DNA of 64,000 nucleotides from Bacteroidales bacterium (GTDB lineage: Bacteria; Bacteroidota; Bacteroidia; Bacteroidales; P3), in NCBI GenBank assembly GCA_017616895.1, contig JAFZXE010000005.1, positions 62,001-126,000 of the forward strand. The letters are read 5' to 3'. Each line of letters opens with the position of its first letter. The stretch's first letter is position 1. Positions 1 to 64,000 of this stretch are shown in pieces. The notes under the pieces are model-generated. The model searched no databases and was not told the DNA's origin. It was given only the letters and a program-made list of their open reading frames with translations. Position numbers and translations under genes: made by a program.

Positions 1-306
1 AAGCGTCACATACCACATTGCAGCCTTCAGCATTTCGCTCCTGGAGGAACATATCCGTTTGCTCAGCAGCACCAATATCCAAGCCGTCGCGAAAGTCGCC
101 ACCGCGCCGGCAATGCAGAATATGCCCATCTGTGGGTTAGTCATCTGATACGAAAAGACATCAATCTGCAGCCCCAAGCCCATGAATCTTATGCTCTTGA
201 ACACTCCGAGCGCCAGCGCCACCAGCAGGTGTGCCCCCTCGTGGATTACGTAGTAAACCACTACGGCGGCCAGAATACCGATATATTGTCTTGTACGTTT
301 CGTCAT
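1..306 (-). CDS. Membrane protein with HEGAH motif (partial, 3' end outside window)
   Basis: Reading the minus strand from the ATG at 306 gives about 102 residues that run off the window start. The N-terminus is a basic MTKRTRQY followed by a hydrophobic helix that carries HEGAH at residues 22-26, the HExxH pattern of zinc metallopeptidases; a second hydrophobic helix follows at about 62-80. A membrane-embedded HExxH near the N-terminus is typical of M50 (site-2 protease) and related zinc-binding membrane proteins, but the second metal ligand lies outside the window. The ATG abuts the TAG of the upstream flavodoxin gene with no gap, so the two are almost certainly co-transcribed. The assignment as a peptidase is inference; a non-catalytic membrane protein is possible. 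Confidence 0.7.
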   Translation of the reverse strand, partial: MTKRTRQYIGILAAVVVYYVIHEGAHLLVALALGVFKSIRFMGLGLQIDVFSYQMTNPQMGIFCIAGAVATFATAWILVLLSKRICSSRSEMLKAAMWYVTL

Positions 307-1152
307 CTATCGTATTACCTTGGTGAAGACGGGAGTCTCGCCCTCGAGGACGGTCACATACACCTGCAGCTCGCCGGCGGGCGGCATGTCGGCCTTTGCC
401 TCGCGCGGCTTGTCCATTGCGACGAACAGATATTCCGTGCCGTTGGGGATGGTGCGCACCGCCACGCTCTTCGCCTCGGCGTTCAGCATCGGATAGCCAT
501 CCACGGCGGTGTCGAATATGGCGGCCTCGTCGGCGCTGACATCGTGCATGTCGCCGAAGTCGGGCAGCGGAGTGTATTCGCCCTCGATGAATCCGCCAGC
601 CTTCAGGAACTCCTCAACCTCCTTGGGCATGGCTTCCAGACGCGCGGCACGCACGCCATAGCCGGGCAGCACCTCGGCGTTGGGCTGCTTCGCTGCGAGG
701 TCTTTGGCGCTGCTCTCAAGTCCGCCGCTGCCGAAAGTGCAGAACGGCACCACCTTCTTGCCGCTCAAGTCGGCCTGGTTGAGCCACGCAGCCACCGGCG
801 GTGCGTAGGTGCCGAACCACACGGGATAGCCGATGAAAATCACGTCATACTGCGAAATGTCGGCAGTAAGCGGCTGAATCTCGGGCTTCACGCCCAGCTC
901 GCGCTCCTGTATGCAACGCTCGATGGTGGCTTGGAAGTCGCCGTCGTAAGGCTGAGTGGCTACAATCTCCTCGATGTCAGCGTTCAGCAGGTTAGCAATC
1001 TGCTCGGCGACCGCCTTTGTGTTGGAGGTCTGCGAGTAGTAGAGCACCAGATATTTGGGCGATTCGTCCTTCGGCGCCTCTTTCTTCTGTCCGCACGACA
1101 CGGCAAGCATAGCCGTCGCCGCAACAATGGTCATAAGTTTAATGTGTTTCAT
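307..1152 (-). CDS. Flavodoxin-like lipoprotein
   Basis: A 281-residue protein. Residues 1-20 form a lipoprotein signal ending in the lipobox AVSC, so it is probably anchored to a membrane on the periplasmic side. The mature part begins with a flavodoxin fold: YLVLYYSQTSNT at about 34-45 is the FMN-phosphate loop, and IGYPVWFGTYAPP at about 107-119 is the second flavin loop. The flavodoxin domain ends near residue 185. The C-terminal 95 residues look like an extra small beta domain that I do not recognise. Flavodoxin-type lipoproteins are common in Bacteroidales and are thought to shuttle electrons or act as quinone/flavin reductases. It is followed without a gap by the HEGAH membrane protein gene. 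Confidence 0.85.
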   Translation of the reverse strand: MKHIKLMTIVAATAMLAVSCGQKKEAPKDESPKYLVLYYSQTSNTKAVAEQIANLLNADIEEIVATQPYDGDFQATIERCIQERELGVKPEIQPLTADISQYDVIFIGYPVWFGTYAPPVAAWLNQADLSGKKVVPFCTFGSGGLESSAKDLAAKQPNAEVLPGYGVRAARLEAMPKEVEEFLKAGGFIEGEYTPLPDFGDMHDVSADEAAIFDTAVDGYPMLNAEAKSVAVRTIPNGTEYLFVAMDKPREAKADMPPAGELQVYVTVLEGETPVFTKVIR

Positions 1153-1252
1153 ATCTATTTGTATTTTAATTTGTTATTATCTTGGTTTGCATTTGCCGTT
1201 GCGTGAGCCGCAACGCACTCAGGGCGATAACGGTTCGTGGCTAATCGGTTTG

Positions 1253-1260
1253 CAAAGATA
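1253..1260 (-). promoter_or_regulatory. Promoter -7 box TATCTTTG for flavodoxin gene
   Basis: TATCTTTG on the minus strand matches the Bacteroidota -7 consensus TAnnTTTG, about 100 nt before the flavodoxin ATG. A clear -33 TTTG at the usual spacing is not obvious. Confidence 0.5.
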
Positions 1261-1274
1261 GGCAAATTTTGTCA

Positions 1275-2027
1275 TCAAGGCACGCCCGGAGGCCCAGTCG
1301 CCACCGAAACGCCCACAAACCCGTCGTTTTGAGTCATCGCCGACGGCCAGCGGGCAGTCAGGGATTGGCGGTTGGTGGTGGCGTTCACGCTATCGAGCAG
1401 CGATAGGGCAGAGTCTTCGCCCTCCGACACCGCCACAACCGTACTGTCCGACGCCGACCCGCTCTTCTCGTTCCGCCAGAAAGCATACACATACAGCGCG
1501 TCGCCCTGCCACTCCGCAGGCACCGCCACCGTCGTGTTCGTCGCTTGCGAAGTCGCCACGTCATAGTGCGTCTGCCCAACCGCTCGAGTGTAGTTATACA
1601 CCGTCATCGTCAGTTTCAACCCGTGGTTCGTCGGGCGAAACCAACTCACCTTCACACCATTCTCCTCACGCTCAACCACAACCCCCTGCGGCCTTGTCAG
1701 CGGCCCGCGAGCCGTCCGCACCTTCAGCGGGTCAATCAACCCGTCCCTCGTCAGAGCCTCCCCATACACCTGCTTCACTATGTTCGCCCTCTGCGAAATA
1801 CTCTTGTTGTACTCGCGGTAGCCCACCTTATACACATCCCCCAGCGACCGCACATACGACGATGCCAGCGCAAACCTTGTCCTGTGCTCCGTCTGTGCCG
1901 CCGTCCGCGGGTTACGTACACTCTCAGGCCGCGACCGCACCCGCAGCATGCCCCGCACCTCATATTGAATAATACCCCCCACCATCCCTGTGAAGTAAAG
2001 CTTTATTGCACTCCGATTAAACCCCAT
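1275..2027 (-). CDS. DUF6266 family protein
   Basis: A 250-residue protein with the DUF6266 layout: a short basic start (MGFNRSAIK), a Gly-rich GMVGGI segment, a motif with MLRVRSRPESVRNPRTAAQ at about 27-45, then a repeat-like all-beta region ending in DALYVYAFWRNEKSG (about 180-195). There is no signal peptide. The function of this Bacteroidota family is unknown to me. A second, diverged member lies at 48098-48742 and shares the segment order (VGG, R-S-R/E, Q-x-x-R-x-(K/R)-F, VYAFW), so the two are paralogues. It has its own promoter and stands alone. The last 10 residues are Gly/Pro-rich and look like low-complexity sequence captured at the 3' end. Confidence 0.75.
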   Translation of the reverse strand: MGFNRSAIKLYFTGMVGGIIQYEVRGMLRVRSRPESVRNPRTAAQTEHRTRFALASSYVRSLGDVYKVGYREYNKSISQRANIVKQVYGEALTRDGLIDPLKVRTARGPLTRPQGVVVEREENGVKVSWFRPTNHGLKLTMTVYNYTRAVGQTHYDVATSQATNTTVAVPAEWQGDALYVYAFWRNEKSGSASDSTVVAVSEGEDSALSLLDSVNATTNRQSLTARWPSAMTQNDGFVGVSVATGPPGVP

Positions 2028-2142
2028 AGCAACTGTATTTTAATATAACACTGTAATTTAATAACAAAAGAATTACCCTCCCCCTAAATATAACGAAATA
2101 ACACAATAACGAAATCACACCCCAACACAAACTCCCCAATTG

Positions 2143-2174
2143 CAAATATACAAACAAATCCCGACATAAACAAA
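2143..2174 (-). promoter_or_regulatory. Promoter for the DUF6266 gene
   Basis: On the minus strand TTTG (2174-2171) is followed after 20 nt by TATATTTG (2150-2143). This matches the Bacteroidota -33/-7 arrangement and lies about 115 nt before the DUF6266 ATG. Confidence 0.6.
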
Positions 2175-2510
2175 CGCCACCACTCTCCAATTCACCATCC
2201 CGCACAAAACCAACAAAATACAATACAGCGAAAACCTCCGACAACCTCCCATCACCCCCAACATCGACCAATCCCGCCACCGAATCCCCACCGAATCGTC
2301 CTTAGCCGTATCATATACTTATCATAGACTTGATACGACCAACCACCATCCCGCCAACAACTTAACCACCACCCCAAACCACCCGTCTTGTCAGTCACCC
2401 TCAAAAATATCCACACAACAGCCAATCCCAAGAATAATGCCGACAACCACAGTGTTAAAACCGTTAAACACCCTGAAATTCATTCAATAACCCAAGAAAA
2501 AGAAAATAAA

Positions 2511-2542
2511 GTTGCCCAATTCGGATTATATACGTAAATTTG
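2511..2542 (+). promoter_or_regulatory. Promoter at the left edge of the island
   Basis: GTTG at 2511-2514 and TAAATTTG at 2535-2542, 20 nt apart, fit the Bacteroidota -33/-7 consensus. It points towards the island genes that begin at 2933, which would give the first transcript an unusually long (about 385 nt) leader. Confidence 0.5.
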
Positions 2543-2932
2543 CACCCGAAATCGACGAGAGTATTGTCGAGCAATGCGATGAAAGCATTTGTAAGGTCCG
2601 AAAACTGAAATTTCGCCAAAAAATATCGGAGGACTTGATACTGATGCCTTTTTGTTTTGCCTTTATGTATGGTCTTTTGGCCGTAGCATATCGGAGGCAT
2701 AGGATAAGGTTTAAGCAGTTTCTATTCCGATAAGGCGTTTGGCGATGCCTCAGTTTCATAGGACTGAACAACACGAGTTCTATGCTTTTTTTTGTTATGC
2801 ATAATTGCCAACAACAGAGAACTCTTCATGAAAGGAAAAATAAAGACATAAACAAACAAAACCTCTTTCTAACCACCACTTGAATTCAACTTGCAAGGCA
2901 ACAAATAAATAATAAAACTAATAAAACTATTA

Positions 2933-4453
2933 ATGAATACAATTATTAGAACTAAGCAGAAAACATTCCCATTTTTGATGTTGATTGCAGTTTCAGTGCT
3001 GACATGTTCGTGCAAAAGTGCCTTGGACAAGGCTGTAGGACCTGCTGTCAGGGACGGGGTAGTGAACCAGGAAGAATGGCAGGTCATAGCTGACGCTGCA
3101 AAAAACAACAAAAATTATACAACAGAGGACGCGGCTTTGAATGTTGATAAACTGAAGCAATACGTCCGTGACTATGCAAAAAAGCACAGGCGCAATCTTG
3201 AAGAGCTTGAATTTGACGTTGACTTCTCTGCATATCAGCAAGGCGGAGACTCAACGTCAAACGACAATCAGATAGTTTTTAAGTTTTTCTTGGAACGCAG
3301 CGGCAGCATGATACCCTACGATTACAGTAAAAATGCTGGTCAATTCAAAGATGCCATAATAACTCTTTTAGGCAATGTCCCCAACAATGGTGACACCAGA
3401 AACCTCATGTTTGTTGTGAACAACGAGGTCACTGTATTCAAGAAAACATTTAAGGATTTTGTGCAGAGTGGCAACATTATGGAAGACACTAAAGGTTATG
3501 GGGATCCCAGCAACACTGATTTTTCACGTATATTCGACTCTGTGCTGAATCGCACTAGCGACAATGAGGTAAGCATCTTAGTGTCTGATCTCATCTATTC
3601 TACGCCTGACCATAAAAACCTCAATGCCCAACGAATACTATCGGCAGCCCAGGCCCTTTCAAAAGACTGTTTTAAGGGTCACGAAGACAAGGACATCTTA
3701 ATCATCAAGCTAAATGCTGACTATAATGGAAAGTATTACCCATACAATAGTCCAAACAAGGGCTACCAATACGATGGTCAGCGTCCCTATTACATGATGA
3801 TTGTCGCCAAGTCACCAGTCATGCAGCGACTGTTCTCAGAAAAAAAATACAATGACTTTTGCAATTTCAAGGACCTCAACGGTTACGAAAACTACTATTG
3901 CTTCACGCGACACAATGACAATCCTGACTATTCCATCCTATTCAAAAACAGCAGCCGTTTTGCTGCCGAGAAAGGTCAGAAACAAATTCATAACATAAAA
4001 AATCTTGAAAGTGATCGGCGCTCCGGCGAGTGTACACTAACAATAGCGGTTGACATGAGCCATATTATCACCGAACCACAATACCTTACCGACCCCGACA
4101 ACTACGAAATCCAGTCAAAATCCGGTTTCACTATAACGGAAATAACACCTATCGACACCGAAAAACCATCCACAGATGTTTCTCACTATGTACCAACGGC
4201 AACTCACCTAATCACCCTATCCACCAGCGATAAACTTTGCAATGAACAGTTGGTCATTAGCTTGAAAAACGAGTTCCCGTCATGGATCGAAAATTCATCA
4301 ACAGATGATGACACCAACCCCAAGCATCCTGATTTCAAAACCACAACATTCGCCTTCAAATCTATGATGGAAGGTATTTATCAGGCTTTTTATTCCACAT
4401 CGCAAGAGCATCAGTATTATTACAGCCTGACATTCAGTATTAAGAAAAAATAA
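2933..4453 (+). CDS. von Willebrand A-like lipoprotein, first gene of island
   Basis: A 506-residue protein. The N-terminus is a signal peptide with a Cys at 27 (LTCSC) followed by KSALDK, indicating a lipoprotein. From about residue 112 a vWA-like fold is suggested by the hydrophobic strand FKFFLE, then ERSGSM at 121-126, a version of the metal-site DxSGS motif with Glu-Arg in place of Asp-x. A later strand and turn, SILVSDLIYS (about 217-226), corresponds to the usual fourth strand with Asp. The remaining roughly 200 residues look beta-rich and unassigned. vWA domains typically mediate protein contacts through a bound metal. It leads a twelve-gene co-oriented cluster with a tubulin-like and an Hsp70-like protein. 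The lipidated location implies an extracytoplasmic partner for the cytoplasmic NTPases. Confidence 0.8.
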   Translation: MNTIIRTKQKTFPFLMLIAVSVLTCSCKSALDKAVGPAVRDGVVNQEEWQVIADAAKNNKNYTTEDAALNVDKLKQYVRDYAKKHRRNLEELEFDVDFSAYQQGGDSTSNDNQIVFKFFLERSGSMIPYDYSKNAGQFKDAIITLLGNVPNNGDTRNLMFVVNNEVTVFKKTFKDFVQSGNIMEDTKGYGDPSNTDFSRIFDSVLNRTSDNEVSILVSDLIYSTPDHKNLNAQRILSAAQALSKDCFKGHEDKDILIIKLNADYNGKYYPYNSPNKGYQYDGQRPYYMMIVAKSPVMQRLFSEKKYNDFCNFKDLNGYENYYCFTRHNDNPDYSILFKNSSRFAAEKGQKQIHNIKNLESDRRSGECTLTIAVDMSHIITEPQYLTDPDNYEIQSKSGFTITEITPIDTEKPSTDVSHYVPTATHLITLSTSDKLCNEQLVISLKNEFPSWIENSSTDDDTNPKHPDFKTTTFAFKSMMEGIYQAFYSTSQEHQYYYSLTFSIKKK

Positions 4454-4478
4454 TTAATAAATATTAAAAGGTACAAAT

Positions 4479-4937
4479 ATGAAAAATCCGAAGTACACCA
4501 AAAAGAAAGACTGGATATGGCTTATATCCGGACTTGTTGTCACTGCCCTTTACTTAATCTTCAGTACTCAGTTGTATGAGCTGTTGTACTACAATGGAGA
4601 GTTCTCTAACGAGATGTATAGTGAAAACATGTATCTTGTAGTGGCGGCCTACACATCCATACTCGTGTGGGCGGTTGCAGTACTATACTATCTTGTGATT
4701 GATCGCTTCGAGCGTTGGTATCATTGGTTGATAGCCTTGGTCGTTGTGCTCGCGCTTTCGCCCACTGTTACATATTTTTATTGTGGAAACTATTTTAAAG
4801 ACAATGATCTTGATTTACTGATGATTCCTTTGAAGAATTTCAACATCATCAATACCGTCATCACATTGGTTATGTTTTGTATAGCATGCCTGTCAGTGAA
4901 GAAACTCAGCAGTCATTGCTCGACAACCCCATTTTAA
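4479..4937 (+). CDS. Small integral membrane protein (four helices)
   Basis: A 152-residue protein with four hydrophobic segments at roughly residues 10-31, 48-70, 78-100 and 120-143, and basic residues at the N-terminus (MKNPKYTKKKD). I recognise no family. It starts 25 nt after the vWA lipoprotein gene and ends 29 nt before the tubulin-like gene, so it is probably translated from the same message. By position it could link the extracytoplasmic vWA protein to the cytoplasmic tubulin-like and Hsp70-like proteins; that is inference from context only. Confidence 0.75.
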   Translation: MKNPKYTKKKDWIWLISGLVVTALYLIFSTQLYELLYYNGEFSNEMYSENMYLVVAAYTSILVWAVAVLYYLVIDRFERWYHWLIALVVVLALSPTVTYFYCGNYFKDNDLDLLMIPLKNFNIINTVITLVMFCIACLSVKKLSSHCSTTPF

Positions 4938-4966
4938 TATCACTTTGTAATTCACATTATCAATAT

Positions 4967-6505
4967 ATGAGACTATTTGTATTTGCAATTGGAGGCACTG
5001 GCTCGAGGGTGCTTACATCGCTCGTAATGCAGCTTGCTGCTGGCATGTGTCCTAAAGATCATGAGGGCAATCCGATTAAAAACCTCACCATAGTTCCAAT
5101 AATTGTTGACCCGCACGAGGACAATGCAGGCCTACAACAGGTCAAAAGTCTGCTAAATCATTATCGCACCATACGGAAACGAATTTATGGTGACGATCCT
5201 AATGGCGAAGGCTTTTTTGGCGTGAAGATTGAAACGTTGCGCGAAGCTGAGCCGGAAAGCGGAGTGTCATCCGACAATTTTTTCTTCCGTATGCAGCGTG
5301 TAAGCGACAACAGTTTTGACAAGTTTATTGGATTGGAGTCTATGTCGCTGGAAAATAAGTTGTTTGCGCAGATGTTGTTCTCTGATGAGGAACTCCAAAC
5401 AGAGATGAAAGAGGGCTTTTATGGATCACCTAATATAGGTTGTGTCGCCTTGAACGAGTTTCGGCGTTCTGAAGATTTCACTGCATTCCGCACAGCATAT
5501 AATCCAGGAGACCGTATATTCTTCATCGGTTCCATTTTCGGCGGCACAGGCGCATCAGGTCTCCCGTTGTTCATATCTTCAATTAGGGATTTAGGCCATC
5601 GTGACAGCGATGATGATGGACGTGCAGCGTGTTCAGAGGCCCCCATCGGAGCTCTTATTGTAATGCCTTATTTTTCAATAACTCCTGACGAAGATTCTCC
5701 CATAAACGAAAACGACTTCACAATAAAGACTCGTTCTGCATTACGCTATTACTACACAAACTTGAATCAGTACATAAACAATATATACTATATTTCCGAT
5801 CCCGATGGCACCAAAGCTTTCGAGAATGATCCAGGTAGTGGGAACCAGTCAAAAAATAAGGCTCACATAGTAGAATTCGCAGGGTCATTGGCGATGATGG
5901 ATTTCCTTGCCGAGCCGGAAACGGATATGTTGTTCAAACAAGATTCTTTTGGGCGCGTAGTTGTGGAAAAATGTTCCACAAAAGCATACGGTCTTGTTAC
6001 GGACAATTCGCATATCCATTTCAAAGGTCTTTCTGCACAAACTGACGAGCTTGTCATGAAACCAATGATGAGTTTCTATCTTCTGAGAGAGTTTATGCAA
6101 AACTATCTGAAAGATATGCTTGAAAAGCCATTTGCAAAAGACCATACTCCTAAAATACAAAAGAGTATCTATGATAACAGGGAAATAAAAGAATTTTTCA
6201 AGATGTTCGACGAGTGGACAAGTCAGATGAAAGACCATGGCCCATCCGCGCATAACCTCGAATTATTCAAACAAGTTAACGATAAAAACTATGCAGGAGC
6301 ATTCCATGATGAGCCAAGTACGAAAAAGGGCTTGTTTGGAGGTCGAAAGGATTTGAAACCCAAAGATATCCAACTTATGCTTGATAAAGCAGCCCAAGAA
6401 GTAGGAGACAAAGAGCCTCAAGAAAAACGATGGTTTACTCTTGCACAGATAGCGATGAATAAGCTTATAGATGAAATGTACGATACGGATACGCTACTCA
6501 AATAG
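4967..6505 (+). CDS. Tubulin/FtsZ-like GTPase
   Basis: A 512-residue protein from the ATG at 4967. An in-frame extension to 4877 exists but overlaps the preceding gene and lacks family features, and the conserved fold begins at once with MRLFVFAIGGTGSRVL. GGTGS at 9-13 is the first nucleotide loop and GGTGASG at 192-198 is the tubulin signature (GGGTGSG in FtsZ). The DPHED segment near residue 47 and a long variable C-terminus (after about 350) are not assigned. Proteins of this tubulin-like class bind GTP and may polymerise. FtsZ-like families paired with vWA proteins have been proposed as membrane-remodelling systems by Makarova and Koonin, and this locus also has a vWA gene two positions upstream. 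It is not the cell-division FtsZ: the overall sequence and length differ. Confidence 0.8.
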   Translation: MRLFVFAIGGTGSRVLTSLVMQLAAGMCPKDHEGNPIKNLTIVPIIVDPHEDNAGLQQVKSLLNHYRTIRKRIYGDDPNGEGFFGVKIETLREAEPESGVSSDNFFFRMQRVSDNSFDKFIGLESMSLENKLFAQMLFSDEELQTEMKEGFYGSPNIGCVALNEFRRSEDFTAFRTAYNPGDRIFFIGSIFGGTGASGLPLFISSIRDLGHRDSDDDGRAACSEAPIGALIVMPYFSITPDEDSPINENDFTIKTRSALRYYYTNLNQYINNIYYISDPDGTKAFENDPGSGNQSKNKAHIVEFAGSLAMMDFLAEPETDMLFKQDSFGRVVVEKCSTKAYGLVTDNSHIHFKGLSAQTDELVMKPMMSFYLLREFMQNYLKDMLEKPFAKDHTPKIQKSIYDNREIKEFFKMFDEWTSQMKDHGPSAHNLELFKQVNDKNYAGAFHDEPSTKKGLFGGRKDLKPKDIQLMLDKAAQEVGDKEPQEKRWFTLAQIAMNKLIDEMYDTDTLLK

Positions 6506-6544
6506 TATATCCGGGTGAGTAATAACAGAATAATAAATAAGACT

Positions 6545-9500
6545 ATGAAGAAAAAGTTAATGTATGGTGAAAGCTCTGATCCGGGATGGAGCAGTTGCAA
6601 TATATATGGAGAAAGAGAGGTTGGGGAGATTGTTGACCCAACCAATACTAAACAAAACAAACGTAAAGACCCTAAAGTATCAGTTCCGTCGCCGTTTGCG
6701 CGCTTCGAACTGGTTCAGAAGGCTTTTGCAAATGTTGCTGCTAAAGGCAATCTTGCCGATATGCGTGATATTATTCTTGTGTCGAATGCACTTGATGTTT
6801 TTGAGCTGTTCTATGAAGGTGCAGAAGGTTTGGAAATAGTTGAATGGTGTAAGAATGACTCCATTAAAGCCTTGAATGAGAGCGGTGATGCTGGCAATAA
6901 ACTCTATGGTCAGTCGCTCGAACTTTATATGCGGCAGGAAAACTATGGTTTCGATGCCACCACCTACCATCGTTACAACAATGTTGCCGTCGATGATGTT
7001 ACAATATATATATTGACCTATAACCGAGAGCCAGTCGGTTGCACCTCTCCAACCTCAATGTTTTTGGCGACCTCACGTCCTGACAGATTCAAGAGCAGTT
7101 TGAGTATTGAGGGTAATATGCCGCTTTTTGCCACCAAGAAACGGATGCTTGCAGAACGCGACGATGCCTTTATCGAATATGTCTATCGCTGCCATGCCTG
7201 CATGAAACAGTTTCAAGATACAGTGAAACCGTTAACCTCATTCTTCGATTATCTGAAAAAACAACTAGAGGTTATCAGGAATACAAAGCCTCAATTGTAT
7301 AGAGCCGTCAATGAACTATTTTATACAGAAGAGGAACTGTCTAATGTATATGCTGAGACACCTCTCAAGGTTTTGGGCTTTAAGTTGTATCAGAGGAGAA
7401 CTGAAGATCTTCAAGATAGAATTAAGAATGAGAGTGCATTCATTATTGATTCAACTAAATCGGATAAAAAACCTTTAGTGTTAACCAATAATTCTACCTA
7501 CAATGGGTGGCCTTATCTATCAAGAAGCAATACATATAGCTGTGATAGTCATAGGATAGACTATACGACAATAAGGGAATTGCAGACACGTAAGAAATTG
7601 CCCGGTACTGAAACTGAATATGAAGGTGGTTGGTTATGCGAAAACGATTTCTTGTCTGACGTGTTGGTTCAATTGCCTTATCCGTTGGACACAGCCCATT
7701 TCTTTAACGGTAATCTGGTAAACGCAACAAAGTACTACTATTTACCGCCCATCCGTTCAAGGTATTTTGAGTATTTCGATATAGACACCATATACGATCC
7801 GTCTGGCACTTCAGACCGTTATGGATCCGATAAGAGGTTGAAGATAGAAGAAATACGCAAAGGGGAAACCGTCGAGAAGGTAATTGTCACATTGCTTGTA
7901 CCTGTACGATGTGGCGGTAATGGGGGGCAGGTCGTGCGATTGGTTCGTGAATATATACCTGATGAAAATGGATTCCTTACAGCTGGAAGTTCAAGCAAAG
8001 AAAGGTCGGTTGGTCGCATAGTCGAATGTCCTATTGCCGTGAATATTTTCCCATTTGCAAGACTTGAATCCAAAAACCATTATAGGATCCAATCCATACA
8101 TTCAGCCGACAATCTTGATGGATTCTCTGTTGAGATGACAGCATGTGCAAAAGGTGCCCAGGCTATAATGGAATGGGATGATGATTGGGAACGAAACACA
8201 GGGAAAACGCACTACTATTCGCTAAACAACGCTTTTGATTATCTCCGTATCAAAATTACTGACGGCACACGGCGTCACGAATCAGTATTAATCCCTATCT
8301 GGGGAGGGACGTATTCGGGGTCGCTTAGCTATAAATTCTCGTTTGACTTCGGCACAACCAATTCCCACATAGCAGTATTACGTGACGAAAAAGACATTAT
8401 TGACTTCAAGGTGGGCAAGTCTATCGTTTCAACGCTTAACCAGAAGGATAAATATGGACAGGTTTATCGTGATGAAATCACAAACATTCTGACATTGGAT
8501 GTTTTGATGAAACAAGAGTGGCTGCCGGAAGAAATTGGTGTTGACTATACATTCCCGTTGCGAACCGTTGTATTACGCAATGTTGGACTTAATCTTGATG
8601 TTACGACACCGCGGGCACTGGAGCATGTGAATATACCTTTCATTTATGGAAAGGAAGACTACGGTCAATCGAACATGCCTGTTCCGAATCTTAAGTGGAC
8701 TGTTGATCCTGAAAAAAGGAAGTTGTCGGTTGCATTCATTGAAGAGTTGGCATTGTTAGCCCGTGCGTTTGCAATCGAAAATAACGGAGATTTGTCGAAA
8801 TGCTCGTTTGTGTGGACATATCCGCTCAGTATGAGAAAGAGTGATGCCGATGAATTTGATGAAGAGTGGAACAAGTATTATAACAATTATTTTTCAGGCG
8901 AAGAAGGTTCTGGGAATGCAAATGTTTCTAGAATGACTGAATCTATTGCCCCGTTGCTATACTATCAGTCAGAACACAAAGATTTGGACAACATGGGCCT
9001 CTCGATTGATATTGGAGGTGGTACTTGCGACGTCGTGGTCAAAAGAAATAACGAGGACATCAAGTTCACGTCGTTCCGATATGCTGCCGATGTAATATTT
9101 GGAGCAGGCAAAGCATCGGAAAATCCCATGATACAAAAACACTACGACTATTTCAGCCGTATGTTGAAAGAGTACAAAAAGAAGAACAGTGATGTGCAGA
9201 AGATTATTGACATGATGAAAAAGGCATGTGAGAGTGACGTGGAAGCAACTGAGGCTAATTCAGTCCTGTTCGCGCTGGAGAGCCATCCACTGCTGCAGAA
9301 AGTGGCAAAGCCTGACAAGTCGTATAATGTCCAATTAAAGAACGACAGGTTGCGCAAGGTGATTTTCCTCTATTTTTACGCCTCGATAGTATATTATCTC
9401 ACGCGGCTGTTACAAGATTTCGGTTATCCTCAACCTGCACGATTCATGTTCAGCGGTACAGGTTCTAAGATGCTTAACATCATTGGTAGTGTGGATGACT

Positions 9501-10066
9501 TGAAAGATTTGACAACATCGTTGGTCCAGACTTTCTCTGGTGGAAAGTATTCATACAAGATTCCTATAGATATTGTTATTGAAACGAAGGAACCCAAACA
9601 GATAACAGCGAAAGGTGCTTTACATGTGATTCAAAAAGGTGACGACAAAGATGTTGCAAAACGATACTCCAATCCCAAGAAAGTGGAAGAGGATACTATT
9701 CGTTATTCCCTTGTTAGCGTTAAAGACGAGCAGGGAAATTCACGCCAATTGTTGTATGAGGATTTGAATGATGAGGGTATAAAGAACACAGTGGTCTCTG
9801 AAGTGGAGCGTTTCCACAAATTGTTCATAGATAGTTTTGGACCGTTGAATTTTGTTGATGACTACCATTGTGACGAGCAGGGGTTGAGTCAGTTCAAAAA
9901 TCTGATGCAGCAGCTTGAACCGTTGGAGGATTATATGAATACTGAAATTCGTGATTTCGACAGGCACGATGTGGACAAGTATCCCAAGAATGTCTTCGAG
10001 GGCTCATTGTTCTTCTATCCTATCAAGTATATACTTCAACATAAAATCATACCAAATCTAAAATAA
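6545..10066 (+). CDS. Giant Hsp70/actin-fold ATPase with large N-terminal region
   Basis: A 1173-residue protein from the ATG at 6545; a GTG at 6515 would add ten residues. The first 590 residues are unassigned. Then comes an ASKHA (Hsp70/actin) ATPase domain: the phosphate-1 motif DFGTTNS at 601-607, the phosphate-2 motif DIGGGTCD at 822-829, and the adenosine motif FSGTGSK at 969-975. The last 150 residues are outside the nucleotide fold. There is no signal peptide and no membrane segment, so it is cytoplasmic. DnaK has its ATPase at the N-terminus, so the inverted order with a 590-residue head is unusual; SrfB-type virulence proteins have a comparable layout, but I cannot establish homology. 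It follows the tubulin-like gene after 39 nt, putting a tubulin-type and an actin-type NTPase in one transcription unit. Confidence 0.8.
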   Translation: MKKKLMYGESSDPGWSSCNIYGEREVGEIVDPTNTKQNKRKDPKVSVPSPFARFELVQKAFANVAAKGNLADMRDIILVSNALDVFELFYEGAEGLEIVEWCKNDSIKALNESGDAGNKLYGQSLELYMRQENYGFDATTYHRYNNVAVDDVTIYILTYNREPVGCTSPTSMFLATSRPDRFKSSLSIEGNMPLFATKKRMLAERDDAFIEYVYRCHACMKQFQDTVKPLTSFFDYLKKQLEVIRNTKPQLYRAVNELFYTEEELSNVYAETPLKVLGFKLYQRRTEDLQDRIKNESAFIIDSTKSDKKPLVLTNNSTYNGWPYLSRSNTYSCDSHRIDYTTIRELQTRKKLPGTETEYEGGWLCENDFLSDVLVQLPYPLDTAHFFNGNLVNATKYYYLPPIRSRYFEYFDIDTIYDPSGTSDRYGSDKRLKIEEIRKGETVEKVIVTLLVPVRCGGNGGQVVRLVREYIPDENGFLTAGSSSKERSVGRIVECPIAVNIFPFARLESKNHYRIQSIHSADNLDGFSVEMTACAKGAQAIMEWDDDWERNTGKTHYYSLNNAFDYLRIKITDGTRRHESVLIPIWGGTYSGSLSYKFSFDFGTTNSHIAVLRDEKDIIDFKVGKSIVSTLNQKDKYGQVYRDEITNILTLDVLMKQEWLPEEIGVDYTFPLRTVVLRNVGLNLDVTTPRALEHVNIPFIYGKEDYGQSNMPVPNLKWTVDPEKRKLSVAFIEELALLARAFAIENNGDLSKCSFVWTYPLSMRKSDADEFDEEWNKYYNNYFSGEEGSGNANVSRMTESIAPLLYYQSEHKDLDNMGLSIDIGGGTCDVVVKRNNEDIKFTSFRYAADVIFGAGKASENPMIQKHYDYFSRMLKEYKKKNSDVQKIIDMMKKACESDVEATEANSVLFALESHPLLQKVAKPDKSYNVQLKNDRLRKVIFLYFYASIVYYLTRLLQDFGYPQPARFMFSGTGSKMLNIIGSVDDLKDLTTSLVQTFSGGKYSYKIPIDIVIETKEPKQITAKGALHVIQKGDDKDVAKRYSNPKKVEEDTIRYSLVSVKDEQGNSRQLLYEDLNDEGIKNTVVSEVERFHKLFIDSFGPLNFVDDYHCDEQGLSQFKNLMQQLEPLEDYMNTEIRDFDRHDVDKYPKNVFEGSLFFYPIKYILQHKIIPNLK

Positions 10067-10073
10067 TATAAAT

Positions 10074-11198
10074 ATGAAAAAGATACTGTGTATTTTAGCA
10101 ACACTTTCGATTGCCTTCGTCTCGTATGCTGATAAGGCTACGGAAGATCAAATAAACAGGGCCAAGGCCATAGCTGCCTATCATGTAAACAAACTGTCAA
10201 AGCCGGAGCGGTTTACTGAGAATACTTGCCCCAAAGACATGACTATTGAAAAAATCCAGGAAAAAATCAAAGATTTAGAGGATAATAAACGTTTGACGGA
10301 TTTCATTGCCAAATCCAAGCCTCAAAACGAAATAGACTCGTCTGTTTTTAGATTTTATTCGGAAACATTGTTTGAAGAATCCGTTTTTTTTGATTTTTTC
10401 AAAAAACAGCCAGACAGAAAAGAAAAATTGCATAACATGCTGGGAAACGAATTGGCTGATATTCTGAATATGGGGACGCAAAAAAATGAAACGCCAAAAC
10501 AAGAAAAGCAATTGCAAGAGTCAAAGACGACTAAGGACTCTGATCCGCGTGAAAGTCGTCAGCCTCGCTCAGGTTTAATTCCTGCACTGTCGTTACTTTT
10601 AGCTGTATTGGCAATGGGTGCGGCTGTATTTCTGTATATGTTGTTCGTGAAAATGAAAAACATGTTGCAAGACTTACGTATTAGCAACAATCACCGTAAG
10701 GAAGAAATTGATTCGTTGAAACAGCGCATTGATCGATTGGAAGGCGACTCATTGAAAAGTCGAAATATGATGACAGAAATGCAACGAAAGGTAACTGAAA
10801 ATACCAAGTCCATACAAAGTGCTTCAACCAATGGTCAGCAAACCGTCGGAGGTGGTCGGCCTTTTGCAAGTACGCAACGCCCTGTTGAAACCGTAAAAGA
10901 ATATTATGCGGGTGTTCCATTTGATGGATGTTTCAAGGCCAATGAGAACTACTCCACGAAGATGCTTTACAAGTTGACGACACGAGGCGAGGCTGTCGGA
11001 GAATTTGAATTTGTGAATCGCTCCGAAGCGGTCGCCATAGCCCAACAGTCGAAGACATCGTTTCTTGACCCTGCCTGTAACATAGTTAATGACGATATTG
11101 CAAGCTTCAGCAGTATTGTAACAGAACAAAAAGGTAAAATTGAAAAGACAGACAATGGTTGGAAAATCACCCAAAAGGCTGTTATACGTCTTGCTTAG
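10074..11198 (+). CDS. Exported/membrane coiled-coil protein of the island
   Basis: A 374-residue protein. Residues 1-19 are a signal peptide ending in SYA. An alpha-rich segment up to about 155 follows, then a transmembrane helix at about 165-192. After it comes a coiled coil (about 195-250, heptads such as IDSLKQRIDRLEGDSL), and finally a C-terminal beta-rich domain of about 110 residues. With a cleaved signal and one later helix, the N-terminal part would be periplasmic and the coiled coil plus C-terminal domain cytoplasmic, facing the Hsp70-like and tubulin-like proteins. That topology would let it act as the envelope link of the system (inference). It starts 7 nt after the ATPase gene and its end overlaps the next gene by 44 nt, a sign of coupled translation. 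Confidence 0.7.
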   Translation: MKKILCILATLSIAFVSYADKATEDQINRAKAIAAYHVNKLSKPERFTENTCPKDMTIEKIQEKIKDLEDNKRLTDFIAKSKPQNEIDSSVFRFYSETLFEESVFFDFFKKQPDRKEKLHNMLGNELADILNMGTQKNETPKQEKQLQESKTTKDSDPRESRQPRSGLIPALSLLLAVLAMGAAVFLYMLFVKMKNMLQDLRISNNHRKEEIDSLKQRIDRLEGDSLKSRNMMTEMQRKVTENTKSIQSASTNGQQTVGGGRPFASTQRPVETVKEYYAGVPFDGCFKANENYSTKMLYKLTTRGEAVGEFEFVNRSEAVAIAQQSKTSFLDPACNIVNDDIASFSSIVTEQKGKIEKTDNGWKITQKAVIRLA

Positions 11199-11754
11199 CC
11201 TAACACTACTTGTAAGTTCGTGCCAATATAGACCCAAACACCGCGGTGAGACAACTTCTCGCCGCGGGTATAGGAGCGAAGAAACTTCTCGTTCGGCAAA
11301 ATTGTCGGACAGCGACTCCGAATCTCGTAGGGAACGCCGCAACAGAAAAGGTGCCACACACAGTGGGGGTACAACGCGAGTGCCACTAGAGAAGGCCGAC
11401 GGAGTCTATTATGTAATGGCAAAGGTGAATGACGTGCCAATGAAGTTTGTATTCGACACGGGCGCTGGCATCATTTCTATGTCACTCACGGAGGCACAGT
11501 TTCTTTACAAGCAAGGCACTCTTACGGATGACGATTTTGTAGATGTAATGCAGTTTCAAGATGCAAACGGTGATTTGTCGGAATCGTTGATAGTTATGTT
11601 AAGAGAGGTCGAAATTGGTGGGGTGGTGTTGCATGATGTCGAGGCCTCGATAGTGCCCAACCAAACGGCTCCGCTGCTTCTTGGTCAAACTGCGTTAAGT
11701 CAGTTTAACAAGGTCTCAATAGACTACAAACACAACCAGTTAATACTCGAATAA
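11155..11754 (+). CDS. Retropepsin-like aspartic protease lipoprotein
   Basis: A 199-residue protein from the ATG at 11155 (a TTG at 11140 is less likely). The signal peptide ends in LVSSC, so it is a lipoprotein. After a basic, Arg/Ser-rich linker, a single clan AA aspartic protease unit covers about 75-199: FVFDTGAG with the catalytic Asp at 101, then LGQTALSQF, then a closing strand. Retropepsin-like proteases of this size work as dimers. It overlaps the previous gene by 44 nt and is followed after 4 nt by the first zinc-ribbon gene. A membrane-tethered periplasmic protease in this locus suggests processing of a partner. The hydrophobic-hydrophobic-Gly motif near the end is present as LLLGQ, so activity is plausible. 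Confidence 0.8.
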   Translation: MVGKSPKRLLYVLLSLTLLVSSCQYRPKHRGETTSRRGYRSEETSRSAKLSDSDSESRRERRNRKGATHSGGTTRVPLEKADGVYYVMAKVNDVPMKFVFDTGAGIISMSLTEAQFLYKQGTLTDDDFVDVMQFQDANGDLSESLIVMLREVEIGGVVLHDVEASIVPNQTAPLLLGQTALSQFNKVSIDYKHNQLILE

Positions 11755-11758
11755 CATT

Positions 11759-12316
11759 ATGAAACAGTCATGCCCAGATTGCAAGACGATTGTAGAAATC
11801 GATGAAAGTGAATTTGATCCTGGCAATATTGTAGTAAGAGAGTGCCCATTGTGTGGATCAATGTTGAAGTTCAAGATACCCCCTAGGCCTAAGGTGGTGG
11901 TGAGGACAGAAAAGGTCTATGTGGAAAATCCCGAATCTGCTAGGCAGGAGGAACGAATAAAAGATCTCGAGCAAGAGTTGAGAGATTTAAGAGATATAGT
12001 GTACCATCGAGATACTTCCCATTCTTCAGAAGGTTTATTTACACCGTCGAGCAGCGTATTCCCGTCGCAACCATTTGTTGAAGCGGGACCTGAAGAGTCG
12101 GATTTTATGGAAGAAGTTGATTCTATGACTGCGGAGAATGGTGTGTATGGAATGGAATCAGAACAAGAGTATGAAGATGGGGAAGAATTCCGAAAGGAAC
12201 CTTGGGATTCAAAAGAAGATAAACCAGAGAAGAACCATAACAACTCTTCATGTATGGCTATTATACTCATCCTTCTCATGTTCATTATTCTCTCGGTTAT
12301 ATTGCTTAATGCTTAA
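11759..12316 (+). CDS. Zinc-ribbon protein with C-terminal membrane helix (paralogue 1)
   Basis: A 185-residue protein. Residues 1-45 form a four-Cys zinc ribbon (CPDC at 5-8 and CPLC near 29-32) of the MJ0042-like kind, sharing MKQSCPDCKTIVEIDE with three further proteins in this cluster. A short coiled coil (about 60-85) is followed by a strongly acidic middle region (Asp/Glu-rich, 105-160) and a single C-terminal membrane helix (about 164-184), giving a tail-anchored topology with the ribbon in the cytoplasm. It begins 4 nt after the protease gene. No enzymatic domain is seen; an adaptor role is inference. Confidence 0.75.
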   Translation: MKQSCPDCKTIVEIDESEFDPGNIVVRECPLCGSMLKFKIPPRPKVVVRTEKVYVENPESARQEERIKDLEQELRDLRDIVYHRDTSHSSEGLFTPSSSVFPSQPFVEAGPEESDFMEEVDSMTAENGVYGMESEQEYEDGEEFRKEPWDSKEDKPEKNHNNSSCMAIILILLMFIILSVILLNA

Positions 12317-12329
12317 ATTTTGATAAAAT

Positions 12330-12989
12330 ATGAAGCAGTCATGTCCAGATTGTAAGACAATCATTGAAATTGACGAGAACGAATATCCTGAAAATTGCAG
12401 GCTTGAAAAAGAATGTCCGCATTGTGGCTCGGAAGTGATTTTCTTGATTCCGAAAAGAGAACCAAAGGTGATTGTGAAAGAGGTTCCTGTAGAGGTCGGT
12501 ACCGAGAAAATTGAGGCACAGAATGCGCGGATTGCAGAACTTGAGGCTGAAATGATGAGGTTGAGAGAGCAACAGGCCGCATCTGTTGTAAAGCAGCCTA
12601 CGACCATCGCACCTCCGCCGCCAGTTGTAAAAAATGATATTCCAAGATATGTGCAAACAGCAAGTCGGGCAGAGGTAAAACCAAAACTTGGATGGAACTG
12701 GGGCGCATTTTTGTTAAGTGGATTATGGGGATTGTTTAACGGTTCTGCATGGGCTTTTTTCGTTTTGCTATTGTTGTCCTGGATACCAGTGGCAGGAGCT
12801 ATAATTGATCTGATAGTTTGTATTGTTCTTGGTGTTAATGGTAGCAAGTGGGCTTGGGAGAAAAAGAGTTGGGAGAATGCGGAACACTTCAATCAAGTGC
12901 AGCATAAGTGGGCTGTTGCGGGAGCCATAGTTTTTGTACTGAGTCTTGTTATTGGCGTAATCGTTGCTTTGGTATCGATTGGTATTTAA
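12330..12989 (+). CDS. Zinc-ribbon protein with DUF2628-like membrane domain (paralogue 2)
   Basis: A 219-residue protein. The N-terminal zinc ribbon (CPDC, CPHC) matches the neighbouring paralogues. It is followed by a short coiled coil (60-90), a Pro-rich spacer, and a membrane domain from about 113: WNWGAFLLSGLWGLFNGS, two hydrophobic segments, then GVNGSKWAWEKKSWENAEHF and a last helix. The W-x-W-G-A-F start and the G-N/S-x-W-A-W stretch are typical of small DUF2628-like membrane domains often found fused to zinc ribbons. Function unknown. The gene lies 13 nt after paralogue 1 and 27 nt before paralogue 3. Confidence 0.75.
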   Translation: MKQSCPDCKTIIEIDENEYPENCRLEKECPHCGSEVIFLIPKREPKVIVKEVPVEVGTEKIEAQNARIAELEAEMMRLREQQAASVVKQPTTIAPPPPVVKNDIPRYVQTASRAEVKPKLGWNWGAFLLSGLWGLFNGSAWAFFVLLLLSWIPVAGAIIDLIVCIVLGVNGSKWAWEKKSWENAEHFNQVQHKWAVAGAIVFVLSLVIGVIVALVSIGI

Positions 12990-14175
12990 GACTGGGAAAA
13001 ACTAAGAATAAAGAATATGAAACAGACGTGTCCTGATTGCAAAACCATCATCGAAATTGATGAAAAAGAGTTCACTCCTGGAGAGAAAATTGTCAGAGAG
13101 TGTCCGCTTTGTGGAAACGCTGTGGAATTCATTGTCCCCAAGGAAAAGCAGAGGGTTTTAGTCTCTGAAACGACTTGTATCAAGGAAGTAGAGCCTGTGG
13201 GAGCGAAAAAGGAAATGAAAATAACACAGAAGAGTGCCCAACAGTTTTCTGAAGAAAATGATGTAATACAATCATTGAGGCAGCTTAAAGAGCTTTTTGA
13301 CAGTGGCGTTTTGAATCGGGATGAGTTTGATAAAGAAAAGGCTAAGATTCTTGGAACGGACATCGAACAGCCCAAATCAAGGTCAAGTCAAGATTCCTCA
13401 CCCGTGAAAGTAAACAAAGGGCTGATAATAGGTGGTATATTAGCCTTGGTCGGTGTTATTATTGCTGTAATCATAGTATCAACAGAAAAAAACAAAAGTT
13501 ATGTAATAGAAGATACAGCCGTCCAAGCCATAGACGAGTATGATGGACGGATGGTGTCTCAGCCGTCTGATGTGCGGGTTGAACAATCGAGGCAGAGTGT
13601 CTCGGAATTCAAGAATTCACTTTCTCCCAGAGACATCATTATAGCTACATTTGACGATGATATCTATCATTGTGTATATGTGCATAACCTGGATGATGCC
13701 ACGTTCTATAAATATGATTTGCAACGGCGGGAAAAAGTTTCCTACGAGGAAAGACTTGGCGAAATGATGGCATACCATGTTGCCGCAGCAAAGCAAAGAG
13801 GCGAATACATATACATCATTGCCAATAATAATGCTCTTGGTGAGTTCTTGAAGACTTTTGTCATTAGATTTAATACAACTGACGAATCTTTCGAGGAAAT
13901 AGACAATGGTAGAGAAGCTTCATTTGTTAAAGGAAATAGAATTAAAATTACAGATATGATAATCACCGATAGAGGTGACAGTTGGTCGGACACCGAGGTG
14001 GAATTCAATGATAGGTATCTGTATATATGAACAACGGTGTTTCGGCCACAAGGCCTACAACCTTGGGTTTTGGAAGGTATGACAGTCGTAAACATGGTAA
14101 CATTAGGTAACCCCCGTACATGTTTATTTAGCTTTGTTTGTGGAATAGTTGAGTAGGTGTCGATTGGTATTTAAG
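12975..14175 (+). repeat. Duplication scar: direct repeats flanking the paralogue 3 unit
   Basis: TCGATTGGTATTTAAG occurs at 12975-12990, where it ends the paralogue 2 gene, and again at 14160-14175, just before paralogue 4, where it is non-coding. The segment between them holds paralogue 3 and a 165-nt remnant. The pattern suggests tandem duplication of the stretch from the end of paralogue 2 into a zinc-ribbon start, followed by exchange of the 3' part. Confidence 0.65.
13017..14030 (+). CDS. Zinc-ribbon / SHOCT / membrane protein (paralogue 3)
   Basis: A 337-residue protein. It has a zinc ribbon at 1-42 (CPDC, CPLC), then a SHOCT-like helical pair at about 82-116 (LKELFDSGVLNRDEFDKEKAKIL, quoted here only by position beyond its first residues), a membrane helix at about 135-157, and a 180-residue C-terminal domain that should be extracytoplasmic. 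That domain is beta/alpha mixed and unassigned. SHOCT segments are short oligomerisation modules. The first 110 nt are almost identical to those of the gene at 14195, while the rest is unrelated, which indicates recent duplication or gene conversion of just the ribbon part. Confidence 0.75.
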   Translation: MKQTCPDCKTIIEIDEKEFTPGEKIVRECPLCGNAVEFIVPKEKQRVLVSETTCIKEVEPVGAKKEMKITQKSAQQFSEENDVIQSLRQLKELFDSGVLNRDEFDKEKAKILGTDIEQPKSRSSQDSSPVKVNKGLIIGGILALVGVIIAVIIVSTEKNKSYVIEDTAVQAIDEYDGRMVSQPSDVRVEQSRQSVSEFKNSLSPRDIIIATFDDDIYHCVYVHNLDDATFYKYDLQRREKVSYEERLGEMMAYHVAAAKQRGEYIYIIANNNALGEFLKTFVIRFNTTDESFEEIDNGREASFVKGNRIKITDMIITDRGDSWSDTEVEFNDRYLYI

Positions 14176-14194
14176 AAAAATAATAATAAATATT

Positions 14195-15280
14195 ATGAAA
14201 CAGTCGTGTCCTGATTGCAAAACAATCATCGAAATTGATGAAAAAGAGTTCACTCCTGGAGAAAAAATTGTCAGAGAGTGTCCGCTTTGTGGAAACAGTG
14301 TGGAATTTATAATACCTGATGAAAAAAATGAAGTCAAAGTTGTTGAAACTACGGTCATTAAAGAGGTCGAGTCTGCCGAGTCGAAAAAGAAAATGAAAGA
14401 CCTTCAGAAGAAAGTACAACAGCTTTCCGATGAGAATAATCAGATAAAAGGACAACAGAAAAAAGAGCAGGTATCAACAAAGGCAATAATCATTATAATC
14501 GCAGCGGTGCTTCTATTGGGAGGTATAGTTGGCGGAATATTTTACTATAACAATGTATATCTCCCTGAAAAAAGAGACGCCGAAGCTCCAAGGTACTATG
14601 TAATTGCAGCAAACCTCAATATGCGTTCAACTCCTGAGTTTGACGCAGACTACAATAAAATTGCGTCATTCCCATACGGCACAGAAATACTGATTTATGA
14701 CTCGACAAAATATGTTTCGAAGCCATATATGCATGGCAAGTATGCCCCAGTTGACGCAAGTGGCAAGGTCTTGAAAAAAGACTGTGTGGAAGGATACATA
14801 GCGTATGACTATATGCTACCCAAGGCGGATTTTTTCCTTCTTAACAGTATATTCGGTAATGATGACGCGCGCAAGATGCTTGCCGAGACTAGATACAAGA
14901 GGGCTTTGCTTGCATATTTCATTGAACATAATATTCGAGGCGATATTTCTGCCTCAAAGATGGATGAGTATGGAATTACAGCGGTGTCAAAAGATGCCCA
15001 GCGCTGGCAGGTCTTCTGTCGCTATGAGAAGGCCAAGAGCAACAACGTATATCGTTCAAAAAAATACCGTAAAGACTCGAAATATTCGGATGCTGCAATA
15101 ATAATTCAAAATATAGATAGCGGGGAGAGGAAAATGTTGTATTTCACGTTTGACGATGATGAAACGCCGCATCTGCTTTTTGAACAGTGGGCGCCATCGT
15201 CTGGATATATGAAAGACAGAACTCTTAAACTCAATCAGTCGTATGGTGGTTATTATGTTGATGTCGAATACGAATATTGA
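14195..15280 (+). CDS. Zinc-ribbon / membrane / SH3b-like protein (paralogue 4)
   Basis: A 361-residue protein. The zinc ribbon at 1-42 is nearly identical to paralogue 3. Next come a short coiled coil (about 65-90), a membrane helix at about 95-118, and an SH3b-like domain at about 128-205 (it starts YYVIAANLNMRSTP, the usual 'N-x-R-x-x-P' opening of bacterial SH3 domains). A C-terminal domain of about 150 residues is unassigned. Bacterial SH3 domains often bind cell-wall peptides, so the outer part probably touches peptidoglycan while the ribbon stays in the cytoplasm. The L,D-transpeptidase gene follows 38 nt later, which fits a cell-wall role. Confidence 0.75.
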   Translation: MKQSCPDCKTIIEIDEKEFTPGEKIVRECPLCGNSVEFIIPDEKNEVKVVETTVIKEVESAESKKKMKDLQKKVQQLSDENNQIKGQQKKEQVSTKAIIIIIAAVLLLGGIVGGIFYYNNVYLPEKRDAEAPRYYVIAANLNMRSTPEFDADYNKIASFPYGTEILIYDSTKYVSKPYMHGKYAPVDASGKVLKKDCVEGYIAYDYMLPKADFFLLNSIFGNDDARKMLAETRYKRALLAYFIEHNIRGDISASKMDEYGITAVSKDAQRWQVFCRYEKAKSNNVYRSKKYRKDSKYSDAAIIIQNIDSGERKMLYFTFDDDETPHLLFEQWAPSSGYMKDRTLKLNQSYGGYYVDVEYEY

Positions 15281-15318
15281 AATAGTAATTTGAGTTGATA
15301 TAATTCAAACGTAGTTAT

Positions 15319-15885
15319 ATGACGTGGAAGAAACTTGGTCTATATGTATTGTTGCTCATTGTTATAGTTTTGCCGTATATTGGTTTTTTTTATGTTGTGC
15401 GATGGTATAAGCAAAAAGTAGAAAAGATAGAAAAGGCTGCGGTAATAATAATAGATAAGGAAAAGCTTGCGCTTTCATTAATTGATTACAATGGGGCAAC
15501 TCGTATGACATGCCCTATTGCATGTGGGAAAAACTATGGAAACAAAGAGAAGCAGGGGGATATGAAAACACCTGAAGGTGTTTTCCATGTGAGCGACATT
15601 CAGGATGCTTCGGATTGGAAGCATGACTTTCACGATGGGAAAGGGGAAATAGCCGGCGCTTACGGGCCTTTTTTTATCAGACTTGACACACCAGGACACA
15701 AAGGCATTGGCATACATGGAACACATCTTCCAGAATCAATCGGAACGCGCGCTACCGAAGGGTGTGTTCGTTTAAAAAATGAAGATCTCTTGGAGTTGAA
15801 AAAGAATGTGTATGTTGGGATGTCTGTGATAATTACTCCTTCAAGCAAGGATGCATCATCGTTTGAGTCGGCAGATTCTCAATAG
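15319..15885 (+). CDS. Membrane-anchored L,D-transpeptidase (YkuD domain)
   Basis: A 188-residue protein with an N-terminal membrane anchor (about 5-28) and a YkuD domain from about 38. Visible marks are GDMKTPEGVF (the substrate-loop G-D-x-x-T-P-x-G), IHGTH with His133, and the catalytic Cys149 in ATEGCVRL. The family norm is S/T-x-G-C-(I/V)-R/N; here Glu replaces the common His of SHGC. Such enzymes cross-link peptidoglycan or attach proteins to it through meso-diaminopimelate. Its place in the cluster after an SH3b-bearing membrane protein suggests local wall remodelling or anchoring of the machine. Activity is likely because Cys, Arg and the upstream His are all present. Confidence 0.85.
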   Translation: MTWKKLGLYVLLLIVIVLPYIGFFYVVRWYKQKVEKIEKAAVIIIDKEKLALSLIDYNGATRMTCPIACGKNYGNKEKQGDMKTPEGVFHVSDIQDASDWKHDFHDGKGEIAGAYGPFFIRLDTPGHKGIGIHGTHLPESIGTRATEGCVRLKNEDLLELKKNVYVGMSVIITPSSKDASSFESADSQ

Positions 15886-15969
15886 CTGAGGTGATTGGTT
15901 CGTCAAAAAACACATGTGGGCTACCGATTATTCAAATAATAGCATGCTCAACAATAAATAGTTTACATT

Positions 15970-16389
15970 ATGGACAAAAAAGCTTTTTTATTGCTTATAA
16001 TTATTTTTGCAAGTCTTTGCATTTCAGGATGTACTAGCAAGGTCGAACGGAACATTAACAGCCTCGAAACCATAGTAACGGATGTTGAGGAAAACGGTGA
16101 CAACTATTCTGTGAAGGATTGGGACCAAATTAATCAAAAATATGAAAAAACGATTGATCGGATAGCGGCATCATCCGACAAGTTAACTCCTGAACAAAAC
16201 AGAGAAATCGGCAGGTTGTATGCAAGATACCATAAGGCTGTTATGAAAAGTGCGTTGAATAGTTTATCGGATTATATTGATGCGGCTGATGAGCAGCTAA
16301 AAGGATACAGTGAAGAAATGTTTGGTGGTGATTGGGACTCTTTTCTTGAGGATAATGGTGGCATTGAGAATTTGTTTGACGATTTGTGA
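15970..16389 (+). CDS. Small helical lipoprotein, last gene of island
   Basis: A 139-residue protein. The signal peptide ends in ISGC (Cys21), so it is a lipoprotein. The mature part is predicted helical (KVERNINSLETIVTDVEEN and following) with a Tyr/Lys-rich middle and an acidic end (DDL). It resembles small Bacteroidales lipoproteins of the DUF6565 kind, but I am not sure of the match. It lies 84 nt after the transpeptidase gene, in the same direction, and a palindrome follows 52 nt after its stop. Confidence 0.65.
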   Translation: MDKKAFLLLIIIFASLCISGCTSKVERNINSLETIVTDVEENGDNYSVKDWDQINQKYEKTIDRIAASSDKLTPEQNREIGRLYARYHKAVMKSALNSLSDYIDAADEQLKGYSEEMFGGDWDSFLEDNGGIENLFDDL

Positions 16390-16440
16390 TAAATCGTTTT
16401 AGATTCAACTTCCAAGTTGCAAAACTAATTAATTAATAAA

Positions 16441-16460
16441 GTGCCGAAATTAATCGGCAC
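16441..16460. other. Perfect inverted repeat after the island
   Basis: GTGCCGA and TCGGCAC flank a 6-nt AT loop. No T-run follows, so it fits an operator or factor-dependent end better than an intrinsic terminator. It sits 18 nt before a TACCTTTG box. Confidence 0.6.
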
Positions 16461-16759
16461 AATCCGGGAAAATTGATTACCTTTGTGTTGAAATGAAAAA
16501 AACAACCATCTTGCCCACGAGTAAAGATGGGCAGTTTCCGTGTGTTCGAAAGAAGACAAGACGAATGGTGATTTTGCAGGTTTTATAGTGTGCTCAAATC
16601 AACTGTGAGCAGGGTGATGAAACGTTACACCAATTCCTATGGATGCTATGTCTTAAAGGATGCCGATATGTTCGCCAGAATGGACTCCCATTAGACTCAA
16701 CAGTTGCGTTGCACTTGGTTGTTGCCTCCGTGTAACTGTGCATTTGCATCAAAAACTTT

Positions 16760-16787
16760 TTTGTATCAAAAAAAAATCGTACTTTTG
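16760..16787 (+). promoter_or_regulatory. Promoter for the DUF4143 ATPase gene
   Basis: TTTG at 16760-16763 and TACTTTTG at 16780-16787, about 45 nt before the ATG at 16832. The spacing of 16 nt is slightly short. Confidence 0.55.
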
Positions 16788-16831
16788 CAAATCTAAACTT
16801 TAATAAAGTTGTCCAATATTAAAGTGCTACT

Positions 16832-17971
16832 ATGATAGAAAGGTATTTTAAGATGCAGGATGCAGAAAACGAAAGTGTTTTCTTTTTTGGTGCACGACAG
16901 ACTGGCAAAACAACATTGCTCAAACAGCTTTTCCCTCATGCACGTTACTATGACTTGTTGAAAAGTGAGGAGTTCGAACGCTTGAGTCGTAGGCCTCAGT
17001 TGCTGAGGGAGGAATTGCAGGATTTTCCAGAAAACGAGTTGGTTATAATTGACGAGATACAAAAACTGCCGCTGCTACTGGATGAGGTTCATTGGCTTAT
17101 GACGAACAAGAACATTCGTTTTGTTCTTACTGGCTCAAGTGCAAGAAAATTGCGTCGTGGCGGGGTTAACCTGCTTGGCGGCAGAGCCTTGGTGAACAAC
17201 TTCTATCCTTTGGTCAGCACTGAGATAGACGATTTCAGCATTGACCGTGCAGTGAACAACGGAATGCTGCCCAGACATTACCTCGTGTCAGATGCTTCAA
17301 AAAGGCTTGGTGGGTATGTCGGGCTTTATCTACAGACAGAAATCATGGAGGAGGCTGTTGTGCGTAACCTGCCGTCGTTCAATCGTTTTCTTGAAGCAGC
17401 AGCCCTAACAAGCGGAGAAATCCTTGTCTATTCAAATGTGGCTGCCGATTGCGGTGTCAGTTCGGTAACAGTAAAATCCTATTTTGAAATATTGGTGGAT
17501 ACTTTGTTTGGGTATATCGTCCCGTCCTATACCAAGACTGTGAAAAGAAGGTTGGTTCAGTCTCCAAAATTTTATCTTTTCGATGTTGGCGTAGCCAACC
17601 ACTTGATGCACCGCTCGCACCTGAGGCAAGGCTCTCCAGAATACGGGCATGCTTTCGAACATCTTATCATGCAGGAAATCATAGCTTATCTCGGCTATCA
17701 TGGGCACAGCGGCGAACTGGCATATTGGCGAACCAAGAACGGCATTGAGATAGACGCTGTCCTCGGTGATGCCGACGTTGGATTGGAGATAAAATCATCA
17801 ACCGAAGTGAAGGACAGCCAGCTGAAAGGGTTGCGTTCATTTGGTGAAGACTATCAGCACGCAAGGCTTATTGCTGTCTCGAACGATATGTACAGGCGAA
17901 GGAAAGACCGTGTGGAGATTATCCCTGTCAAAGAATTTCTGGCCGACTTGTGGGCGGGAAAGATAATATGA
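16832..17971 (+). CDS. AAA ATPase with DUF4143 domain
   Basis: A 379-residue protein of the AAA_14/DUF4143 family. Walker A is GARQTGKTT at about 20-28, Walker B is ELVIIDEIQ at about 70-78, and the sensor-like VLTGSSARKL is at about 97-106. The C-terminal DUF4143 part includes a nuclease-like patch, GIEIDAVL then GLEIKSS (D...E-x-K), at about 305-330. These proteins are widespread in gut Bacteroidota; most act in unknown, possibly defence- or DNA-related, roles. The length is normal and the gene is intact. It is monocistronic with its own promoter at the right border of the island, and its base composition is between that of the island and the core genes. Confidence 0.85.
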   Translation: MIERYFKMQDAENESVFFFGARQTGKTTLLKQLFPHARYYDLLKSEEFERLSRRPQLLREELQDFPENELVIIDEIQKLPLLLDEVHWLMTNKNIRFVLTGSSARKLRRGGVNLLGGRALVNNFYPLVSTEIDDFSIDRAVNNGMLPRHYLVSDASKRLGGYVGLYLQTEIMEEAVVRNLPSFNRFLEAAALTSGEILVYSNVAADCGVSSVTVKSYFEILVDTLFGYIVPSYTKTVKRRLVQSPKFYLFDVGVANHLMHRSHLRQGSPEYGHAFEHLIMQEIIAYLGYHGHSGELAYWRTKNGIEIDAVLGDADVGLEIKSSTEVKDSQLKGLRSFGEDYQHARLIAVSNDMYRRRKDRVEIIPVKEFLADLWAGKII

Positions 17972-18247
17972 GTGTGTTCCTCAAAATCGGCTATTTGCAA
18001 ACATTTGTCCACAAGGTGTCTTTCATTTACTTGTAACGCAAATATTGGTATGAAGTCGGTATTGAAGTACTGACGGATGGGTGTGAGTTTGTATTGCCGG
18101 CTTGAATCATGCCGCCAAAGGTAAACGCATTATGGTGGATTATTTGTGCATAAAAATATATCAGTCGGCAGTCCGAAAATTGCAAAAAAACGTATCTTTG
18201 TACTTTCATGATTATTGATTTTAATAACAAATAACAATATTAATTAC
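17972..18247. other. Intergenic leader of gcvP
   Basis: No gene seen. The right end holds the gcvP promoter box and a short leader. Confidence 0.5.
18193..18200 (+). promoter_or_regulatory. Promoter -7 box TATCTTTG for gcvP
   Basis: TATCTTTG lies 48 nt before the gcvP ATG. A standard -33 box is not clear. Confidence 0.6.
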
Positions 18248-21106
18248 ATGATTAGCAACAATTTCACTCCGCGTCACAACGGTGTTTCGAACCCCGCTGA
18301 CGAAGAAAAAATGCTTAAAACCATCGGCGTCGCCTCGATGGACGAACTTATTGACAAGGCTGTTCCCGCATCGATACGACTCGACAAACCCATGCCTCTT
18401 GCCGACGGCATCAATGAATACGAGTTTCTCAACCGCTGCCGCGCACTGGCTAAGAAAAACAAGCTCTTCAAGAGCTATATCGGAATGGGCTATTATGGCA
18501 CCATAACCCCTGCCGTCATACAGCGCAATGTGTTCGAAAACGCAGGTTGGTACACAGCATATACTCCGTATCAGACAGAGATAAGCCAGGGTCGTCTTGA
18601 GGCTCTTATGACCTATCAGACGATGGTCAGCGATATGACCGGACTTCCCCTCGCCAACGCATCGCTCCTCGACGAGGCTACCGCCGGCGGCGAGTGCATG
18701 ATTATGTTCTACAACAGCCGTTCACGTCAGGCCGTGAAGGACAACGTACACAAGATTTTCGTCGATGAGCGCATCCTTCCCCAGACGCTCGACGTGATGC
18801 ATACCAATGCCGCTCCTCGCGGAATTGAGATTGTTACAGGCAAACCCGCTGAAATAAAACTCGACAACACATTCTTCGGAGCTGTTGTCCAGTATCCCGA
18901 CCAGTTTGGCGAGGTCTGCGACTACACCGAGTTCATCGCCAAGGCTCACGAACTGGGAATCTTTGTGGGTATGGCTACCGACCTTATGGCATTGGCTCTT
19001 TTGAAGACTCCCGGTGAGATGGGTGCCGACTGCGCATTCGGATGCAACCAGCGTTTCGGATTGCCGATGGGATTCGGCGGTCCTCACGCAGGTTTCTTCG
19101 CCGTCACCGAGGCTTTCAAGCGTTCGTTCCCCGGTCGTATCATCGGCTGGAGCGTCGATGCTAAAGGCAACAAGGCACTCCGTATGGCTCTCGGTATGCG
19201 TGAGCAGCATATCAAACGTGAAAAGGCCACTTCGAACATCTGCACGGCTTCGGCTTTGCAGGCTATCATGAGCGGATTCTATGCTGCTTGGCACGGTCCG
19301 GAGGGCATCCGTCGCATCGCTGCCAATATGCACTGCCAGGCTGTCCGCCTTGCCAAGGAACTTGCAAAATACGGTTACAAACAGCATAACCGCGTTTTCT
19401 TCGACACCCTCGCACTTCAGTGTCCGGTGAAGACCGACGTGGTCAGGAAAGTTGCTGAAGAACACGAAATCAACTTCCGCTATATCTGTGAGGACTGCAT
19501 CGGCATCAGCCTCGACGAGACCACCTCTCTCGACGATATCAACGCCATCATCACCGTGTTGGCCAAGGCTGCCGGCAAGACCCCCGAGACCATCCAGTGC
19601 GAAGGCGGTAAGTGCAACCGCACCGATTTCGACGACATCCCCGCAAATCTTCTGCGCTCAACCAAATATCTGCAGCACAGCGTCTTCAACCGCTATCACA
19701 GCGAGACAGAGATGATGCGTTACATGAAGAAACTGGAAGTGAAAGACCTCTCGTTGAACCGCGCCATGATACCGCTGGGCAGCTGCACCATGAAACTTAA
19801 CGCCGCTGCCGAGATGCTTCCGCTGAGCTGGAGCCATTTCGCCGGCATGCACCCGTTCGCTCCCGCCGACCAGGCTGAAGGCTCGATTGAGATGATCAAA
19901 GAGATGGAGCGGATTCTGGCTGTCATCACAGGCTTTGCCGGAGTTTCGCTGCAACCCAACTCGGGTTCGGCTGGCGAGTACAGCGGCCTGACCGTCATAC
20001 GCAACTATCATATCGATTGCGGTAATCCGCAGCGCAATGTCTGCCTTATTCCAGCATCGGCACATGGTACCAACCCCGCATCTGCCGCCAAAGCCGGTAT
20101 GACCGTCGTGGTGGTGAAGTGCGATGAGCGCGGCGACGTGGATATCAACGACTTGAAAGAAAAAGTTGCTCAATACAAAGACACACTCTCTTGCATCATG
20201 ATTACCTATCCTTCGACTCACGGTGCGTTTGAGGAGGGTATCCTTGAAATAGTGGATATCATCCACGCTGCTGGAGGACTTGTCTATATGGACGGTGCCA
20301 ACATGAACGCTCAGGTGGGTATCACCTCTCCTGGACGCATGGGAGCCGATGTGTGCCACCTCAATCTCCACAAGACCTTCGCTGGCCCTCACGGTGGTGG
20401 CGGCGCCGGTGTCGGTCCTATCGCTGTGAGCGAGAAACTGCTTGACTTCCTGCCAAAACATTGTATCTACAATGTGGGTGGAAAGAAGGGCAATGCGATG
20501 GCTGCCGCTCCGTTTGGCAACGCGCTGCTGTTCCCCATCACCTACGGCTACTTGCTGATGTTGGGCGGCAACGGCTTGACCGATGCTACCAAACACGCCA
20601 TACTGAACGCCAACTACATCAGAGCTCGTCTGCAGAAGTACTACAAGATACTCTATACCAACAAGAACGGTATGTGTGGACATGAGATGATTGTCGATTT
20701 CAATGAGTTCAGCCTAAAGGTGAGTGTCGGCGACATCGCACGTCGTCTTGACGACTATGGATTCCACGCTCCCACGGTGGCATTCCCGGTTCACAACACC
20801 TTGATGGTCGAGCCTACCGAGAGCGAGCCGTTGAGCGAACTCGACCGTTTCTGCGACGCTCTTATCAGTATCCGTCAGGAAATCGACGACGTGATGAGCG
20901 GCAAATACGACGAGAAGAACAACCCCATCGCCAACGCACCTCATACCATGCAGGTCGTTTGCGCAGAGGAATGGACCTACCCCTACAGCCGTCAGGTTGC
21001 AGCCTTCCCGATGCCTCACGACGATAAGTACTGGCCGACAATCAGCAAGATTGACGATGCCTACGGCGACCGCAACCTGCAGCCCGTATGGCCGGTTGAA
21101 GAGTAG
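18248..21106 (+). CDS. gcvP: Glycine dehydrogenase (decarboxylating), P protein
   Basis: A 952-residue single-chain P protein, the usual length. The ATG at 18248 is chosen over an upstream TTG because MISNNFTPRHNG matches the family start (F-x-x-R-H-x-G). The C-terminal half carries the PLP lysine (K709) in NLHKTFAGPHGGGG. The enzyme decarboxylates glycine and passes the aminomethyl group to the lipoyl arm of GcvH; together with GcvT and Lpd this feeds methylene-tetrahydrofolate. gcvH, gcvT and lpd are not in the window. The lipoate ligase gene at 23710 fits the same pathway. An intrinsic terminator follows directly. Confidence 0.97.
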   Translation: MISNNFTPRHNGVSNPADEEKMLKTIGVASMDELIDKAVPASIRLDKPMPLADGINEYEFLNRCRALAKKNKLFKSYIGMGYYGTITPAVIQRNVFENAGWYTAYTPYQTEISQGRLEALMTYQTMVSDMTGLPLANASLLDEATAGGECMIMFYNSRSRQAVKDNVHKIFVDERILPQTLDVMHTNAAPRGIEIVTGKPAEIKLDNTFFGAVVQYPDQFGEVCDYTEFIAKAHELGIFVGMATDLMALALLKTPGEMGADCAFGCNQRFGLPMGFGGPHAGFFAVTEAFKRSFPGRIIGWSVDAKGNKALRMALGMREQHIKREKATSNICTASALQAIMSGFYAAWHGPEGIRRIAANMHCQAVRLAKELAKYGYKQHNRVFFDTLALQCPVKTDVVRKVAEEHEINFRYICEDCIGISLDETTSLDDINAIITVLAKAAGKTPETIQCEGGKCNRTDFDDIPANLLRSTKYLQHSVFNRYHSETEMMRYMKKLEVKDLSLNRAMIPLGSCTMKLNAAAEMLPLSWSHFAGMHPFAPADQAEGSIEMIKEMERILAVITGFAGVSLQPNSGSAGEYSGLTVIRNYHIDCGNPQRNVCLIPASAHGTNPASAAKAGMTVVVVKCDERGDVDINDLKEKVAQYKDTLSCIMITYPSTHGAFEEGILEIVDIIHAAGGLVYMDGANMNAQVGITSPGRMGADVCHLNLHKTFAGPHGGGGAGVGPIAVSEKLLDFLPKHCIYNVGGKKGNAMAAAPFGNALLFPITYGYLLMLGGNGLTDATKHAILNANYIRARLQKYYKILYTNKNGMCGHEMIVDFNEFSLKVSVGDIARRLDDYGFHAPTVAFPVHNTLMVEPTESEPLSELDRFCDALISIRQEIDDVMSGKYDEKNNPIANAPHTMQVVCAEEWTYPYSRQVAAFPMPHDDKYWPTISKIDDAYGDRNLQPVWPVEE

Positions 21107-21126
21107 TTACGAATTATTCGGAATGA

Positions 21127-21162
21127 GAAAAAGCCTCGGTTTCCTAAAACTGAGGCTTTTTC
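21127..21162 (+). terminator. Intrinsic terminator after gcvP
   Basis: A 16-bp stem (with one G-T pair) around the loop CCTA, A-rich on the left arm and T-rich on the right, so it could work in both directions. It lies 20 nt after the gcvP stop. Confidence 0.9.
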
Positions 21163-21188
21163 ATTTAGGTCAAGTCCAAGTGTGGCGT

Positions 21189-21218
21189 TTTGAAATTCGA
21201 CTATTTTTAGTATATTTG
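21189..21218 (+). promoter_or_regulatory. Promoter for kamA
   Basis: TTTG (21189-21192), an 18-nt spacer and TATATTTG (21211-21218), about 78 nt before the kamA ATG. Confidence 0.65.
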
Positions 21219-21295
21219 CCGTTTGTATTATGCGTGTGGTGTTGTGTGTGGGTGTGTTTATTTAATTGATAATTAGAAACAAATTTATAATAACT

Positions 21296-22543
21296 ATGAA
21301 AGTAAACCGTAGAAAAGAACTGTTCCCAGAGGTTAGTGACGCCCAGTGGAACGACTGGAAATGGCAAGTAAAAAACCGTATTGAGACTTACGAGCAGCTG
21401 AGCAAGTACTTTACCTTTTCTCCCGACGAGGCAGAGGGTATAAAAAAGGCTCTGGCTAAGTTCCGTATGGCTATCACACCCTACTATCTGAGTCTTATCG
21501 ACCCCAACGACCCGTTCGACCCCATCCGCCGTCAGGCTATCCCGGCAGGCGAGGAATGCAATATCGCACCTGCCGACCTCAACGACCCGCTGCATGAGGA
21601 CGAAGATTCTCCGGCTCCCGGTCTTACTCATCGTTATCCAGACAGAGTTCTGTTTCTCATAACCGATATGTGCTCGATGTACTGCCGTCACTGCACCCGC
21701 CGTCGTTTTGCAGGTCAGAAGGACGATGAGAGTCCGGCTGAACGTATCGAGAAGTGCATCGCCTACATCGAAAAGACTCCGCAGGTGAGAGACGTGCTGC
21801 TTTCCGGTGGCGACTGCCTTATGGTTAGCGACGAAAAACTGGAATACATCATCAAGCGCCTCCGCGCCATCCCGCATGTAGAGATAGTGCGCCTTGGTAG
21901 CCGCACTCCGGTTGTGTGCCCGCAGCGTATCACCCCTGAGTTGTGCGAGATGCTTAAGAAATACCATCCGATTTGGATGAACACCCACTTCAACCACCCC
22001 AACGAGTTCACCCCCGAGGCCGAGCAGGCTCTTGCACGTCTGGCCAATGCGGGTATCCCTCTGGGCAACCAGACGGTGTTGCTGCGCGGTGTGAACGACT
22101 GTGTGCATGTGATGAAGAAACTTATGCATGAGTTGGTACGCAATCGCGTGCGTCCCTACTATATCTACCAGTGCGACCTCTCGATGGGTTTGGAACATTT
22201 CCGCACTCCCGTCAGTAAGGGTATCGAGATTATCGAGAACCTGCGCGGACACACCAGCGGCTACGCTGTGCCGACCTTCGTGGTTGACGCTCCCGGCGGC
22301 GGCGGAAAGACTCCGGTGATGCCACAGTATGTCATCTCGCAGAGCCCCGACAAGGTGATTCTACGTAACTTCGAAGGTGTCATAACCACCTATACCGAGC
22401 CGCGCGAATATCATGAGGATTGCCATTGCGAAGCTTGTCAGCAGAAACGCCGCGTCGACGAAGGTGTGGCATCGCTGCTCGAAACCGACCGTATGGCACT
22501 CGAACCGAGCCATCTGATGCGCCACGAACGTAATAAAAAGTAG
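21296..22543 (+). CDS. kamA: Lysine 2,3-aminomutase (radical SAM)
   Basis: A 415-residue protein starting MKVNRRKELFP. The radical SAM cluster motif CSMYCRHC has its Cys at 126, 130 and 133. The PLP lysine K338 sits in PGGGGKTPV, the family's signature position, and the C-terminal EACQQKR-type Cys pair (CHCEAC) fits the zinc site of the lysine enzymes. It interconverts L-lysine and L-beta-lysine, the first step of lysine fermentation in anaerobes; no other genes of that pathway are adjacent, so use for beta-lysine synthesis is also possible. It has its own promoter; a stop-associated hairpin repeat begins at the last base of its TAG. Confidence 0.95.
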   Translation: MKVNRRKELFPEVSDAQWNDWKWQVKNRIETYEQLSKYFTFSPDEAEGIKKALAKFRMAITPYYLSLIDPNDPFDPIRRQAIPAGEECNIAPADLNDPLHEDEDSPAPGLTHRYPDRVLFLITDMCSMYCRHCTRRRFAGQKDDESPAERIEKCIAYIEKTPQVRDVLLSGGDCLMVSDEKLEYIIKRLRAIPHVEIVRLGSRTPVVCPQRITPELCEMLKKYHPIWMNTHFNHPNEFTPEAEQALARLANAGIPLGNQTVLLRGVNDCVHVMKKLMHELVRNRVRPYYIYQCDLSMGLEHFRTPVSKGIEIIENLRGHTSGYAVPTFVVDAPGGGGKTPVMPQYVISQSPDKVILRNFEGVITTYTEPREYHEDCHCEACQQKRRVDEGVASLLETDRMALEPSHLMRHERNKK

Positions 22544-22564
22544 TGCGTGCCCGCACAGGGCAAT
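22543..22564 (+). repeat. Stop-associated hairpin repeat (after kamA)
   Basis: A full copy of GTGCGTGCCCGCACAGGGC plus AAT. Its first G is the last base of the kamA TAG. Stem GTGCG/CGCAC, loop TGCC. Confidence 0.85.
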
Positions 22565-22582
22565 CAAGAGATCGGCGACATA

Positions 22583-23680
22583 TTGTCAATTCATAATTCA
22601 GAATTCAAAATTCGCAATTTATATTTCATAACAGCCCTACTACTTGCGATGCTGCCCGCCTACAGGGCGGTGTCGCAGGTGGCTGGAATGAACAACCTTT
22701 CAGTACTTGATATGACGGCGTCGGCCCGTTCGGCGGGTCTTGGTTTTGATTATCTGCCGTTGGCTGACGGCGATCTGGTGCTGGCGGTTGACAATCCTTC
22801 GATGTTGTGTCCCGAGTTGCACAACAATCTTGCGTTCAATTATGTCGCATTGTTCAACTATGTGGGCATGGGGCAGGTGTCGTACGCATGGGATTTTGGA
22901 CGTCCTGGTGTTTTTGCGGGTTCGTTTAAATACCACAACTATGGTATTTTCAGTCGATATGATGAGTACGACAATGCAATTGGACATTTCTACGCCCTCG
23001 ATGTGTCAGCTATCCTCAGCTGGGGATTCAAGATTGACTCGTGCTTCTCGTTCGGTGTTAGCGCCAAGCCTACGTTCTCACAATACGAGTCCTACACGGC
23101 ACTTGCCATCGCCTTCGATATGTCTGCGTCGTATGTAAGTCCCAACCGCCGTTTTGCGGCCACCGCAATAGGTCGTAACGTAGGCGCACAGTTTTTCTTC
23201 AACCAGGCAAAACCCGACTGGACACCGTTTGAGATAAGTGCAGCGCTGTCGTATAAGCTCAAGAATGCACCGTTCCGTTTTTTCTTTGCTATCACCGAGC
23301 TGCAACAGTGGAATCTTATGTACGAGGATATGTACAACCCGTCATCTACCACCGACCCTTTCACAGGTGAGGTGACTAAACGTAGCGGTGCGGCAAAGTT
23401 TTTCGACAATGCCGGACGTCATGTGTTGGCAGGTGTGGAGTTGAACATCGGCAAGGTGGTGTTTCTGCGCTTTGGCTACAACTACCGCCAGATGCGTGAG
23501 ATGCAGGCGAGCAGCGGATTCAACACCAGCGGCTTCTCATACGGAATAGGGCTGAAGATAAAAGGCTTCGAATTCTCGTACGCGAGAAACAACTACCACC
23601 TGATGCAGGCTCCCAACTATTTCACTCTGACGACAAATCTGGAGAGGTTTATGAAAACTACTAGCCGTAGGGGCAATTAG
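22583..23680 (+). CDS. porQ: PorQ-like type IX secretion protein
   Basis: About 365 residues if translation starts at the TTG at 22583. The family marks are clear: MNNLSVLDMTASARSAGLGF, then alternating beta strands of an outer-membrane barrel, with GVSAKPTFSQYES and an end at FTLTTNLERF. PorQ belongs to the type IX secretion apparatus of Bacteroidota. The signal peptide (hydrophobic ITALLLAMLPA) has no ATG in front of it; in-frame options are the TTG at 22583 or the GTG at 22547 within the hairpin repeat. The N-region residues HNSEFKIRNL are encoded by an AATTC-type intergenic microsatellite. The gene follows kamA and precedes lplA. Confidence 0.85.
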   Translation: MSIHNSEFKIRNLYFITALLLAMLPAYRAVSQVAGMNNLSVLDMTASARSAGLGFDYLPLADGDLVLAVDNPSMLCPELHNNLAFNYVALFNYVGMGQVSYAWDFGRPGVFAGSFKYHNYGIFSRYDEYDNAIGHFYALDVSAILSWGFKIDSCFSFGVSAKPTFSQYESYTALAIAFDMSASYVSPNRRFAATAIGRNVGAQFFFNQAKPDWTPFEISAALSYKLKNAPFRFFFAITELQQWNLMYEDMYNPSSTTDPFTGEVTKRSGAAKFFDNAGRHVLAGVELNIGKVVFLRFGYNYRQMREMQASSGFNTSGFSYGIGLKIKGFEFSYARNNYHLMQAPNYFTLTTNLERFMKTTSRRGN

Positions 23681-23699
23681 AACCGTAGGACCAATTAGA
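23664..23699 (+). repeat. Imperfect tandem repeat over the porQ stop
   Basis: Two 18-nt copies of CCGTAGG-x-x-CAATTAGA overlap the end of porQ. They resemble a degraded form of the stop-associated element (TAGG followed by GGCAATTA). Confidence 0.55.
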
Positions 23700-23709
23700 T
23701 TTGAGAGAC

Positions 23710-24669
23710 ATGAAACTTAAAACCATCATAAGCAACTCCTTCGAGCCGTTTCTCAACCTCGCGGTCGAGGATTGGCTGTTTCAGCATTGTGAGGTTGACA
23801 GCGTGATTTGCTACCTTTGGCGCAACGAACGTACGGTTGTGGTGGGACAGAATCAAAACCCGTTTGCCGAGTGCAACGTTGATTTGCTGGAAGGGGAGGG
23901 GGGACACTTGATGAGGCGCACCACGGGTGGTGGCGCTGTGTATCACGATGTCGAGAATCTCAACTTCACCTTCGTGAGCCCTGTGGCGATGTCCGACATA
24001 CAGCGCAATTTCAGCGTCATAGCCGCAGCCTTGGATACCTATGGAATTAAGGCGGAGGTGAGCGGTCGCAACGATATGCAGTGCGAGGGGCGCAAATTCT
24101 CGGGAAGCGCCTTCCACAAGAGCAGTACCACCGCGCTGCATCACGGCACCATCATGATAAGGACTGACATCGAATGTCTGCGTCGCTATCTGACGCCGAG
24201 TGTATCGAAGCTGATGAAGCACGGCGTCAAGTCCGTCGAGAGTCGTGTAGTGAACCTCAGCGAGCTATCCGACATCACGGTTGACAGCCTCATGCCGCGT
24301 ATAGTGGAGGCTTTCGATAAAGAATATGGTCAGAAATCCGAACTGTCCGATTTCGGTGTCATAGCGCACTACGACGAGGTGCGTCAGAGACGCGATTTTT
24401 ATGCCAGCGACGAGTGGCGTTTCGGCAAATGGCGTGACTTCAAATCCACCTGCAACGGCTCATTCGGCTGGGGTACGGTGGAGGTGTCGCTGCTTATGGA
24501 TGCTTCGACAATAGTCGATTGTCAGATAGCCAGTGACGCGCTGGACGTAGAAGCCGTCAATCAGGCTCTTCGGCTTATCAAGGGTTCTACGCTTGCCAAC
24601 CTTAAAACCGTCGAAACCAATAATTCTGTCGTTGCCGACATCATAAAATTAATAATCGAAAAACAATGA
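23710..24669 (+). CDS. lplA: Lipoate-protein ligase A
   Basis: A 319-residue protein; the ATG at 23710 is preferred over a TTG nine bases earlier. The catalytic core shows RRTTGGGAVYHD at about 74-85 and the lysine-containing GSAFHKSSTTALHHGTIM at about 133-150, both hallmarks of the LplA family. A C-terminal accessory domain of about 90 residues (SDEWRFGKW and following) is also present, so it should activate lipoate with ATP and transfer it to E2/GcvH proteins. Lipoylated GcvH is the partner of the nearby GcvP. Its stop overlaps the start of the thioredoxin gene by 4 nt (ATGA). Confidence 0.93.
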   Translation: MKLKTIISNSFEPFLNLAVEDWLFQHCEVDSVICYLWRNERTVVVGQNQNPFAECNVDLLEGEGGHLMRRTTGGGAVYHDVENLNFTFVSPVAMSDIQRNFSVIAAALDTYGIKAEVSGRNDMQCEGRKFSGSAFHKSSTTALHHGTIMIRTDIECLRRYLTPSVSKLMKHGVKSVESRVVNLSELSDITVDSLMPRIVEAFDKEYGQKSELSDFGVIAHYDEVRQRRDFYASDEWRFGKWRDFKSTCNGSFGWGTVEVSLLMDASTIVDCQIASDALDVEAVNQALRLIKGSTLANLKTVETNNSVVADIIKLIIEKQ

Positions 24670-25142
24670 AGAAAATCATTCTTGTGCTTGTCGCACTTCT
24701 TGCTTTACAGGTCTCGGCTTATGCGCAGAGAAAGCCTTACGACGAGAACATCAACGCTATGGAGCAGATTGATAACGCTGTGAAAAAAGCCGCCGCGGAA
24801 GGCAAGTATGTGCTTTGCCAGGTGGGCGGCAACTGGTGTCCGTGGTGTGTCCGTTTTGCCGAATATGCTGACACCAACGCAGCGGTGCGTAAAATCATCG
24901 ACGAGAATTTCGTCTATATACACGTTAATTGGTCGAAAGCAAACAAGAATCCCGAGGCGATGAAACGTCTCGCAAATCCCGCTCGCTTTGGATTTCCGGT
25001 GTTCGTGATACTCGACCGCGAGGGGCGTCCGATACACATACAGAACAGCGCCTACCTCGAAGAGGGCAAAGGGTACAGCGAGAAGAAAGTGTCGGAGTTT
25101 TTGTTAAACTGGACAGAAAAAGCGGTGACAACACTGAAATAA
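24666..25142 (+). CDS. Exported thioredoxin-fold protein
   Basis: A 158-residue protein with a cleavable signal peptide (to QVSAYA, residues 1-19) and a thioredoxin fold with the active site WCPWC at 57-61 and the cis-Pro segment GFPVFVILD at about 96-104. It is in the DUF255/thioredoxin_7-like group, with short length and exported location pointing to a periplasmic disulfide reductase or isomerase. Translation is coupled to lplA through an ATGA overlap. A variant of the stop-associated hairpin follows its TAA directly. Confidence 0.88.
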   Translation: MKKIILVLVALLALQVSAYAQRKPYDENINAMEQIDNAVKKAAAEGKYVLCQVGGNWCPWCVRFAEYADTNAAVRKIIDENFVYIHVNWSKANKNPEAMKRLANPARFGFPVFVILDREGRPIHIQNSAYLEEGKGYSEKKVSEFLLNWTEKAVTTLK

Positions 25143-25164
25143 GTGCGTGCACGCACAAGGCGAT
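25143..25164 (+). repeat. Stop-associated hairpin repeat, variant (after thioredoxin gene)
   Basis: GTGCGTGCACGCACAAGGC plus GAT begins at the base after the TAA. The stem is the same, but the loop is TGCA, which makes the core a 14-nt perfect palindrome. Confidence 0.8.
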
Positions 25165-25189
25165 TAGCAATTGGCAGCCAGTTACCTTT

Positions 25190-25318
25190 TTAACATTCAA
25201 ACATTTCAACCTTTCAAACCTTTCAAACTTATCAACATATCAACCTATTCACATATCAACATATCAACGTATAAACGTATAAACCTATCAACGAAAAACA
25301 ATAACAATATAAATAGTT
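25190..25318. repeat. Simple-repeat tract before ftcD
   Basis: CATTTCAAAC-type units are followed by ATATCAAC/CTATCAAC-type units up to the ftcD start. It is one instance of the modular intergenic repeats seen throughout the window. Confidence 0.8.
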
Positions 25319-25324
25319 ACAGCA

Positions 25325-27019
25325 ATGAAACAGCTTATTGAATGCGTACCTAACATCAGCGAAGGACGCGACATGAATGTCATCAACCAGGTGACAGCTG
25401 AAATAGAAAAGGTCGAAGGCGTGAAGCTGCTCGACGTCGATCCAGGTGCCACCACCAACCGTACGGTCATCACCTTCGTGGGTGAGCCGGAGCAGGTGTG
25501 CGAAGCCGCTTTCCGCGTGGTGCAGAAAGCAGCCGAACTGATTGACATGCGCCAGCATCACGGCGCACACCCGCGTCAGGGTGCGACCGACGTCTGCCCG
25601 CTCATTCCGGTCAGCAACATCACCATGGACGAGGTGGTCGAATATGCCCACAAGCTGGGTAAACGTCTCGGTGAAGAACTGAACATCCCCATCTACTGCT
25701 ACGAGAGTGCCGCCTACAAGCCCGAACGCAAAAACCTCGCTTACTGCCGCAAGGGTGAGTACGAGTCGTTGCAGAGCCGTCTCGGTAGCGAGGAGTGGAA
25801 GCCCGATTTCGGTCCCAACGAGTGGAACGACCACGTGGCTCAGACAGGCGCCACTCAGGTAGGTGCCCGCGATTTTCTCATCGCCATCAACTACAACCTC
25901 AACACCACTTCTACGCGTCGCGCCAATGCCATCGCATTCGACGTCCGCGAGAAAGGCCGTCCGCAGCGCGAAGGTGGCAAGGTGACCGGCAAGCCCATGA
26001 AAGACGAGAAGGGTAACCCCATCATGATTCCCGGCACACTCAAAGGCACCAAAGCCATCGGCTGGTACATCGAGGATTACGGCATCGCACAGGTGTCGAT
26101 GAACATCACCAGCATCGCAGTCGCTCCCGTACACAAGTGTTTCGACGAGGTGTGCCGTTGTGCCGCCAACCGCGGTGTGCGTGTCACGGGTTGCGAAATC
26201 GTCGGATTGATACCGAAGAAGGTGCTTATCGATGCCGGCAAGTATTATCTCAACAAGCAGCAGCGCAGTCTTGGAGTCAGTGAGGACGAGATAATGAAGA
26301 TCGCCATCAAATCGATGGGACTCGACGACCTCAAGCCCTTCGACCCGAAGGAAAAAGTGATAGAGTTCCTTATCGAGGACAAGTCGAAGAAGAAACTCGT
26401 CGATCTGACCTGCAAGGGGTTCTGCGACGAGACGGCCAGCGACAGCCCTGCCCCCGGCGGTGGTTCGGTAAGCGCCTATATGGGAGCTTTGGCGGCATCG
26501 CTCGGCACTATGGTGGCCAACCTCACTGGTGGTAAAGCCGCCTACGACGACGAGTGGGAGAAATACAGCGACATCGCAGTTAAAGGACAGGCTCTGAAAG
26601 ACGAGCTGCTGCACCTGGTTGACGAGGACACCAACGCCTTCAACAAGATTATGGATGCCTTCGGTTTGCCGAAGAAAACCGACGAAGAGAAAGCCGCCCG
26701 CAGCGCCGCTATTCAGGAAGCTACCAAGTTCGCCACCGAAGTACCGTTCAAGACGATGCAGAAGTCGTTCGAGGCCTTCGAAATTGTTCGCGCTATGATT
26801 GAGTTCGGCAATCCGAACAGCGTCACCGACGGAGGTGTGGGTGCTTTGGCCGCTCGCAGCGCCGTCATGGGAGCCCACCTCAATGTGAAAATCAATGCTT
26901 CGAGCTTGAAGGACGAAGCCTTCAAGAACGACATCCTCTCGAAAGCCGCCCAGATAGAGTCCGCCGCCATAAAGGAAGAGGCCGAACTCATCAAGATGGT
27001 GAACGAGAAGATAGGGTAG
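25325..27019 (+). CDS. ftcD: Bifunctional glutamate formimidoyltransferase / formimidoyl-THF cyclodeaminase
   Basis: A 564-residue fusion. Residues 1 to about 330 are the formiminotransferase (IECVPNISEGRD at the start, then HHGAHPRQGATDVCPLIP around 78-95). Residues about 360-564 are the cyclodeaminase (SPAPGGGSVSAYMGALAASL). The enzyme takes the formimino group of N-formimino-glutamate, the product of histidine breakdown, onto tetrahydrofolate and makes methenyl-THF plus ammonia. It is of full length. The other hut genes are not in the window. With gcvP it forms a second input to one-carbon folate pools. A strong terminator follows. Confidence 0.95.
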   Translation: MKQLIECVPNISEGRDMNVINQVTAEIEKVEGVKLLDVDPGATTNRTVITFVGEPEQVCEAAFRVVQKAAELIDMRQHHGAHPRQGATDVCPLIPVSNITMDEVVEYAHKLGKRLGEELNIPIYCYESAAYKPERKNLAYCRKGEYESLQSRLGSEEWKPDFGPNEWNDHVAQTGATQVGARDFLIAINYNLNTTSTRRANAIAFDVREKGRPQREGGKVTGKPMKDEKGNPIMIPGTLKGTKAIGWYIEDYGIAQVSMNITSIAVAPVHKCFDEVCRCAANRGVRVTGCEIVGLIPKKVLIDAGKYYLNKQQRSLGVSEDEIMKIAIKSMGLDDLKPFDPKEKVIEFLIEDKSKKKLVDLTCKGFCDETASDSPAPGGGSVSAYMGALAASLGTMVANLTGGKAAYDDEWEKYSDIAVKGQALKDELLHLVDEDTNAFNKIMDAFGLPKKTDEEKAARSAAIQEATKFATEVPFKTMQKSFEAFEIVRAMIEFGNPNSVTDGGVGALAARSAVMGAHLNVKINASSLKDEAFKNDILSKAAQIESAAIKEEAELIKMVNEKIG

Positions 27020-27076
27020 GGGCTTCGACAATTAAAAAGCCCTGCGGCAAGAGCATATCAAATATTCTGCCACGAA

Positions 27077-27109
27077 GTGGTGTGCACAATCGTGTACGCC
27101 ACTTTTTTT
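27077..27109 (+). terminator. Intrinsic terminator after ftcD
   Basis: An 11-bp stem (two G-T pairs), the loop AATC and then seven T. It lies 57 nt after the ftcD stop. Confidence 0.9.
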
Positions 27110-27117
27110 GTAAAACA

Positions 27118-27215
27118 TTATTATCAACGAACCTATCAACATATCAACGCACTAACACACTAACGCAATAACACATTAACGCATTAACGCATTAACACAA
27201 TAACGCAATTCCCCC
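27118..27215. repeat. TAACGCAA-type repeat tract between converging genes
   Basis: ATATCAAC units are followed by about ten 8-nt units of the form TAACRCAN, ending next to the stop of the cargo gene at 27221. Confidence 0.8.
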
Positions 27216-27220
27216 AAAAC

Positions 27221-30200
27221 CTATCTCAGCACCTCCACGCTGCCGCGTCGTTGTGTTTTGCCTTTGAACCCTTGTCCACGGAATACGTAGAAGTAGGTGC
27301 CTGCTGGTGTACGCGATTCGGCAGGGTCCCAGAAATCGCTTTCCGAATACATATTCTCGGCCTTAAACACTATGGTGCCCCATTGGTTGTAAACGGTCAG
27401 TCGGTTTTCTGGCCAGCAGTCCTCCTCTAGGAGACCATATATATAGAATATGTCGTTTATCCCGTCGCCGTTGGCCGTGACCACGCTTGGAAACTGTAAA
27501 AACTCGGAACACTCCCAATAGACAAAGAGCGTGTAGTGTATGGTCGAGTCGCATCCCCATCGGTTCGGTAGCACAAAAATGTCGTTCTCGATGGGAGTGG
27601 GGTAAATGCGGTTACTGTAGGTCCATGGCAGTTGGTTCTCGGCTATCGAGTCCGTGTCGTACGCCACGTTCGTGTCGCGAATCACCAGGGTGAACGTGAG
27701 TGCGCTGTCGCACCCCTCCGTCGTGCTGAGCATCGTGTGGTATGTTCCCGGCTCTGAATATTCGTTTTCGCCCACCCTCAGCGGCAGCCGATTGATACAT
27801 ACAGGCAACACCGTATCTACAATGATTGAACTGGGATATATCTCCAGGTGGAGCGTCACCGTCGAGTCGCACCCCACGCTGTTCCCTCCCGTGTAAACCA
27901 CCTGTTCCGTGTTGGTCGATTCCGTGTACGTAACCCCGTTGAGCGGCCAGGTATATCGGTCGCACCCCCTCTCTTCATCCACACTCCATGTGGGCTCTTT
28001 TACCGTAACGGTTGTTTCCGTGCTGTCGGCACATCCGTTGTCGTCCGTTCCGACCACATGGTATGTCGTCGTTTTTTGTGGTGTAACGCCATAGTCTTCG
28101 TCAACCACATCGCCCTCCCAAACGAAAGTGTATGGCGCTGTACCTCCCGATGCCGAAGCGCTGAGCGTTACCGTTTCACCGTTGCAGATATACAGATTGT
28201 CGGTCACCGAAATTCTGAATGGGTCTGGTTGTGCAACGTATATGGTCGTGTCATATTCGCATCCGTTACCGTCCGACACATGCAGGCTGTAGTCGCCGGC
28301 AGCGAGATTCATGAGCGTTGTCGAAACCTCGCCTGTGTTCCAACGGTATGAGTATGGTGTGGTGGCCCCCGAAAGCCTAACCTCGACCGCTCCGCTGTTG
28401 TCGTTGTAGCATGTCAGCCCCGTAATGTCGAAAACCCATTCCAACCCTTCTGGTTCGGTGATTTCGATTTCAAGTGTGTCCGTGCAACCCAGCGAGTCGG
28501 TAACGGTCACATGGTAGTTCCCCGCATACAGATTGCTGAACGAGCCAGTATTGTTGCTCTCCTCCAAAACCGTATATCCGTATGGTGGCACCCCGCCTGC
28601 GGCTGTGACCGCAAAGGCGCCGCTGTGGTATCCGTGGCAGAGGTTGTGCGTTATCTCACCGAGGGTGTCCATTATAAGTTCCTCCCGGTCGTGAATCGTT
28701 ACCGTCGTGTCCAGCCAGCATCCGTTCTCGTCCGTGATCGTCAGTGTGTATTCGCCCGGCATAAGGTCGTATGCGTTACTGTCCCTACCCCCGTTTGACC
28801 ATGCATACCTATAAGGCGCAAGGCCCCCCTCCACCTCGTCGGTCACTATATATCCTGTCCGCGTCCCATAGCAGCTCACATCGTGTGGATATATCTCCGT
28901 GCGTATGTCGTAGTCCGCCCATACCGAGTCGTGCAGCCTTATCCAGCACCCGTTCGCATCCGTAACCGTAACCCAGTACGACCCGATTTCACAGTTTTCT
29001 ATCGTCCCCTCCGTCGTCGTTAGCGTGCGCAACGAGTCACCCTCCGCCATCTGCCATCGGATTGAATATTCCCCCGTTCCACCCTCAATGTCGTGCACGC
29101 TTATGGTTCCGTACGTCGTGCCCTTGCAAACCGCGTTCCTGTGGTCCAGACTGGCCGTAAGACCCTCTGGCACAACCACCCTCACCGTCCGTTCGCTCTC
29201 GTTTCCGCATCCGTCCCTCACCGTCACTACCGCATTTGTGTCACACCAAATCGTGTCGCCTGCCCCCGGTTCCTGGTATATCGTGTCGATGTCGCAGTTG
29301 TCCTCCGGCCCCAGCAACGCCGCCAAATCCGGCAACTCGTATAGGCACCCCTCGCCGATCGGGATGGCATCGGCAGTAAATATTTCGGGATGATTGAACC
29401 ACGGCGCCTCCACGTCCATGGTGACAAACTCCCTCCACGCCGTATCCGTGCATCCCATCGCATCTATCACCACCAGCCGCAGCGCGTAGGCCCTGCACAC
29501 CCCGTTACTCCGAATTGCCGCGTAGGCCCCGTTCCCCACATAGTCCCCACTCCAATAGTACGAGTAGATGGGTGTCCCCTCCGTAACCGTCGAGGTGACC
29601 ACATAGTCCTCTCCCTCTGCCAGCGGACAGCCCCCATCCACCTCCTCTATCTCAACGTGCGGCATGTTCAGAAAACTGCACGTTACATCTATGCAGAACT
29701 GCACATTCGGCCTCGCCCCCGATAGCCTCCCCTCTCGCCCCGTGACCGCGTCCTCACCCTCCACCGTCCAGTGCCTCCCGTCGCTCTCCGTCCTTATAAC
29801 CCTGTCCCCCCAGCTGTCGCTGAAATAGAACCTGTACGACTGCCCGTCATAGCTCCCCGAATTGTCGTCCACCACCACCAGTAGGTTGTTCCCCGTGTAC
29901 AGAAACCCCCTCTCAAACTCAAACGTGTTCCACCCCTCATGGCAGTTCAGCGTCCCCCTGTAAACCATCGTCAAATCCTCAATCACCCAGTCCTCTGCCG
30001 ACTCAAACACCTCCTTCGTCGTGTTCGCCAGATATATCGTCACCTCCCCCTTCTCCGTCATTATCACATCGTAGGCATATTTGAAACTAATCGACTCAAT
30101 CCACCCCGGTCGCGAGTTAATCTCCGAGGCACCGTATATAATCTCCGTGAAAGAGTATCTGTACGCATTGTTCACCGGCGCCTCGTGCGTCGTCCCCGTC

Positions 30201-30250
30201 CCGTAACCTATCGTATAGTTACCCCTCTCCGCCCTCGTGTCAAACACCAT
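27221..30250 (-). CDS. Large type IX secreted protein with SprB-like repeats and type B sorting domain
   Basis: 1009 residues from the ATG at 30250. The N-terminal 200 residues resemble the beta-sandwich adhesin domain common in Bacteroidales cargo. From about 370 to 700 there are SprB-like repeats with the ending G-x-Y-x-(V/L)-x-(V/I)-(T/S)-D-x-x-G-C. A Cys-rich region follows. The last 90 residues are the gliding-motility/CHU_C type B sorting domain (TANGDGINDIFYI, NQWGTIVF, PAGTYFYVF, final VEVLR). The protein should leave the cell through the type IX system; PorQ is encoded in the same window. The ATG given excludes a hydrophobic stretch encoded just upstream in frame (to about 30319), which looks like the signal peptide but has no ATG, GTG or TTG. 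Confidence 0.85.
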   Translation of the reverse strand: MVFDTRAERGNYTIGYGTGTTHEAPVNNAYRYSFTEIIYGASEINSRPGWIESISFKYAYDVIMTEKGEVTIYLANTTKEVFESAEDWVIEDLTMVYRGTLNCHEGWNTFEFERGFLYTGNNLLVVVDDNSGSYDGQSYRFYFSDSWGDRVIRTESDGRHWTVEGEDAVTGREGRLSGARPNVQFCIDVTCSFLNMPHVEIEEVDGGCPLAEGEDYVVTSTVTEGTPIYSYYWSGDYVGNGAYAAIRSNGVCRAYALRLVVIDAMGCTDTAWREFVTMDVEAPWFNHPEIFTADAIPIGEGCLYELPDLAALLGPEDNCDIDTIYQEPGAGDTIWCDTNAVVTVRDGCGNESERTVRVVVPEGLTASLDHRNAVCKGTTYGTISVHDIEGGTGEYSIRWQMAEGDSLRTLTTTEGTIENCEIGSYWVTVTDANGCWIRLHDSVWADYDIRTEIYPHDVSCYGTRTGYIVTDEVEGGLAPYRYAWSNGGRDSNAYDLMPGEYTLTITDENGCWLDTTVTIHDREELIMDTLGEITHNLCHGYHSGAFAVTAAGGVPPYGYTVLEESNNTGSFSNLYAGNYHVTVTDSLGCTDTLEIEITEPEGLEWVFDITGLTCYNDNSGAVEVRLSGATTPYSYRWNTGEVSTTLMNLAAGDYSLHVSDGNGCEYDTTIYVAQPDPFRISVTDNLYICNGETVTLSASASGGTAPYTFVWEGDVVDEDYGVTPQKTTTYHVVGTDDNGCADSTETTVTVKEPTWSVDEERGCDRYTWPLNGVTYTESTNTEQVVYTGGNSVGCDSTVTLHLEIYPSSIIVDTVLPVCINRLPLRVGENEYSEPGTYHTMLSTTEGCDSALTFTLVIRDTNVAYDTDSIAENQLPWTYSNRIYPTPIENDIFVLPNRWGCDSTIHYTLFVYWECSEFLQFPSVVTANGDGINDIFYIYGLLEEDCWPENRLTVYNQWGTIVFKAENMYSESDFWDPAESRTPAGTYFYVFRGQGFKGKTQRRGSVEVLR

Positions 30251-30339
30251 GCAGAGCGCAAAAAATAACGTAACTATGTATAGCGCCTGTCTGATAACGT
30301 CCCGGGTTACAAAGAAAATGAATATCGGTTTTTACAATG

Positions 30340-30347
30340 CAAAGATA
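30340..30347 (-). promoter_or_regulatory. Promoter -7 box TATCTTTG for the type IX cargo gene
   Basis: TATCTTTG on the minus strand. Transcription would begin around 30334, only about 15 nt before the possible ATT start at 30319 and about 85 nt before the ATG at 30250. Confidence 0.6.
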
Positions 30348-30520
30348 CAAAATAAAATAATAATGCACACCGACACACTAACATAATCTCACACTAACAC
30401 AATAACACATTAACACGATAATGCATTATCAATCGTTGATTTTATGCACGAATACAACATCGCCCGGATGTGTGTCTTGGGTCTTATATGGGCTTTTGGA
30501 AATGTGCAAAGGTACGAATC

Positions 30521-30552
30521 TTTGGCGGTTGTGAAAAAAAAGTGTATCTTTG
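30521..30552 (+). promoter_or_regulatory. Promoter for pepA
   Basis: TTTG (30521-30524), a 20-nt spacer and TATCTTTG (30545-30552), 28 nt before the ATG at 30580. A near-ideal Bacteroidota promoter. Confidence 0.75.
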
Positions 30553-30579
30553 AAGACTTTATTGTTAATTACTAGGCTT

Positions 30580-32025
30580 ATGAATATTGCAATATCTAAT
30601 TTTGATTCAAATCATTATGAAAATAATGTGGTCTTTCTCTATGGCGACGAGGTGTCGCGGAGGCTGCTGCCTTTCAAGAAAGACGAACTGACGCTTATCG
30701 AGGAGCGTCGCACTGATGACAAAGAGGCCATCCTGCGTTTCGACCGTCTGCCGTATCACATCTATGTCATCTGCTGCGATGTGGATCAGAACGCCGAACG
30801 GCTGCATGAACGCCTCCGCAGGTCGGCTGCCAAGGTGCGCAAAATGCTGGTCGAGGACAAAGCCAAGAAGTGTCTGCTGACCGGTCAGGGGGTTATCACC
30901 GAGGACGTGCTGGCCTTTGTCGAGGGTATGGCGTTAGCCGACTATAGCTTTGACCGATACTTCAATAAAACTCGCGAACATATTGACACGTTGTTTGTTG
31001 ATGGTATATTGGTTGAGGAGAAAGATGTGGATGCCTGCCGTCGTTTGCTGAACAGGATCTACTGGTGCCGCGAGTGGGTGAACACCCCTGTGGCCGACTT
31101 GAACGCACCAGAATTTGCCGACGAACTGGAGAGCATCGCCAAAGACTTGGGAGTGAAGTGCACGGTGCTGAACAAGCGACAGATTGAATCGCTCAAGATG
31201 GGCGGCTTGACGGCTGTGAACAAAGGGTCGGTGGACGAGCCGAGATTTGTGGTGCTGGAGTATAAACCCAAGAAGGCAGTGAACAGAAAACCGCTGGCGT
31301 TGGTGGGAAAGGGTATTATGTATGACACTGGCGGACTGAATATTAAGCCCGACGACTATATGCAGGAGATGAAGAGCGACATGGCCGGTGCCGCCACGAT
31401 GGCATCGGTGGTGTTTGCCGCAGCCGAAGCGGGGTTGCCTGTGTGGACAGTGGCTTGCCTGCCTTTGACCGACAACCGTCCGGGCTTCAACGCCTACGCC
31501 GCCGACGACATACTGACGATGTACAACGGCATGACTGTGGAGGTGGTGAACACCGACGCCGAGGGGCGCCTGATACTGGCCGACGCCATCGCTTACGCTG
31601 TGGACAAGTATGACCCAGAGCTTCTTATAGATATGGCCACCCTCACGGGAGCTGCTGTCCGTGCGATAGGCACATACGGCATAGCCGCCATGCAGCAGGG
31701 GGCGCAGAATGCGATGAACCTGCTGAAAATCATGGGCGAACAAGTGTATGAGCGCATTGTAGAGTTCCCGTTCTGGGAGGAATATGACGAGCTGCTGAAG
31801 AGCGATATGGCCGACATGAAGAACTGCGGCATAGCGCAGGCGGGAGCCATCACGGCGGGCAAGTTCCTGGCGAGGTTTGCCGGCAAGACGCCCTATATAC
31901 ACCTCGACATCGCCGGCGTGGCATACTTCACCAAGGAGCAGCCCTACTATGCAGTAGGCGCCAGCGGCTATGGGATGAGGCTGCTGTATGCTTTCATACA
32001 GGTCTATGATGCGATGGAGAAGTAG
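30580..32025 (+). CDS. pepA: Leucyl aminopeptidase (M17)
   Basis: A 481-residue cytosolic aminopeptidase. The ATG at 30580 is chosen because it follows the promoter closely; an upstream in-frame start at 30550 overlaps the -7 box. The C-terminal catalytic domain has K244 in GKGIMYDTGG, KSDMAGAA, and the metal-binding NTDAEGRLILAD, the M17 signature. The N-terminal half is the typical variable alpha/beta domain. The enzyme releases N-terminal residues from peptides using two metal ions and usually forms hexamers. With the S9 peptidase downstream it supports peptide utilisation. Confidence 0.95.
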   Translation: MNIAISNFDSNHYENNVVFLYGDEVSRRLLPFKKDELTLIEERRTDDKEAILRFDRLPYHIYVICCDVDQNAERLHERLRRSAAKVRKMLVEDKAKKCLLTGQGVITEDVLAFVEGMALADYSFDRYFNKTREHIDTLFVDGILVEEKDVDACRRLLNRIYWCREWVNTPVADLNAPEFADELESIAKDLGVKCTVLNKRQIESLKMGGLTAVNKGSVDEPRFVVLEYKPKKAVNRKPLALVGKGIMYDTGGLNIKPDDYMQEMKSDMAGAATMASVVFAAAEAGLPVWTVACLPLTDNRPGFNAYAADDILTMYNGMTVEVVNTDAEGRLILADAIAYAVDKYDPELLIDMATLTGAAVRAIGTYGIAAMQQGAQNAMNLLKIMGEQVYERIVEFPFWEEYDELLKSDMADMKNCGIAQAGAITAGKFLARFAGKTPYIHLDIAGVAYFTKEQPYYAVGASGYGMRLLYAFIQVYDAMEK

Positions 32026-32202
32026 TTTTAAGCTATAAGTTTTAAGGTGCGTGCCCGCACAGGGCAATTATCTAGTTTTAGGTATTAAGCTGTAATTTTT
32101 AAATATTAAGTGCTCAGTAGTTGGCCACTATCACAATCAAACAATCAAACAATTAAAACATATCCACATATCAACATAAACCCTATCAACGATTAACATA
32201 TC
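32026..32202. repeat. Composite intergenic repeat block pepA-pdxA
   Basis: In order: TTTTAAG-type, hairpin, TTTTAAG-type, a short TTGGCCAC piece, CAATCAAA-type units, ATATCAAC-type units, and then the pdxA ATG. The same order recurs at 39026-39205. Confidence 0.8.
32047..32068 (+). repeat. Stop-associated hairpin repeat (after pepA)
   Basis: A full consensus copy 21 nt after the pepA stop, embedded between two TTTTAAG-type modules. Confidence 0.85.
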
Positions 32203-33234
32203 ATGGAACATAAGAAGATAAGACTTGGAATAACTCATGGCGACATCAACGGTATCGGCTATGAGGTAATCCTTAAGACGTTCAGCGACAGTCGTATGCT
32301 GGATTTCTGCACGCCGGTGCTTTACGGTTCGAGCAAGGTGGCGACCTACCACAAGAACCAGCTCTCGCTGCATCAAGACATTAACATAAACACCGTACGT
32401 GATGCCGCTGAGGCTTCGGAAAAGAAATTCAATGTGGTGAACCTCACCGACGAGGAGATAAAGATTGACATGGGGCGCTCGACCGATATCGCGGGCGAGT
32501 TGTCGCGCAAAGCCCTCGACTTGGCTTGCAAAGACTTGAAAGGCGGGAAGATAGATGTGCTGGTGACGGCTCCTATCAACAAGAAGAATATACAGTCGCC
32601 CACCTTTGACTTTCCGGGCCACACGGAGTATCTGTCGCACCAGTTCGGCAGCAGCTCGCTGATGATGATGGTGTGCGAGAGCGTGAGGATGGGTATCGTG
32701 ACCAACCACTTGGCTTTGAAAGATGTTCCCACGACACTGACTCACAACCTCTTGTCCGATAAGCTGATGCTTATGAACGAGTCGCTGAAGCGCGACTTCG
32801 GCGTGCCGATGCCGAAGATTGCGGTGCTGGCCCTCGACCCCCATGCCGGCGACAACGGCATTATCGGCGATTTCGACGACAGGGTGCTGAAACCCGTCAT
32901 CGAAGAGATGCAGGGTAAAGGGGTGCTGGCTTACGGTCCCTATCCGTCTGACGGCTTCTTCGGCTCGAGGGAGTTCTTCAAATACGACGGCGTGATGGCG
33001 CTGTATCACGACCAGGGTCTTATCCCGTTCAAGCTGATGAGTTTCTGGGAGGGTGTGAACTTCACGGCCGGATTGCCCTACGTGCGCACCTCGCCGGTGC
33101 ACGGCACCGCCTACGACATCGCTGGCAAGGACAAGGCCAACGAGCAGTCGTTCCGCAGCGCCGTATATCTGGCATGCAACATACAGCGCAACCGTAAGGA
33201 ATACGACGAGCTGACAGCCGACCCACTGAAATAG
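32203..33234 (+). CDS. pdxA: 4-hydroxythreonine-4-phosphate dehydrogenase
   Basis: A 343-residue protein with the PdxA sequence signatures: ITHGDINGIGYEV at the N-terminus, TAPINKKNIQSPTFDFPGHTEYL with the metal-binding His, LDPHAGDNGIIG and YHDQGLIPFK with the further metal His residues, ending in the substrate loop GTAYDIAGK. It oxidises 4-hydroxythreonine-4-phosphate in the DXP-dependent vitamin B6 pathway; the DXP supplier dxs is encoded at 56462-58372. Length and motifs are normal. Confidence 0.96.
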   Translation: MEHKKIRLGITHGDINGIGYEVILKTFSDSRMLDFCTPVLYGSSKVATYHKNQLSLHQDININTVRDAAEASEKKFNVVNLTDEEIKIDMGRSTDIAGELSRKALDLACKDLKGGKIDVLVTAPINKKNIQSPTFDFPGHTEYLSHQFGSSSLMMMVCESVRMGIVTNHLALKDVPTTLTHNLLSDKLMLMNESLKRDFGVPMPKIAVLALDPHAGDNGIIGDFDDRVLKPVIEEMQGKGVLAYGPYPSDGFFGSREFFKYDGVMALYHDQGLIPFKLMSFWEGVNFTAGLPYVRTSPVHGTAYDIAGKDKANEQSFRSAVYLACNIQRNRKEYDELTADPLK

Positions 33235-33348
33235 TCTGATTTTAAGGTTAAAAAGGTTTTAAAGGTTAAAAAGGTTTTAAGGGTTCAAAACATTTCAAAC
33301 CTTCAAACATATCAACTTATCAACGAATAACATATCCACGATAAATTC

Positions 33349-36027
33349 TTGAAAAAACTTCTTCTGATAGACGGGATGGCGGCGGTTTACAGGGCCTACT
33401 ACGCCTTGGGTCGCACGGCGCGTAAGAACTCGAAGGGCATGAACACAGCCGCTTCGCTGGGGTTCACCACCACGCTCTACGACCTTCTGCGCACCCAGCA
33501 GCCGACGCATGTGGCGGTGGCGTTTGACCTCTCGAAACCCACCTTCCGCCACGAGATGTACGAACAGTACAAAGCCAACCGCGAGGCGATGCCCGAAGAC
33601 ATACAGCAGGCTCTGCCCTACATACACCAGATTATCGCCGCCATGAACATCGCCGAGCTCACCTGCGAAGGCTACGAGGCTGACGACGTGATAGGTACGG
33701 TATCGCACATCGCTGAAAAGCAGGGTTTTGACGAAGTGGTCATGGTGACGCCCGACAAAGACTTCGCTCAGCTCGTGACCGACAAGGTACACCTCTACAG
33801 ATTCGGCAAGATGGGCACACAGGACATGCTTTTCCGCCCTGCCGACGTGTGTGAGAAATGGTGCGTGAGCGACTGCCGTCAGATAATAGACCTGCTCGGA
33901 CTTTGGGGCGACTCGTCGGACAACATTCCAGGCATTCCAGGGGTGGGGGAGAAGACCGCCAAGAAACTCATAGCACAGTTCGGCTCCATCGAGTCGATGG
34001 TGGAGAAGGTCGATGAAATAAAGAACGACAAGCTGCGCGAGCTGGTGCGTCAACATTCCGACAACGCTCTCTTCTCGAAGAAGCTGGCAACCATAGCATT
34101 GGACGCACCGGTGGAGTTCAGCGAGGAACAGCTTTCGCTTAAGAAACCCGACTATGCAAAGCTGCACGAGCTGTTTGACCTGCTGGAGTTCAAAAACCTC
34201 TCCAAACGTATATTCACCGACCTGAGCATCCGCGATCCCGAAGAGGCGATGAAATGGCAGGCTTCGGCAGCCGCCAGTCAGCAACCATCAGCTGGCGGCC
34301 AGCAGTCAGGCACTGGCCGTACGGGCGATAACAGTGGGCAACCGACCCTCTTCGACCAAGTGGAGATGCCCTCGGGCACCATCGAAGCCTCGTCGGCCGA
34401 CCGAGTCATCCTCGACCTCATGCCCTCTGGCGGTGACGTGGCGGTCTATATCTCCGGCGCCGAGATAGCGTTGGCCACCAATGCCGACATGGTTTACAGC
34501 CGCAAGATAGGCAATACCGACCTCAAAACCCTTCGGCAGCTGCTGGGCAACCCCGACACGCTGAAGATATGCTACGACCTTAAGAATCTGAAATACACGC
34601 TTGAAGAGTTGGACGTCGAGCTGCGAGGTCAGGTCTTTGACGTCCAGCTGGCACATTATCTGGTCGATGCCGAAGCTCGCCACACCTTCGACTACATCTG
34701 CAGCTCGGTGCTGGGCTTCTCCGTATCTGACTCCGAAGGGGCTGCCACAGCCCTCTGGCTGCTATACCCCAAGCTCTCCGGACAACTGCATGAGGCGGGG
34801 CTGGAAAAGCTCTACAACGAGGTTGAACTGCCTTTGGTAGATGTGCTGATGAGCATGGAGCGCGAAGGGGTGAGCATCAATGTCGAGGCGCTGCGCGACT
34901 ATTCGTCACGCCTCACCGCCGAACGCGCCGAAATCGAAAAGAGTATATACGAAACCGTCGGACATTCGTTCAACATAAACTCACCCAAACAGCTGGGCGA
35001 AGTGCTGTATGACGAGCTGAAAATCACCGACAAACCGCCGCTCACCTCAACAAAGCAGTACTCCACTTCGGAGGATGTGCTGCTGAAGCTGAAGGCGAAG
35101 AGCCCCATAGTGGAGCAGATACTCGAATATCGCTCCATCGGCAAGCTGGTGGGCACCTATCTCGACGCCTTCCCGAAGCTGATAAATCCTACTACAGGAA
35201 GGCTGCACACCATTTACAACCAAGCGGTTACAGCCACTGGTCGGCTCAGCTCGTCTAATCCCAACCTGCAGAACATACCCATCCGCACCGAGCGGGGCAA
35301 GGAGATAAGGAGGGCCTTCGTAGCACGCGACGCCGACCACCTTATCATGGCGGCCGACTATTCGCAGATTGAGCTGAGAATCATAGCTTCGCTGGCAAAA
35401 GACCGCCACATGCTTGAGGCCTTCAACAGCCATTTCGACATACACGCCGCCACAGCGGCGAAGATATACAAGCTGCCGATGGAGGAGGTCTCCAAAGACC
35501 AGCGTCGCAACGCCAAGTCGGTGAACTTCGGCATCGTATATGGAATCAGCGCCTTCGGCCTTTCTGAGCAGCTTGGAATACCTCGCTCCGAGGCTGCCGA
35601 TCTGATAAAAGAATATTTCGCACAGTATCCCGACATCAAGGCGTTTATCGACAAGTCGGTCGAGTTTGCCCACCAGTACGGCTATGCTCAGACACTCCTT
35701 GGACGGCGTCGTTACCTATACGACATCAACTCTCGCAACGCCTCGCTCAGGTCTTTCGCCGAGCGCAATGCGGTGAACATGCCCATACAAGGCACTTCTG
35801 CCGATATGATAAAGATAGCCATGATACGCATCTTCAAGCGTATGCAGGGCATGCAGTCGAAGATGATATTGCAAGTACACGACGAGCTGGTGTTCGACGC
35901 CTACCGTCCTGAACTCGACGAACTGAAAGCCCTCGTAATAGAGGAGATGAAGAACGCGCTGCCGCTCGAAGGGGTGCCGATAGACGTGGGAGTCGATGTG
36001 GGCGACAACTGGCTGGATGCGCATTAG
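33349..36027 (+). CDS. polA: DNA polymerase I (exonuclease domain degenerate)
   Basis: An 892-residue protein starting at TTG (MKKLLLIDGMAAVYRAYYA fits the family start, and no ATG lies upstream). The 5' nuclease domain covers about 1-290 (PDKDFAQL, WGDSSDNIPGIPGVGEKTA). A Gln/Ser/Gly-rich linker lies at about 302-330. The following 3'-5' exonuclease-like domain lacks the D-x-E of motif I (LDLMPSG instead) and the Asp of motif II (LKYT instead of LKYD), so proofreading is probably absent. The polymerase domain is intact: DYSQIELR (motif A), RRNAKSVNFGIVYG (motif B), QVHDELVFD (motif C). It fills gaps in repair and replication. Confidence 0.95.
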   Translation: MKKLLLIDGMAAVYRAYYALGRTARKNSKGMNTAASLGFTTTLYDLLRTQQPTHVAVAFDLSKPTFRHEMYEQYKANREAMPEDIQQALPYIHQIIAAMNIAELTCEGYEADDVIGTVSHIAEKQGFDEVVMVTPDKDFAQLVTDKVHLYRFGKMGTQDMLFRPADVCEKWCVSDCRQIIDLLGLWGDSSDNIPGIPGVGEKTAKKLIAQFGSIESMVEKVDEIKNDKLRELVRQHSDNALFSKKLATIALDAPVEFSEEQLSLKKPDYAKLHELFDLLEFKNLSKRIFTDLSIRDPEEAMKWQASAAASQQPSAGGQQSGTGRTGDNSGQPTLFDQVEMPSGTIEASSADRVILDLMPSGGDVAVYISGAEIALATNADMVYSRKIGNTDLKTLRQLLGNPDTLKICYDLKNLKYTLEELDVELRGQVFDVQLAHYLVDAEARHTFDYICSSVLGFSVSDSEGAATALWLLYPKLSGQLHEAGLEKLYNEVELPLVDVLMSMEREGVSINVEALRDYSSRLTAERAEIEKSIYETVGHSFNINSPKQLGEVLYDELKITDKPPLTSTKQYSTSEDVLLKLKAKSPIVEQILEYRSIGKLVGTYLDAFPKLINPTTGRLHTIYNQAVTATGRLSSSNPNLQNIPIRTERGKEIRRAFVARDADHLIMAADYSQIELRIIASLAKDRHMLEAFNSHFDIHAATAAKIYKLPMEEVSKDQRRNAKSVNFGIVYGISAFGLSEQLGIPRSEAADLIKEYFAQYPDIKAFIDKSVEFAHQYGYAQTLLGRRRYLYDINSRNASLRSFAERNAVNMPIQGTSADMIKIAMIRIFKRMQGMQSKMILQVHDELVFDAYRPELDELKALVIEEMKNALPLEGVPIDVGVDVGDNWLDAH

Positions 36028-36144
36028 GGGGTAGTTTTAAGTTTTAAGCTGTAAGTTTTAAGTTTTAAGTGGTCTGTTACTAACGCAATAACACATTAAC
36101 GCAATAACGCAATCATAAACCATATCAACATAAACCCTATCACT
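36028..36144. repeat. Composite intergenic repeats polA-36145 gene
   Basis: TTTTAAG-type units, a GTGGTCTG piece, TAACGCAA-type units, and the ATATCAAC type up to the next start. No hairpin copy is present here. Confidence 0.7.
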
Positions 36145-36861
36145 ATGAAAACCAAATCTATTCTCCTTCTTGTCGTTTCGTTTTTTGCACTTTCGGGGTG
36201 CCATCATGGTGGCAAATCGGTGCCAGAAGACAAGCCTATAGAGTGTTCCGTCAACCCCGACGAGGTGTTCGGCACCCACTATGGCCCTCAGGATTTCCAG
36301 ATACACAACATCCTCGACCCCGTCAGCGCCGAATGGAGCGTCTACATCACGTGGCTCCCGATGCTGCCCGAAGGTACTGTCTCGCAAGACGGTCGCGATG
36401 TCATAGTTTCCGACACGGCGCTCTTCGCCCCGTTTATCGACTCGTTGATGTGGGCGCTTGGCGAATCCGCCGCCAACTACACCTTCTCGTGGCTTCCGCT
36501 CGAAGACTACGAAGAGCCGCTCTATAGATTCATGGCGGTCAATAACGAGACGCTCCTCGACGGCACCTCGGTTGTCGAGTCGTCGGCAGTCATCTCGCCC
36601 TACACACAGGAACCCGTGCTCAATTTCGTGTTCGGAATGACGCCGAACGGCGGCAATTCTCCCCAGAAAGACACCATCGCCCAACGCTGGTATCTGATAA
36701 CCAACGAAAACGTTGGTCGCAACATAGCCATCACGCTCGGTCGACGCGTCCTCAGCGCACCTATGGTGATGTGTGCCATCGAAGGCGGCAAATGTTCCGT
36801 CTCCGGCCTTACCGAAGCCGAAGCCTGCGCGACGGCAGCGATACTGTCGCAGAAAGACTGA
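36145..36861 (+). CDS. Lipoprotein with a stand-alone SecD P1-like domain
   Basis: A 238-residue protein. The signal peptide ends in LSGC, so it is a lipoprotein. The first half is unassigned. The second half (about 155-235) matches the periplasmic head of SecD in order: EPVLNFVF, NENVGRNIAITLG, RVLSAPMV, IEGGKCSVSG and TEAEAC correspond to the SecD pattern N-V-G-x-x-(L/I)-A-I-x-L-x-x-x-V-(L/I)-S-A-P, then (I)-x-G-G-x-x-x-(I/V)-x-G. There are no membrane helices of SecD. It could bind exported chains or SecDF itself, but that is inference. It starts a pair with the S9 peptidase gene 40 nt downstream. Confidence 0.75.
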   Translation: MKTKSILLLVVSFFALSGCHHGGKSVPEDKPIECSVNPDEVFGTHYGPQDFQIHNILDPVSAEWSVYITWLPMLPEGTVSQDGRDVIVSDTALFAPFIDSLMWALGESAANYTFSWLPLEDYEEPLYRFMAVNNETLLDGTSVVESSAVISPYTQEPVLNFVFGMTPNGGNSPQKDTIAQRWYLITNENVGRNIAITLGRRVLSAPMVMCAIEGGKCSVSGLTEAEACATAAILSQKD

Positions 36862-36901
36862 CAGAAGGTTAAAAATTGAAACAATAAAACAGTAATATAC
36901 T

Positions 36902-39025
36902 ATGAAACAAAATCTTATCATTGCGGCATCTCTACTGGCGCTTCTCGCCGTGTCGTGCAACAAAAATCAAAAGGATACGTCCTCAAACGAGCTCATCGGC
37001 AAGCAGGATGTGAAGGTCGAAGACGGACGCTTCACCCCCGAGGTGATGTGGAAACTGGGCAAGATGGGTGAGACGGCGGTGTCGCCGGACGGCAGCCAGA
37101 TTGCCTACACGGTGACCTACTACAACATGGAGGAGAACAAAGGCAACTCGGAGGTGTATCTTATGCCTACCGAAGGCGGCGAGGCGGTGCAGCTGACCAA
37201 GACCCCGCAGGGCGAGTTCTCGCCGGCGTGGCTTGACGACGGCACGCTGATGTTCTGCCGCGGTGAACAAATCATAAGCCTGAACATCAAAACGAAAGCT
37301 GAAAGCGTGGTAGCCGAGAGAGAAGGCGGCTTCGAGGGCTTCAAGATTGCTCCCGACGGCAGCAGCATCGTCTATATCGCCACCCTGCCGACGCAGCGTC
37401 CGGAGAAGCTGGACAAGCTGTATGCGGGATTGGACAAGACGACGGGCCGCATAAACGAGGACCTGATGTACCGCCACTGGGACCAGTGGGTTGACGAATA
37501 TCCGCACATCTACTATGTGGCGCTGAACAACGGCAAGGCCGACATGGAGAAGGCGGTCGATATACTCGACGGCGAGCCTTACGAGTGCCCGATGCGTCCG
37601 TGGGGCGGCGTGGAGCAGTATAACTACTCGCCCGACGGCCAGCAGGTGGTTTACACCTGCCGCAAGAAGACGGGCTACGACTACGCACACTCGACCAACA
37701 GCGACATCTTCCTCTACAACGTGGCTTCGAAGGAGACGAAGAACCTGAGCCAGGGCATCATGGGTTACGACCAGAACCCGGTGTTCTCGCACGACGGCAA
37801 ATATGTGGCGTGGGAGAGCATGGAGCGCGACGGCTACGAGAGCGACAAGCTGAGGCTGATGGTGGCCGACGTGGCTACGGGCGAGCGCACCGACCTGACC
37901 GAGGGGTTCGACTATGGCGTGAGCGGCATTTCGTGGACAAAGGACGACAAGGAGCTGGTGGCTACGGTGATGTATCGCGGCATGGTGGAGATTTTTGCTT
38001 TCGGCTTCGAAACCAAGGCTATACGTCAGATTTCGCACGGCTATCACGACGTGAACGGCTTCACGATGAACGGCGACAAGATTTACGCTTCGCAGGTATC
38101 GATTCAGTATCCCGCAGAAGTGTATGTTTATAACTTGAACGACAGCTGCGCCGAAGGCACCAAGCTGACGAAGATTAACGACGACGTGCTGTCGCAGGTG
38201 CGCATGGGCAAGGTGGAGGAACACTGGATAAAGACCGTTGACGGCAAGGAGATGCTGACCTGGCTTATCTATCCGTACGACTACGACTCGACGAAGACCT
38301 ATCCTGCGCTGCTCTTCTGCGAGGGCGGCCCGCAAAACATGGTGAGCCAGTTCTGGAGTACCCGTTGGAACTTCGAGGTAATGTCGGGCGCCGGCTATTT
38401 CGTGATCGCACCGAACCGCAGGGGATGTCCCGGATTCGGCATGGAGTGGCTTGAGGAAATCAGCGGCGACTATGGCGGACTCTGCATGCAGGACTACATG
38501 AGCGCTACCGACTACTTTGCCGATAACTTCAAGCAGATTGACAAAGAACGCATAGGTGCCTGCGGTGCCTCGTTTGGCGGCTACAGCATCTACTGGCTGG
38601 CGGGACACAACCACGACGTGAAAGGCTATGACGAAGGTCGCCGTTTCAAGGTGTTCCTGGCACACAACGGCATGTTCAACTTCGACCAGCAGTATCTCGA
38701 AACCGAGGAGATGTGGTTCGACAACTGGGACCTCGGCGGGCCCTACTGGGATTGGAACAACCCGCAGATAAAGAAGTCGTATGCGCAGTCGCCCCACCTG
38801 TATGTGGATAAATGGAACTCTCCGATTTGCGTGATACACTCGGAGTTCGACTTCCGTATCGTCGCTTCGCAGGGAATGGCGGCCTACAACGCTGCACAGA
38901 TGCGCCAACTGCCGAGCCGCTATCTCTACTTCCCCGACGAGACGCACTGGGTGTTGAAACCGCAGAACTCCCTGCTGTGGCACAGAAACTTCATCGACTG
39001 GTTCGACCAGTGGCTGAAGAAGTGA
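36902..39025 (+). CDS. S9 family prolyl oligopeptidase-type lipoprotein
   Basis: A 707-residue protein with a lipobox LAVSC at 15-19. Residues about 40-430 are a beta-propeller with PD40-type repeats (SPDGSQIAY, SPDGQQVVY, SHDGKYVAW). The alpha/beta-hydrolase domain follows, with the nucleophile Ser557 in GASFGGY, the Asp in HSEFDFRI and the His in DETHW. S9 enzymes (dipeptidyl or acyl-aminoacyl peptidases) trim peptides, here at the cell surface or in the periplasm. All catalytic residues are seen. A double copy of the stop-associated hairpin starts at the base after its TGA. Confidence 0.93.
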   Translation: MKQNLIIAASLLALLAVSCNKNQKDTSSNELIGKQDVKVEDGRFTPEVMWKLGKMGETAVSPDGSQIAYTVTYYNMEENKGNSEVYLMPTEGGEAVQLTKTPQGEFSPAWLDDGTLMFCRGEQIISLNIKTKAESVVAEREGGFEGFKIAPDGSSIVYIATLPTQRPEKLDKLYAGLDKTTGRINEDLMYRHWDQWVDEYPHIYYVALNNGKADMEKAVDILDGEPYECPMRPWGGVEQYNYSPDGQQVVYTCRKKTGYDYAHSTNSDIFLYNVASKETKNLSQGIMGYDQNPVFSHDGKYVAWESMERDGYESDKLRLMVADVATGERTDLTEGFDYGVSGISWTKDDKELVATVMYRGMVEIFAFGFETKAIRQISHGYHDVNGFTMNGDKIYASQVSIQYPAEVYVYNLNDSCAEGTKLTKINDDVLSQVRMGKVEEHWIKTVDGKEMLTWLIYPYDYDSTKTYPALLFCEGGPQNMVSQFWSTRWNFEVMSGAGYFVIAPNRRGCPGFGMEWLEEISGDYGGLCMQDYMSATDYFADNFKQIDKERIGACGASFGGYSIYWLAGHNHDVKGYDEGRRFKVFLAHNGMFNFDQQYLETEEMWFDNWDLGGPYWDWNNPQIKKSYAQSPHLYVDKWNSPICVIHSEFDFRIVASQGMAAYNAAQMRQLPSRYLYFPDETHWVLKPQNSLLWHRNFIDWFDQWLKK

Positions 39026-39065
39026 GTGCGTGCCCGCACAGGGGTCCGTGCCCGCACAGGGCAAT
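39026..39065 (+). repeat. Stop-associated hairpin repeat, double copy (after S9 peptidase)
   Basis: Two copies in tandem: 39026-39043 and 39044-39065. The second begins GTCCG but keeps CGCAC on the right arm, a mixed form with one mismatch. Confidence 0.85.
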
Positions 39066-39205
39066 TATCTAGTTTTAAGATTTAAGCTGTAAGTTTTAAG
39101 TTTTGAGTAGTCGGTGACCAGCCACTAACGCAATCAGCCACTAACACAATCAAACAATCACGCACTAACACATTAACACATTAACGCAATAACACAATCA
39201 CACCC
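39066..39205. repeat. Composite intergenic repeats before dnaG
   Basis: TTTTAAG-type, a GGTGACCAGCCAC piece, then about ten TAACGCAA/CAATCAAA-type units directly up to the TTG start of dnaG. Confidence 0.8.
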
Positions 39206-41221
39206 TTGATCTCACAGGAAACAAAACAACGCATACTTGACGCCACTCGTATTGAGGACGTTATAGGCGATTTCGTCTCGTTGAAGAAACGCGGCGCCAA
39301 CCACATCGGCTGCTGCCCGTTCCACAACGAGAAGACTCCGTCGTTCTATGTGTCGCCGTCGAAGGGCATTTTCAAATGCTTCGGCTGCGGCGAGAGCGGC
39401 GATGCGGTGTCGTTCCTGATGAAGCACGAGCACTACACCTATCCCGAAGCGCTGAAGTGGCTGGCGCAGAAGTACAACATAACCATCGAGGAGGAACAGC
39501 TCACCGAGGAGCAGCAGCAGAGACGCGACATGAGGGACTCGTTGTTCCATGTGTCGGAGTTTGCCGAGAAGTATTTCGTCGAGACGATGATGGATACAGA
39601 GATAGGGCAGGCGGTAGGTCTCGGCTATTTCCACGAGCGCGGTCTTTCTGACGAGATTATCAAGAAGTTCGGCCTCGGCTACAGCCCTGATGAATGGCGA
39701 GCCTTCACCGACTACGCCCTGAAAAACGGCTACTCGAAGGAAGTGCTCGAAAAGACAGGCCTCACCATATTCAAGGATGACGGCAAGATGTACGACCGCT
39801 TCCGTGGACGTGTGACATTCCCGATATACAGCGTGAGCGGACGGGTGCTGGGGTTCAGCTGCCGCATCCTCTCTAAAGAGAAGCAGGCGGCGAAATACGT
39901 CAACTCGCCCGACTCGGACATATACAACAAAGGCCACATACTCTACGGCCTATTCCAAGCCAAGAACGCCATCTCAAGAGCAAACAAATGCTATCTGGTG
40001 GAGGGCAACCTCGACGTGATTTCGATGCACCAGTCGGGTGTTGAAAACACGGTGGCGCCATGCGGTACATCGTTCACCATAGATCAGGTCAGACTCATCA
40101 AGCGCTACACGCCCAATGTGACGATTGTGTTCGACTCGGACGCCGCAGGCATCAACGCCACCCACAAGGCTGCCAACCTGCTTTTCAGTGAGGGTATGAA
40201 GGTGCGCTGCGTGCTCTTTCCCGACGGCGACGACCCCGACAGTTTCGCCCAGCGCAATGGCTCTACAGCCCTTCAGGAATACCTCGCCCAGCACGAGGAG
40301 AACTTTATCCTCTACAAAGCGCGTATCACCAGCGAAGAGATAAAGCGCGACCCGATTCGCAAGTCGGAACTGGTTGGTAAGATTGTCGATTCGATAGCGT
40401 TGGTGCCAGACCTTATCGAAAGGTCGGATTATATACAGCAGTGCGCAAGCCTTTTCGCTACGCCCGAGCAGACGCTGGCCAACAACGTGGCGAAGGCAAT
40501 AGCGCTGCACAAACAACAGGAGTGGAAACTGCAGCAACAGCAGGCTTCGGGCGCTCAAACCGACCAGCCGTCGGCCGACTCTCAGCCGCAATCCGATGCT
40601 GCAGGACCTGTTGTCCCGGTGGTGCAGGCTCCCCGTCAGGACGAGTTCAAGAGCCTCAACCCCGCCGAAGCGCAGGAACGAAATCTTATCGGCGTGCTGA
40701 TTCGATTTGGCGACTCGAACATCAACTGGACCTATACGAATATCGAAGGCAAAGAGGTGACCGAGCTGATGCCGGTTGCGTCGGTTATTGTCAGCACTGT
40801 ACTTTCCGCGAAGCTGTCGTTCGCCAACCCGTTGTATCAAAAAGTGTTCGACCAATGCCTTGAGGCTTTGAAGCAGGAGAAAATCATCACCGCCACGCAG
40901 TTTGCTGCAAGCGATGACGCCGAGGTTCGCGACCTTGCCATTTCGCTTATGGTGCAACCCTACGAGGTGAGCGAACGCTGGCTGACCGACAAAGGCATCG
41001 CAACCCCAAGCGAGCAACAGCGGCTGCCCAGCGACGTCAGGGATTCGCTGCTCCATTTCCGCCTGAAGAAGGTCGAAAGCGAGATGGACGCCTGTCTGCA
41101 GCAACTCAAGACCGAGCCCGATGAAGACATGCGTATGGCGCTGGTGCAACGCTTCGGCCAACTCCAGAAAGTCAAGAAAGCCATAGGACAGGATTTACGC
41201 ATAGTCATAACCGCCCGGTAG
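39206..41221 (+). CDS. dnaG: DNA primase
   Basis: A 671-residue protein starting at TTG (ISQETKQRILDATRIEDVIG is the family start). The zinc-binding domain shows CCPFHNEKTPSF and FKCFGCGESGD. The catalytic core has VEGNLDVISMHQSG and FDSDAAG, the TOPRIM acidic residues. A Gln/Ala/Ser-rich linker lies at about 440-470, and a C-terminal helical domain should contact the replicative helicase. It makes RNA primers for replication. The stop-associated hairpin follows the TAG directly. Confidence 0.96.
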   Translation: MISQETKQRILDATRIEDVIGDFVSLKKRGANHIGCCPFHNEKTPSFYVSPSKGIFKCFGCGESGDAVSFLMKHEHYTYPEALKWLAQKYNITIEEEQLTEEQQQRRDMRDSLFHVSEFAEKYFVETMMDTEIGQAVGLGYFHERGLSDEIIKKFGLGYSPDEWRAFTDYALKNGYSKEVLEKTGLTIFKDDGKMYDRFRGRVTFPIYSVSGRVLGFSCRILSKEKQAAKYVNSPDSDIYNKGHILYGLFQAKNAISRANKCYLVEGNLDVISMHQSGVENTVAPCGTSFTIDQVRLIKRYTPNVTIVFDSDAAGINATHKAANLLFSEGMKVRCVLFPDGDDPDSFAQRNGSTALQEYLAQHEENFILYKARITSEEIKRDPIRKSELVGKIVDSIALVPDLIERSDYIQQCASLFATPEQTLANNVAKAIALHKQQEWKLQQQQASGAQTDQPSADSQPQSDAAGPVVPVVQAPRQDEFKSLNPAEAQERNLIGVLIRFGDSNINWTYTNIEGKEVTELMPVASVIVSTVLSAKLSFANPLYQKVFDQCLEALKQEKIITATQFAASDDAEVRDLAISLMVQPYEVSERWLTDKGIATPSEQQRLPSDVRDSLLHFRLKKVESEMDACLQQLKTEPDEDMRMALVQRFGQLQKVKKAIGQDLRIVITAR

Positions 41222-41243
41222 GTGCGTGCCCGCACAGGGCAAT
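41222..41243 (+). repeat. Stop-associated hairpin repeat (after dnaG)
   Basis: A full consensus copy that starts right after the TAG of dnaG, followed by TATTAAG-type and AATTCAC-type modules up to about 41400. Confidence 0.85.
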
Positions 41244-41430
41244 TATTAAGTATTAAGTTGTAAGTTCTAAGTATTAAGTTTTAAGTAGATAGCAAATCGG
41301 TATTGGCAATTCACAATTCACACATGCTTTAGCATTGATGAGCACCTTTGAATAAAATATAATCAAGCGAATAATTCACAATTCACTATTCACAAAAAAA
41401 CATTCACCCCTATCAACATAACCCCCGAAA

Positions 41431-42708
<1,278 letters not shown>

Positions 42709-42818
42709 GCTCAGTGGTCGGCGATGATTAATTATGAATTTTGAACTTTGAATTTTGAATTTTGAAGATAGGAAACATATCAACATAACAACATATCAAC
42801 ATATCAACATATTAAACC

Positions 42819-44060
42819 TTGAAAACCGGCGACATTCAGATATCTCTACCCACCTCCAAAAGCCTCTCCATCCGTTGGCTGCTGCTCAACTATATGTATG
42901 GTGGCGGGATTCCGCTTTCCGGCATCTCCACCGCCGACGACGTCAAAGTCCTCCGCCATCTGCTCGCCTCCCTCAGCCGCTGTGATAAAACCTCCGAACC
43001 CGAACTCACCCTCGACTGCGGCGAAAGCGGCACCGTCGCGCGTTTCCTCCTCGCTTTCCTCGCCACCCAACCCCTCGGCACCGTCATCCTCGACGGCCAA
43101 CCCTCTCTCCGCCAGCGTCCTATGGCTCCGCTCGTCAAAGCCCTACGTCGCCTCGGCGGCTCCACTATTGAATACCTCGCCGACGAAGGCTGTCTGCCAC
43201 TCAAAGTCACCGGAGGGTCACCCGAGATGAAGGTCGTCGAAATCGACCCCTCCCAGAGCGGACAGTTTGTCTCCGCTCTCGCCCTTGCCGCCGCAGCGAC
43301 TCCAAGAGGCCTGCATGTCCGTATGGTTAAACCTCCTATGTCACGCTCTTATATCGAGATGACCTGCCAACTCCTCTCACAGGTCGGTGCCGCCAACGAC
43401 TACGCACCCAATCATACCACCATACGTGTACAACCCCTCGAAAATCGTCATTTCGCGCGACCTGTGCAGATAGAGCGCGACTGGTCGGCAGCTGCATTCT
43501 TCTATATGGCGGCTGTCTTTCTACCTCGCCGAAGGATTCGCCTCACCACCCTCTCCCGCAACTCCCTCCAGGGCGACCGCGTCGCAGCAGACCTTTTCAA
43601 GTCGTTGGGTGTCAAGACCGTTGAGTCACGCTCGCCCTATCGCAACACACGTTCCTTGGTTATCGAAGGCGGCGGCGAAATAAGCAAAGGGCTGGTTTAT
43701 GATTTCAGCGACTGCCCCGACCTCGTCATCCCCGTAGCCGTAACTTGTGCAGCTATGGGTGTTGAAGCCTGGCTTTCAGGACTTGGCACGCTGCGATTCA
43801 AAGAGTGCGACCGTTTCACCGCTTTGGCTGAAGAACTGCGCAAGATGGGAGCCGAAGTGGATACCGGCACCGACAAAATGCACATCGCACCCTCTGCGCT
43901 TATGCCGAAACTCCCGGTCAAGACCTACGGCGACCACCGTATGGCAATGGCCTTCGGGGTGTTGACGCTGCTGTTTCCCGATATGGTGGTTGAAGGCAAA
44001 GAAGTGGTAAGCAAGTCGTTCCCCGACTTCTGGAACCAGTTGGCGTTGGTTGACCAATAA
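42819..44060 (+). CDS. aroA: 3-phosphoshikimate 1-carboxyvinyltransferase (EPSP synthase)
   Basis: A 413-residue protein starting at TTG (MKTGDIQISLPTSKSLSIRWLLL; the S-K-S is the substrate loop). Further marks are DCGESGTVARFLLAFLA, SRSYIEMT, DPSQSGQFVSAL, and in the second half FKECDRFTALAEELRKMGA, with KTYGDHRMAMAFG. It transfers enolpyruvate to shikimate-3-phosphate in aromatic amino-acid synthesis. The order and length are normal. miaA follows after 19 nt, so the pair is probably an operon. Confidence 0.95.
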   Translation: MKTGDIQISLPTSKSLSIRWLLLNYMYGGGIPLSGISTADDVKVLRHLLASLSRCDKTSEPELTLDCGESGTVARFLLAFLATQPLGTVILDGQPSLRQRPMAPLVKALRRLGGSTIEYLADEGCLPLKVTGGSPEMKVVEIDPSQSGQFVSALALAAAATPRGLHVRMVKPPMSRSYIEMTCQLLSQVGAANDYAPNHTTIRVQPLENRHFARPVQIERDWSAAAFFYMAAVFLPRRRIRLTTLSRNSLQGDRVAADLFKSLGVKTVESRSPYRNTRSLVIEGGGEISKGLVYDFSDCPDLVIPVAVTCAAMGVEAWLSGLGTLRFKECDRFTALAEELRKMGAEVDTGTDKMHIAPSALMPKLPVKTYGDHRMAMAFGVLTLLFPDMVVEGKEVVSKSFPDFWNQLALVDQ

Positions 44061-44079
44061 CCCATAATTTCTATTTGTT

Positions 44080-44937
44080 TTGCGGCTAATAGTCATAACA
44101 GGACCTACGGCATCGGGCAAAACCGCCTTGGCGGTGAAGCTTGCACAGAAGCTCGGCACCGAGATTGTCTCGTGCGACTCTCGTCAGTTCTACAGCGAGC
44201 TCAATATCGGTGTCGCTCGTCCGTCTGAAGAAGAGCTTGCAGCCGCACCGCACCATTTCATCGCCTGCCGAAGTGTCTGCCAACCCTACAATGTCTCACA
44301 ATACGAGGATGAGGCGTTGGCGCTGCTCGACCGACTTTTCAAACAGCACGACACCGTCGTCGCCGTAGGCGGCAGCGGACTCTATATCGACGCCCTGTGC
44401 GAGGGTATGGCCAGGATGCCCGATCCCACTCCCGAATTGCGGGCAAGCCTGAAAAAGTCCATCGCCGAAGAAGGTCTGGATGCCCTCTGTGAGCGGTTGC
44501 GTGAGCTCGACCTCGACTATTACAGCCGTTGCGACCTTCGCAATCCCGTCCGAGTTCAACGAGCCCTCGAGGTGATTATCACCACCGGACGTCCTTATAG
44601 CGAGGTGATTGCCCAGACGATGACTCCGCGCCCGTTTGATATTGAGAAAGTCTCCCTATCTCTGCCTCCCGACGAGCTACGTCAGCGTATCGACACCCGG
44701 GTTGACCGCATGTTCGATGCCGGATTGTTGGAAGAGGCGCGAGGCGTGTTGCAATATCGTAATCTCCAGCCGCTCAACACTGTGGGTTATAAAGAACTTT
44801 TCGCCCACTTCGACGGACATTGCTCCCTCGACGAAGCGCGCCAGAAAATCAAATACAACACCTGGCACTACGCCAAGAAGCAGCTCACCTGGCTCAAACG
44901 CTACAAGGACCTGCGCTGGATAGACAGCGAACTTTAA
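44080..44937 (+). CDS. miaA: tRNA dimethylallyltransferase
   Basis: A 285-residue protein starting at TTG, because LIVITGPTASGKTALAV is the family's N-terminus. The P-loop GPTASGKT and the SCDSRQFY motif (prenyl acceptor site) are present, as are the GGSGLYIDAL and NPVRVQRALEV segments. It adds the isopentenyl group to A37 of tRNAs that read UNN codons; the dimethylallyl donor comes from the DXP pathway whose first enzyme (dxs) lies at 56462-58372. No intrinsic terminator is obvious after the stop. Confidence 0.95.
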   Translation: MRLIVITGPTASGKTALAVKLAQKLGTEIVSCDSRQFYSELNIGVARPSEEELAAAPHHFIACRSVCQPYNVSQYEDEALALLDRLFKQHDTVVAVGGSGLYIDALCEGMARMPDPTPELRASLKKSIAEEGLDALCERLRELDLDYYSRCDLRNPVRVQRALEVIITTGRPYSEVIAQTMTPRPFDIEKVSLSLPPDELRQRIDTRVDRMFDAGLLEEARGVLQYRNLQPLNTVGYKELFAHFDGHCSLDEARQKIKYNTWHYAKKQLTWLKRYKDLRWIDSEL

Positions 44938-45168
44938 AATCAACCACACTCAGGTCACAGGTCACTAAAATCCAACTCCGACCTCTTGCTGCGATAGTCG
45001 GTGGTCAGGCACGACCTTTGAGCGAAGCGATAAAGGATTTTCGCAAAATTTCGCCCTTTTTCGCCCCCTTTCGCAATCAAACCCCTTTTTATGAATTTTC
45101 GTGTCTTTCGATGTTAAAAGTAACGCATTAACGCAATAACGCACTAACACAATAACGCATTATTTCCC

Positions 45169-45187
45169 GCCCTGTCCGGGCACGGAC
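45169..45187 (-). repeat. Hairpin repeat, GTCCG/CGGAC form, free-standing
   Basis: On the minus strand it reads GTCCGTGCCCGGACAGGGC. It is not next to any stop codon of a convincing gene and appears to be a duplicate of the copy at 45291. Confidence 0.8.
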
Positions 45188-45290
45188 TTTTCGTGTTTTT
45201 CGATGTTAAAAGCCCCCTCGCCACGTAAGGAGAGAGGGCCCAGGGAGAGGAAAATCACTAACGCATTAACGCAATAACGCATTATTTCCC

Positions 45291-45309
45291 GCCCTGTCCG
45301 GGCACGGAC
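45291..45309 (-). repeat. Stop-associated hairpin repeat (after aldehyde dehydrogenase)
   Basis: GTCCGTGCCCGGACAGGGC on the minus strand, starting at the base after the TAG of the gene at 45310-46707. Confidence 0.85.
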
Positions 45310-46707
45310 CTACACCAGTTTCTTGACCAATCCGAAGGTTTTATACGGCATATATCTGAACGGCAGGTCGAATAGGGTAGGGGTTTTCACTATTGCGCGG
45401 CGATGGGTGAACGCCTCGAAGCTCAACACACCGTGATAATGCCCCATGCCCGAGTTGCCCACGCCGCCGAACGGCACGTTGGGGTTGGCGATGTGCATGA
45501 TGGTGTCGTTGATGCAGGCGCCGCCCGACGAGGTTCTCCGTATGATGTTCCAACCCTTCTTCGCAGGTCCGAAGTAGTAGAGCGCCAGCGGTTTCTCGCG
45601 GTCGAGTATGTAGTTTACTACCTTCTCTTCGAATGATTTGCTTTCGTCGTCGAAGGTGACAAGCGGGAACACAGGACCGAATATCTCGGTGGTGAGCACG
45701 TCGGCATCGGCTTTCACGTTGTCTATCAGCGTGGGTTCGATGAAGCGTTCGTCGGCTTTCGTGTGTCCGCCATAGACGACGTCGCCCTCGTGCAGATAGC
45801 CCTCCACACGCTCAAACGCCTTTTCGTTAACCATACGCACATAGTGGCGGCTCTCGTGTATGTCGTCGCCGTGCAGCTTCTTCACGCAGGCGGCAAACTC
45901 TTTCACAAAAGCCGCCTTTACATCCTTGTGAATCAGTATGTAGTCGGGTGCGATGCAGGTCTGTCCGGCGTTGAGAGTCTTACCCCAGGCGCAGCGAAGC
46001 GCCGCCAGATGGATGTCGCAACCCTTGTCGATTATGCAAGGACTCTTGCCGCCCAGTTCGAGCACCATCGGCACCAGGTTCTCAGCTGCGGCGGCTGCCA
46101 CGTTTCTGGCCAATGCGGGACTTCCGGTGAAGAATATCATGTCGAACTTCATCGAGAACAGGTGTTTGTTCACCTCGCGGTTGCCCTGTACGACGGCGAT
46201 GTACTGCTCGTCGAAGGCGCTCTTTATCATCTTTTCGATAGCCAAAGAGACATTCGGCACGTATGGCGACGGCTTCAAGACAGCCGTGCAACCCGCAGCT
46301 ATGGCGCCCACCAGAGGGTTCAGAAGCAGCTGCACGGGATAGTTCCAGGGCGACACGATAAGTGCGCTGCCCAGCGGCTCTTTCACCACATAGCTGCTTG
46401 ACCCGAAGATGGTCAGAGGCGAACATTTATGTTCTCTGCGAGCCCATTTCGACGTGTGGCGAATGGCCGAGCGTATCTCCGCTTTCACCAGCGAAAGCTC
46501 GGTCAGGTAGGCCTCCTCGTACGATTTGTGGAGGTCGTTCCAAAGCGCGTCAGCCAGCTCCTTCTCGTACTCGTCGATAGCCTTCAGGAGTTTCCTGAGC
46601 TGCTGTTTGCGGAAAGCCACAGAGCGAGTCGCCTCGCTGCGGAAGTATTTCTTCTGAGCGGCAAGGATTCCATCCATCCGCTCAACGGTTGTGTTTTCTA
46701 GATTCAT
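45310..46707 (-). CDS. Aldehyde dehydrogenase (class 3-like)
   Basis: A 465-residue protein without signal peptide. The catalytic features are SPWNYPVQLLLNPLVGA (cofactor binding), FTGSPALARNVAAAA, MVLELGGKSPCI with the general base Glu, and AGQTCIAPDY with the nucleophile Cys. The short length and the C-terminal FGLVKK segment fit the fatty or aromatic aldehyde (class 3) branch. It oxidises aldehydes with NAD(P). It shares its strand with the SDR gene upstream, about 195 nt away, which is filled with repeat modules. Confidence 0.92.
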   Translation of the reverse strand: MNLENTTVERMDGILAAQKKYFRSEATRSVAFRKQQLRKLLKAIDEYEKELADALWNDLHKSYEEAYLTELSLVKAEIRSAIRHTSKWARREHKCSPLTIFGSSSYVVKEPLGSALIVSPWNYPVQLLLNPLVGAIAAGCTAVLKPSPYVPNVSLAIEKMIKSAFDEQYIAVVQGNREVNKHLFSMKFDMIFFTGSPALARNVAAAAAENLVPMVLELGGKSPCIIDKGCDIHLAALRCAWGKTLNAGQTCIAPDYILIHKDVKAAFVKEFAACVKKLHGDDIHESRHYVRMVNEKAFERVEGYLHEGDVVYGGHTKADERFIEPTLIDNVKADADVLTTEIFGPVFPLVTFDDESKSFEEKVVNYILDREKPLALYYFGPAKKGWNIIRRTSSGGACINDTIMHIANPNVPFGGVGNSGMGHYHGVLSFEAFTHRRAIVKTPTLFDLPFRYMPYKTFGLVKKLV

Positions 46708-46902
46708 TGTTTTGTGAATTGTGAATAGTGATTAGTGAATAGACAATAGTAACTGCTGGCTGTTATCGCCCTGTTGGCAGGCACTTTTAAGCGAAGCGAC
46801 AAAAGATTTTTCGTGTATTTTCGCTTTTTTGCACCTTTCGCAATAAAAAAAACTTTCGTGTATTTTCGTGTTTTTCGATGTTAAAATTAACGCATTAACG
46901 CA
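46708..46902. repeat. Repeat modules between SDR and aldehyde dehydrogenase genes
   Basis: AATAGTGAAT-type, CGTGTTTTTCGATGTTAAAA-type and TAACGCAT-type modules. The hairpin copies of this block lie inside the 3' end of the SDR gene. Confidence 0.7.
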
Positions 46903-47748
46903 TTATTTCTCGCCCTGTCCGGGCACGGACCCCTGTGCGGGCACGCACCTACCCTTGAAGTTGTCCATCACGTCGTATATTCCGAACACGTCGCCGTAGA
47001 ACCAGTCGAATATTTTCTGCGGCAGCAGGCCTTCCATCAGGCGGATGAAGTGGAACGAGAAGGGGATTCCGGCGAAGGTCTTGTTGCGTTCTATGGCGCG
47101 TATAATCTTCGCAGCCGTCTTCTCCGGGTTCAGAATCGGGAACACCTTCGAGCGCACGCCGTCAAACATCCCCGTGTTGATGAAGTAGGGCGCCACCGTT
47201 GTTATCCGCACGTGGCTTTTCATCCTTTGTAGCTCCACCCTCACCGAGTCGCTCCAACCAATCGCACACCATTTGCTCGCCGAGTAGATGCTCATCTTAG
47301 GCATCGACAGCATGCCCGCCGCCGAAGTTATGGTGACCAGCTGTCCGTTGTCGCGTTCCACCATGTCTTTCAGCGCGCAGAGCCCCACATACATCGGAGC
47401 GATAGCGTTGATAGTCATCGTGCGGTCAATCTCGTCTATGGTGTTATTATTAAAGGTGTTGTTCGACGTCACGATGCCCGCGCACTGTATCACGATATCC
47501 ACCTGGCCGAAGTCGGAAACCACCTGACGGTATGTGTCGCCGACCATCTGCGACGAAGACACATCGACCTTGTATGCCTTGATGTTTCCGTAGGATTGGT
47601 GTTCGGACAGGGTGTCGTTGATGTTTTTCTCGCTGATATCCCAGATGGCCACATTTTTAGCGCCTTTCTGCATAGCCATGCGAGCCATTATTCTTCCGAT
47701 ACCCGATGCACCGCCCGTGATAAGGACGTTTTTTTCTTTCAGTTTCAT
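46903..47748 (-). CDS. Short-chain dehydrogenase/reductase with repeat-encoded tail
   Basis: A 281-residue protein. The Rossmann motif TGGASGIG at about 11-18, NAG-type CAGI near 89-92, and YSASK with the catalytic Tyr and Lys near 155-159 mark a classical SDR; the Ser lies in ITSAAGML. The family fold ends near residue 265. The last residues RCVPAQGSVPGQGEK come from two stop-associated hairpin repeats that are read in frame because the TAG normally preceding the element is out of frame here. The substrate is unknown. A good promoter lies upstream at 47843-47871. Confidence 0.9.
   Translation of the reverse strand: MKLKEKNVLITGGASGIGRIMARMAMQKGAKNVAIWDISEKNINDTLSEHQSYGNIKAYKVDVSSSQMVGDTYRQVVSDFGQVDIVIQCAGIVTSNNTFNNNTIDEIDRTMTINAIAPMYVGLCALKDMVERDNGQLVTITSAAGMLSMPKMSIYSASKWCAIGWSDSVRVELQRMKSHVRITTVAPYFINTGMFDGVRSKVFPILNPEKTAAKIIRAIERNKTFAGIPFSFHFIRLMEGLLPQKIFDWFYGDVFGIYDVMDNFKGRCVPAQGSVPGQGEK
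46912..46948 (-). repeat. Hairpin repeats read through as the C-terminus of the SDR
   Basis: Two hairpin copies (46948-46931, GTGCG form; 46930-46912, GTCCG form) are in frame in the SDR gene and encode its last residues. A TAG just before them (out of frame) matches the TAGG that precedes other copies. Confidence 0.85.
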
Positions 47749-47842
47749 TGTAACTTTTGTTGAATAAATAATACATATCTACTTGATCAACAATAGTTCC
47801 AGATAAATCGTGTGTGTCCTGTATAACGGTGTGTTTCGGCTG

Positions 47843-47871
47843 CAAAAGTAGTCATTTTTTCCAACCTGCAA
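47843..47871 (-). promoter_or_regulatory. Promoter for the SDR gene
   Basis: TTG (47871-47869), an 18-nt spacer and TACTTTTG (47850-47843) on the minus strand, about 95 nt before the ATG. Confidence 0.6.
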
Positions 47872-47916
47872 CACCTCCCGTCCACAAGTTTTCCACACCC
47901 CGCCCTTAAGAAAACC

Positions 47917-47947
47917 GAAAAAGCCACCCCATTCAGGATGGCTTTTC
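47917..47947 (-). terminator. Intrinsic terminator for the second DUF6266 gene
   Basis: GAAAAAGCCA-x-CC and GG-x-TGGCTTTTC form a stem with an ATTCA-type loop. It lies about 150 nt after the stop of the gene at 48098-48742 and could act in both directions. Confidence 0.8.
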
Positions 47948-48097
47948 TTGTGCGCACGGGATGTTGGTTTTGGTTGTCCACTGTCCACTGACCACTGACC
48001 ACTGGTCACTTAAAACTTACAGCTTACAGCTTAAAACTACCCACTACCCACTGACCACTGACCACCGGCTGCTAATCGCCCTGTCCGGGCACGGACC
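47948..48097. repeat. Repeat modules downstream of the second DUF6266 gene
   Basis: CCACTGACCACT-type units (47975-48009 and 48045-48066) flank a TTAAAACTTACAGC-type stretch, followed by the hairpin. This is the usual module order read on the minus strand. Confidence 0.75.
48078..48096 (-). repeat. Stop-associated hairpin repeat (after second DUF6266 gene)
   Basis: GTCCGTGCCCGGACAGGGC on the minus strand, beginning one base after the TAG of the gene at 48098. Confidence 0.85.
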
Positions 48098-48742
48098 CTA
48101 CGCCGTATAGAACCCCAGCAGTTTCGTGCCCGAGCATCCCTTCTCGTCGCCGTTCCAGAAGGCATACACATACATCGTGTCGCCCGCCCACGAAGCGTCG
48201 TAGTTCATCGAAGCCGTCTCCTCGGCGCGAGTCGCCACGTCCTGGAAGTCGATGGACTCCTGCTTGGTCATGTTGTACAGCGCCACACACAGCTTGTCCG
48301 TAGCCTCCGCGTCGCCCACGCCCGAGTTGTCGCTCCACGACACCGTGCACGACTGCGTAGCCGGAGCCACCGAAGCCGCTATCGAGTGAGCCGGAGTCAG
48401 CGACCCCTTCGACATCTCCACCTTCGTCGGGTCGATGCTGAACCCGTCGTGCAGGTTGCCCGTCAAAGCGTTCTCGTACAGCTGCTTCGAGAACAGCGCG
48501 CGAGGACCGCGGCCGTTGCCGACAAACATCTTGTACCCCAGGCGGTAAAGGTATCCCAGAGCCGCCACACCCTTCGACACAGCGGTAAACTTCGCGCGAA
48601 CCGTCTGTTGAGCCTCCGTGTTGGGGTTGGCCACCGACTCGGCGCGCGAGCGCCAAGTGTCCTGACCATACTGGTGTGAGCCGACCAAGCCGCCGACCTG
48701 GCCGCGCCAATGGATTTTCATTGCAGATTTAGTTGTTCCCAT
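48098..48742 (-). CDS. DUF6266 family protein (second copy)
   Basis: A 214-residue protein from the ATG at 48742. An in-frame extension to 48904 exists but is made of intergenic repeats and lacks family features. MGTTKSAMKIHWRGQVGGLVG, then RSRAESVANPNTEAQQTVRAKF, and the end MYVYAFWNGDEKGCSGT follow the DUF6266 order seen in the gene at 1275-2027. Unknown function. It has its own promoter and terminator. One Cys pair near the end (CSG) differs from copy 1. Confidence 0.8.
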   Translation of the reverse strand: MGTTKSAMKIHWRGQVGGLVGSHQYGQDTWRSRAESVANPNTEAQQTVRAKFTAVSKGVAALGYLYRLGYKMFVGNGRGPRALFSKQLYENALTGNLHDGFSIDPTKVEMSKGSLTPAHSIAASVAPATQSCTVSWSDNSGVGDAEATDKLCVALYNMTKQESIDFQDVATRAEETASMNYDASWAGDTMYVYAFWNGDEKGCSGTKLLGFYTA

Positions 48743-48901
48743 AGTTGATTGGTTTTTGTTGGTTAATGAATTGGTTTGATTTTTTTTGTGACCAGTGACC
48801 TGTGATCTGTGACCAGAGTTGAGGTCACTGGTGTTGGTTAATGAATTGGTTTTTTGTTGGTTTTGCCTGGCCGGGCAGATTCTTGCGCTTGAATCATGAT
48901 G

Positions 48902-48909
48902 CAAAGGTA
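48902..48909 (-). promoter_or_regulatory. Promoter -7 box TACCTTTG for the second DUF6266 gene
   Basis: TACCTTTG on the minus strand, about 160 nt before the chosen ATG; the leader between them is repeat-rich. Confidence 0.5.
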
Positions 48910-49131
48910 CAACCTCGACATTGCGGTCTACGAATAAATCACCAAAAAAAATTTCATAAAATCATAAGCATTTGATAATCAACACATCTTCACATCTTAA
49001 CCTATCAACCTATCAACAATCCCTGGCCGCAGACCCCACCTCCTAACCACCTCCTAACCAACGCCGTACCAACGCCCAATATGTGGTAGTCAACTATATC
49101 AGTACAAAGTCAAGAAGAGACGTGAGCGTTA

Positions 49132-49290
49132 CACCGTTACAGTGTTACAGTTCAAAATAAGGCTATCCGATTTGTTAAAATTATACTTATATCTATATAT
49201 TTATATGTATAAATATATAGATATAAAATTTTCTTTTGAGTTTGGCGGAATCAAAAAATCTAACTGTAACACTGTAACACTGTAACGGTG
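49132..49290. repeat. Nested inverted repeat (GTTACAGTGTTACAG arms, AT palindrome core)
   Basis: Outer arms: CACCGTTACAGTGTTACAG at 49132-49150, and its complement with one more unit at 49262-49290. Inside lies an 18-bp perfect palindrome (49188-49225) made of TATA-type sequence with a 2-nt centre. A 27-nt copy of the outer arm occurs inside the DUF3987 gene at 54118-54144. Confidence 0.85.
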
Positions 49291-49413
49291 GGGTTGATTT
49301 CAATTTTTTCGTACCCTATTCAATGTTGCAAGCATAATATATCGCAAACTCCTGATTTTGCGACTGGTGAAATCTTGTTGATAAGTCCTCCCAAGGAAAC
49401 GCCAGCAAATGTG

Positions 49414-49421
49414 TACCTTTG
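49414..49421 (+). promoter_or_regulatory. Promoter -7 box TACCTTTG ahead of the DUF1016 gene
   Basis: TACCTTTG, about 145 nt before the ATG at 49566. A -33 box is not clear. Confidence 0.45.
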
Positions 49422-49565
49422 CAAAATGTAAACAAACATAATTTTCATCCATAAAAGACCAAAACTTATGGCTACAATTCAGATGTTGAAGCAATGAGCG
49501 ACATCGTCAACAGCTGGGTGTGCCTCGACTAAAATGAATCTTCTTTTTTTTAATAATAGTGACTG

Positions 49566-50603
49566 ATGGCCAAAGAAATAGCAACAAAAGACAACTCAAA
49601 CCTTCTGCAACCATTGATTGAGAACATATCAATGGCCATCGACAATGCTCGCAGGAAGGTGGCCTCGCATATCAACGCCACGATGACCCAGGCCTATTGG
49701 CAGATTGGGAAATATATTGTGGAATATGAACAAGGAGGGCAGGCGAAGGTGGCTTACGGCACTTCAACGTTGACCGAGCTTTCGCACCAACTCACTGCAC
49801 GTTTCGGACGCGGTTTTAGTCGTCCAAACCTTGTGAATATGAGGAAGTTCTACTTGTTGTATCCAAATTGTCAGTCACTGACTGACAATTTAAGTTGGAC
49901 TCATATATGTGTTTTGATGCAAGCCGATAATGACCTGGAACGCAGTTTCTATGAAAAGGAGTGTATCGCCCAGAAATGGGATGTACGAACCTTGAGACGG
50001 CAGATGAGCTCAGCCTTGTATCTCCGTTTGGCGGCCAGCAAAGACAAGGAGGGTGTGCTCGCATTGGCCAAAGAAGGCATCACCGTTCAGAAAGCGGAGG
50101 ATGTGGTTCGTGACAGCTACACTTTAGAATTTCTCGGAATACCGGAAGACTATCGCTACTCGGAAACTCTGTTGGAACAGCGTATTATTGATAACCTGCA
50201 GATGTTCCTGCTCGAGATGGGCAAGGGATTCACCTTCGTCAAACGGCAATATCCCATTCCCGTCAACAATCGTCACTATCATTGCGATCTGGTGTTCTAT
50301 CACCGCATTTTGCGCTGTTTTGTGTTGATTGACTTGAAGCGAGATGGTGTGCAGCACGAGGACATCGGCCAAATGAATATGTATCTCGGCTATTTTGCCA
50401 AAGAAGAGAACCAACCCGATGACAATCCCCCTATTGGTATCATCCTATCGCACTACAAGGATGACCTGTTGGTGGAATATGCAACCTACGGCTTGAACAC
50501 AAACCTTTTTGTGTCGAAATACGAACTATATCTGCCCGATGCCGAGCGTTTGAGGCAGATTGTGGGACGCATTGTGAATGAAGAAGAGTCAAAAACTGAA
50601 TAG
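49566..50603 (+). CDS. DUF1016 / YhcG-type PDDEXK nuclease
   Basis: A 345-residue protein. The N-terminal helical domain (about 20-150) has the family's WQIGKYIVEYEQGG and the FGRGFSRPNLVNMRKFY segment. The C-terminal PDDEXK fold has Asp241 in HYHCDLVFY and D256-x-K258 in VLIDLKR, the active-site acids and lysine, then GQMNMYLGYF. Length is normal and nothing is missing. Such proteins are linked to mobile and defence gene sets; the true role is unknown. It lies 27 nt upstream of an HNH nuclease gene, so the two may be one unit. Confidence 0.9.
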   Translation: MAKEIATKDNSNLLQPLIENISMAIDNARRKVASHINATMTQAYWQIGKYIVEYEQGGQAKVAYGTSTLTELSHQLTARFGRGFSRPNLVNMRKFYLLYPNCQSLTDNLSWTHICVLMQADNDLERSFYEKECIAQKWDVRTLRRQMSSALYLRLAASKDKEGVLALAKEGITVQKAEDVVRDSYTLEFLGIPEDYRYSETLLEQRIIDNLQMFLLEMGKGFTFVKRQYPIPVNNRHYHCDLVFYHRILRCFVLIDLKRDGVQHEDIGQMNMYLGYFAKEENQPDDNPPIGIILSHYKDDLLVEYATYGLNTNLFVSKYELYLPDAERLRQIVGRIVNEEESKTE

Positions 50604-50630
50604 CGCAACAAGCAAAAATCCCATAAAAAT

Positions 50631-51395
50631 ATGCCTGGCAACTGGACAAGGGAAGAAACTATCGTCGCTTTGAATGTGTATTGTAAAATACCGTTCAAGA
50701 ATAGTAGTGCAAGGCATCCTCTTATTAAAGAGTACGCTAAAATTATTGGTCGTTCACCTGCTGCATTGAATCTTAAAATCGGCAATCTTGGCAGTTTCGA
50801 TCCAGCGTTAAGATCAAAAGGCATTGTGGGCCTGGGTCATACCAGTGGAATGGATGAAATGGTATGGAATGAGTTTTTCGAAAATCCAGAGAAGTTGGCT
50901 TATGAGAGCGAAAAAATCATTGCAGAAATGAAAAACCAAACTATAGAGGAATCAACCGAGGTTGATCTTAAAGATCTCCCCGAAGGCGTTGACCGAATAG
51001 CCATTACAAGACAACGTGTCAATCAGCGTTTCTTTCATGATGTGGTGTTATGTTCATATGAAAATCGCTGCTGTGTCACAGGCATATGCAATCCAATACT
51101 TCTGGAAGCTTGTCATATTTCATCATGGTGTGACGATATAAGGAATCGGACCAACCCCAAGAATGGTCTTTGTTTAAATCCTCTTTTCCATCGGGCCTTC
51201 GACCGATTCCTTTTCGCCGTGACTCCCGACTACATTATTGATATTTCGGAAAAGATGATTGATCAAACCGAAAACGACGAATTTCGTAACTACCTAATTT
51301 CTGTCAGCGGCAAGAGTATCATTATGCCAGAAAAATTCACTCCTGACAAAAATCTTTTAGAGATTCATTATGAAAATTATCGAAAACAACAATAA
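50631..51395 (+). CDS. HNH endonuclease
   Basis: A 254-residue protein. The first 100 residues contain a helical region (WTREETIVALNVYCKIPF, then IIGRSPAALNLKIGNL) typical of predicted restriction HNH proteins. The HNH site is at about 150-190: CVTGI, LEACHISSW with His162, NRTNPKNGLCLNPLFHRAFD with His187. The likely activity is DNA cleavage. It ends 26 nt inside the next small gene, which might encode its partner or immunity factor. Confidence 0.9.
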   Translation: MPGNWTREETIVALNVYCKIPFKNSSARHPLIKEYAKIIGRSPAALNLKIGNLGSFDPALRSKGIVGLGHTSGMDEMVWNEFFENPEKLAYESEKIIAEMKNQTIEESTEVDLKDLPEGVDRIAITRQRVNQRFFHDVVLCSYENRCCVTGICNPILLEACHISSWCDDIRNRTNPKNGLCLNPLFHRAFDRFLFAVTPDYIIDISEKMIDQTENDEFRNYLISVSGKSIIMPEKFTPDKNLLEIHYENYRKQQ

Positions 51396-51642
51396 GGCAT
51401 TTAGTAATATTTGGGAGTTTGTGGAAGAGTATCTACCAAACTACAGTTCCCGTGATGATGTTTTTCAGGAGGATATTCTTTTCAGATATTTAGATGAGGA
51501 CTATGTGTGTGATGATGATTTACAATGGATTCACAACGAATTTGGTGGAGATAAGAAACTTGTGAAAGAGGAGCTTGTGAAAATTGATGCCGCTTTTTTA
51601 AAAGAATCAATAAAGGCGTATTACGATAGGAATTTCTCATAG
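51370..51642 (+). CDS. Small acidic protein, possible partner of the HNH nuclease
   Basis: A 90-residue protein, rich in Asp and Glu, overlapping the HNH gene by 26 nt. No family recognised. Small acidic proteins overlapping nuclease genes can be immunity or inhibitor proteins, but no motif shows this here. Confidence 0.6.
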   Translation: MKIIENNNKAFSNIWEFVEEYLPNYSSRDDVFQEDILFRYLDEDYVCDDDLQWIHNEFGGDKKLVKEELVKIDAAFLKESIKAYYDRNFS

Positions 51643-51870
51643 AGTACTGTTATTAGAGATATATGTTGTTATGAGAGTAATCTAGTTCCCCTTGTCGCTC
51701 AGGATATTTGATTTTTGTTCATAACTTCCGCAAAACCTTCCCCACTTTCTTCGTAATTTTGTAGCGGACATAAACGGGTTGCATTTGACACATGTTGCTG
51801 GTTGGCAACATGATATTTTTTCTCTCTTTTCAAACCACATTTTTAACCTTTTCAAACACACAACTTTACT
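51643..51870. other. Intergenic region before the coiled-coil gene
   Basis: 228 nt without a recognisable gene. The AT-rich right part is a leader for the gene at 51871. Confidence 0.4.
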
Positions 51871-52392
51871 ATGAATACGACTTATAATCACATCGGCGAA
51901 ATGGCGCAGGATTGGCGTCGGGAACTGGAACACAGAAAAGATGACCTCATCGATCAGGTGGCTTACCTGGACGAGAAAATAGAACTGATAGAAAACGTGG
52001 GGATGATGGTTGAAGAAAACCGAAAACTGCATACGGAATTGGACGAAACACGCGGTCAGCTCGACGAGGAGAAACGAAAGAACGCCGAACTGGAGATGAA
52101 ACTGGCTGAGATGAGCAAGCTGTCGGCAGGCGTGGCCAAAAAGACGTCGCAGGACGACTTTGAAAAGGCTTTGCGCATATTCCTGAACATCTCCAAACGT
52201 AAGACGGTGACCAAACGCGAGGCAGCCAAAACGGTTATCACCGAGATGCTCACCAGCGCCAAGCTCGACATCCCCGACGACATACGGGATATGCTCGACC
52301 ACCTCGACGACGACCAGTCGGAGCCCAAGGTGGTGAACGTACAGGGGAACTACAACGACATACACGACAACGGAACCGTTAATCAGAAATAA
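51871..52392 (+). CDS. Coiled-coil protein with C-terminal DIHDN motif
   Basis: A 173-residue protein. Residues 10-85 are a long coiled coil (ENRKLHTELDETRGQL and similar heptads), 90-145 a helical domain, and the last 20 residues are VVNVQGNYNDIHDNGTVNQ. The next gene product begins with almost the same peptide. No signal or membrane segment. It is two bases from the next gene, so the two are co-translated. Confidence 0.75.
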   Translation: MNTTYNHIGEMAQDWRRELEHRKDDLIDQVAYLDEKIELIENVGMMVEENRKLHTELDETRGQLDEEKRKNAELEMKLAEMSKLSAGVAKKTSQDDFEKALRIFLNISKRKTVTKREAAKTVITEMLTSAKLDIPDDIRDMLDHLDDDQSEPKVVNVQGNYNDIHDNGTVNQK

Positions 52393-52394
52393 CT

Positions 52395-52838
52395 ATGGCA
52401 GGGAATACGATAAATGTTCAGGGCAGCTATATCGACATACACGACAACGAGGTGGTGAACTTGAATGTTGAGAAAGGTGAGATTAGGCTGTCTGAGGGCA
52501 GATGTAAGATGTCTGGTGTGGACGATGCGGCTTCGGTGCTTACCGGGAATGCCGACTTTATGGCTATCATGCGGAAGGCGGTGGATGCGGGCTTCTGCGT
52601 GGATGAAAGCGGGCGGTTTCGTTGGGGCGTGAAGTTGGAGGCGGCTTACTTTGCTTCGGTGGCGAGCCACAGGTTGGAGCTGTCGAAGAAGCACGATAAG
52701 GACGGCGATTTGATGATATCGTGGAAGCCGTTTGAAGCGTTGTTCGGATTGAAAGACCTGAGATTGTCGTATAACGACTACCAAAAGTGCGCCACAAAGG
52801 TGCGTCGCAAGAGCGAAATCGACGCTCTGTTCCGTTAG
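52395..52838 (+). CDS. Protein with N-terminal DIHDN motif
   Basis: A 147-residue protein that opens with INVQGSYIDIHDNEVVN, matching the tail of the preceding protein, then continues with a charged, helical domain (about 55-147). Proteins with this DIHDN peptide are common in Bacteroidota mobile or accessory regions, but I know no function. An intrinsic terminator follows. Confidence 0.75.
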   Translation: MAGNTINVQGSYIDIHDNEVVNLNVEKGEIRLSEGRCKMSGVDDAASVLTGNADFMAIMRKAVDAGFCVDESGRFRWGVKLEAAYFASVASHRLELSKKHDKDGDLMISWKPFEALFGLKDLRLSYNDYQKCATKVRRKSEIDALFR

Positions 52839-52863
52839 CAAAAGATTGATTTTTATATACCTT

Positions 52864-52897
52864 AACCTCCTACAGTGGTCCATTGTAGGAGGTTTTT
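52864..52897 (+). terminator. Intrinsic terminator after the DIHDN gene pair
   Basis: An 11-bp perfect stem AACCTCCTACA / TGTAGGAGGTT, a 9-nt loop and a T-run. Confidence 0.9.
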
Positions 52898-53025
52898 CTG
52901 TTTTGATGGCTGTAGTTTTGCAATCGAAATCGAAAACAAATTTTTAACCAGAGTTGAAGCGGAGGAAGTCTCGCGAGAATCGGTGGCCACCCTTCTGAAA
53001 ACTTCTCTCGCAAAACTCAAAAAAC

Positions 53026-53439
53026 ATGGGTACAAAAAATTCTAAAAAAACAACCAGAAAACAAGTTTTCATCAACAACACACGCATGAACACACAGACG
53101 GTTTATACCGAAAACGGCAACATCAACATCTATCCCTGCAGCTTCGAGCTGGGGCAGCACATAGTGCTGAACGGCAACACTGCGAGCCAGAAAGGCCGCA
53201 TGATTACCGACGACTCGGGCACCTCTCACTTCATGCCATACGCCGTGGATAGCGGTAGTCGTTATGACGAGCTTTTCGCCACCACCAACGGTGAGGTGAA
53301 GCGTACCAAGAAGAACGTCATCGTGAAGCTTTCGCTGCCCATCGCAATAGGTCCGATGGCCATTGTGGAAGCGCTGAGTGATCAGATTCAGGAGATGGTC
53401 AAGTTTATATGGTCGAACCAAAACAACTTCAGAAAATGA
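53026..53439 (+). CDS. Small hypothetical protein upstream of DUF3987 gene
   Basis: A 137-residue protein. The first 14 residues are basic (GTKNSKKTTRKQ); the middle looks beta-rich. Family unknown. Its TGA overlaps the ATG of the next gene (ATGA), so they are translationally coupled. Genes in this position are often helper proteins of VirE_N/DUF3987 elements; this one I cannot assign. Confidence 0.65.
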   Translation: MGTKNSKKTTRKQVFINNTRMNTQTVYTENGNINIYPCSFELGQHIVLNGNTASQKGRMITDDSGTSHFMPYAVDSGSRYDELFATTNGEVKRTKKNVIVKLSLPIAIGPMAIVEALSDQIQEMVKFIWSNQNNFRK

Positions 53440-55811
53440 GTGTACATGTGATTTACTATAAGAACGGCGCGAAGATGATGCGTCCTGTGACGACGAGAGA
53501 GTCCTATCTGACGCTGCGCGGAAGCCGCAAGCAGAAAGCGACGGTGATGGCCGTGAGGAACGGCGACGAGACGCAGAAGACACACTTGCTGCAGATGAAC
53601 TACAGCTGTTTGCCGGGCGAGGACGGCAAGCTGAAAGGCGCGACACAAGCGAGCAACACTGTCGGTATGGATATCGACCACATCAAGGCCGAGGAGATGG
53701 AGTGCGTGAGGGAACGCATACTTTCTAAACGCGAGGAGCTGGGGTTGCTGATGCTCGAAAAGAGTGCGCGCGGAGCGGGATACCATCTGGTATTCCGCCG
53801 CCGTCCGGAGCTCTCGCAGGAGGAGAACCTGCGCTGGGCAAGCGACCTGCTGGACGTCGAATACGACCAAGGGGCGAAGGACATCACGAGGGTGTTCTTC
53901 ACCACGACGGATTCGGAGGACGACCTTTTGTTTCTGGATGACGAGCTGTTCAGCCTTACCCCCCAGCCCCCTCTCCTGAAGGAGATGGGGAGTGAAGGGA
54001 ACAATGGGAGTGATGGGAAAAATGAGAGTGATGGGAGCAATGGGAATTGTGGGAATGGCGAGGATTGCAAATCCGCTCCAACGAGTAAATCTGCTTCAAC
54101 AAGTGATTCTGAGGGGAGCGTTACAGTGTTACAGTGTTACAGTTCGGATAAAGCCATATCCAACGGAAGGGGTGAGAAGGATAATGTGTGTTATCCGACG
54201 GAGTATAAGGGCGTTGCGTATAAGGACATTATCGCCAAATACTGGGATATGTTCAACGACGGCAAGGAACCGCAGGAGGGCGACCGCGACACGCTGACCT
54301 ACCAGCTGGCTTGCGACCTGAGGCACATCTGTGGCCGCAATGCCGAATGGCTCGACCAGGTGATTCCGTGCTATGACGGCTTTCCGCTGGAGGAGAAGCG
54401 CAAGAAGATTGAGAATGCACTGCTGGCGAAAAGCGAGGGTATGCCCTACAGGTTGAGACAGGTGCTGCAGACGCTGAAATCGGCTGAAGCCATGAAAGCC
54501 TGCGGTGGTACGCTGACAAGGCCTCCTGAGATGCCGAAGAAGCTGCCGGCTCTGGTGAAGCTGTTGACGAAAAACGTGCCGTCGTTCTACAAGCCCGCTG
54601 TGGCGGCTGCGGTGTTCCCTGCGCTGGGTGCGCACATGCACGGGGTGAAGTTCCGCTACTGGGACAACGTGGAGCATGAGGCGACTTTCATGAACGTGCT
54701 GATAGGCCGTCAGAGCATCGGAAAAGGGTGCATCAAGAAGCCGATAGAGTATATCATGGAAGATATCCGGCAGAGAGACATACCCAACCGCCAGCGTGAA
54801 GCCGAATGGAAGCAGAAGAACCCGGGCGCCAAGCAGAAGAAAGACCCGAGGCCGACGGACATCTGCATTCAGATGCTTGTGGACAACCTCACTGATGCGG
54901 TATTTAACCAGCGCATCGTGGATGCCAACAACAACGGCGAGCGCTTCATCTACACCATAGTCGATGAGATTGACGCACTGAAAAAGGTGACGTCGAAGAA
55001 CTCGACGGACGAGGTGGGTTTGCTGATACGCAAGGCGTTCGACAACTCGCTGGCCGGACAGGAGCGAGTGGGCGCCGACTCGGTGAGCGGCATCGCACCC
55101 TTGCGTTGGAACTTCAACGCCAGCACGACCCCTCCGAACGCAAGAAAATTCTTCAGCAAGATGGTGAACGACGGAACGGTGAGCCGTCTGGACGTGGCGA
55201 CGATAATACGCAATGACGACGACATGACACCTCCGATACTTGGAATCTATGACGAAAAGTTTGCGCAGGAGCTGAAACCCTACATAGAGCGCTTGGAGGC
55301 TTCGAGCGGGTTGATTGAATGCAAGGCGGCCAACCAGCTGTCGAAGCAGATGTGCGACGAAAACAGGGATACGATGCGTCTCTATGACTCGGAGGCATAC
55401 GAGGTGCTGAGCTACAGGGCAAACGTGATTGCGTGGCTGAAGGGTATGCTGCTGTTTGTGGCGGGCGGATACAAGTGGACGAAAGAGATTGCCGACTTCG
55501 TGCGTTGGAGCCAGCAGTACAACCTGTGGTGCAAGATGCTCTACTTCGGCCAACAGCTGGAGCGAGAGCTGCGAGAAGAGACGGAGATTATGCGCCAGTC
55601 GGGGCCTCAGAACCTCCTGAACCTGCTGCCCGACGAGTTCAACCGCGAGGACTATCGGCTGATGCGTCAGCGTCAGGGTCGCAGCGGAAACGGCGACAGC
55701 ACCCTGCGTGTGTGGGTTAACCGCGGATATATAACGCAGGATGTGGCAACCGGAAGGTACAGCAAGACGGAGGAGTATCTTGAGAAGTTTAAAAGTTCAA
55801 CGGTTCAATAG
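53436..55811 (+). CDS. VirE_N / DUF3987 protein (BT4734-like)
   Basis: A 791-residue protein from the ATG at 53436, which overlaps the previous stop. Residues about 1-170 match the VirE N-terminal domain family (GMDIDHI, EKSARGAGYHLVFRR). After a low-complexity linker (about 178-245; Gly/Asn/Ser-rich) comes a helical segment and then DUF3987 (about 360-700) with LIGRQSIGKGCIKKP and a Walker B-like YTIVDEIDAL. Such proteins are primase/helicase-like genes of Bacteroidota elements. The linker contains a 27-nt copy of the GTTACAGTG repeat (54118-54144) and other intergenic-type sequence, including a CCCAGCCCCCTCTCC stretch at about 53963. Confidence 0.85.
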   Translation: MSVHVIYYKNGAKMMRPVTTRESYLTLRGSRKQKATVMAVRNGDETQKTHLLQMNYSCLPGEDGKLKGATQASNTVGMDIDHIKAEEMECVRERILSKREELGLLMLEKSARGAGYHLVFRRRPELSQEENLRWASDLLDVEYDQGAKDITRVFFTTTDSEDDLLFLDDELFSLTPQPPLLKEMGSEGNNGSDGKNESDGSNGNCGNGEDCKSAPTSKSASTSDSEGSVTVLQCYSSDKAISNGRGEKDNVCYPTEYKGVAYKDIIAKYWDMFNDGKEPQEGDRDTLTYQLACDLRHICGRNAEWLDQVIPCYDGFPLEEKRKKIENALLAKSEGMPYRLRQVLQTLKSAEAMKACGGTLTRPPEMPKKLPALVKLLTKNVPSFYKPAVAAAVFPALGAHMHGVKFRYWDNVEHEATFMNVLIGRQSIGKGCIKKPIEYIMEDIRQRDIPNRQREAEWKQKNPGAKQKKDPRPTDICIQMLVDNLTDAVFNQRIVDANNNGERFIYTIVDEIDALKKVTSKNSTDEVGLLIRKAFDNSLAGQERVGADSVSGIAPLRWNFNASTTPPNARKFFSKMVNDGTVSRLDVATIIRNDDDMTPPILGIYDEKFAQELKPYIERLEASSGLIECKAANQLSKQMCDENRDTMRLYDSEAYEVLSYRANVIAWLKGMLLFVAGGYKWTKEIADFVRWSQQYNLWCKMLYFGQQLERELREETEIMRQSGPQNLLNLLPDEFNREDYRLMRQRQGRSGNGDSTLRVWVNRGYITQDVATGRYSKTEEYLEKFKSSTVQ
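54118..54144 (+). repeat. GTTACAGTG repeat inside the DUF3987 gene
   Basis: A 27-nt copy of the outer arm of the palindrome at 49132-49290. It is in frame and codes for SVTVLQCYS-type residues in the linker. Confidence 0.85.
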
Positions 55812-55820
55812 CACAAAGTT

Positions 55821-56210
55821 ATGATAACGATTGAGAACAATCAGGAGTGTTTCGTGCAGCTCTGGCTTCGGCTGGAGCGCACGAGGCAGCTGCTGGGGAT
55901 GCAGGGTCGGAGGTTCTGCATAAGGCGAGTGCTCCAGTCGTGGCTGGGAACGGAAGCCACCGACGACTTCATCTGGGAGGTGTGCCACAACACCGTCATC
56001 GACGACGAACAGCTCTACGGCTACGACACCTTGCCGCCGCCGACCACCCATCCCCGCGAGATCCGCGAGTTCCTCAGGGCGCTGGTGTCGGTGAAGCTGG
56101 GGATAGGGATGCGGAAGGTGGATTTGCGGGCGCTGGACAAGGCATATTCGCTGGCGTTCCCGGGAAGGACACCGATAAACGTAAACAAGAAATCACGGCG
56201 AGGGCCGTGA
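55821..56210 (+). CDS. Small hypothetical protein after DUF3987 gene
   Basis: A 129-residue protein with a helical N-terminus (MITIENNQECFVQLWLRLERTR) and a basic end (KKSRRGP). No family recognised. It starts 9 nt after the DUF3987 gene; its stop codon lies in the right arm of the terminator that ends the transcript. Confidence 0.65.
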   Translation: MITIENNQECFVQLWLRLERTRQLLGMQGRRFCIRRVLQSWLGTEATDDFIWEVCHNTVIDDEQLYGYDTLPPPTTHPREIREFLRALVSVKLGIGMRKVDLRALDKAYSLAFPGRTPINVNKKSRRGP

Positions 56211-56216
56211 TTTTGT
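56190..56216 (+). terminator. Intrinsic terminator overlapping the stop codon
   Basis: Stem AAATCACGGC / GCCGTGATTT with the loop GAGG and a T-rich tail. The TGA of the preceding gene (56208-56210) is part of the stem. Confidence 0.85.
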
Positions 56217-56271
56217 TTTGCCCACACACACCATGTCCTCATGCTTGCCTACTTACCATTCAAATTCCCGT

Positions 56272-56296
56272 TGTTGCGGATATGTTATCCGCAACA
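56272..56296. repeat. Perfect 11-bp inverted repeat
   Basis: TGTTGCGGATA, loop TGT, TATCCGCAACA. A second hairpin, GGGATT-TGC-AATCCC, follows at about 56307-56321. Their role is unknown; such GCGGAT repeats recur in Bacteroidales intergenic DNA as I recall. Confidence 0.7.
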
Positions 56297-56405
56297 CCAT
56301 CTATCCGGGATTTGCAATCCCAACCTAACAAAGTCAAGGCCCCAGCACCTGTCCCAACCAATCAGGGAATAAACAGGCGACTCAACCGAGCCGCCTTTCT
56401 GCTTT

Positions 56406-56456
56406 AAATTTCGGGGGATTCGGCTGAAACGGTAAAATAAATTTCGGGGGATTCGG
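56406..56456. repeat. Direct repeat downstream of dxs
   Basis: An 18-nt sequence, AAATTTCGGGGGATTCGG, occurs at 56406-56423 and 56439-56456, next to the dxs stop. Confidence 0.8.
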
Positions 56457-56461
56457 GAAGG

Positions 56462-58372
56462 TCACAGCGCGGCTTCGACTATGCTGTCGATGTCCAAGCC
56501 GCACTCTCTGTGGAGTTCGGCTACGGAGCCGTGTTCGATGAAGCGGTCGGGGAGGCCGAGGATGGTCACTGGGGTGGGGCAGAGGTGGGCTTCGAAATAT
56601 TCCACCACCGCTGAGCCGAGTCCTCCTTTCTTCACGCCGTCTTCGACTGTGACCACCTTGCGGAATCCGCCGGCGATGATGTAGTCGAGTATCTCGGTGT
56701 CGATGGGTTTGAGAAACCGCATGTCATATACGGCGGCCGATACGCCTTTCTGACGCAGGCGCTCGGCGGCTTCGAGTGCGCGGTTGCCGATGGGGCCGAG
56801 TGTGAGTATCGCCACTTCGTCGCCGCGACGCAGACAGCGTCCTCGTCCGATGGCTATCTTCTCCATCGGGGTGTGCCAGTCGCTGTGTTCGGCGGCTCCG
56901 CGAGGATAACGTATTACGAAAGGTCCCATATCGGGCAGCTGGGCGGTGTACATCATGTTGCGCAGTTCTCGCTCGTCGAGAGGGGCGCAGATGGTCAGAT
57001 TGGGTATTGGACGCAAGTAGGCCAGGTCGAACATGCCGTGATGTGTCGCTCCGTCTTCGCCCACAAGTCCCGCTCGGTCGAGACACATCACCACGTTGAG
57101 TTTCTGCAGCGCCACATCGTGAATCACCTGGTCGTAGGCCCGCTGCATGAACGACGAGTAGATGTTGCAGAACGGCACCATGCCCTGCGAGGCGAGTCCT
57201 GCCGCAAAGGTGACGGCGTGCTGCTCGGCGATGCCTACGTCGAATGCGCGGTCGGGCATCCGCTCCATCATCAGGTTGAGCGAGCATCCTGTGGGCATAG
57301 CCGGCGTGATGCCTACTATCTTCGGGTTCTTCTCGGCCAACTCTATGATGGTGTGTCCGAAGACCTCTTGGTATTTTAATTTTGAATTTTGAATTCCGAA
57401 TTTTGAATTATTAGGGTCGAGGGGAGTGTTGGGTTGGGTGGAGAGACGTTTGCCTGTGGCCGGGTCGAACATCCCGGGTGCGTGATATTCAATCGGGTTG
57501 CGCTCGGCTTCGAGCAGACCTTTGCCTTTCTTGGTGACTATATGCAGCAGTTTCGGCCCCTTGATATGTTTCATGCGGTCGAGCACCGTGACCAGCTCGT
57601 CGATGTCGTGTCCGTCGATGGGGCCGAAATAGCGGAGTCCCAACGACTCGAAGAGGTTGCTGTCGCGTTTCAGCAGGGCCGACTTGGCGAGAAACAGCAT
57701 CTTGGCCAGGAAGTTGCGGCTGCGTTTCTTGCGGTCGGAGTCGCCACCGAGACGACGCCACACGGCTTCGCGGAAGCGGTTGTAGCGAGGCGATGCGGTG
57801 ATGTGCACCAAACTGCGGCTAAGTCCGCCCACCGACTTGTCTATCGAGATGCCGTTGTCGTTGAGTATCACGAGTATGTTCGACTTGCTGACCGCCACGT
57901 TGTTCAACGCTTCGAAGGCTTCGCCACCGGTCATCGAGCCGTCGCCGATGACGGCTATATGCTGCCGTTCGGTTTCGCCCTGCAGCTTCGACGCCACCGC
58001 CATCCCCAACGCTGCCGAGATAGAAGTGGAGGAGTGTCCGGTGCCGAAAGCGTCATACTCGCTCTCGTTCATCTTCGGGAATCCGCTCAAGCCCCCTTTG
58101 GTTCTTATCGACGGGAAGCGGTCTTTTCGTCCCGTGAGAATCTTGTGGGCGTAAGCCTGATGACCGACATCCCAGATGAGTTTGTCGTCGGGGGTGTTGA
58201 AGACATAGTGCAGCGCCACCGTCAGCTCCACCACACCCAGCGACGAGGCCAGGTGTCCGGGATGGGTGGCTATGGTTTCGATGATATATCGGCGCAACTC
58301 GTCGCAGAACCCTTTCAGTTCTGTGCGTTTCAGTTTCCTCAGGTCGTCAGGAGTGTTTATCTTCTCGAGCAC
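56462..58372 (-). CDS. dxs: 1-deoxy-D-xylulose-5-phosphate synthase
   Basis: A 636-residue thiamine enzyme. The TPP motif GDGSMTGGEAFEALNN at about 145-160 and the catalytic Glu in DVGIAEQHAVTFAAG near 375-389 are both clear. It joins pyruvate and glyceraldehyde-3-phosphate into DXP for isoprenoids, thiamine and (via PdxA) vitamin B6. Around residues 320-334 the sequence NSKFGIQNSKLKYQE is encoded by an AATTC/AATTTTGAA-type intergenic microsatellite in the linker between domains I and II. The same repeat also precedes the gene at about 58381-58409. Confidence 0.96.
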   Translation of the reverse strand: MLEKINTPDDLRKLKRTELKGFCDELRRYIIETIATHPGHLASSLGVVELTVALHYVFNTPDDKLIWDVGHQAYAHKILTGRKDRFPSIRTKGGLSGFPKMNESEYDAFGTGHSSTSISAALGMAVASKLQGETERQHIAVIGDGSMTGGEAFEALNNVAVSKSNILVILNDNGISIDKSVGGLSRSLVHITASPRYNRFREAVWRRLGGDSDRKKRSRNFLAKMLFLAKSALLKRDSNLFESLGLRYFGPIDGHDIDELVTVLDRMKHIKGPKLLHIVTKKGKGLLEAERNPIEYHAPGMFDPATGKRLSTQPNTPLDPNNSKFGIQNSKLKYQEVFGHTIIELAEKNPKIVGITPAMPTGCSLNLMMERMPDRAFDVGIAEQHAVTFAAGLASQGMVPFCNIYSSFMQRAYDQVIHDVALQKLNVVMCLDRAGLVGEDGATHHGMFDLAYLRPIPNLTICAPLDERELRNMMYTAQLPDMGPFVIRYPRGAAEHSDWHTPMEKIAIGRGRCLRRGDEVAILTLGPIGNRALEAAERLRQKGVSAAVYDMRFLKPIDTEILDYIIAGGFRKVVTVEDGVKKGGLGSAVVEYFEAHLCPTPVTILGLPDRFIEHGSVAELHRECGLDIDSIVEAAL

Positions 58373-58380
58373 TTCGGCTA

Positions 58381-58497
58381 ATTTTGAATTTTGAAAGTTG
58401 AAAGTTGAGAACTAGCAATTAGCAGTCAGCGGCGGGGGGCTTTTGTTTTTAGTTAGGACTTGTCAGACTTGTCAGACATTTATTGTCTCAACACTGG
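58381..58497. other. Repeat-rich leader before dxs
   Basis: AATTTTGAA/AAAGTTGA-type units and a short TAGCAGTCAGCGG piece; no gene seen. Confidence 0.6.
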
Positions 58498-59487
58498 TCA
58501 CTGTTCACTATTGATCGTCTGATACGCTGGTTTCTTTTTCTCTACCGGTTTGAAGTCTTTGTTGAGTTTCGTGTCGGTGAGGCGGCCTTGTGCGTCCTCG
58601 CGCAGTTCCCAGCGTCCGTTCACGAACACGTAGGCCATCTCTTTGCCCGACGGCACATAGTATTGGAACAATCCCTCCATGCCCGCCACCTGCGGCTCCA
58701 GCTCGTCGAAGATTATCATCTGCTCGGGGGTTTCGTGGGTAACCTGGGTGGTGACGGTGCGGCCGTCTTTCTTGGTGCGCACATTCTCTCGAGAGATGCT
58801 CAGCTGCTTCTCATATCTGAGGTTGACCATAGCCTCTTTGTTGTATTCCAGCACTATGCGGCGGCGGTTTTTGTCTCGCTTGAAGAGAGCCTGACCGAAT
58901 TGCGGCTTGCCGTTTTTGGGATTTATCTGTATCGGCTCAATCACTTTGCGCTGAGTGAGCATCGAGCATCCGTTCCAACCCAGCAGCGTGTAGTATGTCT
59001 TGCCTTCGTATGAAGTCTGTATCAACTCTTGATATACCGACCCCAGCCAGTGGTCGGCGTCGAGCACGCTTTCCTCGCGGTTTATGATTTCGTCGCTCAG
59101 GTCGTGCAGCGGGTAGGCGAACCATGCGTCGTCGTCATCCTCGTCTTTTCCTTTTGCCTGCACAAAGCCGAAACATTCGTATTCGCCGTTGTCCTTCACC
59201 ACCGGCCAAGAGATGATGGTGAACACCTTGTCGGGCGAGCGCAGCACCGACACGTAGTTTGAGAACTGCCAGTTCCACTTTTGCGAGTCTTCCTCCTCGA
59301 ACGCCTGGCTGAAAAGCTCCACCGCCTGTTCGTTGGCGAGGTAGCGCTCGTTGTCGGTAGGTGCGTTCTGCACCTTTTCAAACAGTTGCTGCAGCTGACT
59401 CTGATATTTGCCCATAACCTCCTTGTCCTGGGCTTGTAGAGTGCCGATGGCGGCAACAAGTATCAGCGGTAAAAGTATTTTCTTCAT
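58498..59487 (-). CDS. Exported protein of unknown function
   Basis: A 329-residue protein with a cleavable signal peptide (MKKILLPLILVAAIGTLQAQ). The mature region has a helical start and then beta-rich segments (KWNWQFSNYVSVLRSPDKVF, then GKTYYTLLGWNGCSMLTQRKVIEPI) with no cofactor or catalytic motif that I recognise. The C-terminal 30 residues are basic. Length and context are typical of Bacteroidales periplasmic proteins. It follows the PAP2 phosphatase gene after 26 nt. Confidence 0.75.
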   Translation of the reverse strand: MKKILLPLILVAAIGTLQAQDKEVMGKYQSQLQQLFEKVQNAPTDNERYLANEQAVELFSQAFEEEDSQKWNWQFSNYVSVLRSPDKVFTIISWPVVKDNGEYECFGFVQAKGKDEDDDDAWFAYPLHDLSDEIINREESVLDADHWLGSVYQELIQTSYEGKTYYTLLGWNGCSMLTQRKVIEPIQINPKNGKPQFGQALFKRDKNRRRIVLEYNKEAMVNLRYEKQLSISRENVRTKKDGRTVTTQVTHETPEQMIIFDELEPQVAGMEGLFQYYVPSGKEMAYVFVNGRWELREDAQGRLTDTKLNKDFKPVEKKKPAYQTINSEQ

Positions 59488-59513
59488 ATTTATGAAACGT
59501 TCAGCGTGTGTAT

Positions 59514-60128
59514 TTATTGTATGTCGTTTGGCTGTCGCTTAACTCGTTTGAGGCGTGATTCCACCCATCGTGTGACGAAATGGACGGCAAGACCTATGAC
59601 GATGCCGAGCAGGGCGCCACATATCACGTCGCACGGGTAGTGTTTTCCCAGATAGGGACGACTATAGCATACGAGCAAGGCCCACAGAATAAGCGCGATG
59701 GCAACAATCCATTTGTGTTTTACTTCAACCGCACCGTTGCGGAATGTGTATCGGGCAACAAAAAAAGTGACTAGCGAAAAGATGTTGGTCGCATGCGATG
59801 AAACGAAGCCGTACTGACCGCCGCATCCTGTGCGAAACATGTGCAGGTTGTCAATCACGTGGCAGGGACGCAGCCGTTGGAACACATCTTTGAACGCCAT
59901 AACCGAGATGCGGTCGCCAAGAAGGATACAGAACACAAGGGCTATCAGCACAACCCACCAGCGGCGGGGTTCGTAGCGCAAAGTAAGCAACCCTATGGCT
60001 ATTGAGAACACTATTGTCCACGACCACGACTGACTGGCTATCCACATTATCCAGTCGAGGGTGGGGGAGTTGTGGGAGTTTATCCAAACGAGAGCGTCGG
60101 TGTCCCACGTCAAGAGTCGGTCCATCAT
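59514..60128 (-). CDS. PAP2-family membrane phosphatase
   Basis: A 204-residue protein with several hydrophobic helices. The PAP2 motifs are all there: KDVFQRLRP (motif 1), VSSHA (motif 2) and [13 protein letters not shown] (motif 3, with the catalytic His and Asp). Such enzymes remove phosphate from undecaprenyl or phosphatidic lipids. The start overlaps the end of obgE by 4 nt (ATGA); a second Met directly after the first is an alternative start. Confidence 0.9.
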
Positions 60129-61123
60129 TCGGTGGGCTTGTTAAGCATTGCGAAGATGCGGTCCTTCAGTTCCTGCATGTTGAGGCCGCTCACAGAACTG
60201 ATGAAGATGCACTCCACATCTTTCGGCAGATGGCTTTTCAGTTGTGCTATCATCGTCTCGTCGAGCATGTCGCACTTGGTGACCGCCAGTAGCCGCTGTT
60301 TGTCGAGCAGTTCGGGGCTGTAGGTCTCCAGTTCGCCCAGCAGGATTTCGTATTCTTTATTGATGTCGAGTTGCTCGCAGCTGACCATGAACAGCAGGAT
60401 GGAGTTGCGCTCGATATGTCGCAGGAATCGTAATCCGAGGCCTTTCCCTTGGCTGGCACCTTCGATGATACCTGGTATGTCGGCGATGCAGAACGACTGG
60501 TCGTCGCGGTATTTCACGATGCCAAGGTTCGGCACCAACGTCGTAAACGGGTAGTCCGCTATCTCGGGTCGTGCAGCTGAAAGTACGCTCAACAGCGTCG
60601 ATTTGCCGGCATTGGGGAATCCCACCAGTCCTACGTCGGCCAGCATCTTCAGCTCGATGATGATGGTACGCTCAATCGCAGGCTCGCCGGGTTGGGCATA
60701 GCGCGGTGTCTGGTTGGTAGGCGATTTGAAGTGGTCGTTGCCCAATCCTCCGCGTCCGCCTTTGGCGATGATGAGTTCCTCTCCGTCTTCGGTCACCTCG
60801 CCGATGACTTCGCCTGTGTCGGCATCGCGGCACACGCATCCCAGCGGCACATCAAGTATCTGGTCGGCCCCTTGACGGCCTGTCCGCAGGTTCTCGCCTC
60901 CGTTTTGTCCGTCTTCGGCAAATACGTGTTTGGTGTATTTGAGGTGGAGAAGTGTCCATCGCTGTGTGTTGCCACGCAGAATGACGTGACCGCCACGTCC
61001 GCCGTCGCCACCGTCGGGACCTGCTTTGGCGTTATATTTCACACGCAGCAGATGAGCCGAACCGGCGCCGCCTTTTCCTGAGCGGACATACACTTTAACG
61101 TAATCGACGAAGTTGGAGTTCAT
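60125..61123 (-). CDS. obgE: GTPase Obg
   Basis: A 332-residue protein. The N-terminal Obg fold is glycine-rich ([24 protein letters not shown]). The G domain has GFPNAGKST (G1), DIPG (G3) and TKCD (G4). It acts in ribosome assembly and stress control. The C-terminal tail is short, as in other Bacteroidota. The upstream neighbour is adk. Confidence 0.96.
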
Positions 61124-61145
61124 CTTTTATTAGGCATTAACACAA

Positions 61146-61703
61146 TTAACCTATAGCTTTGGCGATATTGGCGGCAATCTCCTCGATTTTACCAAGTCCG
61201 TTGATGGCTATCAGTTTGTTCTGTTTCTGGTAGTAGTCGGCCACAGGCTTGGTTTGACGCTCATACTCTTCGAGACGATGCTTGATTGTCTGCTCGTTGT
61301 CGTCGCTTCGACCGCTGGTCTTGGCGCGTTCGAGCATACGGCGTATCAGCTCCTCGCGAGGCACATCGAGGCTCACCATGCAGGTAATCTCGCGGTTGTG
61401 TTTCTTCATCAGCTGGTCGAGTGTCTCGGCCTGCTTCACGTTGCGCGGGAATCCGTCGAACAACATTCCGCGGTCACTCTTGGCGATGGCGTTGTCAATC
61501 ATCTCGACCACGATGTCGTCGCTCACCAGTGAGCCGCTGTCCATGATGCTTTTGATACGTTTGCCCAGTTCTGTCTGGTCGGCTATCTCTTTGCGGAGGA
61601 GGTCGCCGGTGGATATGTGGTTGAGATTGTATTTCTCGACCAGAAATTCTGACTGAGTGCCTTTACCGGCGCCTGGTGCACCAAATATGACGATATTTTT
61701 CAT
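61146..61703 (-). CDS. adk: Adenylate kinase
   Basis: A 185-residue protein. The P-loop GAPGAGKGTQ at 7-16, the AMP-binding STGDLLRKE segment and the LID region RAKTSGRSDDNEQTIKHRLEEY (Arg residues conserved) are present; the LID is the short form without zinc Cys. It interconverts ATP, AMP and ADP. It lies 22 nt before obgE on the same strand. Confidence 0.96.
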   Translation of the reverse strand: MKNIVIFGAPGAGKGTQSEFLVEKYNLNHISTGDLLRKEIADQTELGKRIKSIMDSGSLVSDDIVVEMIDNAIAKSDRGMLFDGFPRNVKQAETLDQLMKKHNREITCMVSLDVPREELIRRMLERAKTSGRSDDNEQTIKHRLEEYERQTKPVADYYQKQNKLIAINGLGKIEEIAANIAKAIG

Positions 61704-61736
61704 GTAAAAGTCTGTTTATGAGGTTGTAGAGTGATG

Positions 61737-62654
61737 TTATTGAACCGACAGGATTTCGATGTCGAAAACCAAAGTGGCGTATGGAGGAATCATCTCGCCT
61801 GCACCTTTGGCACCGTAGGCGAGGTTTTCGGGGATGATGAGTTTGGCTTTCGAACCCTGGGCAAGTCCCATCAGGCCGTCGTCCCAACCTTTGATGAGGT
61901 TGGCCTGTCCAACCACAAACTCGAGGGCGTCGTGTTCTTCGAGACCGTTTTGCTGGGCAACCTCTTTGTTCGACGAGTCGAAGATTGTGCCGTTGAGCAG
62001 GTATCCGGTATAGGCGACCTTGATGCGGCGACCCACCTCAACTTTCGGGCCGTTGCCTTTCTTCGAGACGATGACATAGAGGCCTTCGTCGTTGGGTGTG
62101 GCGGTGATGTTGTTTTCGGAGATGTAGGTCTCGAGGGCTTTTTTCTGCTCGCCCTTCATCGATTCCATCTTCTGTTCAAACTCTTTCTTTGCGGCAGCCA
62201 TTTCTTCAGCCGATTTGACTGACACAAGGTTCACCTCGTAGTAGAGTTTCATATTTGTGCCGTTCTTGTATGAAGGAGGCATCTGGTTCGGCTGCAGCTG
62301 TGCCGCCATCTTGTCGGCATCGATAGCAAAGACCGCCTTGTCGCCCTCGTGCATCATGAGGAGACCTTCGGTGAGGTCGCCGTCAAAACGTCCGTCGGTG
62401 ACCACCAGTAGGTTGCCTGGGTCGCCCACGTTCGAGAAAAGGGTGTCGTTATCAAGACGCAGCAGCATCTCACCGTTGAGCAGGTCGCCTTTCTGAACTT
62501 GACGTCCATCGGCGTTCTGGGTGTCAAAACGGTAGTGCAGGCCGCTCTCGGTCTTTGTGAAGCCTTCGATGTCCGACTTGGGACCACGGTGGCAGGAAGT
62601 TACCATAAGAGCGCACAATAAGGCGCATGACAGTGTATAAACGACTTGTTTCAT
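61737..62654 (-). CDS. FKBP-type peptidyl-prolyl isomerase lipoprotein (copy 1)
   Basis: A 305-residue protein. The signal peptide ends in VTSC, so it is a lipoprotein. The first half (about 30-160) is a diverged FKBP-like domain (TESGLHYRF, EGLLMMHEGDKAVFAI). The second half is a standard FKBP domain: VEVGRRIKVAYTGYLLNGTIFDSS, LIKGWDDGLMGLAQGSKAKLIIP, AYGAKGAGEMIPPYATLVFDIEIL. It folds exported proteins at the membrane. It is the middle or last of three tandem paralogues. Confidence 0.93.
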   Translation of the reverse strand: MKQVVYTLSCALLCALMVTSCHRGPKSDIEGFTKTESGLHYRFDTQNADGRQVQKGDLLNGEMLLRLDNDTLFSNVGDPGNLLVVTDGRFDGDLTEGLLMMHEGDKAVFAIDADKMAAQLQPNQMPPSYKNGTNMKLYYEVNLVSVKSAEEMAAAKKEFEQKMESMKGEQKKALETYISENNITATPNDEGLYVIVSKKGNGPKVEVGRRIKVAYTGYLLNGTIFDSSNKEVAQQNGLEEHDALEFVVGQANLIKGWDDGLMGLAQGSKAKLIIPENLAYGAKGAGEMIPPYATLVFDIEILSVQ

Positions 62655-62687
62655 ATTAGTTTCTTGTTTATAGGTTATTGTTTCATT

Positions 62688-63608
62688 TTAATTCACAGAT
62701 ACCACTTCTACGTCAAACACCAGCGGTGAGTAGGGCGGTATGTCGTTGCCGGCTCCGGTGGCGCCGTAGGCAAGGTTTGAAGGGATGATAAGTGTGGCTT
62801 TAGCGCCTTTGCGCAATCCCGCGATGCCTTCTTCCCATCCTGATATCACCGAGCGCTGGCCGAGTGTGAAGGCAAACGGCTGGAAGTGACCACCCTGGCG
62901 ACCTTCCTCTTTGGCTACGCTCTCCATGTTGGTGTCAAACAGTTTTCCGTTGAGCAGGCGTCCTGCGTAATATACGCTCACGGTGCTGCCCTTTTCGGCT
63001 TTCTTGCCGACACCGGGCTTCTTCACTATCACATACATGCCGTTCTCGTTCGGTTTGACCTTGATATTGTTGTCCGCCACATACTGTTTGATGAGTTCTT
63101 CCTCGGCTTCCTGCTTTTTGTTCATCTCGGCCATATAGTCGGCTTCGCGTTTGGCTATGTCCTCTTTGTTGAGGATGTGGGTCAGGTGAACATCATAGTA
63201 TATGCGCATGTTCTGGTTTGGCTTGTAGCCTTTCGGCATCTGAGTGGCCTCGAGGAATTTAGCAATCGAATCGGCGGAAATGCCAAACACGGCGTGGTCG
63301 CCTTCGTGCATCATCAGGAACGCTTCGTTGTGACCGCCCTGGAACCAGTCGTCCTCGACGCGGGTGAAGATGTCGGGATGCCCGATGTTAGAAAACAATG
63401 TGTCGCCATCGAAAACAATGGACATCTCGCCTTCGAGCAGGTCGTCCATCTTGACAATCTGGGCGTCTTTGTTCTCTTCGATGAATTTGTACATCAAACC
63501 GCTTTCGGCGGTGTAGAAACCATCTTTGTCGGGCTTAGGTCCGCGGTTGCACGCTGCAAATATCATCATCGTTGCAGCCATCGCAAAAAGTATGTAAGTT
63601 TTTTTCAT
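62688..63608 (-). CDS. FKBP-type peptidyl-prolyl isomerase lipoprotein (copy 2)
   Basis: A 306-residue protein. The lipobox is IFAAC. It has the same two-domain layout as copy 1, with the first domain opening TAESGLMYKF and the second ending AYGATGAGNDIPPYSPLVFDVEVV. It is 33 nt upstream of copy 1 on the same strand, which suggests a duplication followed by divergence. A long linker helix (about 145-180; Lys/Glu-rich) joins the domains. Confidence 0.93.
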   Translation of the reverse strand: MKKTYILFAMAATMMIFAACNRGPKPDKDGFYTAESGLMYKFIEENKDAQIVKMDDLLEGEMSIVFDGDTLFSNIGHPDIFTRVEDDWFQGGHNEAFLMMHEGDHAVFGISADSIAKFLEATQMPKGYKPNQNMRIYYDVHLTHILNKEDIAKREADYMAEMNKKQEAEEELIKQYVADNNIKVKPNENGMYVIVKKPGVGKKAEKGSTVSVYYAGRLLNGKLFDTNMESVAKEEGRQGGHFQPFAFTLGQRSVISGWEEGIAGLRKGAKATLIIPSNLAYGATGAGNDIPPYSPLVFDVEVVSVN

Positions 63609-63639
63609 GTGAAAATATTTTATATTGTTCGATAAGGAA

Positions 63640-63840
63640 TTGCGTTATTGTGTTATTGCGTTATTGTGTTAGTGTGTTGATAGGTTGATATGTTTGAAAG
63701 GTTTGAGTGTTGATATGTGGATAGGTTGATATGATTGAAAGGTTTGAAATGTTTTAATGTTTAAAAGGTTTGAGGTTGGGTTTGTTGATATGTGGATATG
63801 TTGATATGTTGATATGTCGAGAGTATTTTTCTGTTTTATT
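63640..63840. repeat. Repeat tract between FKBP copies 2 and 3
   Basis: On the plus strand: TTATTGCGTTATTGTG-type units followed by many GTTGATATGTGGATAG-type and GAAAGGTTTGA-type units. On the minus strand these are the TAACGCAA, ATATCAAC and TTTCAAAC modules found before other starts. Confidence 0.85.
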
Positions 63841-63863
63841 TCTTATCCATTTACTATTTATTA

Positions 63864-63885
63864 ATTGCCCTGTGCGGGCACGCAC
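63864..63885 (-). repeat. Stop-associated hairpin repeat (after FKBP copy 3)
   Basis: A GTGCG-form copy on the minus strand, 12 nt after the TAA at 63898. Confidence 0.85.
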
Positions 63886-63897
63886 TCGATGTCAAAC

Positions 63898-64000
63898 TTA
63901 CTTCACTCTCACGTCATATATTAGAATTTTCCTGTTTGTTATCCTGTCGCCGTCGCCCACCATTCCGTAAGCTTCGTTCGACGGCACTATCACGTATGCC
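63898..64000 (-). CDS. FKBP-type lipoprotein (copy 3, C-terminal fragment)
   Basis: Only the last 34 codons are in the window. The sequence AYVIVPSNEAYGMVGDGDRI and the ending KILIYDVRVK match the C-terminal FKBP strands of copies 1 and 2. It is the third gene of the row, upstream of copy 2. Confidence 0.75.
   Translation of the reverse strand, partial: AYVIVPSNEAYGMVGDGDRITNRKILIYDVRVK

What the first reader, a model, noticed from the sequence alone, without database searches (positions are those of the whole stretch)
2933..16389. Candidate undescribed envelope machine: vWA, tubulin-like, Hsp70-like, zinc-ribbon and cell-wall proteins in one island
Seen: twelve co-oriented genes with short gaps or overlaps, visibly richer in A+T than the flanking housekeeping genes. 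They combine a vWA lipoprotein, a four-helix protein, a tubulin-type GTPase, a giant actin/Hsp70-type ATPase, a coiled-coil membrane protein, a retropepsin-like lipoprotein, four zinc-ribbon membrane proteins, an L,D-transpeptidase and a lipoprotein. Known: FtsZ-like proteins with vWA partners have been proposed as membrane-remodelling systems (Makarova and Koonin). Inference: this is a larger version reaching from cytoplasmic NTPases to the wall, transferred as a unit.
Basis: partly seen in the sequence, partly recalled or inferred. Interest (0 to 1): 0.88.

Follow-up and report, generated by a model that had tools for sequence, protein, structure and literature searches.

The report
Tubulin-actin envelope machine gene island
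A block of genes, apparently gained as a unit by this Bacteroidota bacterium, encodes one version of a conserved but uncharacterised cell-envelope machine that pairs a tubulin-like and an actin-like protein with surface and cell-wall proteins, and that in many relatives also carries a motor like the one in an anti-virus system.

Summary
Twelve co-directional, AT-rich genes (2933-16389; GC 0.41 against 0.53-0.56) include a vWA lipoprotein, a 4-TM protein, a tubulin-like GTPase, a 1173-aa actin-fold ATPase, a TM/coiled-coil protein, and variable protease, zinc-ribbon, L,D-transpeptidase and lipoprotein genes.

In 42 named loci found through the ATPase alone, a tubulin gene lies upstream in 42 (41 directly adjacent) and a vWA gene is called in 41. 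The order vWA > 4TM > tubulin > ATPase > TM-coil is conserved.

Outside the window's clade, 25 of 33 named loci add a MotAB-type motor whose B subunit is closest to Zorya ZorB. All twelve loci of the window's clade lack it. In Hymenobacter the ATPase is in 117 of 120 genomes and motor B in 118, so there the machine is core. In the window's genus it is accessory (4 of 69), and a close relative shows an empty site.

The ATPase is FtsA/MreB-like rather than Hsp70-like. I read the system as a membrane-tethered tubulin/actin assembly coupled to the wall.

The parts
2933..4453 (+). g1: vWA lipoprotein (506 aa); lipobox Cys27; MIDAS-like ExSGSM motif; second conserved Asp (D219)
   Evidence: Cys27 in 47/47 and D219 in 47/47 aligned homologues; Glu at 121 in 43, Asp in 4. 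hhalign to BatA/B-type vWA E=3.9e-6, probability 87, five control profiles not significant; to cyanobacterial vWA neighbours E=3.7e-18.
4479..4937 (+). g2: four-TM membrane protein (152 aa)
   Evidence: Four hydrophobic segments; homologue called in 43 of 47 Bacteroidota loci. A TM region follows the vWA domain in a single ORF in relative L016.
4967..6505 (+). g3: tubulin-like GTPase (512 aa)
   Evidence: N-terminal GGTGxR and SIFGGTGxxG loop: the eleven positions listed are invariant in 46/46 homologues. hhalign E=6e-45 to distant relatives, of which one (L065) passes the Pfam Tubulin_2 cut-off. Profile to PDB 3zid Tubulin/FtsZ only E=0.017.
6545..10066 (+). g4: giant actin-fold ATPase (1173 aa): roughly 570-aa N-terminal region of unknown fold plus FtsA/MreB-like ATPase domain
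   Evidence: DxGTxN, DxGG...D and first C-terminal G in 46/46, next G in 43/46. Profile to PDB MreB 1e-4, actin-family 3e-4. hhalign to FtsA E=1.3e-9, to DnaK 1.1e-3, twelve shuffled controls 0.12-0.83.
10074..11198 (+). g5: signal or N-terminal helix, one TM helix, coiled coil, conserved C-terminal domain
   Evidence: TM-like segments at 4-22 and 165-183. The C-terminal domain model hits 40 of the 54 sources searched, all within the 47 Bacteroidota loci.
11155..11754 (+). g6: retropepsin-like lipoprotein (DTGA active site, lipobox VSSC)
   Evidence: Pfam gag-asp_proteas E=3e-15; homologues in 7 loci including the window.
11759..12316 (+). g7: zinc-ribbon, one TM
   Evidence: Zn_ribbon_4 E=4e-4, below cut-off; TM.
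12330..12989 (+). g8: zinc-ribbon, three TM
   Evidence: Zn_ribbon_3 E=0.0026, below cut-off; TM segments.
13017..14030 (+). g9: zinc-ribbon, SHOCT, one TM
   Evidence: SHOCT E=1.3e-7, Zn_ribbon_4 E=0.0015.
14195..15280 (+). g10: zinc-ribbon, one TM, C-terminal domain; partial tandem duplicate of g9
   Evidence: Zn_ribbon_4 E=0.0014; 274-nt repeat at 77% with g9.
15319..15885 (+). g11: membrane-anchored L,D-transpeptidase
   Evidence: YkuD E=5e-19; homologues downstream on the same strand in L014, L024, L034 and L037.
15970..16389 (+). g12: small lipoprotein, DUF6565
   Evidence: DUF6565 E=2e-6, above cut-off; lipobox ISGC.
1382..18222 (.). Extent of the block missing from a close relative (G041), where 597 bp lie between the flavodoxin-side match and gcvP
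   Evidence: blastn of window 1-24000 against L134.

Best explanation
The island is one lineage-specific version of a conserved, uncharacterised cell-envelope machine. Shown by sequence: a core of a vWA lipoprotein, a 4-TM protein, a tubulin-like GTPase, a giant FtsA/MreB-like ATPase and a TM/coiled-coil linker, kept in this order across Bacteroidota, with the vWA-tubulin-giant ATPase trio also in cyanobacteria; in many relatives outside the window's clade a ZorAB/MotAB-type motor with an OmpA-type wall-binding end is added; in the window's clade no motor is found, and its nearest members carry zinc-ribbon TM proteins and an L,D-transpeptidase (two of three also the protease). Inferred mechanism: the tubulin-like and actin-like NTPases assemble together on the inner face of the membrane, as FtsZ and FtsA do; the 4-TM and TM/coil proteins tether the assembly; the vWA lipoprotein, with its metal-site-like motif, reads or grips a partner in the envelope; nucleotide turnover, aided by ion flow where the motor is present, couples the assembly to the wall and directs local wall or membrane remodelling, here through the L,D-transpeptidase.
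For: Named loci found through the ATPase alone: tubulin gene upstream in 42 of 42 (41 directly, one across a 133-aa ORF), vWA in 41, 4-TM in 39, TM/coil domain in 35, motor A in 25 and motor B in 24 of 42 (recount 108). Tubulin and ATPase distances co-vary, r=0.956, n=54. vWA and TM region in one ORF in L016. Motor B: ZorB 8VVN E=2e-13 against flagellar MotB 0.017 (8VVN identified in PMC11890865); membrane Asp invariant in 27 of 27. NTPase motifs invariant. In Hymenobacter the ATPase is in 117/120 and motor B in 118/120; two genomes lack both; the two lie on one contig in 111 of 117. Two cyanobacterial plasmids have vWA, TM, tubulin and giant ATPase side by side. Wall enzyme and lipoproteins in the run. 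Flanks show no clear excess of defence genes.
Against: No structure, localisation or phenotype. The window's version has no motor genes (0 matches in its own 88%-complete genome), so an ion-driven step cannot apply to it as far as seen. The tubulin does not align significantly with ordinary FtsZ (0.2% probability). The 4-TM and TM/coil links to cyanobacteria are positional, not significant. The accessory wall genes are rare: protease in 7 and transpeptidase in 5 of 54 sources. The patchy distribution in Bacteroidales also suits a conflict system.
Confidence: 0.58

Rival explanations
1. It is a conflict (anti-phage or anti-predator) system that works like Zorya or the NTPase-thresholded systems of Kaur et al. 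The vWA lipoprotein and motor sense envelope damage by an invader, and the tubulin/actin NTPases form a switch or confining scaffold, with variable downstream genes as effectors.
For: Closest solved relative of the motor B subunit is Zorya ZorB; PADLOC ZorB1 is the top hit for the three B subunits scanned (3e-14, 7e-7, 5e-6) and ZorA1 for one of three A subunits (1e-6). Patchy in the window's genus (4 of 69), AT-rich, inserted block. Variable downstream genes. Tubulin, HSP70 and vWA proteins were proposed as parts of conflict systems (PMC7159879, passages).
Against: Core gene in Hymenobacter, 117 of 120 genomes, unlike typical defence systems. Flank test: 7 model-by-member PADLOC matches among 130 flank proteins against 4 among 130 control proteins of the same genomes. 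No nuclease or toxin domain recognised by Pfam among the twelve proteins. No DO-GTPase or GAP1 seen. For two of three motor A subunits another PADLOC family scored above ZorA.
Confidence: 0.27
2. A filament-based partition or cell-shape system (like TubZ/ParM or MreB), positioning DNA or a wall-synthesis complex, with the membrane parts as anchors.
For: Tubulin and actin superfamily members are the classic segregation and shape proteins. Two of the three cyanobacterial copies examined lie on plasmids.
Against: No recognised DNA-binding adaptor (the zinc ribbons cannot be excluded) and no repeat array in window 1000-18300. In single-contig Hymenobacter genomes the gene lies on that contig. vWA lipoprotein, L,D-transpeptidase and wall-binding motor do not fit DNA partition.
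Confidence: 0.1
3. The genes are unrelated neighbours collected in an AT-rich island; there is no single system.
For: Genes 6-12 vary between lineages.
Against: Order and strand of the core genes are kept in nearly all of 42 loci found through one of them, over several families. Joint absence of ATPase and motor B in two Hymenobacter genomes, one of them fragmented.
Confidence: 0.03

Closest known systems
FtsZ-like 1 (FtsZl1) / vWA predicted membrane-remodelling systems, Makarova and Koonin 2010 (PMC2875224)
   Same: Diverged tubulin-superfamily GTPase beside a vWA protein, TM proteins and, in several genomes, OmpA-type proteins; patchy across bacteria. A Bacteroides caccae sequence is in their alignment legend (family not stated there).
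   Different: Here a giant FtsA/MreB-like ATPase is the constant partner. Searching that paper's main text for 'actin', 'Hsp70' and 'MotB' showed no such partner (12 of 13 places shown; supplementary files were not open to me). The tubulin is about 500 aa, not the ~1000-aa coiled-coil form described for the majority of FtsZl1. A 4-TM protein, a conserved TM/coil protein and, in relatives, a ZorAB-type motor are added; no P-loop GTPase was recognised among the window's twelve proteins.
Zorya anti-phage systems (ZorAB + ZorCD or ZorE)
   Same: The motor pair of many relatives: the B subunit is closest to ZorB in the PDB and the A subunit carries a long cytoplasmic coiled-coil tail.
   Different: The window lacks the motor. 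No ZorC, ZorD or ZorE was recognised in the window; the cytoplasmic partners are NTPases of the tubulin and actin superfamilies; core in a whole genus.
DO-GTPase/GAP1 conflict systems with tubulin or HSP70 (Kaur et al. 2020, PMC7159879)
   Same: Tubulin and Hsp70-fold proteins with vWA, TM and zinc-ribbon components.
   Different: No DO-GTPase or GAP1 recognised here; in the passages read, the GAP1-N2 tubulin and HSP70 themes are non-overlapping subsets, mainly in Firmicutes and Actinobacteria; here the pair is constant.
FtsZ/FtsA division pair
   Same: A tubulin-fold GTPase next to an actin-fold ATPase at the membrane (working analogy).
   Different: Ordinary FtsZ, FtsA and DnaK are present elsewhere in the genome. 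The tubulin is not alignable to FtsZ with significance; the ATPase is between two and three times the size of FtsA.

Membership tests
FtsZl1 / Tubulin_2 | Glycine-rich GTP-binding loop of the superfamily (GGGTG[S/T]G in the paper) | tested here: inconclusive
   FGGTGxxG in place of GGGTG[S/T]G; the GGTG and last G in 46/46.
FtsZl1 / Tubulin_2 | Profile match to the family | tested here: inconclusive
   Window protein E=0.16, below cut-off. hhalign 6e-45 to a set of distant relatives; of four of these scanned, one (L065) passes Tubulin_2 (40 bits, cut-off 27) and three score below it. That Tubulin_2 equals FtsZl1 is recalled, not tested.
FtsZl1 / Tubulin_2 | Extended coiled coil and helical C-terminal domain (1051 aa in the type protein) | tested here: not met
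   Judged by length only: window protein 512 aa; 46 relatives 464-574 aa.
FtsZl1 / Tubulin_2 | vWA gene in the same operon | tested here: met
Zorya | ZorA and ZorB motor | tested here: not met
   Not in the window's island; motor B not found in its own genome. Present in relatives (25 and 24 of 42 named loci).
Zorya | ZorC/ZorD or ZorE effector | tested here: not met
   PADLOC scan of ten of the twelve window proteins (g7 and g8 not scanned): no Zorya hit.
Zorya | Anti-phage activity | not testable with these tools
   Needs a plaque assay.
Hsp70 | PF00012 match including substrate-binding domain | tested here: not met
   No Pfam hit at E<=0.5; hhalign to DnaK only 77 columns, E=1e-3, probability 20.
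FtsA | Actin-fold ATPase core | tested here: met
   Profile level only: hhalign 189 columns E=1.3e-9 (22 FtsA); 9 same-genus FtsA 9.9e-9; 12 shuffled controls 0.12-0.83.
FtsA | 1C subdomain and C-terminal amphipathic helix (recalled) | not tested
   Structure prediction switched off.
vWA | MIDAS motif DxSxS | tested here: inconclusive
   ExSGSM: Glu for Asp in 43 of 47, Asp in 4; Asp in the Gloeothece relative.
vWA | vWA fold | tested here: met
   Profile level only: hhalign to BatA/B-type vWA E=3.9e-6, probability 87; no Pfam vWA hit and no PDB vWA hit.
DO-GTPase/GAP1 systems | TRAFAC DO-GTPase plus GAP1 protein | tested here: not met
   No GTPase or GAP1 match among the Pfam hits of the twelve proteins.

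The most novel reading that the evidence does not exclude
This is a distinct kind of bacterial machine in which a tubulin-superfamily GTPase and an actin-superfamily ATPase form one obligate assembly at the inner membrane, coupled through a vWA lipoprotein and a peptidoglycan-gripping Zor-type ion motor to the wall. It would be an envelope-spanning cytomotive complex that is a core genome component in Hymenobacter and that the window's lineage has turned into a motor-less version with its own wall-crosslinking enzyme. Zorya would then have drawn its motor from, or shared it with, a non-defence envelope machine.
Probability: 0.35. Interest if true: 0.92.

Novelty: new variant of a known kind. 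Interest (0 to 1): 0.76.

Why it matters
A tubulin-fold and an actin-fold NTPase locked together as neighbours outside cell division, in many lineages with a Zorya-like wall-binding motor, would link three fields: cytoskeleton evolution, ion-driven envelope motors and phage defence. The near-universal presence in Hymenobacter makes the question directly testable: delete the locus in a cultivable strain and look. It also gives a candidate non-defence relative of the ZorAB motor, and candidate functions for proteins that the two annotated cyanobacterial records mostly call hypothetical.

Tried and rejected
Hsp70 label: rejected, FtsA/MreB fit better. Direct FtsZ membership of g3: no significant alignment. 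Defence-island test: 130 flank proteins of 131 collected against 130 control proteins of 159 collected, from seven genomes with the system (14 flank and 15 control stretches; proteins over 900 aa, under 100 aa or cut by an edge were left out before the count): at E<=1e-10, 7 model-by-member matches over 5 PADLOC models against 4 over 4 models (two control models may be one protein; mad3 and mad8 occur in both sets); no clear excess, small sample. A relation of the g5 C-terminal domain or of the 4-TM protein to the cyanobacterial neighbours: not significant. GAP1 identity of the giant protein: no Pfam support. Motor B elsewhere in the window's genome: none at E<=1. The cluster called CC lumps g5 with the zinc-ribbon proteins through coiled coils, so I used a C-terminal-domain model instead. 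Motor A against the PDB is swamped by unrelated coiled coils; ZorA appears at 1e-3; Pfam MotA_ExbB is seen for one of three A subunits (0.005), and MotB_plug or OmpA for two of three B subunits, all below cut-off. Phage records: no match to the giant ATPase. Loci L018-L023 were my assumed FtsZl1 outgroup; only Tubulin_2 similarity was tested, on L018, L020 and L022 of these. Promoter scan: uninformative.
Full report
WHAT IS THERE. GC is 0.410 against 0.562 on the left and 0.534 on the right; GC3 is 0.37-0.51 against 0.66 for the next housekeeping gene gcvP. No tRNA is found in the window. Alignment with relatives moves three starts: tubulin 4967, actin-like ATPase 6545, protease 11155. Lipobox-type signals are seen in g1, g6 and g12, four TM segments in g2, and single or multiple TM-like segments in g5 and g7-g11. 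The paralogous zinc-ribbon genes g9 and g10 share a 274-nt repeat at 77%.

DOMAIN ASSIGNMENTS. Pfam sees the aspartyl protease, YkuD, SHOCT and DUF6565 clearly, zinc ribbons only below cut-off, and neither NTPase nor the vWA. I therefore collected relatives and used profiles. The tubulin-like protein keeps GGTGxR at its start and SIFGGTGxxG later; the eleven positions checked are invariant in 46 of 46 aligned sequences. It aligns at E=6e-45 to a set of distant relatives, of which a Xenococcus protein passes the Pfam Tubulin_2 cut-off while three others scanned fall below it. Its best solved match is a Tubulin/FtsZ GTPase (3zid) at only E=0.017, and it does not align significantly to ordinary FtsZ. 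The 1173-aa protein has an actin-type phosphate-1 motif, a phosphate-2 motif and a C-terminal glycine motif (46 of 46 at nine positions, 43 of 46 at the tenth). It matches MreB at 1e-4 and an actin-family protein at 3e-4 in the PDB, and FtsA by profile-profile comparison at E=1.3e-9 over 189 columns (9.9e-9 with nine same-genus FtsA), against 1.1e-3 for DnaK and 0.12-0.83 for twelve column-shuffled controls. The same profile picks up only short stretches in 58 of the 69 genomes of the genus searched, in ORFs mostly of FtsA or MreB size. The vWA protein aligns at E=3.9e-6, probability 87, to 17 vWA proteins taken from relatives, with five control profiles non-significant; the PDB gave no vWA match. 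Its MIDAS-like motif has Glu in place of Asp in 43 of 47.

All 42 carry a tubulin-like gene upstream on the same strand: directly adjacent in 41, with one 133-aa ORF between in L047. The vWA gene is called in 41 of 42, the 4-TM gene in 39 of 42 (in two of the three misses an antisense ORF was called in its place by my simple gene caller), the g5 C-terminal domain in 35 of 42, motor A in 25 and motor B in 24 of 42. The record titles include Prevotella, Bacteroidales, Flavobacteriaceae, Hymenobacter, Pedobacter, Mucilaginibacter and Fibrella, one cyanobacterium (Xenococcus) and one record titled Roseburia. Pairwise distances of the two NTPases correlate at r=0.956 over 54 loci. In L016 a TM region follows the vWA domain in one ORF.

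THE MOTOR. Downstream of the ATPase, 25 of the 33 named loci outside the window's clade carry a MotA/ExbB-like protein with a long coiled-coil tail, and 24 a MotB-like protein with an OmpA-type C-terminus; both are weak in Pfam. The B subunit's profile matches ZorB of Shewanella type I Zorya (8VVN) at 2e-13 and a ZorAB-complex membrane protein (8qyd, whose A chain is labelled ZorA) at 7e-8; flagellar MotB reaches only 0.017 (8VVN and 8VVI are named as ZorAB in PMC11890865, passages read). PADLOC gives ZorB1 3e-14 and ZorA1 1e-6 for L015, weaker ZorB hits for the other two B subunits scanned, and other families above ZorA for the other two A subunits; as far as its hits here show, that library offers no ordinary MotAB for comparison. 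The membrane aspartate is invariant in 27 of 27. On the midpoint-rooted tree the twelve loci of the window's clade all lack the motor, while motor-bearing loci occur on several other branches; a loss in the window's lineage is the simplest reading, but the rooting is not independent. No motor B gene is found in the window's genome. The nearest members of that clade (window, L014, L024) carry zinc-ribbon TM proteins and the L,D-transpeptidase, and two of the three the protease. Motor-bearing L037 has the protease, the transpeptidase and the motor together. Over all 54 sources the protease is called in 7 and the transpeptidase in 5.

DISTRIBUTION. Two genomes lack both, one of them in 3 contigs and complete, the other fragmented; one fragmented genome has motor B only. 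The pair lies on one contig in 111 of the 117 genomes with both. In an even draw of 395 genomes of the phylum, 72 matched at E<=0.001, but only 9, including the window's, have strong matches (E 1e-67 or better, one of them a fragment); the rest are short and weak. In the window's genus, near-full matches occur in 4 of 69 and distant relatives in 2 more. Thus it is a core machine in one genus and an accessory elsewhere.

ACQUISITION. In a close relative (G041, gcvP 96% identical) 597 bp separate the flavodoxin-side match and gcvP where the window has 16.8 kb; in G038 a DUF6266 gene also lies next to gcvP. The other three gcvP neighbourhoods examined (G014, G060, G043) show no match to the left-flank genes in the stretch fetched and say nothing. 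With the GC contrast this supports insertion as a block, which also includes an AAA_14/DUF4143 gene at 16832-17971; loss in the relatives is not excluded.

CYANOBACTERIA. Plasmids of Gloeothece and Picosynechococcus carry vWA-like, TM, tubulin-like, giant ATPase and TM/coil proteins in a row (in Gloeothece the vWA gene is on the other strand). Of these, only the Gloeothece tubulin and a Picosynechococcus 'TM2 domain' protein have a name other than hypothetical. The vWA link is significant (E=3.7e-18). Tubulin and ATPase link by profile to a set that includes Xenococcus. The TM and coil links are not significant.

HOW IT MAY WORK. Shown: gene order, motifs, family relations, membrane and lipoprotein signals. 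Inferred: the two NTPases assemble together at the membrane in the manner of FtsZ and FtsA; the 4-TM and coil proteins tether them; the vWA lipoprotein contacts a partner in the envelope; the motor, where present, grips peptidoglycan and adds ion-driven force or sensing; the window's version acts through its own wall enzyme. A conflict role is the main rival: the motor resembles Zorya's and the distribution in Bacteroidales is patchy. Against it stand the core status in Hymenobacter and the flank test (7 against 4 matches among 130 proteins each), which is small.

WHAT IS KNOWN. Makarova and Koonin 2010 (PMC2875224; I read parts 1-2 of 5 and passages) predicted an FtsZ-like/vWA membrane-remodelling system with OmpA-type and GTPase partners. 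Kaur et al. 2020 (PMC7159879; outline and passages) placed tubulins and HSP70s in DO-GTPase/GAP1 conflict systems; Pfam shows neither DO-GTPase nor GAP1 in this island. Makarova et al. 2015 (PMC5898192; passages) mentions the vWA-FtsZl1 association once. The MotAB stator survey (PMC12505986; passages) has no occurrence of 'tubulin' in its main text. My searches for a described tubulin plus actin/Hsp70 plus vWA or ZorAB system in the open-access library (listings) showed none other than these; subscription papers were not searched. Hence: new variant of a known but only predicted kind, with an actin-fold partner and a Zor-type motor that I did not find described.

LIMITS. Gene calls on fetched loci come from a simple longest-ORF script. 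The first set of outgroup loci (L018-L023) was labelled FtsZl1 by me; only their Tubulin_2 similarity was tested, on three of them.

Noticed in passing
window 16832-17971: AAA_14/DUF4143 ATPase gene directly downstream, inside the block absent from close kin; similar genes lie near the system in L030 and L063.
   Followed up: partly
window 49000-52500: Second AT-rich stretch (GC 0.41-0.44) with a 345-aa and a 254-aa ORF that look like nuclease-type accessory genes (label recalled, not tested).
   Followed up: no
window 1275-2027 and 48098-48904: A DUF6266 gene and, by eye, a second similar ORF each sit at the edge of an AT-rich stretch; DUF6266 matches also sit at the gcvP-side sites in L134 and L136. 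Possible insertion hot-spot marker.
   Followed up: no
L016 10487-12202 and 9726-10490: Downstream of that system lie a KGGxGR-type ATPase and a small protein of a kind recalled from conflict systems (by eye, untested).
   Followed up: no
L062: A record titled Roseburia carries a Bacteroidota-like copy of the system; binning error or transfer.
   Followed up: no
L018 11484-13547 and L022 14703-17186: Distant tubulin/giant-ATPase loci in the same genus carry a further large protein after the giant ATPase (688 and 828 aa); the L022 one has TPR matches.
   Followed up: partly
L013 (NC_022111.1): The relative in Prevotella F0039 lies on a 1.77-Mb replicon filed as a plasmid, with one annotated feature in the whole record in this collection.
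   Followed up: no
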